NCBI GenBank assembly: GCA_902580505.1
Contig: CACHLB010000011.1
Coordinates: 1 to 33,172, forward strand
Origin: an uncultured Pelagibacteraceae bacterium
GTDB taxonomy: Bacteria; Pseudomonadota; Alphaproteobacteria; Pelagibacterales; Pelagibacteraceae
Reading direction: 5' to 3'
DNA length: 33,172 nucleotides
Of the stretch, positions 1-33,172 are shown in pieces. How positions within the stretch are numbered: the first letter of the stretch is position 1; each line of letters starts with the position of its first letter. The notes beneath the pieces were generated by a model. It was not told where the DNA came from, searched no databases, and saw only the letters and a list, made by a program, of their open reading frames with translations. Both the position numbers and the translations under genes were made by a program.

Positions 1-639
1 TGTAAATTTCATTGTATATCCAATAATCTTCTTTCCTCCTAATATAAACTTTCTAATATTTTTTTTTGACGTGATATAAATTGCAGCTCCATTTGGTGCA
101 AAATATATTGTTTTTTTTTGTTTTATAAATTTATTTTTTATTTTAAATGATTTTTTTATATTAACTCCTTTTTTAAAATATAATGATTCTGGATTAAAAA
201 TATGCTTCACTTTTATTACACTTACTAAAGAGTCAGGATTTTTTTTTATGAATAATTTACAAGCTTCGTCAATATTTTTTTTCTTTCGTAATGGGGACGT
301 TGGTTGCAGAAGTATATTGCCTAAGAAATTCTTGTCATTAAGTAGAGCCTCATTTTTAATAGCATTTTTTATAACTGGTAACATTGGAGTGTTATCCCTG
401 GCCAGATTATTTGGTCTTTTTAAAATCTCAATTTTTTTATTTAAAAAAAATTTTTGACTGTATTTGATAACTTTTTTACAATTAGTTGTTATAATTATTT
501 TTTTTATATATTTAGATTTTAACGCTTCAGAAATTGTCCAATGTATCATTGGTTTTTTATTTAATACAATCATATTTTTATTTTTTAACTCTTTAGAACC
601 TGATCTTGCAGGAATGATTGCTATAAAAAAATTTTTCAT
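1..639 (-). CDS. neuA: CMP-N-acetylneuraminic acid synthetase (acylneuraminate cytidylyltransferase), 3' end cut by window edge
   Basis: Translating the minus strand from the ATG at 639-637 gives an uninterrupted frame to base 1 (213 codons). It opens with FIAIIPARSGSKELKNKN, the P-loop-like CTP-binding motif of NeuA enzymes. Further family blocks follow: KPMIHWTISEAL, RPNNLARDNTPM, LLQPTSPLR (residues about 110-118) and a FAPNGAAIYIT segment near the C terminus. NeuA activates Neu5Ac (or a related nonulosonate) to the CMP-sugar in the cytoplasm. Family members run about 220-230 aa, so only a few codons should lie beyond the window. The frame is open upstream of 639 but holds no other plausible start, and the motif position fits this ATG. 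It is divergent from neuC. Specificity for legionaminate or another nonulosonate cannot be excluded; no leg or pse genes are visible. Confidence 0.93.
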   Translation of the reverse strand, partial: MKNFFIAIIPARSGSKELKNKNMIVLNKKPMIHWTISEALKSKYIKKIIITTNCKKVIKYSQKFFLNKKIEILKRPNNLARDNTPMLPVIKNAIKNEALLNDKNFLGNILLQPTSPLRKKKNIDEACKLFIKKNPDSLVSVIKVKHIFNPESLYFKKGVNIKKSFKIKNKFIKQKKTIYFAPNGAAIYITSKKNIRKFILGGKKIIGYTMKFT

Positions 640-703
640 ATATATGTGTCTATTAAATTTGATATCAATTGCAATTTTATAACGTAAATATATATAACAT
701 GTA
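640..703. promoter_or_regulatory. Divergent intergenic region between neuA and neuC
   Basis: These 64 nt separate two divergent start codons, so both promoters should lie here. On the plus strand TTGCAA and TATATA are separated by 16 nt just upstream of the neuC ATG, a weak sigma70-like match that would leave almost no leader. On the minus strand I see no convincing -35/-10 pair. All of it is A/T, so chance matches are likely. No inverted repeat operator or Shine-Dalgarno is evident. Confidence 0.3.
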
Positions 704-1858
704 ATGAAAAAGATATGTGCTATCATTCATAACAGAGCAAATTATGGAAGTATAAAATCAGTCCTATTACTTCTAAAAAAAAATAAGTCATTTAAACTAC
801 AAATAATAGTTGGAGGCTCTGCAAATTTAGAGAGATTTGGCTCAGTTACTAAAATTATAAAGAATGATAAATTTAAAATAGATAAAAAAATAAATTTTGT
901 TATTGAAGGTAATTCTCCCTTAGAGATGTCAAAAAGTACAGGTCTTGCAATATTAGAAATTTCAAATTCATTAGATGAATTAAAACCTGATTTAGTAATC
1001 ACAGTTGGTGATCGATACGAAACAATAGCAACTGCTATATCAGCTAGTTATATGAATATACCTTTAGCTCATACCATGGGCGGAGAGATTTCTGGGACAA
1101 TAGATGAGAGTGTAAGACATGCTGTAACAAAATTTTCAAATATTCATTTTGCTGCAACTAAAATTGCAAAAAAAAATATTTTAAAAATGGGCGAAAATAA
1201 AAATTATGTTTTTAACGTTGGATGTCCTAGAATTGATGAAGTGAAAAAAATTTTAAAAAAAGAACCAGCAGAATTACAAAGAATTATAAATAGTTTCGGT
1301 GTAGGTGAAAATTTAAATTTAGAAAAACCATTTATTACAATAATGAACCATCCAGTAACAACCGAGTATGGTTCTGGAGAAAAAGAAATATCAAAAATAC
1401 TAAAAATAGTTAATAAAATAGATATTCAAAAAATTGTATTTTGGCCCAATCCTGATGCTGGATCAGAAGATATATCAAGGGGTATAAGGAAATGGAGAGA
1501 AAAATTTGGAGATCACAAAACAAGATATTTTAAAAATCTTGAGCAAAAATATTTTTATCATATTTTAAATAAAACTGAGTGTTTGATAGGAAATTCTTCC
1601 TCAGGTGTAAGAGAAGGTAGTTTTATTGGAGTAAAGAATATTTGCATAGGATCCAGACAATCGGGGAGAGAAATTGGAAAAAATACCTTTATGATTAAAA
1701 ATAAAGAAAAAACATTATTAAGTTTATTAAAAAAAATTTTAAAAAGTAAGACAAAAAAAATTAGAGATAACAGATACGGCGATGGCTATGCTGCAGAGAG
1801 AATAGTTAAGATATTAAAAAATATTAATTTTAAGTACGAAAAAAAACTCAAGTATTAA
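704..1858 (+). CDS. neuC: UDP-N-acetylglucosamine 2-epimerase (hydrolysing)
   Basis: This 384-aa protein has the NeuC/LegG fold and length. The family motifs are GDRYE (102-106), GGEISGTIDESVRHA (126-140), NHPVTTEYG (215-223), NPDAGSED (249-256), GNSSSGVREG (296-305) and IGSRQSGRE (315-323). The conserved Asp, Glu and His positions used in UDP elimination are present. The usual reaction converts UDP-GlcNAc to ManNAc plus UDP, the first step to Neu5Ac. A GDP-GlcNAc-using LegG role is possible, but no other legionaminate genes are seen. It is the only plus-strand gene of the sialic module. It converges on neuB, and the two genes share a TTAA at 1855-1858, each using three of its bases as the stop TAA. 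No Shine-Dalgarno precedes the ATG. Confidence 0.93.
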   Translation: MKKICAIIHNRANYGSIKSVLLLLKKNKSFKLQIIVGGSANLERFGSVTKIIKNDKFKIDKKINFVIEGNSPLEMSKSTGLAILEISNSLDELKPDLVITVGDRYETIATAISASYMNIPLAHTMGGEISGTIDESVRHAVTKFSNIHFAATKIAKKNILKMGENKNYVFNVGCPRIDEVKKILKKEPAELQRIINSFGVGENLNLEKPFITIMNHPVTTEYGSGEKEISKILKIVNKIDIQKIVFWPNPDAGSEDISRGIRKWREKFGDHKTRYFKNLEQKYFYHILNKTECLIGNSSSGVREGSFIGVKNICIGSRQSGREIGKNTFMIKNKEKTLLSLLKKILKSKTKKIRDNRYGDGYAAERIVKILKNINFKYEKKLKY

Positions 1859-2850
1859 CTATAAAAATCTGAATATTTGAGAAAAGCATTTCTTTTAACA
1901 TTTTTTTTTAATTTTTTACCTAATACAGATTTATATTTATTTGCTGAAATTCCGGTATCGGGTTTTAAAAATTTGATATTATTTAATTTGATTTTTTCAT
2001 TCTTATTAAGATTTTGGGCATAAATAATACTCTTTTGAAAAATTTTTCTCATACTTAAGAAAGGCTTTAAATTATTTTTGTTAACTTTGCTTGATAAGAT
2101 TGAATTTGCTTGTTTAATAGATTTACAATAAATTTTGAAATCCTCTGGCTCAGAAGCAAATTTTGCATCACTTCCATACATCTGTCTGGAGAAAGTTATA
2201 TGTTTCTCAAAGTAATTGGCTCCTTTAGAAGCTGCTAAAAGAGCTGAAACGTTATCCATTGTATGATCTGAAAAACCAATTTGGCAATTCTTAAATTTTT
2301 TTTTAAATTCATCAATCACATTAATTCCAACCATATTATTTGGGCATGGGTAAAGAGAAGTACATTGCATTATAATTAGAGAATTTCTTTTCAGTATATT
2401 ATACGCTTTCTCAATTTCACTCATATTGCTCATTCCCGTAGACAAAAAAATTCGTATTTTTTTATAACGTGAAATTTCCTCCAATAATGGTAAATTAGTA
2501 ACTTCTCCAGATGGAATTTTAAAAGATTTTACACCTAGAGATAATAGATTTTTAAATGCTTCAATGCTAAATACTGAACAAAGAAACTCAATTTTTTTTT
2601 GTTTAGAATAATCAACTAAACCTTTCCACTGAGTAAGAGTAAATGATGTTCTTTTAAAATAATCAAATCTTTTCTCATCATTAAAATAACTTGGACTAAC
2701 AGCATTTTTCATACTCTCAAATTCAGCAATATGATATTGAAACTTAACAATATCTGCTCCACAATTTTTTGCTAAATCAATAAGTTTCTTACTATTTCCA
2801 TAAGATCCATCATGTACTGAGCCTATTTCTGCAATAACTTTAACGGTCAT
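1855..2850 (-). CDS. neuB: N-acetylneuraminate synthase (sialic acid synthase)
   Basis: This 331-aa enzyme condenses PEP with ManNAc to form Neu5Ac. The N-terminal TIM barrel shows AEIGSVHDG (7-15), DIVKFQ (33-38), PSGEVTN (113-119), STGMSN (137-142), QCTSLYPCP (162-170), GFSDHT (192-197), EKHITF (215-220) and DAKFASEPEDF (228-238). The C-terminal antifreeze-like SAF domain spans about 272-330, so the protein is complete. It is slightly shorter than the usual 340-350 aa. Its start codon overlaps the stop of the upstream SDR by four bases (ATGA), so it appears translationally coupled to the uronic-acid genes rather than to neuA or neuC. Use of a related N-acyl sugar as substrate cannot be ruled out. 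Confidence 0.94.
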   Translation of the reverse strand: MTVKVIAEIGSVHDGSYGNSKKLIDLAKNCGADIVKFQYHIAEFESMKNAVSPSYFNDEKRFDYFKRTSFTLTQWKGLVDYSKQKKIEFLCSVFSIEAFKNLLSLGVKSFKIPSGEVTNLPLLEEISRYKKIRIFLSTGMSNMSEIEKAYNILKRNSLIIMQCTSLYPCPNNMVGINVIDEFKKKFKNCQIGFSDHTMDNVSALLAASKGANYFEKHITFSRQMYGSDAKFASEPEDFKIYCKSIKQANSILSSKVNKNNLKPFLSMRKIFQKSIIYAQNLNKNEKIKLNNIKFLKPDTGISANKYKSVLGKKLKKNVKRNAFLKYSDFYS

Positions 2851-3845
2851 ATTTTATAATAACTTCTATACCAATTTATAAAATATTTAATTCCTTTTTT
2901 ATAATTTATTTTTGGTACAAACTTAAGTTTTCTAATAGTTTTTTTATTACACCCATGAGTTTTTATTACATCTCCTGCCTGTAGTTCTAAATTTTTAATT
3001 TTTGCTTTCTTTTTTAAATTTTTAAATATTTCATTAACAAAATTTTTCAATTTTATAGGTTTTGATCCACAAACATTATAGATTTCCCATGGAACAATTG
3101 AAGTACTGTTAGAAAGTTTATTTTTTTTTGGGATTTTAAATATTGCTCTTTTAGTAATTTCTACTACATCATCAATATACGTAAAATCTCTTACATGTTT
3201 TCCTGAATTAAATAGAGGCAAAGTTTTATTTTTAGATATCAATCTTGCAAATTTATATAAAGCCATATCGGGTCTTCCCCAAGGTCCATAAACAGTAAAA
3301 TATCTTAATCCAGTAGTCGGTAATTTATATAGATTTGAATAAGAGTGTGCCATAAGTTCATTCGTTCTTTTTGTTACTGCGTACATTGCTAAAGGATGAT
3401 CTGCAACTTTATCAACAGAAAAGGGGAAATCATTATTTGCCCCATAAACAGAACTCGATGAGGCGTATGTTAAATGTTTTATTTTATATTTTACTGATAA
3501 ATTTAGTATATTTAAAAAACCATCTATATTGCTTTCAAGGTAAGCTTTTGGGTTTTCAATTGAATATCTTACACCTGCTTGGGCAGCTAAATTCACTACA
3601 TATTTTGGTAAGTATTGTTTAAAAATTTTGTCTAATTTATTTAAATTTTTTATATCTGATCTATAAAATGTGAAATTTTTATTTATCAAATTTTTTAGCC
3701 TATCTCTTTTCAATTTAACGTTATAGTAATTATTTAAATTATCTATCCCGATTACTTTATAGCCATTCTTTAATAAATTTTGACATAAACTAAAGCCGAT
3801 AAAGCCAGCGCAACCAGTCACTAATATAGCTTTATATTTTGTCAT
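2847..3845 (-). CDS. UDP-glucuronate 4-epimerase-like extended SDR
   Basis: This 332-aa NAD-dependent nucleotide-sugar epimerase has the Rossmann motif GCAGFIG (11-17), DNLNNYY (35-41), NLAAQAGVRYS (85-95), SSSSVYG (129-135) and the catalytic Tyr155-x3-Lys159 in YAVTK. VYGPWGRPDMALYKF (185-199) is typical of the UDP-GlcA 4-epimerase group (LpsL, Cap1J, WbnF). It probably inverts C4 of a UDP-hexuronic acid. Because its operon partner is a TviB/WbpO-type HexNAc dehydrogenase, the substrate may be UDP-GlcNAcA rather than UDP-GlcA. It overlaps the dehydrogenase upstream and neuB downstream by four bases each (ATGA), so the three genes form one coupled unit. Exact substrate is an inference from family and neighbour. 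Confidence 0.85.
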   Translation of the reverse strand: MTKYKAILVTGCAGFIGFSLCQNLLKNGYKVIGIDNLNNYYNVKLKRDRLKNLINKNFTFYRSDIKNLNKLDKIFKQYLPKYVVNLAAQAGVRYSIENPKAYLESNIDGFLNILNLSVKYKIKHLTYASSSSVYGANNDFPFSVDKVADHPLAMYAVTKRTNELMAHSYSNLYKLPTTGLRYFTVYGPWGRPDMALYKFARLISKNKTLPLFNSGKHVRDFTYIDDVVEITKRAIFKIPKKNKLSNSTSIVPWEIYNVCGSKPIKLKNFVNEIFKNLKKKAKIKNLELQAGDVIKTHGCNKKTIRKLKFVPKINYKKGIKYFINWYRSYYKI

Positions 3846-5080
3846 ATGAATTTTGCATTTCTTATATCGTAGATAATACCATCTTTTTTAATGCTATTTT
3901 TATATAAAAATTTTTTTTGATTGAAAAAAACGCTATGATGAATAGTTATTATTATAATATCATAATAATTTCTTTTAGGTTTTTTGACAAAATTATATTT
4001 TTTTTTATTTTGTATGTGAGGGTCAAAAATACTTACCTTTGATTTTTTATCTAAAATACTTGCGAGCTCTAAAGATTTACTATTCCTTAAATCGTTACAA
4101 TCTTCTTTATATGAAGCTCCCATAATCAAAATCTTCGAATTTTTTTTTATTTTTTTTTTAAAGTTTAAAAAATTCACTAAATATTTATGATAATTTTCGT
4201 TAATAACTCGCCCCGCTAAAATTATTTTTGGATCATAATTAATTTTTTTTAGCTTATGTGTTAGATAATATGGATCAACACCTATACAGTGCCCTCCCAC
4301 CAATCCAGGTCTAAATTTTAAAAAATTCCATTTAGTAGAAGCTAAATTAATCACCTTATTTGGGTCAATATTTAGCTTATGACATATCATTACAATTTCA
4401 TTTATAAAACCAATATTTATATCTCGTTGAGCATTTTCAATTATTTTAGCCAGCTCGGACTCTTCTAATACACTTGAGGTATGAACTCTCTTAATTATAG
4501 TTCTGTATAAAGACTTAATTAGGTAAGCAAAACTTTTATTAGAAACAGATATTATTTTATCAATATTATTTAATCTATTTAATGAATCTCCTGGATTAAT
4601 TCTTTCAGGACTATAAGCAAATACAAAATCATTATTAACTTTCAATTTAGTTTTTTTTTGGATTTTTTTTATACATACACTCGAAAGAGTTGGATAAATA
4701 GTACTTTCTAAAATTATGATTTTATTTTTTAAATTTAATTTAGCTAATGAGTCGATTGCTGAATTTAAAAAAGATAAATCTGGGGATTTATTTTTTTTAA
4801 TTGGTGTAGGTACAGTAATTATTATAAAATCACTTTTTTGAAGATCATACAAATTATTTGTAAATATAAGCTTTGGATTAAAAATTTTTATTTTATTATT
4901 TATTAAATTAGTATCTTTACCATTTTTTAAATCTTTTACTCTTTGTTTGTTCAAATCATATCCAATTATATTAAAATTTTTTGAAAATGCTTCTGCAAGT
5001 GGAAGTCCTACATAGCCTAATCCAACTATACCAATTACTGCTGTTTTGTTTGTAATTTTTGTTTTTAAATGTTTGAGCAT
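3842..5080 (-). CDS. tviB: UDP-N-acetyl-D-hexosamine 6-dehydrogenase (TviB/WbpO/WbpA family)
   Basis: This 412-aa nucleotide-sugar dehydrogenase oxidises C6 of a UDP-HexNAc to the uronic acid in two NAD-dependent steps. Visible motifs are the NAD-binding GLGYVGLPLAEAF (20-32), TVPTPI (89-94), LESTIYP (124-130), AYSPERINPGD (155-165), IENAQRDINI (214-223) and KWNFLKFRPG (250-259). The catalytic Cys265 sits in GGHCIGVDPYYLTH. These blocks fit the TviB/WbpO type better than UDP-glucose dehydrogenase (Ugd). It is the first gene of a three-gene minus-strand operon (dehydrogenase, epimerase, neuB). Length is close to the family norm of about 425 aa. Whether it acts on UDP-GlcNAc or UDP-GalNAc cannot be decided by eye, so the symbol is a family assignment. 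Confidence 0.88.
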   Translation of the reverse strand: MLKHLKTKITNKTAVIGIVGLGYVGLPLAEAFSKNFNIIGYDLNKQRVKDLKNGKDTNLINNKIKIFNPKLIFTNNLYDLQKSDFIIITVPTPIKKNKSPDLSFLNSAIDSLAKLNLKNKIIILESTIYPTLSSVCIKKIQKKTKLKVNNDFVFAYSPERINPGDSLNRLNNIDKIISVSNKSFAYLIKSLYRTIIKRVHTSSVLEESELAKIIENAQRDINIGFINEIVMICHKLNIDPNKVINLASTKWNFLKFRPGLVGGHCIGVDPYYLTHKLKKINYDPKIILAGRVINENYHKYLVNFLNFKKKIKKNSKILIMGASYKEDCNDLRNSKSLELASILDKKSKVSIFDPHIQNKKKYNFVKKPKRNYYDIIIITIHHSVFFNQKKFLYKNSIKKDGIIYDIRNAKFI

Positions 5081-5353
5081 TTTTAGTTGTCAGAAAGTAC
5101 TTGATTGATATTAAATATTCAATCATTTCAATTGCCCATACTACTACAGAAATTTAAATGACTAATTTAAATTTAGATTAATAAACAATATTTATCAAAA
5201 ATTGATATAAGATATGGATTTTATACCTACAGTAGCTTTATTTTAGTATTGTAATCTGTTTTAAATTTATAACTAAACACATATCGTTATAGTTAAAATT
5301 TTTAGAAATATTATTTGAAGTTAAAAAAAAGAAGTGTTAACTAAGTTATCTCT
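5081..5353. other. Longest intergenic gap (273 nt), divergent control region
   Basis: This is the longest non-coding stretch in the window, lying between the divergent dehydrogenase and C-methyltransferase genes. It should carry both promoters. An inverted repeat TGATTGA...TCAATCA lies at 5102-5108 and 5119-5125 (7-bp arms, 10-nt spacer), a weak operator or chance match. No tRNA, riboswitch-like fold or convincing small ORF was found. An ATG at 5214 opens only ten codons. In a genome this compact, a gap of this size may hold regulation or the remains of a lost gene. Confidence 0.4.
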
Positions 5354-6601
5354 ATGGATCTAAAAATTGGAAGACTATTCAAATGTCAAATCTGCAATAG
5401 CTCTTCATTACATAAAATAATTAGTTTAGGAAAAATTTCTCCATGCGACTCGTTATTAAAAAAAAAAGATCTTAGTAAAAAAGGGAATAAATACCCATTA
5501 AATTTGTTAAGATGTAAAGATTGTGGTCTGGTTCAAATTGATTATGTGGTGAACCCTAAAGAATTATTTCACAAAAATTACCCTTATAGAAGTGGAATAA
5601 CGAAAGACTTAAAAAATAACTTAGAAAAAATTTCAAAAAACGTAACTAAAAATTTAAAAAAAAGATCGAATAAACTTGTAATTGATATTGGTTCAAATGA
5701 CGGATCCATACTAAAAGGTTTCAAAAAAATTGGTTTTAAAGTTTTGGGGATTGAACCAACAAATATTTCTAAAATTGCAAATCGAGATGGAATAAAAACT
5801 ATACAAGAATTTTTTTCACATAAATATTCAAAAAAAATTAAAAAAAAATATGGTAAGGCTTCTATCATAACTGCCTCTAATGTATTTGCACACGTTAGTA
5901 AATTAAGTGACTTACTTAAAGGTATTCACAATCTACTAGATGATGATGGTTTATTTATTAGTGAGTCTCATTATTTGGGAAGTATTATTGAAACTTTTCA
6001 ATTTGATTCAATCTATCACGAACACTTAAAATATTATTCAATTAAACCGTTGATAGAGCTTTTTGAAAGACATAATTTTATATTCGAAAAAGTGGAAAAA
6101 ATACCTAATTATGGAGGATCGATTAGAGTTTATGCTAGAAAGAAAAAAATGAATTCCAAAATAGGTTCTTCGGTAAAAAAATTATTAAATGAAGAAATTA
6201 AAAAAGGATTATATAAAAAAAAAACATACGATGATTTTTCAAAAAAAATAAGGAAATTTAAATTAAATTTTTCTAACAAAATTCTCAATTTAAAAAGAAG
6301 AAACAAAAAAATTATTGGAATTGGGTGTCCAGGAAGAGCTATGACTTTACTGGAATATTGTAATATTGATCATAACATCTTAGACTATATTGCAGAGCAA
6401 AATACTTCATTAAAGATTGGTTTATATACACCAGGAACAAAAATACCAGTACTAGATGAAAAAAAATCTTTTGATGACCCTCCTGACTTTGCTGTAATGT
6501 TATCGTGGCATTATTCAAAGAGTATTATTAAAAACTTAACTAAAAAAAAATTTAAACCAAAAATAATAATACCATTACCAAAAATTAAATTAGTTAATTA
6601 G
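5354..6601 (+). CDS. Sugar C-methyltransferase, zinc-binding SAM-dependent (TylC3/TcaB9/NovU-like)
   Basis: This 415-aa protein has the three-part structure of NDP-sugar C-methyltransferases. An N-terminal zinc site is formed by C11xxC14 and C54xxC57. A class I SAM domain carries VIDIGSNDG (109-117) and IEPTN (133-137). The C-terminal domain contains GIGCPGRAM (322-330). The YHEH motif (221-224) supplies the His/Glu pair that in TcaB9-type enzymes acts at C3 next to a C4 ketone. It should add a methyl branch to an NDP-4-keto-6-deoxy sugar. It heads a plus-strand operon with a glycosyltransferase one base downstream and an oxidoreductase. A paralogue sits at 31037-32221. No 4-keto-sugar dehydratase is in its own operon; substrate could come from gmd or rfbG in this window. 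Confidence 0.85.
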   Translation: MDLKIGRLFKCQICNSSSLHKIISLGKISPCDSLLKKKDLSKKGNKYPLNLLRCKDCGLVQIDYVVNPKELFHKNYPYRSGITKDLKNNLEKISKNVTKNLKKRSNKLVIDIGSNDGSILKGFKKIGFKVLGIEPTNISKIANRDGIKTIQEFFSHKYSKKIKKKYGKASIITASNVFAHVSKLSDLLKGIHNLLDDDGLFISESHYLGSIIETFQFDSIYHEHLKYYSIKPLIELFERHNFIFEKVEKIPNYGGSIRVYARKKKMNSKIGSSVKKLLNEEIKKGLYKKKTYDDFSKKIRKFKLNFSNKILNLKRRNKKIIGIGCPGRAMTLLEYCNIDHNILDYIAEQNTSLKIGLYTPGTKIPVLDEKKSFDDPPDFAVMLSWHYSKSIIKNLTKKKFKPKIIIPLPKIKLVN

Positions 6602-6602
6602 T

Positions 6603-7808
6603 TTGTCTAAAAATAATAAAATTCTTGTCATTTTAACTGAGGGATTACCTAGTAAAGAAACTGGTGCATCTACAGTCATTTTCTATCAATTTATTAATTA
6701 TTTGTTAAAAAAAAATAAAGATGTTCATATCTTAGCAATTCTAAAAAAAAATATTAAAAAAAAAGAAAAAAAAAAATTTTTAGATAGTTTTAAAAAAAGA
6801 CAGATCAAGTCATATAACCAAGTAATATATGATAATATGTATAAACATAACAAGTATAATATTTTATTAAAAAATATAGATACTAAAAGATTAGATGAGA
6901 AAATTATAGACAAAATAAAAAATATTAATCCAAAAAAAATTTTAGCACTTGATATAACCGCTGGCTCGTTTGCAAAACAAATATTTAAAAAGAATATTTA
7001 TGTATGGCTTGGTGATTTAAATTACAGAACATTTTGGTATCATTTCTATTATAATTATAAAAATACAATAAAATATTATTTTTATTATGCATACGTAAAA
7101 TTAATTATTTCAAAATGGAAATATTTTTATAAAAAAGTTCTGGATGAAACGAAAAATATATCAGGCTCGAATATAAATATTAAAGATCTAAATAATATAG
7201 GTATAAAAAGTAAATATCATCCTTATCCTTGGCCAATAAATAATAAAAGTGCTAGAGTAAAAAAGGAAAAAAAACCTAGTTTTGTTTTTTTTGGAAACTT
7301 AAGTGGTCTTGGATCTAAATCTGCAATAAATTACTTAATTTCAAAAATTTACCCAAAATTTACTGAGAATTGGGGATCTAATGGTTTTAAAATATATATT
7401 TGCGGAACATATAAATTTAACTCAATTTATTATGATAAAATTAAAGAACTAAAAAATATTAAATTGATGGGATTTGTAAAAAATATAAATGATTTAGTGT
7501 TAAAATGTCATGGCTGTTTATTTCCTATAGATGTACCTGTTGGTAATCGGTCCAGAATCGTTACAGCTATGGGAAGTAGATGGCCAATTATTGCTCATAT
7601 AAATGTATCTCTTGGAAATCCATCACTTAAGTCCGGATATAATTGTTTTTTAGCTAAAAATATTGATGAATTTTTAAATTACTCCAAGATGGTTTTCGAA
7701 AAAGATAGAATTAGTAAAAAAATTACTACAAATGCCTATAACTCATATAAAATAAATTTTAGCCCAGACAATTCACTAAAAAAATTTTCAGAATTTATTA
7801 ATGAATAA
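6603..7808 (+). CDS. Glycosyltransferase, GT4-like (GT-B fold)
   Basis: This 401-aa cytoplasmic glycosyltransferase opens with a Rossmann-like strand (ILVILTEGLPSKETGASTVI). Its C-terminal half holds the donor-binding landmarks of GT4 enzymes: FVFFGNLSG, IYICGTYKF, IKLMGFVKN, and a segment with VPVGNRSRIVTAMG followed by PIIAHINVSLG near residues 315-342. The gene starts with TTG at 6603, one base after the TAG of the methyltransferase, with no Shine-Dalgarno. It overlaps the oxidoreductase downstream by 8 nt. Donor and acceptor are unknown; from context it may transfer the C-methylated sugar. No membrane segment is visible. Confidence 0.72.
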   Translation: MSKNNKILVILTEGLPSKETGASTVIFYQFINYLLKKNKDVHILAILKKNIKKKEKKKFLDSFKKRQIKSYNQVIYDNMYKHNKYNILLKNIDTKRLDEKIIDKIKNINPKKILALDITAGSFAKQIFKKNIYVWLGDLNYRTFWYHFYYNYKNTIKYYFYYAYVKLIISKWKYFYKKVLDETKNISGSNINIKDLNNIGIKSKYHPYPWPINNKSARVKKEKKPSFVFFGNLSGLGSKSAINYLISKIYPKFTENWGSNGFKIYICGTYKFNSIYYDKIKELKNIKLMGFVKNINDLVLKCHGCLFPIDVPVGNRSRIVTAMGSRWPIIAHINVSLGNPSLKSGYNCFLAKNIDEFLNYSKMVFEKDRISKKITTNAYNSYKINFSPDNSLKKFSEFINE

Positions 7809-8790
7809 AGTTGGAATAATTGGCTCAGGGAATTCAGCAAAAAATTTTATAAAAGCATTAAATAAATCATCAAAATTTAAGTTATGTGAGATTGGATCAA
7901 GAAATTTAATTAGTTCTAAAAAAATTTCAAAAATTTATAAGACAAAAATTAATGTAAAATCAATAAACGAAGTAATTAATTCAAAGGAAACTGATTTAGT
8001 TATAGTTTGTTTGCCAGGATTTATACAACCTAAAATAATCAAAAAATTAATATTAAAAAATAAAAATATTATTTGTGAAAAACCATTTTCTATCAATTAT
8101 TCTGAGGTAAAAAAATTAGGAAAAGTTATGAGAAATCAAAATAAAATTTTTCTTGTTAATTTCTGTTATAATTTTTTACATCCTTTTAAAATTGTATTAA
8201 ATCAAATAGAAAAAAATACACTTAAACTAGAAAAATTAAATATTTCTTGGAATGTTTTAAGTAAATATCCAAAAGATAAAAAACACTGGAAAAATAACGA
8301 TAAATTGACCGGTGGAGTGCTATATAACTATGGATCACATATTCTAAATCTATTTTTTCCAAAAAAAAAAAAAATTGTTATAAAGATTAAAAAACTCAAC
8401 ATTCCATTTCATAAGTGTAATTTTTCTATTAAAGATAAAATTGACTATAATTTTTCTTTTTCAAATATAGCAAAACCTCCTCATGGTTTAATTTTTGAAT
8501 TAATAGGAAAAAAAGGAAGAATTAAAATTTCGAATTTAAAATCATCTGGACCAACATCAGGATATGAATTATTTACTGAAATATATTCAAAGAAACGCAG
8601 TAAAATAAAAAAAATATATTTAAAAAATAAAAAAAGAGTCAAATTATTTAATTTATATTTTGAAACACTTAATTATTATCTAAAAATTAAAAAAAATAAC
8701 AAAAGGAACTATATAAATAATTTTGATCATGCTTCTTGGAATACTTATTTATTAGAAAAGATACAAAAAAAAATTCAAAAATTTTGTTAA
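7801..8790 (+). CDS. Gfo/Idh/MocA-family NAD(P)-dependent oxidoreductase
   Basis: This 329-aa protein has an N-terminal Rossmann domain starting VGIIGSGNSAKNF (GxGxxA-type motif). DLVIVCLP and the ICEKPFS motif follow, with the Lys of EKP that binds nicotinamide and substrate. A C-terminal alpha/beta domain carries GGVLYNYGSHILNLFF, the position of the usual active-site His. Family members reduce keto groups of nucleotide sugars or oxidise cyclitols and sugars. Here a 4-ketoreductase finishing the C-methylated sugar is a reasonable guess. It overlaps the glycosyltransferase by 8 nt, so translation is coupled. The 3' end lies inside a 17-bp palindrome shared with the convergent SDR. Confidence 0.82.
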   Translation: MNKVGIIGSGNSAKNFIKALNKSSKFKLCEIGSRNLISSKKISKIYKTKINVKSINEVINSKETDLVIVCLPGFIQPKIIKKLILKNKNIICEKPFSINYSEVKKLGKVMRNQNKIFLVNFCYNFLHPFKIVLNQIEKNTLKLEKLNISWNVLSKYPKDKKHWKNNDKLTGGVLYNYGSHILNLFFPKKKKIVIKIKKLNIPFHKCNFSIKDKIDYNFSFSNIAKPPHGLIFELIGKKGRIKISNLKSSGPTSGYELFTEIYSKKRSKIKKIYLKNKKRVKLFNLYFETLNYYLKIKKNNKRNYINNFDHASWNTYLLEKIQKKIQKFC

Positions 8791-8803
8791 TCTTTAAGAT
8801 TAA
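8787..8803. repeat. 17-bp palindrome spanning two convergent stop codons
   Basis: TTAATCTT-T-AAGATTAA is a perfect 8-bp inverted repeat around one central base. The TAA of the oxidoreductase (8788-8790) and the TAA of the convergent SDR (8800-8802, read on minus) both lie in it. With a one-base centre it would be a short, weak hairpin. It could act as a minimal bidirectional terminator or simply arise from symmetrical stop codons. Confidence 0.35.
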
Positions 8804-9852
8804 ATATTATTCTTATATATATCCTCTATAATTTTATTGATAGAATATTGTATTTTCCAGTTTGGGAAGTCTTTTTTAAATTTTCTTAAATCTGAAATCC
8901 ACCAGATATGATCACCAGATCTATTTTTCTTTTCAAAAACAAGTTTGGTTTTTTTTTTTGTCAAATTTTGGATAATATTTGATGCTTCTATCAATGAACA
9001 ATTCGAATATATACCTCCTCCAATATTATATACTTCACCCTTTTTTTTTGAAAATTTATAATAATTCCAAAAAGCATTCACTAAATCAGAACTATGTATA
9101 TTGTCTCTTACCTGTTTTCCTTTGTAACCTTTAACATAATATTTTTTTCCATAAATATTACATTTAACTAGATAGGATAGAAAACCATGCAATTCAGCAC
9201 CTTGATGTAAGGGTCCAGTTAAACAACCACCACGAAATACAACAGTGTCTAAATCAAAATATTTTGCATATTCTTGAACCATTAAATCAGCAGCTGTTTT
9301 TGAAACTCCAAATATACTGTGTTTTGATTGATCCACTGACATACTTTCAGAAATTCCAAATTTTAAATAATCTTTTTGAAATTTAGGTTCAAACCTTGTT
9401 TTTGTCTCTCTAAATTTTAGAGTATTTATTCTATCTCCATATACTTTGTTTGTAGACATAAATATAAATTTAGCTTTGCTACAAAAATTTCTTGTTAATT
9501 CTAATAGATTTAATGTTGCATTTGCATTTATCTCAAAATCTGTATGTGGTTCTTTTGCTGCCCAATCGTGAGAAGGTTGAGCAGCACAGTGTATTATTAA
9601 ATCAATTTTATTTTTATATTTTTTGAATATTTTTTCTAATTTATTTTTATTTCTTATATCAAAATTCAAATGTGCATAATTTTTGTAATTTTCAAATAAA
9701 TATTTTAAATTTTTTTTTACTGAACTCCCAAAAAAATATTTCCTCATGTCATTGTCGATACCTATCACTCTAAATTTTTTATTACAGAAGAACTTGACAG
9801 ACTCTGCTCCCACTAAGCCTAATGAACCAGTAATGAGTATTATCTTTTTCAT
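8800..9852 (-). CDS. CDP-paratose 2-epimerase-like extended SDR, Phe in place of catalytic Tyr
   Basis: This 350-aa SDR has a Rossmann motif GSLGLVG (9-15), DIRNKN (65-70), HCAAQPSHDWAAKEPH (88-103), MSTNKVYGD (132-140) and GGCLTG. QVRDNIH and EVYNIGGG follow, as in the tyvelose/paratose epimerase (RfbE) group. The usual YxxxK is FGVSK here (Phe181, Lys185), read clearly from the bases. I recall FGxSK in many close relatives, so this is probably a subfamily trait and not decay, but it predicts changed chemistry. It overlaps the next SDR by 4 nt (ATGA) and is the last gene of the gmd-fcl operon. Substrate unknown; true CDP-tyvelose synthesis is unlikely because no RfbS or RfbH is seen. Confidence 0.8.
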   Translation of the reverse strand: MKKIILITGSLGLVGAESVKFFCNKKFRVIGIDNDMRKYFFGSSVKKNLKYLFENYKNYAHLNFDIRNKNKLEKIFKKYKNKIDLIIHCAAQPSHDWAAKEPHTDFEINANATLNLLELTRNFCSKAKFIFMSTNKVYGDRINTLKFRETKTRFEPKFQKDYLKFGISESMSVDQSKHSIFGVSKTAADLMVQEYAKYFDLDTVVFRGGCLTGPLHQGAELHGFLSYLVKCNIYGKKYYVKGYKGKQVRDNIHSSDLVNAFWNYYKFSKKKGEVYNIGGGIYSNCSLIEASNIIQNLTKKKTKLVFEKKNRSGDHIWWISDLRKFKKDFPNWKIQYSINKIIEDIYKNNI

Positions 9853-10910
9853 ATTTTCTCAATTTGTTTTTTTATAGTTTTTTTATGATCATTGACCCAT
9901 TTGTATATTTCAAAAACTGTAGTTTCTAATTTTTTCTTAGGCTTCCATCCACATAAATTATAAATTTTACTATAATCTGTAACATAGTAAGGGATATCTC
10001 CGTATCTAGTTTTTGAGATACTATTAATTTTTTTTTTGAAACCAAAAAGTTTATTGCACTGATCAGTTAAATTCTTTAATGATAATATTCTTGAAGATCC
10101 TCCGCCGATATTAAATATATTATTTTTGAAATTTGAAAAATTAGTTATCTGTTTATTTATTAACGCAGATAAATCATTTATATCTAATATATCTCTACAT
10201 TGGTAACCACTTCCGCCATAACCAATATAATTGAGCTTCATTTTAAATAAATAACATATCATCCAATAAACTATGAATCCCTGATCTATTTTACCCCATT
10301 GCCACGGACCAGCTATCACTCCACATCTATTTATTATATAATCAATGTTATTTGCATATGAATATTCTTCTATTAAATTTTCAGATGAATATTTTGTAAA
10401 TCCATAAAATGTTTTAATACCTTTAGTCTTAAATTTTTCTGATATCGCTTTTTTTTTACAATTTTTGAAATTTTCTTTTGGAATATATTGATCATTCTTT
10501 ATTTTAAATTTCATTTTATTAATATCTTCAAAAGGATAAATTCTACTTGAAGACAAAAAAATTAATTTAGCTTTATTTTTTTTTGAAAATTCTAAACTGT
10601 TTAATGTTCCAATTAGATTAGTTTCAACTAGATATCTTAAATTTTTTTTTTTTCCTGTTGCAACAGATGGGTCAGCAGCACAATCAATTAATAAATCAAT
10701 ATTTGATATTTTATCTAGGTCTTTTTTAAATCTTATATCTCCTTTAATTACTTTTATCCCTATTTTTTCTAATCTTTTTTTATTAATTATAGATCCTTTT
10801 CTATAAAAGTTATCAAATGCTATTATTTTATACTCTTTAAATTTATTTTTTATGGAAATACAAAGGCTTGAACCTACAAATCCACATCCTCCAGTAATTA
10901 AAATATTCAT
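9849..10910 (-). CDS. NAD-dependent epimerase/dehydratase (CDP-paratose 2-epimerase-like SDR)
   Basis: This 353-aa SDR begins NILITGGCGFVGSSL (GxxGxxG, residues 7-13) and continues with AFDNFYRKGS (31-40), which closely resembles the start of tyvelose epimerase. It has GDIRFKKDL (57-65), CAADPSVATG (77-86) and LSSSRIYP (119-126). The catalytic Tyr169-x3-Lys173 is intact in YGFTK. FNIGGGSSR and a C-terminal GWKPKK are typical of sugar SDRs. It lies between a GT2 gene (2-nt gap) and its SDR neighbour (4-nt overlap). The adjacent pair may act in sequence on one nucleotide sugar or as a heteromer; no substrate can be assigned from sequence alone. Confidence 0.8.
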   Translation of the reverse strand: MNILITGGCGFVGSSLCISIKNKFKEYKIIAFDNFYRKGSIINKKRLEKIGIKVIKGDIRFKKDLDKISNIDLLIDCAADPSVATGKKKNLRYLVETNLIGTLNSLEFSKKNKAKLIFLSSSRIYPFEDINKMKFKIKNDQYIPKENFKNCKKKAISEKFKTKGIKTFYGFTKYSSENLIEEYSYANNIDYIINRCGVIAGPWQWGKIDQGFIVYWMICYLFKMKLNYIGYGGSGYQCRDILDINDLSALINKQITNFSNFKNNIFNIGGGSSRILSLKNLTDQCNKLFGFKKKINSISKTRYGDIPYYVTDYSKIYNLCGWKPKKKLETTVFEIYKWVNDHKKTIKKQIEKI

Positions 10911-10912
10911 AT

Positions 10913-11650
10913 TTATTGACGAAGCTTATAAGCTAATTTTTTCATAATTATTAATAAATTTTTAAAAACGTTTTTGTTATATTTATTTAAAATTTTTAAA
11001 GTTTCATAATTTGCTATTATTATATTTTTTAACGATTTAGTACTTAATCCTCCAAGTTTCATTTTTATAGTGAATAAATCACAAAATTTAATATTAAAAT
11101 TATTTAAATAAAAAAGTTTATACATAAATTCTTGGTCAGATGAAATCTTGTAAGTTTCATCATATGGCCCGATGATTTCGAATATTTTTTTTTTTATATA
11201 AATACCTGTGTGTGGTGGAAATATTAGATTCTGGAAACCTTTATGATTTAAATTTTCAGAAATCCAACTTCTTTTTTCTTCTCCAAACTTATCTATAAAT
11301 TTAATGTTTGAATATATAGCATCTATATCTTCAGAAAACTCATTACTTATACTGTTTAAAATATTTTTACTAAAAAATATATCGTCTGAATGTAGTATAC
11401 CAATTATATTACCTGTACTCATTTTAATAGCATAATTAATTGAAGCATATAGACCTAGTCCTGGAACAACTTCAAAATAATTTATATTTTTATATTTCTT
11501 GATTAGATTTACAGTATTATCTGTTGAACCACCATCTATTACAATTAATTCTTTATGCTTTAAATTTTGATTTAAAAAAGAATTTAGAGATAGCTCTATG
11601 GTGTCTTCAGAATTTTTACAAACCATAACTACAGAAATCTTATTTTTCAT
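10913..11650 (-). CDS. Glycosyltransferase family 2
   Basis: This 245-aa GT-A glycosyltransferase begins KISVVMVCKNSEDTIELSL. It has the donor motif VIDGGSTDNT (38-47) and the metal-binding LHSDD near residue 90, both GT2 hallmarks. ISSDQEFMYKLF supplies the downstream acidic motif. There are no membrane segments, so it probably works on a lipid-linked intermediate at the inner membrane face. It overlaps fcl by 11 nt and precedes the SDR pair by 2 nt, suggesting it transfers fucose or the sugar made by the SDRs. It resembles WcaA-like enzymes. Confidence 0.85.
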   Translation of the reverse strand: MKNKISVVMVCKNSEDTIELSLNSFLNQNLKHKELIVIDGGSTDNTVNLIKKYKNINYFEVVPGLGLYASINYAIKMSTGNIIGILHSDDIFFSKNILNSISNEFSEDIDAIYSNIKFIDKFGEEKRSWISENLNHKGFQNLIFPPHTGIYIKKKIFEIIGPYDETYKISSDQEFMYKLFYLNNFNIKFCDLFTIKMKLGGLSTKSLKNIIIANYETLKILNKYNKNVFKNLLIIMKKLAYKLRQ

Positions 11651-12611
11651 TTAAAAATGAATCATAAGTTTCTAGCAATGATTTTTCGAAGGACATTTGT
11701 TTGAAGTCTTTTTTTAAAGACAAAAACCTTTTATAGTTTAATTTTTTTCTTTTTGTTCCATCTAGTGTTTTATTGATATATTTAATTTTAATTTTCTTTT
11801 TCAGTATTTTGGCTATTAGTTTTGCCAAATGTGATATTTGAAATTCATATTTGGAACCGATATTAATCATTGATTTATATGAATATTTTTCAAATTTTTT
11901 TTTAGAGATGTTTGTTAAAAAAAAAATTTCTTTTGCTAAATCTTTTACATACAAAAATTCTCTTTTTGGTTTACCGCTACCCCATAGTTCTAATAAATCA
12001 TTTTTTGATGTTAACAAACTTATTTTTTTTATTATTGCTGGCAAAACATGGGAATTATTTAGATCATAGTTATCTTTAGGTCCAAATAAATTACATGGCA
12101 TTATTGCTCTAAAATCTGTACCTTTTTCTTTATTGTAGTAATGACATGTTTTTAGACCAACAATTTTTGCTAATGAGTAAGCTTCATTTGTAGTTTCTAA
12201 ATAATCACTTAACAAATCTTCTTCTTTTATAGTTCTTTTATAATTTTTTGGATAAACACATGAACTTCCAAGATAAATTAATCTATTAATATTATTATTA
12301 AAAGAAGACTTAAATATATTGTTATTAATTTCTATATTATCTTCAATAAACTTTACTTTATTATTATTATTTGATTTAATTCCACCAACTTTGGCAGCAC
12401 AATTAATTACAATTTGAGGCTTAGTTTTCTTAAAAAATTTTTCAACTTTTATTTTATTTCTTAAATCTAATTTTGAACTTGATACTGTAATTATTTTTTT
12501 TAAGCCTTTTGAAATAAAATAGTTTAAGACGGCTGATCCAACCATTCCAGAGTGTCCAGCTATAAAGACTCTTTTATTTGTTATTGGATCCAACTTCTTC
12601 CTTATAATCAT
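11640..12611 (-). CDS. fcl: GDP-L-fucose synthase (GDP-4-keto-6-deoxy-mannose 3,5-epimerase-4-reductase)
   Basis: This 323-aa enzyme shows AGHSGMVGSAV (18-28), NCAAKVGGI (70-78), LGSSCVYPK (114-122), the Tyr145-x3-Lys149 in EAYSLAK, MPCNLFGPKDNYDL and NSHVLPA. All are diagnostic for Fcl/WcaG. It converts the Gmd product to GDP-L-fucose with NADPH. The ATG at 12611 lies 38 nt inside gmd. A TTG at 12593 is also possible: it would give MDPITNKRVFIAG, closer to the family's N terminus, and has AAGGAAG just upstream. It sits between gmd and a GT2 gene, a classic fucose cassette. Confidence 0.94.
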   Translation of the reverse strand: MIIRKKLDPITNKRVFIAGHSGMVGSAVLNYFISKGLKKIITVSSSKLDLRNKIKVEKFFKKTKPQIVINCAAKVGGIKSNNNNKVKFIEDNIEINNNIFKSSFNNNINRLIYLGSSCVYPKNYKRTIKEEDLLSDYLETTNEAYSLAKIVGLKTCHYYNKEKGTDFRAIMPCNLFGPKDNYDLNNSHVLPAIIKKISLLTSKNDLLELWGSGKPKREFLYVKDLAKEIFFLTNISKKKFEKYSYKSMINIGSKYEFQISHLAKLIAKILKKKIKIKYINKTLDGTKRKKLNYKRFLSLKKDFKQMSFEKSLLETYDSFLNEK

Positions 12612-13614
12612 TTAAAACCATTTTTCTTACCATCTCTGAAAAGCTGGTTTTTGGTTTCCATTTTAATACTTTTTGGGCTTTTGAAAAATTTCCTCTTAAA
12701 GAATTAACTTCTAAAGGTCTGTAATATTTTGGATCTATTTTGATAATTGCCCTACCGTTTTCATTATATCCAATTTCTTTTTCATATTTACCTTTAAATT
12801 TTATTTTCATATTTAAGTTTTTACAAACTTTATAAATAAAATTTTTTACAGTATATGATTTTCCTGTAGCAAGTACAAAATCATCAGGTTTTTTTTGTTG
12901 TAAAATTTTCCACATTCCCTCAACATAATCCGGAGCATAACCCCAATCTCTTTTAGCATAAAGATTGCCTAGCAATAAAGTTTTTTGTTTATTTAATTTT
13001 ATTCTAACAAGCCCCTTTATGATTTTTCTTGTAACAAAGGTTTCGCCCCTAACTTCAGATTCATGATTAAACAAAATACCATTAGAAGCATATATACCAA
13101 AACCTTCTCTATAAATTCTTGTAATTTCATTGGCATATAATTTTGCAGCACCATAAGGAGAACAAGGCCTCATGATACTATTTTCTGATTGTGGAGGTTT
13201 TGTATTACCAAATATTTCAGAAGTTGAGGCTTGATAAAATTTTGTCTTTAAATTTAAAGTTCTAATTGCTTCTAATATTCTTAACGTTCCAATTCCTGAT
13301 GCGTTAGCTGTATAAACAGGATTTTCAAATGAAACTTTAACATGTGATTGTGCAGCCAGATTATAAATCTCATTAGGTTGAATGTCTTTAATTAAATTAT
13401 TAATCGATGTTTCATCTGTAAGATCTCCATAAAAAAGTTTAAATTTTTTTTTTAGTTTCACGTTGTTATGTAGGTCATCAATTCTCTTTGTGTTAAATGT
13501 GGATGCTCTTCTTATTAAACCATAAACAGTATAATTTTTATTCAATAAAAATCTTGCTAAATAAGAACCGTCTTGACCTGTGATACCAGTTATTAAAGCT
13601 TTTTTACTTAACAT
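12574..13614 (-). CDS. gmd: GDP-mannose 4,6-dehydratase
   Basis: This 346-aa SDR shows GITGQDGSYLARFL (10-23), LIRRASTFNTKRIDDL (33-48), NLAAQSHVKVSFENP (85-99), QASTSEIFGN (128-137), SPYGAAKLYA (152-161) and NHESEVRGETFVTRKI. The catalytic Thr131/Glu133/Tyr154/Lys158 set is complete. It makes GDP-4-keto-6-deoxy-D-mannose. GDP-mannose synthesis genes (manB, manC) are not in the window. It is the first gene of a five-gene minus-strand operon. The 49-nt gap upstream separates it from a divergent GT2. Confidence 0.96.
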   Translation of the reverse strand: MLSKKALITGITGQDGSYLARFLLNKNYTVYGLIRRASTFNTKRIDDLHNNVKLKKKFKLFYGDLTDETSINNLIKDIQPNEIYNLAAQSHVKVSFENPVYTANASGIGTLRILEAIRTLNLKTKFYQASTSEIFGNTKPPQSENSIMRPCSPYGAAKLYANEITRIYREGFGIYASNGILFNHESEVRGETFVTRKIIKGLVRIKLNKQKTLLLGNLYAKRDWGYAPDYVEGMWKILQQKKPDDFVLATGKSYTVKNFIYKVCKNLNMKIKFKGKYEKEIGYNENGRAIIKIDPKYYRPLEVNSLRGNFSKAQKVLKWKPKTSFSEMVRKMVLNDYKEEVGSNNK

Positions 13615-13663
13615 AAAATAATATTTACTATCTTTTAAATTTTTAACAATTATAAAATTCTAT

Positions 13664-14398
13664 ATGAAAAAAATTACTATCGTAACTCCAGTTTTTAATG
13701 GTGAAAAGTATATTGAAGCAACTATAAAAAGTGTAATCAATCAATCTTATAAAAATTTAGAGTATATTGTTGTAGATGGAGGCTCTACAGATAATACAAA
13801 AAATATAATCGAAAAATACAAGGGTAAAATCGATAATATAATTTTTCAAAAAGATAACTCAATGTATGAAGCAATTGAAACTGGTTTTTCAAAATCAACT
13901 GGAGAATATTTGCATTGGTTAAATTCTGATGATTATTTATTGGATAACAATTCAGTTAGTAGATTAATGGAAGTATTAAATAAAAAAAATTATCAATGGG
14001 TTATTTGTAAAATATCAATAGCAAAATTAGACGGAAAGCCTAAAGTATTTTTTCCTCTTATTTATCCAAGATTTATAATTAAGAAAGGACTTGCTAATAA
14101 TTGTTTCTGGGGATTTATACAACAAGAAAATACGGTTTTCTCTAGAAAGATTTATCAAAAAGTTGAAGGAGTAAATTCAAGATTTAAAATGGCTGGCGAC
14201 TATGATCTTTGGAAAAGGTTTGCTAAATATATAAGTTTAAAAACAATAAATATTTCATATGCATGTCATAGAAAAAGTAAAAATCAACTTACAGATTTAA
14301 ATAAGTACTACAAAGAAATTAATAGAAAAAGGTGTAAATTTAATTTATTTTATCCAGTAAGATTTATTTATTCATTAATTTTATACCCGTTTATTTAA
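13664..14398 (+). CDS. Glycosyltransferase family 2 (single-gene unit)
   Basis: This 244-aa GT-A enzyme starts KKITIVTPVFNGEKYIEATI. It has VVDGGSTDNT (36-45), HWLNSDDY near 90 and AGDYDLWKRFAKY as the later acidic/aromatic motif. It resembles the PGL/WcaA-like GT2 group. It is a lone plus-strand gene between two minus-strand groups: 49 nt divergent from gmd, and ending 3 nt before the stop of the convergent isomerase, inside a 10-bp hairpin. No membrane segment is clear, though the last residues are hydrophobic and aromatic. Donor unknown. Confidence 0.85.
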   Translation: MKKITIVTPVFNGEKYIEATIKSVINQSYKNLEYIVVDGGSTDNTKNIIEKYKGKIDNIIFQKDNSMYEAIETGFSKSTGEYLHWLNSDDYLLDNNSVSRLMEVLNKKNYQWVICKISIAKLDGKPKVFFPLIYPRFIIKKGLANNCFWGFIQQENTVFSRKIYQKVEGVNSRFKMAGDYDLWKRFAKYISLKTINISYACHRKSKNQLTDLNKYYKEINRKRCKFNLFYPVRFIYSLILYPFI

Positions 14399-14420
14399 AA
14401 ATTATTTTTTAATAATTTTT
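14397..14420. terminator. Putative bidirectional terminator, 10-bp A/T stem
   Basis: AAAAATTATT (14397-14406), a TTTT loop and AATAATTTTT (14411-14420) form a perfect 10-bp stem. It includes the stop of the GT2 gene (14396-14398) and of the convergent isomerase (14402-14404). The arms end in A5/T5, so either strand yields a hairpin followed by U residues. The stem has no G/C pair, so its strength is doubtful. Confidence 0.4.
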
Positions 14421-14959
14421 TGACTAATCATATGCATTAACGATTGAAATATATCTTCACAAATTCCATAATTTTTACAATTTAAATTTAAATTTATATC
14501 AGTTAATGTAGAAATAAATTTGCTAGCAAATCCTGTAAAACTAATAGTGAAAATTCCCTTTTTTTTTGCATACTTTATTACATCAATTATATTTTTTGAA
14601 TTACCAGAACAACTAAAAGTCACTAATAAGTCATTTTTTTTAAAATAATTTTCTAATTGATATGAAAAAATTTTATTATAATTAACATCATTCGAGATTG
14701 CTGTAATAATTTCGATATTTGATGAAAGCGAAATTACTTTTGGTTTAAGAGTATTTTTTGAATGAGTTTTTAAACCTTTATTAAAATCACATAAAAAATG
14801 ATTTGCAATTGAGGCTGCTCCACCATTTCCGCATGTAAAAATTGTATTTTTTTTTTTAATTTTACTTATTAAAACTTTTTCTATTAATAAAATTTTTTTT
14901 GTATCAATTGCATTATAAACTTCAATATGATCATATATATATTTACTATACTTATTCAT
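14402..14959 (-). CDS. gmhA: SIS-domain sugar isomerase, GmhA-like (sedoheptulose-7-phosphate isomerase)
   Basis: This 185-aa single SIS domain has FTCGNGGAASIANHFLCD (41-58), a phosphosugar-binding SCSGNSKN (116-123) and a C-terminal ED-x6-H stretch (Glu168, His176). These match GmhA, which converts sedoheptulose 7-phosphate to D-glycero-D-manno-heptose 7-phosphate. Length fits (about 190 aa). The heptose assignment is supported by a HAD phosphatase two genes away and by the nucleotidyltransferase/kinase fusion at 19308-20789. It is the last gene of a three-gene minus-strand unit. A different ketose phosphate could be the substrate. Confidence 0.8.
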   Translation of the reverse strand: MNKYSKYIYDHIEVYNAIDTKKILLIEKVLISKIKKKNTIFTCGNGGAASIANHFLCDFNKGLKTHSKNTLKPKVISLSSNIEIITAISNDVNYNKIFSYQLENYFKKNDLLVTFSCSGNSKNIIDVIKYAKKKGIFTISFTGFASKFISTLTDINLNLNCKNYGICEDIFQSLMHMISQKIIKK

Positions 14960-14967
14960 AGATTTAA

Positions 14968-16074
14968 TTATTTTAGTATTATTTTTTTTATTAATCTAAT
15001 TAAAACATTATACGGGTAAAATAAAAGAAATTTGAATAATTGAGGTCTATAAGGTTCAGTAAGGCTTGGAGGATAAAATTTGGTTTTTTTGCTGTTATTT
15101 GAAAAATATATTTCTGGATATTTGCCATGATTTAACTTAAATTTTTTTATAGATTTAAATAAAGTGATTAAATTAATATCTGTTGCCCAATTCGGTTTTA
15201 GTGACCACCACCCATTACTTTTAATACAGTCTTCCTCCCAAGCAGGTTCATTATCAAATAAATTATCTTCATTAATTCTATCACCTAATATCAAATAATT
15301 CTTCTTTTTGAGAGGCAAAACTGTACCATTAATTTTTCCTTTTCTTGCAGTAACTGGCCAAGGTATGAGTCCAACAAAGGGTACCGGACTTATTGCCATG
15401 TAAAAACCTTTGTTTAAATAAAATTTTGACAAATAATTTTCATTATTTTTAAAAATGAATTCCATTTTAATCATTTTCTTAATATCATAAACTCCCCAAT
15501 CACCGTATCCATCATTAGAATTTAAATAAATTTTTTTTTTCTTTTTATTCCAGTCAAAAATAATTTCTCTCTCTATATATTTTTGATAAAAATCAGCATG
15601 TGCACATTTTCTTAGAAATCCTGAAAAAATATAAAATATATCATCTTGATTTGTGAATATCTCATCTATTGATTGTTTTATTTTTTTTGACCAAAACATT
15701 AATTGAGAGTCATTTTGCATAATATTGAGATAGTCGATATTATTTTTTTTTGCTATTTCAAAGCCTAAATTATAAGCATCATATAATGCGCCAACTTTTT
15801 TGTTATAATTACCTTTTCTAAGATTATTTAAATTGAAGTAAGAGATGTTGTTCCTTTTAAATCTAATCTTTACTTCTTCTACGTATTTTTTTATTTTAAT
15901 ATCCTCTTTAAATTCGTAATCGAAAAAACCACCCCAACCAAAAATATGAGGATTCCCAGTTGTTACAATTATAATATCTGAAGCATTATCTAATGTTAAT
16001 GTTGAATTAATTATATTTTTAAAATATTCAAATATTGAAAAGCCAACAATCAAGTGGCAAAATTTTTTTTGCAT
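14968..16074 (-). CDS. Conserved-looking protein of unknown function, possible GT-A type glycosyltransferase
   Basis: I do not recognise this 368-aa protein. The N-terminal half looks like an alpha/beta nucleotide-binding fold: CHLIVGFS, SDIIIVTTGNPH, then KVGALYDAYNLGFEIAKKN and DYLNIMQNDSQLMFW (about 114-128). That last segment sits where GT-A enzymes carry their DxD after a strand, so NDS could be a variant metal site. The C-terminal half is rich in Trp, Gly and Pro (WGVYD, IPWPVTARKG, an AWEED/GWW region). The last 25 residues are hydrophobic and basic and could touch the membrane. It lies 8 nt before the isomerase gene and 23 nt after the HAD gene. A role in transferring or modifying the heptose is a guess from position. 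Confidence 0.6.
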   Translation of the reverse strand: MQKKFCHLIVGFSIFEYFKNIINSTLTLDNASDIIIVTTGNPHIFGWGGFFDYEFKEDIKIKKYVEEVKIRFKRNNISYFNLNNLRKGNYNKKVGALYDAYNLGFEIAKKNNIDYLNIMQNDSQLMFWSKKIKQSIDEIFTNQDDIFYIFSGFLRKCAHADFYQKYIEREIIFDWNKKKKKIYLNSNDGYGDWGVYDIKKMIKMEFIFKNNENYLSKFYLNKGFYMAISPVPFVGLIPWPVTARKGKINGTVLPLKKKNYLILGDRINEDNLFDNEPAWEEDCIKSNGWWSLKPNWATDINLITLFKSIKKFKLNHGKYPEIYFSNNSKKTKFYPPSLTEPYRPQLFKFLLFYPYNVLIRLIKKIILK

Positions 16075-16097
16075 TATTAAATTTTAATTTAAAAATG

Positions 16098-16460
16098 TTA
16101 GATATTGAATTTTTTTTCTAAATTTTTACTCCAATTTTTATTAAAATTATGATTTTTATCATCTATAAACAAATCGTACTCCGGTTTACCCATAATTAGT
16201 TGATGATATTTAAGTTTACATTTTTCATTCAAAAATATTTTTGTTTCATTTAATTTTTTATTAACCTTAGTTTTATTTTCTTTAAATCTACCCATATACC
16301 TAGCTGTGAAAATCTTAATATAAAAATTCTTGTCATACAATTTATTTATAATATTTATATTTTTTTTAATCGGGATAGAATTCTTGTAATTACTTTTTTT
16401 AGTTTTACAAATAACGCCATCAACGTCAAAACAAAGAATTTTTTTGTAATTTTTTTTCAT
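16098..16460 (-). CDS. Small HAD-superfamily phosphatase
   Basis: This 120-aa protein has HAD motif I FDVDG (Asp12, Asp14), motif II in IFTARYMGR (Thr51) and motif III/IV in GKPEYDLFIDDK (Lys91, Asp99/Asp100), so all catalytic positions are present in a minimal, capless fold. The ATG at 16460 begins just before the first strand. A longer frame from 16595 exists but would run into the divergent ABC gene and add an unrelated tail. From its place beside a GmhA-like isomerase it may remove the C7 phosphate of a heptose bisphosphate, as GmhB does, although it is shorter than GmhB and lacks its zinc-binding cysteines. Confidence 0.75.
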   Translation of the reverse strand: MKKNYKKILCFDVDGVICKTKKSNYKNSIPIKKNINIINKLYDKNFYIKIFTARYMGRFKENKTKVNKKLNETKIFLNEKCKLKYHQLIMGKPEYDLFIDDKNHNFNKNWSKNLEKKFNI

Positions 16461-16531
16461 ATAATATAAATTGATGATTATTATAATTTTATAATATATA
16501 ACACAATAAAATAGCTTAATTCCATGTTTAT

Positions 16532-18145
16532 ATGAAAAATATTTTAGACATCGCTGGAAACAAAATAAAAATTTTATTAATTTTATCAGTACCAATAGGA
16601 TTGGCTTGTGGTCTAATAGAAATAGTATTTGCTATTTCATTAAATGATGTACTAATTAAATACAGTTTAATCGAAGGACAGAAAAAAATAGATTTTATTG
16701 ATCCTTTGTATGCAATTTTGATATTTGGATTTGTAAGGTTTGTTTTATTCTTCTTTTCTCAAATAATATCAAACTTAATATTTGAATTTTTAAATCAAAA
16801 AATTAGAAACCTTGTAATTATAAATAATTACAATTTTTCTAACACTATTGGACTAGTTAAGTCACAATTACTTCTTAATAATGTAACAAACAAAATAGCT
16901 GAATTTTTAAATTCTGGCTCACAACTTTTGATTCAAAGTATAATATTTTTAACCCTATATTTTTTTCTATTTAAACAATCGATACAACTCACATTTTTAT
17001 CCTCAATAATTTTTGTAGTTTTATTTGCTCCATTGTTGATAATGAAAAAAAAAATTTCATTATATTCACTTGAATTTCGAGATAAAGTTAACTTTGTTTT
17101 ATCAAAAATTTTTAAAGATATAAGAAATATAAATTTTTTGAAAACTGTTGGATCATTAAATAACGAGAGAGAAATAGTATTAAATACAAATGAGCAGTCT
17201 ATTAAACCATTTATAAGATATAATTTAAACCTTGGATTTGTTAATCAATTACCAAATTTTTTTGGAATATTAGTTATTGTTTTCATTATTATTCTAAATT
17301 CAAAATACTCTTTTATTGAAATTGGAAATATGGTTCCTTTTCTTTATCTTATTTTGCGTTCAATAATGGTCTTTGGTCATATCACATACAATATTGGTCG
17401 AATAATTTTTGGACAACCTTATGTGAAAATGCTGCTAAATAATTTTATAGATTCAAAAATGCAAATAGAAAATCAGCAAGAAGACCTTTATTCTAATAAA
17501 AAAATAGTAAAAAATTACAAACTTGAGGTAAATTCTTTATCAATAGGATATGATAAGGTAATTGTTAAAGACCTAAATTTTAATATTGAGAAAGGTAATT
17601 TTTGTCTTATTACTGGTGAATCTGGTGTTGGTAAAACAGCATTATTAGCCACAATAGTTGGTATAATAAAACCTCATAGTGGAAATATATTTTGGGGCAA
17701 TATAAATATTGAAGATCTAAATTTAGACGAATTTAGAAAGACAATTTCGTACTGTTCTACAGACCCATATTTAATTGAGGGTACTATAAGAGAAAACATT
17801 CTTTATGGTAACAATATGTCTCTGAATAATTCAATAATAGAAGAATGCTTGTCTCTTTGTGAGTGTGACTTTTTAAAAAAAGATCAAAAATATGATTTGG
17901 AAGCTAAAATAAAAGATGATGGAAGTGGTCTTTCATCAGGACAAAAACAAAGGCTATCGTTGGCTAGAGCTATTTTAAATTCACCAAAAGTGATCATTCT
18001 AGATGAAGCCACAGTGAATATTGATGAGAATATAGAGGAAAAAATTATTTTAAACATAAAGAAAACTTTACCAGATAGTTTAATCTTGGCTATTTCTCAT
18101 AGAAACAGTTTAAGGAAATACGCTGATAAGATAATAAGCATGTAA
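16532..18145 (+). CDS. ABC exporter, fused permease and ATPase (MsbA/PglK-like)
   Basis: This 537-aa half-transporter has about six membrane segments (roughly 12-37, 60-84, 132-148, 152-171, 243-257, 264-285) followed by an ATPase domain. Visible are Walker A TGESGVGKT (361-369), signature LSSGQ (467-471), Walker B VIILDEAT (487-494) and H-loop SHR (about 525-527). PglK and similar enzymes flip lipid-linked oligosaccharides, the likely role here since no Wzx flippase is visible. The Q-loop glutamine is replaced: YCSTDPYL has Thr410 where YxxQDxxL is usual. The D-loop reads ATVNID instead of ATSALD but keeps its Asp. The protein stops soon after the H-loop, shorter than the usual 570-600 aa. 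It is a single-gene unit, 71 nt divergent from the HAD gene. Confidence 0.88.
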   Translation: MKNILDIAGNKIKILLILSVPIGLACGLIEIVFAISLNDVLIKYSLIEGQKKIDFIDPLYAILIFGFVRFVLFFFSQIISNLIFEFLNQKIRNLVIINNYNFSNTIGLVKSQLLLNNVTNKIAEFLNSGSQLLIQSIIFLTLYFFLFKQSIQLTFLSSIIFVVLFAPLLIMKKKISLYSLEFRDKVNFVLSKIFKDIRNINFLKTVGSLNNEREIVLNTNEQSIKPFIRYNLNLGFVNQLPNFFGILVIVFIIILNSKYSFIEIGNMVPFLYLILRSIMVFGHITYNIGRIIFGQPYVKMLLNNFIDSKMQIENQQEDLYSNKKIVKNYKLEVNSLSIGYDKVIVKDLNFNIEKGNFCLITGESGVGKTALLATIVGIIKPHSGNIFWGNINIEDLNLDEFRKTISYCSTDPYLIEGTIRENILYGNNMSLNNSIIEECLSLCECDFLKKDQKYDLEAKIKDDGSGLSSGQKQRLSLARAILNSPKVIILDEATVNIDENIEEKIILNIKKTLPDSLILAISHRNSLRKYADKIISM

Positions 18146-18151
18146 TTTATC

Positions 18152-19285
18152 TCAATTAATATTTTTTTTTACTAAATTTAAAAATTGAATTGATGTATTA
18201 GGTTCAGCTTTTAAGCCTAAGCTTGATATATTATATTTCCAAAAAATATTTTTTTTCATTTTAGATTTGATTAATTTACCTTTTTTATCAATTACGTCCT
18301 TATACAATATCTTATTAAACGGTGGTTTAAAACCGATAGGAAAATAATTGATTCCAAAAGATTTTTTTGAATATAGTCCAAAAAATTGTGCTCCTCCTGG
18401 TTCAGAAATAAATATATTATTTTCTGTTAAAGCATAAATTTGAAATATATCTTTTTGCATTTGGGCTATACGATAATCAATCACTTTTTTCTTAAATTTT
18501 TTAATTTCATTAAAATTGAAGATTGTGTCACCTACTAAAAAAATTGTAAATTTTTTTTTTATCAAGTACTCAAACATTTTTTTATAGGCATCTTTAGGTG
18601 AGCCATTTCTAATATTGTTAGACTCATCTGAATTAGTTGAGTATTTTTTTCTTAAATAAACAGAACAAATTTTATTTATTTTTATATTTTTAATTTTTAA
18701 TTTATTTTGAATTTTTTTGAGATTTTCAGAATTTAGTTTTGGATTTTGAAGCTGTTTACTGATTACCTTATAAAAGTATATATCTACATACTTTTTAAAT
18801 ATTTTGAAATCTTTCCTATTAAAGTTAATTTTTTTTATAATTTCTTTGTTTTCTTTTTCAAAAATTTTATAAAAACTTTCTAATTCAAGTACATTTTTAG
18901 ACAGTATATATTTTAAAATTAATTTTATTATATAAAAATTTAAAGAATTTAAAGATCCTTCATACTCTCCAATTCTAAAATTATAACTAAGTTTTTTACC
19001 ATAACATGTTGGTAAATATATATGATTTATATTAAAAACTTTACTTACATATTTGTTATATCTTGTAGGATCAAATAACAAAATATATAAATATTTCTTT
19101 TTTGAATATCTAATTATATCGTTAGCAAAAATTTGATTTCCAAAACCACCTGTTCTGTGTATTAATATGTTTTTATAGTTTGCGATTTCTGATAAATTTT
19201 TTGGTAATAATAAATATAATAAATTTGTAATTAAAAAAATTAAACTTATTGGCAAATTTATTAATTCTTTTAAAAGTATTTTCAC
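18152..19285 (-). CDS. Putative glycosyltransferase (resembles TIGR04372-type)
   Basis: This 377-aa protein begins with a hydrophobic stretch (about 8-30) that may be a membrane anchor. It continues with ILIHRTGGFGNQIFANDI (about 40-57), a GNQ-containing motif like that of GT11 and related GT-B enzymes. The C-terminal half has CSVYLRKKY with NGSPKDAYKKMFEYL, FTIFLVGD, and ALTENNIFISEPGGAQFFGLYSKK. These recall the TIGR04372 group of O-antigen-cluster glycosyltransferases, but I could not run a search. It is the last gene of the minus-strand unit from the SDR at 24579 downward, 22 nt after the nucleotidyltransferase/kinase gene. Donor and acceptor unknown. Confidence 0.6.
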   Translation of the reverse strand: MKILLKELINLPISLIFLITNLLYLLLPKNLSEIANYKNILIHRTGGFGNQIFANDIIRYSKKKYLYILLFDPTRYNKYVSKVFNINHIYLPTCYGKKLSYNFRIGEYEGSLNSLNFYIIKLILKYILSKNVLELESFYKIFEKENKEIIKKINFNRKDFKIFKKYVDIYFYKVISKQLQNPKLNSENLKKIQNKLKIKNIKINKICSVYLRKKYSTNSDESNNIRNGSPKDAYKKMFEYLIKKKFTIFLVGDTIFNFNEIKKFKKKVIDYRIAQMQKDIFQIYALTENNIFISEPGGAQFFGLYSKKSFGINYFPIGFKPPFNKILYKDVIDKKGKLIKSKMKKNIFWKYNISSLGLKAEPNTSIQFLNLVKKNIN

Positions 19286-19307
19286 TATAAGTTTTTTGTT
19301 TAAATTT

Positions 19308-20789
19308 TTAGATTGTTAGAAATCTTTTTATAGTTCTTAAAAATTCATTTTTAGTTATTACTGTTTCATTACCTATGCATTGAGAGTGCATTCCTGCATA
19401 AATATTTCCTAGAAATGGGATAATAAGAGATGGGAAATTTTTCATAATCATTAATGAGGTAATCATAAAATATGCATCTCCGCATCCCGTAGTATCAACT
19501 GTTTTATTATAATAAACCGGAAACTCAAAGGACTTTCCATTTTTGATGAAAACACTACCCTTTTTTCCTTTAGTTAAACTTTTTAATTTAAAAGTTTTAT
19601 TGGATTTAATATCATTTAAGATTTCTTGACTTTGATTTTTAAATGCTAATCTCCATTCTCTTTCATCTAGGGATACATAAAAAGCATTGTTATACTTACT
19701 GACGATATTGTATCCCTGATTTAATGAATTTGTTTGAACATTCAAATAAATATTCTTATTTTTGTTTATTTTTTTCAAAACAATATCCTCAAATAATCCA
19801 ACTCCAAAATCACAAATGATTAGATTTTTGTTTATAAGATTTTGATTTAACTTTTTATTGATATTTTTTTGATCCTTTAAATCAAAAATATTTTTTCTAA
19901 AATTGGTTACTTGCAATATTTTTTCTAATCTATTTAAGTTTAAATATCTTGTCTTAATTTGAATATTGGATTTTGGAGACAAATTAATCAATTTGGCTTT
20001 GTTTTTTGATTTATTTAAAAAACTTTTTAATGTTTTGTTTTTTCCAAAAGTATAAAAATTTATTTTTTTTACAAATTGAGATGCTAACATACATACAGAA
20101 AGTGCTCCACCTTGGATAATTTTTTTATTGTTTTGGATTGTAGAAAAACACGGGTCCTTTGATGCCAGTCCAGCTATATCACAAAAGACATATTCATCTA
20201 AAATAGTTTCTCCTACAAGATTTAATTCTAAATCTTCTAAAGAATTAATTTTTTCTTCTATAAATTCATAGCCATAATTTTTATTTATTTTTCTTATAGA
20301 CTCTTTTTGTTGTTTATTAAATTCTGAAAATAAATTATTAAATATTTTTGTTGAGCTCATTAATTCAGTTGGAGTAATTAATAATTTACCTCCATATTTG
20401 ATAACTTCTCTTTTTTCCTTTTCAAAATTTAATGTTAAATCTTTTTTAAGAAAATCTTTCCCCTTAAAGTAAAAGTTAGGTTTTAATTTTTTTAAATAAT
20501 TCAATGATGTTAAATGATCATTTATAAATATGTAGTCAATATATTTCATAGCAGCTAAAGTCTTGGCTCTTTTGATCTCATCATTATATGGTCTACCTTC
20601 ACCTTTGTTTACAAATTTATCTGAAGTTATTGATACAATTAAAATATCAGACTTACTCTTTGCAAATTCAAAATGATTAATATGTCCAGCATGAATAATG
20701 TCAAACACCCCATGACAAATACCTATTTTAATTTTTGGATTTTTATTTCTTAATTTCTCCAAAAAATTGATATTTTTTATTAAAGCCAT
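19308..20789 (-). CDS. Bifunctional nucleotidyltransferase-PfkB kinase, inverted HldE order
   Basis: This 493-aa fusion has an N-terminal cytidylyltransferase-like domain (about 1-150). It carries GICHGVFDIIHAGHINHF (23-40, with the HxGH motif at 33-36) and GRPYNDEIKRA (65-75), like HldE/RfaE2. The C-terminal PfkB sugar-kinase domain (about 177-493) has LVGETILDEYVF, a GGALSV segment and the catalytic DTTGCGDAY near residue 435. Standard HldE has the kinase first and the nucleotidyltransferase last; here the order is reversed. The likely role is phosphorylation at C1 of heptose 7-phosphate and nucleotide activation of heptose 1-phosphate, together with the GmhA-like and HAD proteins. It overlaps the UGM-like gene by 10 nt. 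Which nucleotide is used is not readable by eye. Confidence 0.85.
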   Translation of the reverse strand: MALIKNINFLEKLRNKNPKIKIGICHGVFDIIHAGHINHFEFAKSKSDILIVSITSDKFVNKGEGRPYNDEIKRAKTLAAMKYIDYIFINDHLTSLNYLKKLKPNFYFKGKDFLKKDLTLNFEKEKREVIKYGGKLLITPTELMSSTKIFNNLFSEFNKQQKESIRKINKNYGYEFIEEKINSLEDLELNLVGETILDEYVFCDIAGLASKDPCFSTIQNNKKIIQGGALSVCMLASQFVKKINFYTFGKNKTLKSFLNKSKNKAKLINLSPKSNIQIKTRYLNLNRLEKILQVTNFRKNIFDLKDQKNINKKLNQNLINKNLIICDFGVGLFEDIVLKKINKNKNIYLNVQTNSLNQGYNIVSKYNNAFYVSLDEREWRLAFKNQSQEILNDIKSNKTFKLKSLTKGKKGSVFIKNGKSFEFPVYYNKTVDTTGCGDAYFMITSLMIMKNFPSLIIPFLGNIYAGMHSQCIGNETVITKNEFLRTIKRFLTI

Positions 20790-21946
20790 TTTTTTATTGG
20801 GAACGCACCTTCAAAAAAGTTATTATTTATTTCATCTTTTAGTTTTAACGCTTGCTCAATGCAATCATCAATATCTACTTCATATCTATAAGTACCAGCT
20901 CTTCCAATAGAGTAAAACCACTTAGGAAATTTAGATATATATTTTTTCGACTTTTCTATTTCTTTTTTTATTGGTAAGGGATAGTGTTTTCCTTTATGCG
21001 AAGGTATTTCCATGCCTATTAAGGTGGTATTAGATTTATGTTTTGTAAATTTTTTGTATTCAACTAAACGAGTAAATTTCTCCTTATTTGCATAATAGAG
21101 AAAGTAAACATTTTTTGGAAATATTTCTTTTGATGGAAAAACAATTTTATGAAAATCTCTACCTATAAATTTTAGTTCACCATAAATTTTATTTTTAAAA
21201 TAAGTGTCTGGTGAGATTGTTGATATGACTATATCAAATTTTTTTTTAACTTTATTAATCTCAAAAATTTTGTTTTTTAAAGATATTAATTTAAAATTTG
21301 TATTAAATAATATCTTAAGATTTCTTTTTTTTGGCAGATCAAAAAAATCATTGTAACCATTTAATTTTTTGGGATAACAAGATATGGCTTTATCCCATGC
21401 AGCCCTAGGACCACTTTTAAGAGTTGCACCTTTTGGTGACCAATTAAAAGTATCTATTTTTTTTGTACTATCTACAAACCACATTTTTTTATTATAGGTG
21501 TTGATTGTCTTATTATAAAGTGTCTTACCAATTGAGTTTATCCAAAAATCTTCCATATTTTTAGAATTTTTAATTTTTAATAAAGATCTTTTCTTTAATT
21601 CTTTTTTAATTTTTTTTTTATCTGGCATTTTTTTTAAATCAGTTACGTGCAAAGGATAATGATAGAATTGATTATCAGTTTCAACATATGTTAAAAATTC
21701 ATGATCAGAGCATTTTCTTAAAGGAACAATTTTATTTAAATACTGATATATTTTTTTGTTGTGTGTCAAAAAATGTCTTGGTCCAAAAGTATACGGGTGA
21801 CCACCATAAAAAAAAGTTCTTACACCAGCACCTAAAAATTTACCTTTTTCAACTAAAGAAATATCCAGATTTTTATTTTTTGATAATTCCCGCGCTGCAG
21901 TTACACCAGCAAATCCACCCCCAATTATTAAAATTTTTTTTTTCAG
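20780..21946 (-). CDS. glf: UDP-galactopyranose mutase-like flavoprotein, non-ATG start
   Basis: The frame encodes about 388 aa. The N terminus reads KKKILIIGGGFAG (FAD-binding GxGxxG) and SLVEKGKFLGAGVRTFF, then HPYTFGPRHFLTHNKKIYQYL and FYHYPLHVTDL, as in UGM. The C-terminal GRAGTYRYEVDIDDCIEQAL matches the conserved UGM Arg/Tyr region. UGM interconverts UDP-galactopyranose and furanose using reduced FAD. No ATG precedes the FAD motif; the best start in the sequence as given is CTG at 21946-21944, overlapping the transketolase stop as CTGA. A later TTG at 21769 would remove the FAD site. It overlaps the bifunctional kinase gene by 10 nt, so a pyranose-furanose switch on an activated heptose or other sugar is also possible. 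Symbol by family only. Confidence 0.78.
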   Translation of the reverse strand: MKKKILIIGGGFAGVTAARELSKNKNLDISLVEKGKFLGAGVRTFFYGGHPYTFGPRHFLTHNKKIYQYLNKIVPLRKCSDHEFLTYVETDNQFYHYPLHVTDLKKMPDKKKIKKELKKRSLLKIKNSKNMEDFWINSIGKTLYNKTINTYNKKMWFVDSTKKIDTFNWSPKGATLKSGPRAAWDKAISCYPKKLNGYNDFFDLPKKRNLKILFNTNFKLISLKNKIFEINKVKKKFDIVISTISPDTYFKNKIYGELKFIGRDFHKIVFPSKEIFPKNVYFLYYANKEKFTRLVEYKKFTKHKSNTTLIGMEIPSHKGKHYPLPIKKEIEKSKKYISKFPKWFYSIGRAGTYRYEVDIDDCIEQALKLKDEINNNFFEGAFPIKKWL

Positions 21947-22848
21947 ACAACCTCTTTTAATATTTTTTCTACTGTTATGCCATGCTTTTTCTCCAGGAGT
22001 TCTTTTTGAGATCCATAAAAATGGAAAAATTTATCTTTTAGAGAAAAATTTTTTATTTTATTTTGGATACCATTATCATGTGCAAATTCTTTGCATATAG
22101 ATGAAAGGCCTCCAATTTCAGAGTGATCCTCAAGAATTATGATTTTCTTATATTTTTTTAATATACTTTTCAGCGATTTATAGTCAAAAGGCTTTAAAGT
22201 ATGCGCTGAATAAATAGCTATGTTTGATTTCTTTTTTACTTCTATCGCAGTTTTTATTATTGGACCGTATGTAAGTATACAAGTTTTATTTTTTCCATCA
22301 CATATTTTACGAATTTTTCCAAACTTCCATTTTGTGCTTTCTTTAAATATATAATCTTTCTCTCCAGATTTGCCAATACGAAGATAACATGGATTTTTTG
22401 AATATTTAGACAAATATTTTATACAAGATTTGATTTCATATAAATCACTTGGAGCTAAAACTGTCATATTAGGAATAGATCTAGCTATTGATATATCTTC
22501 TTGTGTCAGGTGTGTACCACCTAATGTAGAATATATTGTGCCCGCACCCATTCCAACAATAGTTACAGGTAAATTTTGATAACAAATATCATCTCGGATC
22601 ATTTCAAATGGCCTATAAAGAGCGAATGTGGCTATTGTATAAGCAAATGGTTTCATGCCACGCATAGCTAAGCCAGCTGAAATACCAATCATAGATTGTT
22701 CTGCAACTCCAGTATTAACAAATCTATCAGGATATTTTTTTCTCAGCTTTTCCATGCTTCCAGCAGGAGAAATATCAGCAGCAACTACATAAATTTTTTC
22801 ATTTTTAATAGCTTCTTTGTACAATGTTTCAGCAAAAACGTTTCTCAT
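21943..22848 (-). CDS. Split transketolase, C-terminal subunit (pyrimidine-binding and C domains)
   Basis: This 301-aa protein covers the second half of transketolase. The pyrimidine-binding domain has VVAADISPAGSM and RFVNTGVAEQSMIGISAGLA, with the catalytic Glu in VAEQ that activates ThDP. TIATFALYRPFEMIRDDICY and GGTHLTQEDI follow, then a transketolase C domain with CILTYGPI and LEDHSEIGGLSS. It works with the N-terminal subunit encoded just upstream, whose stop overlaps its ATG by one base (TAATG). Such split pairs occur in sugar clusters. The activity is transfer of a two-carbon ketol unit; donor and acceptor are not known here. Confidence 0.88.
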   Translation of the reverse strand: MRNVFAETLYKEAIKNEKIYVVAADISPAGSMEKLRKKYPDRFVNTGVAEQSMIGISAGLAMRGMKPFAYTIATFALYRPFEMIRDDICYQNLPVTIVGMGAGTIYSTLGGTHLTQEDISIARSIPNMTVLAPSDLYEIKSCIKYLSKYSKNPCYLRIGKSGEKDYIFKESTKWKFGKIRKICDGKNKTCILTYGPIIKTAIEVKKKSNIAIYSAHTLKPFDYKSLKSILKKYKKIIILEDHSEIGGLSSICKEFAHDNGIQNKIKNFSLKDKFFHFYGSQKELLEKKHGITVEKILKEVV

Positions 22849-23651
22849 TAAATCTCAGTACTATCTAACTCTTTTAAAGCTTTTAAGTATTCTTCTTTAT
22901 TTGGGGATTTATAGTGCCATATGGGTTTATTTGACATATATGAAATTGGATAACCTTTAATTGTTTTACATATTATGGCCAGTGGTTTATTTTTCTTTTT
23001 TCTCTTGAATGCTTTAAATATTTCTCTTTGATTATGTCCATCACAAACATAAGATTGCCACCCAAACGACTTTAATTTATCTTCAATAGGATAAATATAC
23101 GGATGTGATTTTGAGGTTCTTTCAAGACTTTGTAAATCATTATTATCTATAAATGTTACTAAGTTATTTACATTTAAAGATGGAGCTATCATAATCGCTT
23201 CCCATGTTGATCCCTCTTGAAGTTCTCCATCACTTAAGACCGAATAAATTATTCTTTTTGATTTGCCTCCTCTTTCAGCCAAAGCCATTCCAACAGACAT
23301 TGATAAACCATGACCCAAAGAGCCTGTTGACGCATTTATTCCTGGATTCCCTCTATCAGGGTGTACTCCTAAAAAACCATTTGGTTTACAGTAATTTTCT
23401 ACATCTTTTTTTTTTAAAACTCCTAAGTCCTCCAATATTACATAGTGAAGTATAGATCCATGACCTTTTGACATCACAAAACAATCCAAATTTTTCTTAT
23501 TCAAAAATACATTAAAAATTAAATCCATTATTTCTGTGCAAGAAAATGTTCCACCCAGATGTAAGGCGCTAACTTTTTGAGATAGTTCTAAGATTCTCTT
23601 TCTGTACTTTATTGATCTTTTTTTTGATTTAATTAGTTCTTGTAATTTCAT
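22848..23651 (-). CDS. Split transketolase, N-terminal subunit (ThDP diphosphate-binding domain)
   Basis: This 267-aa protein has the ThDP pyrophosphate-binding domain. SALHLGGTFSCTEIMDLIF is at the N terminus, followed by FVMSKGHGSILHY, GINASTGSLGHGLSMSVGMA and the metal/ThDP motif SDGELQEG...DNND, where SDG replaces the common GDG. It forms the active site at the interface with the C-terminal subunit downstream. The two genes together equal about 570 aa, shorter than a housekeeping transketolase of about 650 aa, as is normal for split forms. It follows the SDR with a one-base gap. Its place in a polysaccharide cluster suggests either supply of sedoheptulose 7-phosphate to the GmhA-like enzyme or attachment of a two-carbon branch to a keto sugar. 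Confidence 0.88.
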   Translation of the reverse strand: MKLQELIKSKKRSIKYRKRILELSQKVSALHLGGTFSCTEIMDLIFNVFLNKKNLDCFVMSKGHGSILHYVILEDLGVLKKKDVENYCKPNGFLGVHPDRGNPGINASTGSLGHGLSMSVGMALAERGGKSKRIIYSVLSDGELQEGSTWEAIMIAPSLNVNNLVTFIDNNDLQSLERTSKSHPYIYPIEDKLKSFGWQSYVCDGHNQREIFKAFKRKKKNKPLAIICKTIKGYPISYMSNKPIWHYKSPNKEEYLKALKELDSTEI

Positions 23652-23652
23652 G

Positions 23653-24579
23653 TTAAACTTTTTTATTTGCCTTTAACCAAGCCAAATTCCAATTATTTTT
23701 TGTTGGTTTAAAACCTTTTTCAAAATTATATTTAATATCTTTTATAGCATCTATTGAATTAAATTTTGGTTGGAATCCAGCTTTTAAAATTTTTTCTGAA
23801 GAAATTCTGTATGATCTTGGGTCATTGGTTTTTATGTAAGTAATTTTGCAATTTATTTGCCTTGAGACTTCTTTGGCAATATTCGAAATTGACTTATTTT
23901 CGAAACCTAAATTAAAAACACCAACTATATTTTTTTTAATAAAAAATTCATAACATCTTATCATATCATCTATGTGTACTAAGGGCCTAATTTGTGATCC
24001 TCCAGTAATTGATATTTTTTTCTTGTAATAAGCCTGATAACAAAACAAATTTAGTACAACGTCTAATCTTAGTCTATCTGAAAATCCACAAACCGTAGCT
24101 GGTCTAATAATTGTATATTTAATTTTATCGGAATAAGACTGAATTACTTTTTCACATATCATCTTAGATTTATTATAATCTGTTATTGGATCTAAACCTA
24201 AACCTTCATGAACTTTTTTTTCTTTTTTAAGTCCATAAATACTTCCAGATGAAGCAAATAGAAATTTTTTAATTTTTTTTTTTACACAGTAATCCAAAAT
24301 CTTATATACAGCTAGAGGACCACTTTCCCATGTATGTCGCGCATCAAGTTCACATAAAGGGTCATTTGACAAATACGCAAGATCTATAACTGCATCGAAT
24401 TTGGATAACTTATTAAAGTTGTAATAGCGAATGTCTGCTTTTATTTTTTGTACTTTTTTATGTAAAAAATCCCCAAACCAAAAATTATCTAAACAAGTAA
24501 TTTTATAATTCTTGCTTACAAGATAATTGCATAGTTTTGTACCTATGTAACCAGCACCGCCTATTATTAAAATTTTCAT
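23653..24579 (-). CDS. NAD-dependent epimerase/dehydratase (extended SDR), first gene of the split-transketolase operon
   Basis: This 308-aa protein starts MKILIIGGAGYIGTKL at the ATG 24579-24577. An open frame reaches back to 24672 but would add 31 unrelated residues and overlap the divergent gene's start, so 24579 is chosen. DNFWFGDFL, KADIRYYN, DLAYLSNDP, FASSGSIYG, Tyr-Asn-Lys-Ser-Lys (YxxxK) and RPATVCGFSDRLR follow, typical of sugar SDRs. The C-terminal region has DPRSYRISSEKI with a WNLAWLK ending. I have seen similar ends in SDRs of uncertain role in O-antigen clusters. Likely role: reduction or epimerisation of the sugar on which the transketolase acts. It is separated from the divergent SDR by 59 nt. 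Confidence 0.8.
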   Translation of the reverse strand: MKILIIGGAGYIGTKLCNYLVSKNYKITCLDNFWFGDFLHKKVQKIKADIRYYNFNKLSKFDAVIDLAYLSNDPLCELDARHTWESGPLAVYKILDYCVKKKIKKFLFASSGSIYGLKKEKKVHEGLGLDPITDYNKSKMICEKVIQSYSDKIKYTIIRPATVCGFSDRLRLDVVLNLFCYQAYYKKKISITGGSQIRPLVHIDDMIRCYEFFIKKNIVGVFNLGFENKSISNIAKEVSRQINCKITYIKTNDPRSYRISSEKILKAGFQPKFNSIDAIKDIKYNFEKGFKPTKNNWNLAWLKANKKV

Positions 24580-24595
24580 TAGATCTATGGAATAT

Positions 24596-24625
24596 TTGAC
24601 AATCTTATATATTAAATTATTTAAT
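24596..24625 (+). promoter_or_regulatory. Putative sigma70-type promoter for the 24639-27630 operon
   Basis: TTGACA (24596-24601), an exact -35 consensus, is followed after 18 nt by TTTAAT (24620-24625, five of six to TATAAT). Transcription would begin around 24632, leaving a leader of only a few bases. It lies in the 59-nt divergent gap. The A/T background makes -10 matches common, but TTGACA with two G/C bases is less likely by chance. Confidence 0.45.
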
Positions 24626-24638
24626 TTTAAATTTAAAT

Positions 24639-25499
24639 ATGAGAAAAATTTTAATAACTGGCGCTGGAACACTAATTGGTGGTGAGATTGTTAAGTTTCT
24701 TGCTAAAAAAGGTTTTCTAATCATTGGAATATACAATAAATCAGTCCCTAAATTAAAGCACAAAAAAGTAACTTTTATAAAAAAAAATCTTGCAAAAAAA
24801 TTAAATTTAAAAACTAAATTTGATTACTTAATACATTGCGCTTCAAAAATTCCTTCTGATGGTAATACCAAGAAAGTGATGAGTGCAAATATCACTATGT
24901 TAAAAAATTTATTAAACATAGATCATAAAAAAGATTTAAAAAAAATTATTTTTTTATCAACAATGTCAGTTTACGGACAAATCACAAATAAAATAATCAA
25001 TGAAAAAACGTTACCAAAGAATTTAGATCCTTACGGCAAATCTAAATTGGATTGTGAGAAATATATAAAAAATAAATTATATAAAAAAATATCATATACT
25101 ATACTCAGATTACCAGGTGTTGTTGGGAAAAAAAGCAAACATAACTTTATGTCTAATTTATTAAAAAATATAAAGGAAAATAAAAAAGTTAAAATTACAA
25201 ATGCCAATTCGTATTTTAATAATATTGTGCATGTTGAAACTATTTCAAATTTAATACTGCATTCAATAAATTACGATAAAACTAATAATATTTACAATGT
25301 TTCGAGCTCAAAACCCGTTAAACTAAAAGATTGTGTGAAAATTTTATTTAGACTATTTAGAAAAAAGGTTAATTTAGAGGAAATTAGAAGTAATAATAGA
25401 AGTTTTATGATAAGCACAAAGAAAATAAAAAAAAGATATTATCCAATTATATCAACAAAACAAAGTCTAAAAAAATTTTATGAAAGCAACAAGAAATAA
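24639..25499 (+). CDS. NAD-dependent epimerase/dehydratase (extended SDR)
   Basis: This 286-aa SDR opens MRKILITGAGTLIGGEIV with the nucleotide-binding GxxGxxG. It has HCASKIP near residue 67, FLSTMSVYG (about 106-114) and an intact DPYGKSKLDCEKY with the YxxxK pair. RLPGVVG and NIYNVSSSKPVKL follow. It is shorter than hexose epimerases (about 310-350 aa) and resembles 4-keto reductases of the WcaG/RmlD-like type. It is the first gene of a coupled plus-strand operon and overlaps the oxygenase by 20 nt. It is not closely similar to the divergent SDR. A reductase finishing a branched or oxidised sugar is a guess. Confidence 0.78.
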   Translation: MRKILITGAGTLIGGEIVKFLAKKGFLIIGIYNKSVPKLKHKKVTFIKKNLAKKLNLKTKFDYLIHCASKIPSDGNTKKVMSANITMLKNLLNIDHKKDLKKIIFLSTMSVYGQITNKIINEKTLPKNLDPYGKSKLDCEKYIKNKLYKKISYTILRLPGVVGKKSKHNFMSNLLKNIKENKKVKITNANSYFNNIVHVETISNLILHSINYDKTNNIYNVSSSKPVKLKDCVKILFRLFRKKVNLEEIRSNNRSFMISTKKIKKRYYPIISTKQSLKKFYESNKK

Positions 25500-26280
25500 A
25501 GATAAATATCTCCAGTTAGAAAAGAAATTTTTAAAAAATGGTTACGTCAAATTTAAAGCAAATAAAATTTTATTAAACAGTTTAGTAAAACAAATTAAAG
25601 GATATATAGTTAAATATACAAAAATAAAAAATCCAAACTTAAAAAATTTTCATAATCAGTTACAGGTTTCTAAATTAAATTCTCTAAGGATAAAAATTTA
25701 CGATGAATTAAATAAAAGTAAGAATTTTCAAGAAAATTTGCATTTTATAGGAGAAAAATCTATTGAACAAATGGTGGGAAGTGAATTTGTAAGAGGAAAC
25801 TTAAACTTATCAATCCAATATCCTGGTGATAAAAATTCTCTTCTTTCTGCTCATACTGACTTTTTTAGCGGTGAGTCTATTTTTCAAATAAATCTTTGGA
25901 TACCATTTGTTGATGTAAAAAAAACAAGTTCAATGTTTATCATTAATCCAATAAAATCTATAAAATTACTAAAAAAAATTAAATATTCCTCTAAATTTAC
26001 AATGGATAAAATTTTTAAAGAAGCAAAAAAAGATATTCGATGGATACCTTTAAAATTTGGCGAATATATTATTTTTAGTCCAAACTGTCTTCATGGAAAT
26101 GTAACTAATCAAGAAAAAATTTCAAGATGGTCTATAAATGTGCGATATAAGAACTTATTCAGCCCATACTCCAAAATCAGAGAGAACGAAAAAAAAATAG
26201 GAACTTTTTATAACAAAATTAACCCAAAAATTGTTACAAAATTTAATATGTTTTATGAATTTGATGAGTTAATAAAATGA
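25480..26280 (+). CDS. 2OG-Fe(II) dioxygenase, phytanoyl-CoA dioxygenase-like (sporadic carbohydrate cluster type)
   Basis: This 266-aa protein has the iron triad of 2-oxoglutarate oxygenases: His125 and Asp127 in SAHTDFFSGES, and His205 in PNCLHGN. An Arg (216 or 222 in the SRWSINVR segment) probably holds 2-oxoglutarate. QINLWIPFVD and GEYIIFS match the jelly-roll strands. Family members hydroxylate or desaturate small molecules. An oxygenase next to an LIC12192-like protein is the pairing I recall under the NCBIfam/TIGRFAM name sporadic carbohydrate cluster. It overlaps the SDR by 20 nt and the next gene by four (ATGA). No other start is available near the N terminus. The substrate is presumably a nucleotide- or lipid-linked sugar. 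Confidence 0.78.
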   Translation: MKATRNKDKYLQLEKKFLKNGYVKFKANKILLNSLVKQIKGYIVKYTKIKNPNLKNFHNQLQVSKLNSLRIKIYDELNKSKNFQENLHFIGEKSIEQMVGSEFVRGNLNLSIQYPGDKNSLLSAHTDFFSGESIFQINLWIPFVDVKKTSSMFIINPIKSIKLLKKIKYSSKFTMDKIFKEAKKDIRWIPLKFGEYIIFSPNCLHGNVTNQEKISRWSINVRYKNLFSPYSKIRENEKKIGTFYNKINPKIVTKFNMFYEFDELIK

Positions 26281-26657
26281 AAAAGGTATTAAAGCCATAT
26301 GTACTTAACAAAAAATTTGGAGAATATTACTTACCTGTTAGATTTCAAAATAAGCTTATGAAGTTATATTGTGAAGAAAAATCTCTTACATATAGTTTGC
26401 CCACTGGTGAAATAGTTTTTGGAAATAATTATATACAACTAAAAACACTTATAAAAAATTTAAAGAAAGGAGAAGGTCTGTTATTCATGTCCCTAAGTGT
26501 TCTACCTTCGGAAAATAAATTAAGATCAATATTTATAAATTTATTGAAAAAAAAAAAAATTGAATGTCACTTTGTTTTCGAAAATCTAGTAATAAAAAAA
26601 GAAAGAGAGTATTTGAAAATAAATCAATTTTTTAAATTAATAAAATTTACAAAATGA
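26277..26657 (+). CDS. Sporadic carbohydrate cluster protein, LIC12192-like, function unknown
   Basis: This 126-aa protein carries FGEYYLPVRFQNKLMKLYCEE near the N terminus, then LTYSLPTGEIVFGNNYIQL, GEGLLFMSLSVLPSENKLR and a final IECHFVFENL. The pattern fits the small LIC12192 family as I remember it (a PVRxQN / YC / YxLPxxE pattern followed by a short alpha/beta fold). It has no signal peptide or membrane segment. No biochemical role is known to me. It is coupled by ATGA overlaps to the 2OG oxygenase upstream and to a 22-codon micro-ORF downstream. It could be an accessory subunit of the oxygenase or of the following glycosyltransferase. Confidence 0.65.
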   Translation: MKKVLKPYVLNKKFGEYYLPVRFQNKLMKLYCEEKSLTYSLPTGEIVFGNNYIQLKTLIKNLKKGEGLLFMSLSVLPSENKLRSIFINLLKKKKIECHFVFENLVIKKEREYLKINQFFKLIKFTK

Positions 26658-26722
26658 ATGAAAACAACATTTTCTGGAAACTTTATCCGCAATCGAAGAG
26701 AGAAAATATATCTCAAATATGA
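26654..26722 (+). CDS. Candidate 22-aa micro-ORF coupled on both sides by ATGA overlaps
   Basis: The ATG at 26654-26656 overlaps the TGA of the LIC12192-like gene (26655-26657). Its own TGA at 26720-26722 overlaps the ATG of the glycosyltransferase (26719-26721). The peptide starts MNENNIFWKL and ends RENISQI; it has one Trp and several charged residues, and is not hydrophobic. It fills exactly the space between two genes that would otherwise be 61 nt apart. It may be a translated linker that carries ribosomes to the glycosyltransferase, a real micropeptide, or the remnant of a lost gene. Nothing in it is recognisable. Confidence 0.45.
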   Translation: MNENNIFWKLYPQSKRENISQI

Positions 26723-27630
26723 AAAAAATATCAATTTGCATACCAGTTTTTAATGAAGAGGAAAATATTCTAAATAGTTTTAATAAAATAAAAGATGTAT
26801 TTGATAAAAAGTTACCAAATTACAATTATGAATTTATTTTTACTGACAATAATAGCACAGATAGAACTGAAGAAATTTTGACTGATTTATGCGAGCAATA
26901 TCAAAATGTTAGGTACATAAGATTTAGAAAAAACTTAGAATATGATAAATCTATACTTGAAGGATATATACATTCAAGCGGAGATGCTGCTTTAGTAATT
27001 GACAGCGACTTGCAGGATCCTCCCGAATTAATTGAAAAATTTGTAATTGAGTGGGAAAATGGAAGTGATTTGGTTTACGGAGAGGTAAAATCTAGAGATG
27101 AAAATTATTTCATTAATTATTTTAGAAAGATATATTATAAGCTCATTAATTCAACTTCACTTTATAATTATCCAGAGAATGCGCATGATTTTAGATTAAT
27201 CGATAAATCAATTAGAGATAAATTAAAAGATATTAATTATATTTTTCCTTATGTTAGAGGAATTACATTTAATTTATCAAAAAAACCAATAGGAATCAGT
27301 TACGATAGGCATAAAAGATCAAAAGGAAAAAGCAAATTTGGATTTTACAATAATTTTACTTATTCACTTAATGCATTTTTTGAAGAGACATTCATGTTTA
27401 CAAAAATTTTTAGGAGGATAACACTCTTATTAACAACTATTATTTTAATCTTCTCAATTATCAATATAATTAGCAAATTTAAGTATCTAACTTTTTTCGA
27501 TAATTTAATTCTAGCATTAATTACTTTTTTAATTATCTTTGTCACTATAATAACTGAGTATCTAACAAGAATATATTTACAATTAAAAAAGATAGATACC
27601 AATATATATGAGAAAAAAATTAATTTTTAG
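26719..27630 (+). CDS. Polyprenyl-phosphate glycosyltransferase, GT2, GtrB/DPM1-like with two membrane segments
   Basis: This 303-aa protein has a GT-A domain starting KISICIPVFNEEENI, with DNNSTDRTEE (about 43-52) and the metal-binding DSDLQDPPELI (about 94-104). YDRHKRSKGKSKFGF follows, and then two hydrophobic segments (about 232-252 and 258-280). This is the layout of GtrB/ArnC-type enzymes, which move a sugar from a nucleotide to undecaprenyl phosphate at the inner membrane. It ends the plus-strand operon and overlaps the convergent methyltransferase by 11 nt at the 3' end. The sugar it loads is likely the product of the surrounding unusual enzymes. No GtrA flippase or large periplasmic transferase gene is seen next to it. 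Confidence 0.85.
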   Translation: MKKISICIPVFNEEENILNSFNKIKDVFDKKLPNYNYEFIFTDNNSTDRTEEILTDLCEQYQNVRYIRFRKNLEYDKSILEGYIHSSGDAALVIDSDLQDPPELIEKFVIEWENGSDLVYGEVKSRDENYFINYFRKIYYKLINSTSLYNYPENAHDFRLIDKSIRDKLKDINYIFPYVRGITFNLSKKPIGISYDRHKRSKGKSKFGFYNNFTYSLNAFFEETFMFTKIFRRITLLLTTIILIFSIINIISKFKYLTFFDNLILALITFLIIFVTIITEYLTRIYLQLKKIDTNIYEKKINF

Positions 27631-28150
27631 TACTTGATAAAATGACCTTAAATAAAAAAAAATTAATTGATTTTTCAATTTTAAAAAAATTGCTTATTAA
27701 TTGCTCCTCAGTTTTAGGCAATAATACTGTATCTTTATGAGGATTTTTATGGCCCAATAAAAATGCAAATATTTTGTTAAAAATAGTTTGGTTTGAAAAG
27801 CAGGATATGATTAAAATTTTTTTATTTTTTTTTTTAAAAAATGAAAAAATTTTTTCTACTTCATCTTTGTTTATATACATTAGAACATGAGAAAAAATAA
27901 CTATATCACAATCATAATCTTTATAATTATTGACATCAGATAATTCTTTAACTTTATCGTATATTTTTACATTAGCTCCTTTTTGAATAAGTCTTTTTTT
28001 TAAAAATCCAAGGCCACCTCCAAAATCTAGAACATTTTTATTATTAAAATTACAAATATTTTCGACAATAAAATAATTAAAATTAAAGTACATTTTTGAT
28101 ATAAAGTTTCCTTTAGTAATGTTGTTTTTTTTAATAAAGTTTCGATCCAT
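27620..28150 (-). CDS. Small class I SAM-dependent methyltransferase
   Basis: This 176-aa protein has SAM motif I NVLDFGGGLGFLKKRL (about 38-53), an acidic motif II at VKIYDKVKE, and DCDIVIFSHVLMYI as the post-I strand with a YI end typical of Methyltransf_11-like enzymes. The fold is complete but short, with no added zinc or C-terminal domain, unlike the two C-methyltransferases in the window. It is probably a sugar O- or N-methyltransferase. It is the last gene of the minus-strand CDP-sugar operon, 14 nt after rfbG. Its 3' end overlaps the convergent glycosyltransferase by 11 nt. Confidence 0.75.
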   Translation of the reverse strand: MDRNFIKKNNITKGNFISKMYFNFNYFIVENICNFNNKNVLDFGGGLGFLKKRLIQKGANVKIYDKVKELSDVNNYKDYDCDIVIFSHVLMYINKDEVEKIFSFFKKKNKKILIISCFSNQTIFNKIFAFLLGHKNPHKDTVLLPKTEEQLISNFFKIEKSINFFLFKVILSSTKN

Positions 28151-28164
28151 ACTGATTTATTGAA

Positions 28165-29223
28165 TTAATTATTAAAAAAGAAATTGTTAATTTGTTTTTT
28201 AATAATTCTATTACTTTGATTTTTATACATGTTTTCGTTGTACCATTCAGCCGTCAATCTCAAAATTTGCGTTAAATCATATCTGTTGTTCCAATATAAA
28301 TATTTTCGTGCCTTAGATGAATCTAGGTTTAGAAATTTACTCTCTTTTTGATTTGTTTTTTTATTTATAAAAACAATATTTTTTGCCTTATGCTCAATGA
28401 ATTTAGAGAAAATTTTTATTAATTTTTTTACAGTTACATTTTTTTTATAATTTGGTCCAAAATTCCAATTACCTGAATATTTTTCTCTGTTTTTATATAA
28501 CTTCATTGCTAAGATTAAATAACCATTAATTACATCTAGTACATGTTGCCAGGGACGTGATGAATTTGGATTTCTGATAATAAATTTTTTTGAATACTTT
28601 ATACTTTTAATATAATCAGGTAAAATTCTATCAACTGACCAATCTCCTCCTCCGAGAACATTACCTGCTCTAACCGAAGCAGCACCAATTTTTTTATTAA
28701 TTAGATAACTTTTTAAAAATGAGTTAAATAAAATCTCTGAAGCACCTTTTGAGGCACTATAGGGATCATCGCCACCAAGAGCATCTGTCTCAATAAAAAA
28801 TTTTTTCTTATTTAAATTTTGGTAACATTTATCTGAAGTTACAATGATTAACGATTTTAAATTTTTTAGTTTTAGTGAAACAGATAGTAAATTTAAAGTT
28901 CCATTAAAGTTTGTTTCAAAGGTATTTTCTGGAAATTTATATGACTTTCTAACAATAGATTGTGCAGCTAGGTGAAAAATAATATCAGGCTCTATTTTTT
29001 TTATTGTTATACTAAGCCTTTTTTTATTCAAAATATCAAAAAAGTAACTTTTTATATTTTTAGGCTCACACAATTTGTAGAAATTTTTTTTATTTTCATC
29101 ATTTTTAGATATGCCGTAAACTTTAGCTCCTAAAATAGTTAAACAATTAATAAGCCAAATTCCCTTAAAACCAGTATGTCCAGTAATTAAAATTTTTTTA
29201 TTTTTATAAAAATTTTTTAGCAT
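28165..29223 (-). CDS. rfbG: CDP-glucose 4,6-dehydratase
   Basis: This 352-aa SDR shows ITGHTGFKGIWL (13-24), HLAAQSIVRKSY (84-95) and TSDKCYQN (129-136), the RfbG form of the catalytic loop. Tyr155-x3-Lys159 is in DPYSASKGASE, and RAGNVLGGGDWSVDRILPD is diagnostic for this family. It makes CDP-4-keto-6-deoxy-D-glucose from CDP-glucose. Its ATG overlaps the TAA of rfbF by one base. No RfbH-type 3-dehydratase or AscE/RfbS reductase is present, so the keto sugar must go to another route. Confidence 0.95.
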   Translation of the reverse strand: MLKNFYKNKKILITGHTGFKGIWLINCLTILGAKVYGISKNDENKKNFYKLCEPKNIKSYFFDILNKKRLSITIKKIEPDIIFHLAAQSIVRKSYKFPENTFETNFNGTLNLLSVSLKLKNLKSLIIVTSDKCYQNLNKKKFFIETDALGGDDPYSASKGASEILFNSFLKSYLINKKIGAASVRAGNVLGGGDWSVDRILPDYIKSIKYSKKFIIRNPNSSRPWQHVLDVINGYLILAMKLYKNREKYSGNWNFGPNYKKNVTVKKLIKIFSKFIEHKAKNIVFINKKTNQKESKFLNLDSSKARKYLYWNNRYDLTQILRLTAEWYNENMYKNQSNRIIKKQINNFFFNN

Positions 29224-29909
29224 TAAAACTTTCGCTTTTTTACTAAATCAATTAATATTTTTTTATCTCTTTGTGTATCCATACACTGCCAAAGTCCTTC
29301 ATGTCTAAAAGCTACTAATTGTTTTTTTTTTACTAATCTTTCTAAAGGCTTTTTTTCAAATACTTCATTCTTTTTTATATATGAGAAAATATTTTTGTTA
29401 AAAATAAAAAAGCCACCATTTATCCATCCATTATTAACTCTGGGTTTCTCTTGAAATTTTGATACTAATTTATTTTTATTAATTGTAACTTCGCCAAATC
29501 TTGCTGGCGGTCTTACGACAGTTAATGTGCCAATTTTTTTTTTCGAAATATGAAATTTAATTAATTCTTTCAAATTTTGGTCGGATAGACCATCACCGTA
29601 AGTTACAAAAAAAATTTCATCTTTTTTTATATATTTTCTTAATTTTAAAAGTCTTCCTCCTGTATTAGTATATAAACCCGTAAATACACATTTTACTTCT
29701 ATATTTTTTTTTTTCTTGAAATAATTTTCTATTATTTTTGATTTATATCCAGTTGCTAAGATAAAATTTTTAATTCCAAATTTTCTAAATAAATTAATTA
29801 TTCTCTCTAAAATAGGAATTCCTTGAATTTTCACCATAGGCTTAGGAATTTTTTTTGTTTCAATCCCTAATCTAGTTCCTAGACCTCCACAGAATATTAT
29901 TGCTTTCAT
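29223..29909 (-). CDS. rfbF: Glucose-1-phosphate cytidylyltransferase
   Basis: This 228-aa nucleotidyltransferase begins MKAIIFCGGLGTRLGIETK with the GG-x-GTRL signature, then IPKPMVKIQGIPIL. It has FILATGYKS, a VTYGDGLSD metal site and VRPPARFGEV, typical of RfbF. It makes CDP-glucose from CTP and glucose 1-phosphate. It is somewhat shorter than the usual 257 aa. A RmlA-like or mannose-1-phosphate role is less likely because rfbG follows directly. It abuts the aminotransferase gene with no spacer. Confidence 0.92.
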   Translation of the reverse strand: MKAIIFCGGLGTRLGIETKKIPKPMVKIQGIPILERIINLFRKFGIKNFILATGYKSKIIENYFKKKKNIEVKCVFTGLYTNTGGRLLKLRKYIKKDEIFFVTYGDGLSDQNLKELIKFHISKKKIGTLTVVRPPARFGEVTINKNKLVSKFQEKPRVNNGWINGGFFIFNKNIFSYIKKNEVFEKKPLERLVKKKQLVAFRHEGLWQCMDTQRDKKILIDLVKKRKF

Positions 29910-31040
29910 TTATTTAAAGTCAAATTTGTTGATTAAATTTACAATTTTTTTTAAATCTCCATAATTAAAATGAGATTCAATTGGTAAACATAAGTTTTTA
30001 TTATGAATATAATCTGTAATTGGATAATTTTTATCTTTCATTTCTTTATACGCTATTTGTCTATGAGGAGGTATTGGATATACTATTTTTGTTTCATAAC
30101 CATTATGTTTTAAGTATTTTTTTAATTTATTTCTATCTTTAGCTAAAATTAAAAATTGATGCCAAACTGGTCTAGAATTTTTTTTAATAATGGGTAACTC
30201 TATAAGTTTATTTTTTATATTTTTTAAATAGAAATTTGCTTTCTTTGATTTGTCTAAGTTATTTTTTTTTAAGTCTCTTAACTTTAAGTTTAATAAAACT
30301 GCATCCAATTCACTCATTCTGCTATTAAATCCTTTTAAGATATTTTTATATTTTCTATCACCGTAATTGGTAAAATTTTCTTCTCCATAATTTCTCAAAG
30401 ATCTTAGTATTTTTTCATAATTTTTATTATTAGTTGTGATTATACCTGCATCTCCTATAGCTCCTAGATTTTTTGATGGAAATAAACTAAAACAACCAAT
30501 GTCACCAAAATTTCCTGAATATTTGTTTTCATAAGATGCTCCGTGTGCTTGTGAACAATCTTCAATAACTTTAATGTTATGCTTTTTAGTAATTTTTAAA
30601 ATTTCATCCATTTGTGCAACATGTCCGTAAAGATGGGTTACAATTACTATTTTTGTTTTTTTATTTATTTTCTTTTTTAGTTCCATTGGATCTAAATTTA
30701 ATCCTTTTTTTTCAGGCTCAACAAAAACAGGCTTAAGCCCAGCCGCATTAACAGGAAGAATTGTAGCTATGTAACTATTTGAAGGTACAATAACTTCGTC
30801 ATTCTGCTTACAAACTTTTATATATTTGAATAATTCAAGGGACAATCTAATAGCATCGTATCCATTACCGACTGCTATTGAATACTTGGATTTATTAAAT
30901 TTTGAAAAATTTTTCTCAAATTTACGAACAAAATCTCCTGATATATAAAACCCGTCATCAAAAATTTTTTTTGTGTTCTTTATAAAATTTTTTTTATAAG
31001 GCTTATTTAAATGGCCTAAATCATAAAATTTCTTAATCAT
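29910..31040 (-). CDS. DegT/DnrJ/EryC1/StrS PLP-dependent sugar aminotransferase (FdtB/QdtB-like)
   Basis: This 376-aa protein has the full set of sugar aminotransferase motifs: FYISGDFVRKFEKNF (31-45), VGNGYDAIRLSL (57-68), VIVPSNSYIAT (83-93), HLYGHVAQMD (136-145) and VIEDCSQAHGA (158-168). The PLP Lys190 is in FPSKNLGAIGDAG. GFNSRMSELDAVLL follows. Because the lysine is present it is a transaminase, not an RfbH-type 3-dehydratase in which His replaces it. The closest named types are the 3-aminotransferases FdtB and QdtB, but no 3,4-ketoisomerase is visible. It overlaps the C-methyltransferase by four bases and abuts rfbF, so it likely acts on the CDP-4-keto sugar or a C-methylated derivative. 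Confidence 0.87.
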   Translation of the reverse strand: MIKKFYDLGHLNKPYKKNFIKNTKKIFDDGFYISGDFVRKFEKNFSKFNKSKYSIAVGNGYDAIRLSLELFKYIKVCKQNDEVIVPSNSYIATILPVNAAGLKPVFVEPEKKGLNLDPMELKKKINKKTKIVIVTHLYGHVAQMDEILKITKKHNIKVIEDCSQAHGASYENKYSGNFGDIGCFSLFPSKNLGAIGDAGIITTNNKNYEKILRSLRNYGEENFTNYGDRKYKNILKGFNSRMSELDAVLLNLKLRDLKKNNLDKSKKANFYLKNIKNKLIELPIIKKNSRPVWHQFLILAKDRNKLKKYLKHNGYETKIVYPIPPHRQIAYKEMKDKNYPITDYIHNKNLCLPIESHFNYGDLKKIVNLINKFDFK

Positions 31041-32221
31041 AGGATGTCTACAATCTTATTTTTTAATCCATTTTTTCTCAAATATTTCCTAATTTCTTTT
31101 TTTATATGCCAAGCAAAATTAATTACAATTATTGACTTTTTAAGATCACTTAAATATTTATCAGAAACTATGGGTATCTTTGTGTTTGGAACGTAATGTC
31201 CTATTTTTGGTGATTGGGGTTTTTCATATATTCTAGTAATGTGATTAGAATTTAATTTAAGAATATTTATTAATACAGCGGCTCTTCCTGGAAAAGCTTT
31301 ACCAACAATTGTATAATTTTTTTTATTAAGATTAATAATTTGTTTTAAAGTACTTTTTTTCCATTTAATAATAAATTTTTTAAAATCTAATAATTTTTGA
31401 AAAAATTTTTTTTCTTTTGAGATAATTTTATGAAAATCATTTATTTTTTTATTTTTACCAATAATAACTCTTATATTTCCACCGTACCTTTTTTTAAATC
31501 CACAACTTTCTACTTGCATATTTAACATTTCAGCTATTTTTAAAAAAGATCTTAAACTATATGTTCTTGGATGTTCATGATAAAAAGTATCAAATTGTTT
31601 TTTTTTTATTACTGATCCCAAATAATGATTCTCTATTATTATTTTAGTTTTATCACCAGTAAGTAATTTCAAATTATTTATTAATAATTTTAAATCTGCA
31701 ATATGCGCAAAAACATTTGTGAAAGTAATATAATCAATTGATTTATATTTTTTTTTTATTTCTAAAACTATCTTTTTTGAAAAATAATTATTAAATATTT
31801 TGTGATTTTTTGATGCGTTTAAGGCTGCGCTAGTAGGCTCAACTCCTATAGTTTTGGCTCCATAAAATCTGAAGTAATTTAGTAATGATCCATCATTACA
31901 TCCAATATCTAAGACAACTTTATTATTTAATTTTCCATACTTCATTTTTACTTCCTCAACCAAATTTTTCATTCCTTCCAAGACGTCTACTGTCAAATTG
32001 GATCTATAATGATAGTTTTTTGGAAATAATTTTTTTGGATCAACTAAAATTTGATTGTAAGCAATTATGCAACTTTTGCAAAAAATAATATTGATATCAT
32101 AAAGTAAGTTTTTTCTTTTAGATCCTATTTTTATTAAATCATCACAGAGTGGTTGTTTGCCTAAACTAAAAGTTTTTATTAATTTTCCATTACAAATTTG
32201 ACATTTAATTATTTTTTTCAT
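31037..32221 (-). CDS. Sugar C-methyltransferase, zinc-binding SAM-dependent (TylC3-like), paralogue of 5354-6601
   Basis: This 394-aa protein has the same three-part layout as its paralogue: zinc ligands C7xxC10 and C48xxC51, a YRSNLT segment (72-77), SAM motif LDIGCNDGS (104-112), GVEPT (126-130), the catalytic YHEH (214-217), GGNIRV and AFPGRAA. It should methylate C3 (or C5) of an NDP-4-keto-6-deoxy sugar. In this operon the keto sugar comes from RfbG, so the product would be CDP-linked. Overlap with the aminotransferase (ATGA type) suggests a C-methylated amino sugar like those in the vancosamine pathway. The gene lies 38 nt after the O-antigen ligase gene. Confidence 0.86.
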   Translation of the reverse strand: MKKIIKCQICNGKLIKTFSLGKQPLCDDLIKIGSKRKNLLYDINIIFCKSCIIAYNQILVDPKKLFPKNYHYRSNLTVDVLEGMKNLVEEVKMKYGKLNNKVVLDIGCNDGSLLNYFRFYGAKTIGVEPTSAALNASKNHKIFNNYFSKKIVLEIKKKYKSIDYITFTNVFAHIADLKLLINNLKLLTGDKTKIIIENHYLGSVIKKKQFDTFYHEHPRTYSLRSFLKIAEMLNMQVESCGFKKRYGGNIRVIIGKNKKINDFHKIISKEKKFFQKLLDFKKFIIKWKKSTLKQIINLNKKNYTIVGKAFPGRAAVLINILKLNSNHITRIYEKPQSPKIGHYVPNTKIPIVSDKYLSDLKKSIIVINFAWHIKKEIRKYLRKNGLKNKIVDIL

Positions 32222-32259
32222 CAGCTATAATTAACAATATTAAAATTATTTTTTATTTA

Positions 32260-33172
32260 TTAATCATCTTTTTTATAATCCTGAAAACTCCATAAGAAAA
32301 GTCCAATTTGATAAAAAAAAATACAATTGATCCAATTGTTGAATAAATTTCCATTTGGAATTAATGGCCAGAACAAAATTAATAAACAAGACATAAAACA
32401 GAGTTGGATATCATTAAATAAATATTGCTTTTTAAAGAATTTTAAAAATATATGTTTTAGAATTTGATAAATTAAAAATATAAAGGCATAACAATAAATT
32501 AAAAAGGCAATAAGGCCACCTTCTACTAGTATTTGTAAATAATGATTATGAGGATGTGAATAACAATCAAGTTCAGACGAATTTTTCTGATCACAATATT
32601 TCCTCAAATTTTTGGGACCAATTCCCATAAAATTATTTTCTTCGAATATAATCCAAGCAGAATTATAAATCTTACTATGATGCTTCGAGAAAATATATTT
32701 TTTTTCATCGTTTAGTCCTATTTGATCAACTGTTTTATCTATTATCCTTTTTTTTGAAGTATCGTTAAAAGAAGATAATATAATAATTGCTGAGAACGAT
32801 AAACACACTATTGATAATCGAATTAAATTAAATTTTTTTAAACTTATAATTAAAAATAATGCAGCTAAGTTAGTAAAAAAAAATGCTGCTCTTTCACCAC
32901 TAAGAAAAATAACAATTTCAGTGAAGAAAAATAGTAGGAAACCAATTAGTGCATATTTATCCAACTTGTCAGAGTAAACATATATAAGCAATCCGAAAAC
33001 AACTGGAATAAATCGACTTAAATAACTTCCTAAAATCAATTCATCACCAAATAAGCCACCCAACCTAATACCACCAGATATTTCATATCCCGTTAGGTTT
33101 TTACCTGTAAAATATTGAATAAAAGCATCTAAGTTTAGAATTGCAAAAATAAAATACAATACAAATAATAAA
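32260..33172 (-). CDS. O-antigen ligase/polymerase family membrane protein, 5' end cut by window edge
   Basis: The frame runs open to the right edge of the window and encodes at least 303 aa. It is very hydrophobic with many membrane segments. Diagnostic for the Wzy_C/O-antigen ligase family are GGIRLGGLFGDELILGSYL near the visible start, FLSGERAAFFF, and a periplasmic loop with a His-rich HPHNHYLQILVEGGLIAFLIY. A TTG at 33159 could be read as a start, but the family needs more N-terminal helices and the frame continues beyond it. It either polymerises repeat units (Wzy) or joins O-antigen to lipid A-core (WaaL); the sequence does not decide. It is the first visible gene of the minus-strand CDP-sugar operon. 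Confidence 0.85.
   Translation of the reverse strand, partial: LLFVLYFIFAILNLDAFIQYFTGKNLTGYEISGGIRLGGLFGDELILGSYLSRFIPVVFGLLIYVYSDKLDKYALIGFLLFFFTEIVIFLSGERAAFFFTNLAALFLIISLKKFNLIRLSIVCLSFSAIIILSSFNDTSKKRIIDKTVDQIGLNDEKKYIFSKHHSKIYNSAWIIFEENNFMGIGPKNLRKYCDQKNSSELDCYSHPHNHYLQILVEGGLIAFLIYCYAFIFLIYQILKHIFLKFFKKQYLFNDIQLCFMSCLLILFWPLIPNGNLFNNWINCIFFYQIGLFLWSFQDYKKDD

Follow-up and report, generated by a model that had tools for sequence, protein, structure and literature searches.

A recurrent gene set around TIGR04324 oxygenases and LIC12192-family proteins, carried by a Pelagibacteraceae genome, probably makes a rare surface sugar

Two-carbon branches of sugars are among the closest described parallels to the locus considered here. 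For the avilamycin and paulomycin branches, two papers propose a class of two-part enzymes resembling pyruvate dehydrogenase E1, AviB1/AviB2 (accompanied by the nonheme-iron protein AviO2) and Pau11/Pau12, respectively (PMC4425429, PMC4753412). At the level of protein families, NCBIfam places TIGR04323 (LIC12192) and TIGR04324 (an oxygenase) in sporadic carbohydrate-related clusters, and these families name neither a product nor a set of partners. Searches of one open-access library found no paper on LIC12192, TIGR04323/TIGR04324, the sporadic carbohydrate cluster or split transketolases, and a Leptospira paper (PMC13111663) makes no mention of LIC1219, LIC1218, oxygenase or nucleotidyl. The recurrent gene set around TIGR04323/TIGR04324 is now defined, with named carriers, and this opens the role of split transketolases in polysaccharide loci to testing.

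The window, that is, the whole stretch of 33,172 nucleotides analysed from an uncultured Pelagibacteraceae bacterium, encodes proteins that pass the cut-offs of both families. We put at about 0.45 the probability that the locus is a variant of a pathway spread widely among bacteria, whose end product is a rare, nucleotide-activated surface sugar: an NDP-heptose-type sugar would gain two carbons from a ThDP enzyme and then be tailored. A GmhA-like isomerase, an NT-kinase and a HAD phosphatase would build the NDP-heptose-type sugar, which SDRs would convert to a keto sugar by epimerisation or oxidation. From an ordinary ketose, the split transketolase would then transfer a ketol unit of two carbons to this non-standard acceptor, and the Fe(II)/2OG oxygenase and the LIC12192 protein, joined by a methyltransferase in most relatives, would tailor the product. 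We infer the acceptor, the order of steps, the final structure and the membership of the separately placed GmhA-like and HAD genes of the window. ORF calls on the window sequence recover both divergent gene runs at the positions first given, and the back-to-back coupled operons of the preliminary description are borne out: neighbours on the same strand overlap or lie at most 22 bases apart, and the divergent gap between the minus-strand and plus-strand runs is 59 bases. The genes are as follows.

23653..24579, minus strand: SDR1, an extended short-chain dehydrogenase/epimerase (Pfam Epimerase 115 bits; operon SDR1 profile 240 bits), a recurrent partner
22848..23651, minus strand: tktN, ThDP-binding half of the split transketolase (Transketolase_N 102 bits, cut-off 22)
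21943..22848, minus strand: tktC, pyrimidine-binding and C-terminal half of the split transketolase (Transket_pyr 105 bits, cut-off 27; Transketolase_C 50 bits, cut-off 26)
20780..21946, minus strand: UDP-galactopyranose-mutase-like (UGM-like) flavoprotein (PF03275 95 bits), with a probable CTG start
19308..20789, minus strand: NT-kinase (NTkin), an HldE-like nucleotidyltransferase followed by a PfkB kinase (rfaE_dom_II 95 bits at 16-150, rfaE_dom_I 59 bits at 182-479; operon profile 334 bits)
18152..19285, minus strand: glycosyltransferase with a distant TIGR04372 likeness (33 bits, under the cut-off of 45), not a recurrent partner
24639..25499, plus strand: SDR2, an RmlD/epimerase-like SDR (Pfam Epimerase 87 bits), which recurs in window-type clusters
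25480..26280, plus strand: Fe(II)/2-oxoglutarate oxygenase TIGR04324 (267 bits, cut-off 150)
26277..26657, plus strand: LIC12192-family protein TIGR04323 (101 bits, cut-off 55), with a predicted serine-recombinase catalytic-domain fold
26654..26722, plus strand: 22-codon ORF between the LIC12192 and GtrB-like genes, perhaps a methyltransferase-gene vestige
26719..27630, plus strand: GtrB/ArnC-like glycosyltransferase 2 (PF00535 104 bits; PgfS 139 bits, below cut-off), not a recurrent partner
14402..14959, minus strand, outside the originally reported span: GmhA-like SIS isomerase (TIGR00441 102 bits, cut-off 209; operon GmhA profile 90 bits), a candidate pathway member
16098..16595, minus strand, outside the originally reported span: HAD phosphatase-like protein (TIGR01689 35 bits, cut-off 162), a candidate pathway member

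By these scores the family assignments of the oxygenase, the LIC12192 protein and the transketolase halves exceed chance. The UGM-like open frame has no ATG, GTG or TTG before 21769; its start is most likely the CTG at 21946-21944, which overlaps the tktC stop and has AAAGAGG ahead of it. Homologues of this gene lie near the oxygenase in four loci (L126, L179, L188, L199). SDR2 has homologues in L178 and L199, and the HAD phosphatase-like gene in regions L185, L187 and L198. The gene described earlier as a nucleotidyltransferase-kinase is real, with a correction: its domain order is reversed relative to HldE, the nucleotidyltransferase coming first. It reaches 101 of 521 bits against the HldE equivalog, the GmhA-like protein 102 of the 209 bits required of the ADP-heptose pathway equivalog and the window HAD 35 of 162 bits against EcbF, so that, judged by score, the three are families similar to ADP-heptose enzymes and not equivalogs. 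Operon profiles found no homologue of the relatives' HAD205, APH kinase or methyltransferase among the window genes, which weighs against the preferred model. The peptide YPQSKRENISQ of the 22-codon ORF aligns with the N-terminus of the L198 methyltransferase, an alignment that 6 of 1000 shuffles score equally high and that an unrelated ORF outscores among 403; the ORF may be a remnant of the methyltransferase gene often found after LIC12192 elsewhere.

Do these genes travel together? The preliminary description proposed co-occurrence of the transketolase pair, the oxygenase and LIC12192 as a check, a lack of it to count against the pathway, and the three co-occur far above the control described below. 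TIGR04324 and TIGR04323 exceed their cut-offs in the same seven of 398 genomes, and in all six of the others among those seven the NT-kinase, SDR1, tktN and tktC adjoin the oxygenase/LIC12192 genes. The wider locus set comprises 80 of 177 confirmed loci, scored with presence cut-offs set by eye from the homologue score table; overlapping false ORFs arise in GC-rich loci, where absent genes may be missed calls. Outside Bradyrhizobium there are 37 loci, and the main count covers 25, the other 12 having less than 8 kb on one side. The transketolase pair occurs in 20 of these 25 well-flanked loci and in 43/43 loci of the Bradyrhizobium group, named carriers being Azospirillum lipoferum Sp59b (L106) and Bradyrhizobium species. 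Over all 37 loci the counts are 25 for tktN, 28 for tktC and 37 each for LIC12192 and the methyltransferase. Two suggested partners fall away: the GtrB-like transferase has a homologue in 1 of 22 regions of one survey and no ORF in another, and the glycosyltransferase at 18152-19285 has no homologue in either.

The same counts bear on a modular neighbourhood, in which tailoring would fall to a unit of oxygenase, LIC12192 and methyltransferase, and a second unit of tkt, HAD and APH would serve another sugar of the same polysaccharide. The first three are together in 25/25 well-flanked loci and the last three vary largely as a unit; LIC12192 is fused to the methyltransferase in 4/22 regions (sought only among ORFs already labelled as homologues), a HAD-APH fusion occurs in one, and tktC lies more than 4 kb from the oxygenase in L182 and L189. 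Against this, tktC is within 70 bases of the oxygenase in 16/25 loci and, in the gene orders examined, precedes it on the same strand, and most genomes of the order have a ThDP pair close to the oxygenase. We regard separate modules as improbable.

Of 21 other genomes from the window's order, 18 have a two-part ThDP enzyme close to the oxygenase: the split transketolase in 13 and a pyruvate-dehydrogenase-E1-like pair in seven, two of these having both. As a control, the strongest gmd of 20 genomes was used as anchor, genomes known to carry the oxygenase being left out; a ThDP pair was found in 1/20 of these regions, four of which are shorter than 14 kb. This control replaced a PF00456 search as background; PF00456 matches at E 1e-20 in 382/398 genomes, with details covering the strongest matches only. 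A gmd is near the tkt pair in the window itself and in G443 (L187), and the second, below-cut-off gmd of G437 (L049) is some 7 kb from a tkt pair. In L182, L189 and L198 no more than 3 bases separate the E1-type pair from the oxygenase, and NTkin is near such pairs in L182, L189, L196 and L198. Transketolase and E1-like pairs are not simply interchangeable, since L182 and L189 hold both, and neither ThDP pair is present in 5/25 loci; both observations weigh against the preferred model. The earlier reading of a two-carbon transfer fits, because E1-like pairs, in 7 of the 21 relatives, are of the class proposed for the avilamycin and paulomycin branches. The acceptor named with it, CDP-4-keto-6-deoxyglucose, gains little support: a CDP-glucose 4,6-dehydratase homologue exceeds the cut-off in 1/25 non-Bradyrhizobium and 0/43 Bradyrhizobium loci.

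Could the pair simply be the housekeeping transketolase of a streamlined genome, placed in a polysaccharide locus? Transketolase_N and Transket_pyr/Transketolase_C lie on two adjacent chains, and alignment with the E. coli enzyme indicates that TktN retains the ThDP residues and the donor-side residues, including histidines. The acceptor residues H461 and D469 known from E. coli TktA are Gly and Leu in the window TktC. The pair thus looks specialised, the acceptor side lost and the donor side kept, and is therefore probably not merely a housekeeping enzyme. The same change is seen in the split TktC of L047-L049, loci without the oxygenase, and TktC has only 163 aa in L184, L185 and L191; both points count against the preferred model. 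A full-length transketolase was not found in the window's assembly (86.5% complete) or in 10 of 24 same-genus assemblies, but the gene is present in the other 14, and most of these assemblies are incomplete. Split pairs also stand beside the oxygenase despite other transketolases, as in five genomes of the Bradyrhizobium group, each of which has 3 to 5 matches to Transketolase_N. The prospect, raised earlier, of a pair that is only housekeeping is very remote, although some housekeeping role may be served in this assembly without a full-length enzyme.

A more substantial alternative is that the split transketolase forms a C7 or C8 ketose phosphate of an unusual kind, which the GmhA-like isomerase, PfkB domain, HAD phosphatase and nucleotidyltransferase domain convert to NDP-heptose or NDP-octose before the SDRs and oxygenase tailor it. 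NTkin is present in 21/25 loci and GmhA in 12/25. HAD205 and the APH kinase occur in 17 of 20 loci with tkt and in none of the five without it, and a HAD205-APH fusion lies beside tktN-tktC in L182; this tie to tkt suggests sugar-phosphate chemistry and counts against our preferred model. Across cluster transketolases R358 is nearly always kept and position 520 is mostly Lys or Arg, and a pathway table for the lincosamides includes a transaldolase, isomerase, phosphatase and nucleotidyltransferase (PMC12945683). However, H461 and D469 are lost, the association of NTkin and GmhA with tkt is loose (phi 0.33 and 0.28), with NTkin found without tkt in L097, L111 and L118, and five genomes of the order have an E1-type pair instead of tkt, from which a ketose phosphate for GmhA is not expected. 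We consider the ketose phosphate possible, if doubtful.

The tailoring proteins have features of their own. In the oxygenase, H125, D127, H205 and R216 are invariant in 55 aligned rows; presumably HxD...H is the iron triad and the Arg binds 2OG. A fold search gives a PhyH-type fold, with PtlH, GriE, EvdMO1, SnoN, AviO1, EvdO2, HygX and others within about 2 Z units, too close for their order to be used. A 1874-aa oxygenase 'fusion' in L199 was discarded, since a run of N produces it. The LIC12192 protein was modelled with AF2 (pLDDT 84.2, pTM 0.80), and the first 29 rows of its fold search (Z 11.6 to 7.2) include 28 named recombinases, resolvases, invertase or integrases, the next, unrelated match being at Z 6.8. 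The model thus predicts a serine-recombinase catalytic fold without the conserved nucleophile, newly reported here. PF00239 is absent from the Pfam matches of 40 members, a sequence-profile comparison with resolvases gave no support (0.8%; based on 18 of 30 stretches, the other 12 being excluded because of stops or their length), and the family has no invariant Ser near residue 10, where the window has Asn (alignment register judged by eye). Such a fold in a sugar operon, if true, would provide a structural assignment for TIGR04323 and residues to probe.

What might the product be? The recurrence of the NT-kinase, GmhA-like isomerase and HAD phosphatase suggests a nucleotide sugar of the heptose type. 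A more specific reading is unlikely to hold in full: with its acceptor pocket rebuilt, the split transketolase would carry out a new kind of two-carbon branching, attaching a hydroxyacetyl unit to a keto-heptose in nucleotide-activated form to give an undescribed branched C9 sugar, and the recombinase-fold LIC12192 protein would modify sugars alongside the 2OG oxygenase. Bradyrhizose was considered on the grounds of its structure, and was dropped as no photosynthetic Bradyrhizobium was recognised among the loci, a weak ground with 80 of 177 confirmed loci retained.

How, then, does the locus compare with known systems? To the TIGR04323/TIGR04324 families it adds NTkin, SDR1, a ThDP pair and a methyltransferase as partners. 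LIC12192 resembles the serine recombinase catalytic domain in its predicted fold only; it has 126 residues, no further domain, no sequence match and a sugar-operon context. The Carboxydothermus split transketolase (6yaj, 6yak) has an equal two-chain division and is the best PDB sequence match of both halves, its N-terminal component being nearest to tktN, but the alignment shows the residues equivalent to H461 and D469 retained there and lost from the cluster enzymes. AviB1/AviB2 with AviO2 likewise unite a two-part ThDP enzyme with an oxygenase of the nonheme iron type in making a sugar (PMC4425429); the window pair is transketolase-like, not pyruvate-dehydrogenase-like, and the sugar and host differ. 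YerE (yersiniose; PMC4753412) makes a ThDP-dependent two-carbon branch on an O-antigen sugar as a single flavoprotein, whereas the window has a two-chain pair. The ADP-heptose (HldE, GmhA) and lincosamide octose pathways (PMC12945683 for the latter) share the set of isomerase, kinase, phosphatase and nucleotidyltransferase; in the window the NTkin domains are in reverse order, and a ThDP pair, an oxygenase and LIC12192 are added.

All the genes listed in the preliminary description are found in the window, in two back-to-back runs whose starts lie 59 bases apart and whose adjacent genes overlap or almost touch. The minus-strand run consists of a short-chain dehydrogenase/epimerase (SDR1), the two halves of a split transketolase (tktN, tktC), a UGM-like gene, a nucleotidyltransferase-kinase (NTkin), whose domain order is the reverse of that of HldE, and a glycosyltransferase. 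The plus-strand run carries a second dehydrogenase/epimerase (SDR2), a 2-oxoglutarate oxygenase, LIC12192, a 22-codon open reading frame and a GtrB-like transferase. The oxygenase and LIC12192 proteins score above the NCBIfam cut-offs for TIGR04324 and TIGR04323, respectively. Individual features are:

20780-21946, minus strand: UGM-like gene, which appears to require a CTG start; this CTG overlaps the tktC stop codon
26277-26657, plus strand: LIC12192
26654-26722, plus strand: 22-codon open reading frame, overlapping both flanking genes
28165-31040, downstream: CDP-glucose 4,6-dehydratase, sugar nucleotidyltransferase and DegT aminotransferase (labelled by eye), of which DegT recurs at oxygenase loci, chiefly in Bradyrhizobium

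A YPQSKR stretch in the 22-codon frame resembles the N-terminus of a methyltransferase found after LIC12192 elsewhere; 6 of 1000 shuffles were equally good, and one unrelated frame scored one point better. Judged by this resemblance, the frame may be the vestige of a lost methyltransferase gene.

Do these genes travel together? Their co-occurrence, the absence of which had been named beforehand as refuting the pathway, is confirmed by surveys of the phylum, of named contigs and of the order. In the phylum, TIGR04324 is over cut-off in 7 of 398 genomes and TIGR04323 in the identical seven; at E 0.001, weaker TIGR04324 matches occur in 12 further genomes, none of which has TIGR04323. The genes tktC, tktN, SDR1 and NTkin lie beside the oxygenase and LIC12192 in 6/6 genomes other than the window's, five of them of one genus.

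Of the 177 loci confirmed on named contigs, the survey retained 80: 43 from Bradyrhizobium/Bradyrhizobiaceae, counted as a single lineage, and 37 others. Within the former, tktN, tktC, an APH kinase and LIC12192 are each present in 43/43, and NTkin, SDR1, the phosphatase HAD205, a GAE-like SDR, DegT and the methyltransferase each in 42/43. Hosts of the others include Azospirillum, other Rhodospirillales, marine alphaproteobacterial MAGs and one planctomycete MAG, although MAG host labels (e.g. Chitinophaga, Mesoflavibacter) may be wrong. The 25 of these loci with at least 8 kb on each side formed the counting set: LIC12192 and the methyltransferase occur in all 25, NTkin in 21, tktN and tktC in 20 each, HAD205 and APH in 17 each, SDR1 in 15, and the isomerase GmhA and the GAE-like SDR in 12 each. 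tktC is at most 70 bases from the oxygenase in 16 of the 25, and HAD205 and APH are each found in 17/20 loci with the transketolase pair versus 0/5 without it. A frequent order is GAE-like SDR, NTkin, GmhA, SDR1, HAD205, APH kinase, tktN, tktC, sometimes DegT genes, then oxygenase, LIC12192 and methyltransferase. Fusions are also seen: LIC12192 and the methyltransferase form a single frame in 4 of 22 regions of the window's order (L178, L185, L188 and L192, L-numbers denoting loci in other genomes or contigs), as do HAD205 and APH in L182.

In that order, a TIGR04324 match at E 1e-30 is found in the window's genome and 21 others out of 297, always above cut-off; 22 regions from these 21 others were examined. 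Near the oxygenase, 13 of the 21 have the transketolase pair, seven an E1alpha/E1beta-like pair (PF00676; PF02779 with PF02780 for L182), two both and 18 either; the genomes of L186, L194 and L195 have neither, and in L194 and L195 the region opens where the contig begins, a short way from the oxygenase. Oxygenases of L195 to L198 come from a remoter subfamily, scoring 85 to 103 bits against the queries used. Among 20 gmd-anchored control regions of the order, the transketolase pair, oxygenase and LIC12192 are each absent and an E1 pair occurs once (one-sided Fisher p 1e-7 for either pair and 1e-5 for the transketolase pair, values that are optimistic since the genomes are related). The control has limits: it covers the strongest gmd of genomes not known to have the oxygenase, four of its regions span less than 14 kb, and the gmd genes of the window and of L187 do have a transketolase pair nearby. 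The gene set is a real, conserved pathway with a sugar as candidate product.

Among the nearest ARRANGEMENTS, L199, of the same genus, has SDR1, tktN, tktC, UGM-like gene and NTkin in window order and SDR2 divergent; its oxygenase is interrupted by a run of N. L178/L179, from a different genus of the family, have the oxygenase-LIC12192-SDR2 set, the transketolase pair and the UGM-like gene. In a FastTree tree of 24 TktC sequences, the window clusters with L110, L199, L187, L178 and L192 (support 0.99).

Several variants were noted in passing. The tktC frames of L184, L185, L191 (163 aa) and L048 (4270-4752, 160 aa) are about half normal length and end past the pyrimidine-binding part; the tktN partner appears intact in the first three. 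Short frames unmatched by the LIC12192 query directly follow a distant TIGR04324-type oxygenase in L187 (6938-7372), L195 (2152-2538) and L196 (10351-10743); position and a QPxQ-like motif suggest that they may be distant LIC12192 relatives. Several loci, e.g. L182 (5844-6920) and L119 (11175-12239), encode a radical SAM protein close to the oxygenase operon.

LIC12192 itself is predicted to adopt a serine-recombinase-like catalytic fold in a single domain, with a set of conserved polar residues. A fold search with its AF2 model (pLDDT 84.2, pTM 0.80) has 29 top rows that run from Z 11.6 down to 7.2: 28 bear the name of a recombinase, resolvase, invertase or integrase, and one is 3lhk, a 'putative DNA binding protein'. 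The row below them has Z 6.8. Foldseek gave a best E of 1.5e-3, with no match below 1e-3, and sequence-based comparison found no relation to serine recombinases. Invariant in a 40-row alignment are Y8, Q24, N25, L41, E45, G67, P77, R83 and E102; serine is not conserved at the nucleophile position, in a register set by eye. We infer that it acts as an enzyme or a binding protein rather than in recombination. The oxygenase has H125, D127, H205 and R216 invariant across 55 rows, and its model (pLDDT 91.3) is of the PhyH-like 2-oxoglutarate oxygenase kind, with many near-tied fold matches, sugar-tailoring enzymes among them.

Where might the sugar go? A glycosyltransferase-41 homologue was scored in six loci and an SBBP-repeat protein in four. 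In L104, an SBBP-repeat protein and a TPR-glycosyltransferase-41 protein flank the operon at opposite ends (260-2962 and 13405-16347), and two frames of L107 are flagellin-like by eye; the sugar may decorate proteins in some hosts. The GtrB-like loading of a lipid carrier, proposed earlier, was not confirmed.

Both transketolase halves have the Carboxydothermus split transketolase as best solved-structure match. Of the E. coli TktA residues, H26, H66, H100, H261, D155, E160 and N185 are retained in TktN and E411 in TktC. In a first alignment, the split TktC of the window and those of 33 further rows have Gly at the H461 position (row L052_56, which is not a split TktC, was excluded), and D469 is Leu, or Ala in L123. 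A second alignment shows Gly or Ala in place of H461, and in place of D469 Leu, except for Ala in L123 and His in L189. Only L189, with Met, and the row of L133, which is cut, depart from R358; the R520 position is mostly Lys or Arg, and S385 varies with the alignment. With these residues assigned to what we take to be their donor- and acceptor-side roles, the alignments suggest that donor chemistry is retained and that the acceptor is unlike the usual hydroxyaldehyde phosphate. CDP-4-keto-6-deoxyglucose, the acceptor first put forward, was not confirmed. The split TktC of L047, L048 and L049, loci without the oxygenase, shows the same H461/D469 change, which thus extends to a broader class of enzymes from polysaccharide clusters. 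A full-length transketolase is present in 14 of 24 same-genus assemblies and was not seen in 10, most assemblies being incomplete; none was found in the window's assembly (86.5% complete), so the split pair may there have a double role that includes housekeeping.

What, then, would the ThDP enzyme do? Transfer of a two-carbon unit to a sugar is favoured, at a probability of roughly 0.45, because E1-like pairs occur in relatives' clusters, at most three bases from the oxygenase in L182, L189 and L198. A less probable alternative, still with an appreciable chance, has the split transketolase producing a ketose phosphate, which an isomerase, a kinase, a phosphatase and a nucleotidyltransferase would then process; the lincosamide gene table offers a comparison (PMC12945683). 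However, NTkin is present without the transketolase in L097, L111 and L118 and near E1-type pairs in L182, L189, L196 and L198, and two-carbon transfer is therefore preferred. Such transfer would have parallels: one paper states that two mechanisms for two-carbon branches had been described, the pyruvate-dehydrogenase-like AviB1/AviB2 with the nonheme-iron AviO2, and the flavoprotein YerE (PMC4425429). C-4 branched octoses are recorded in O-antigens (PMC4753412), and an E1-like pair has been proposed for eurekanate (PMC10338323).
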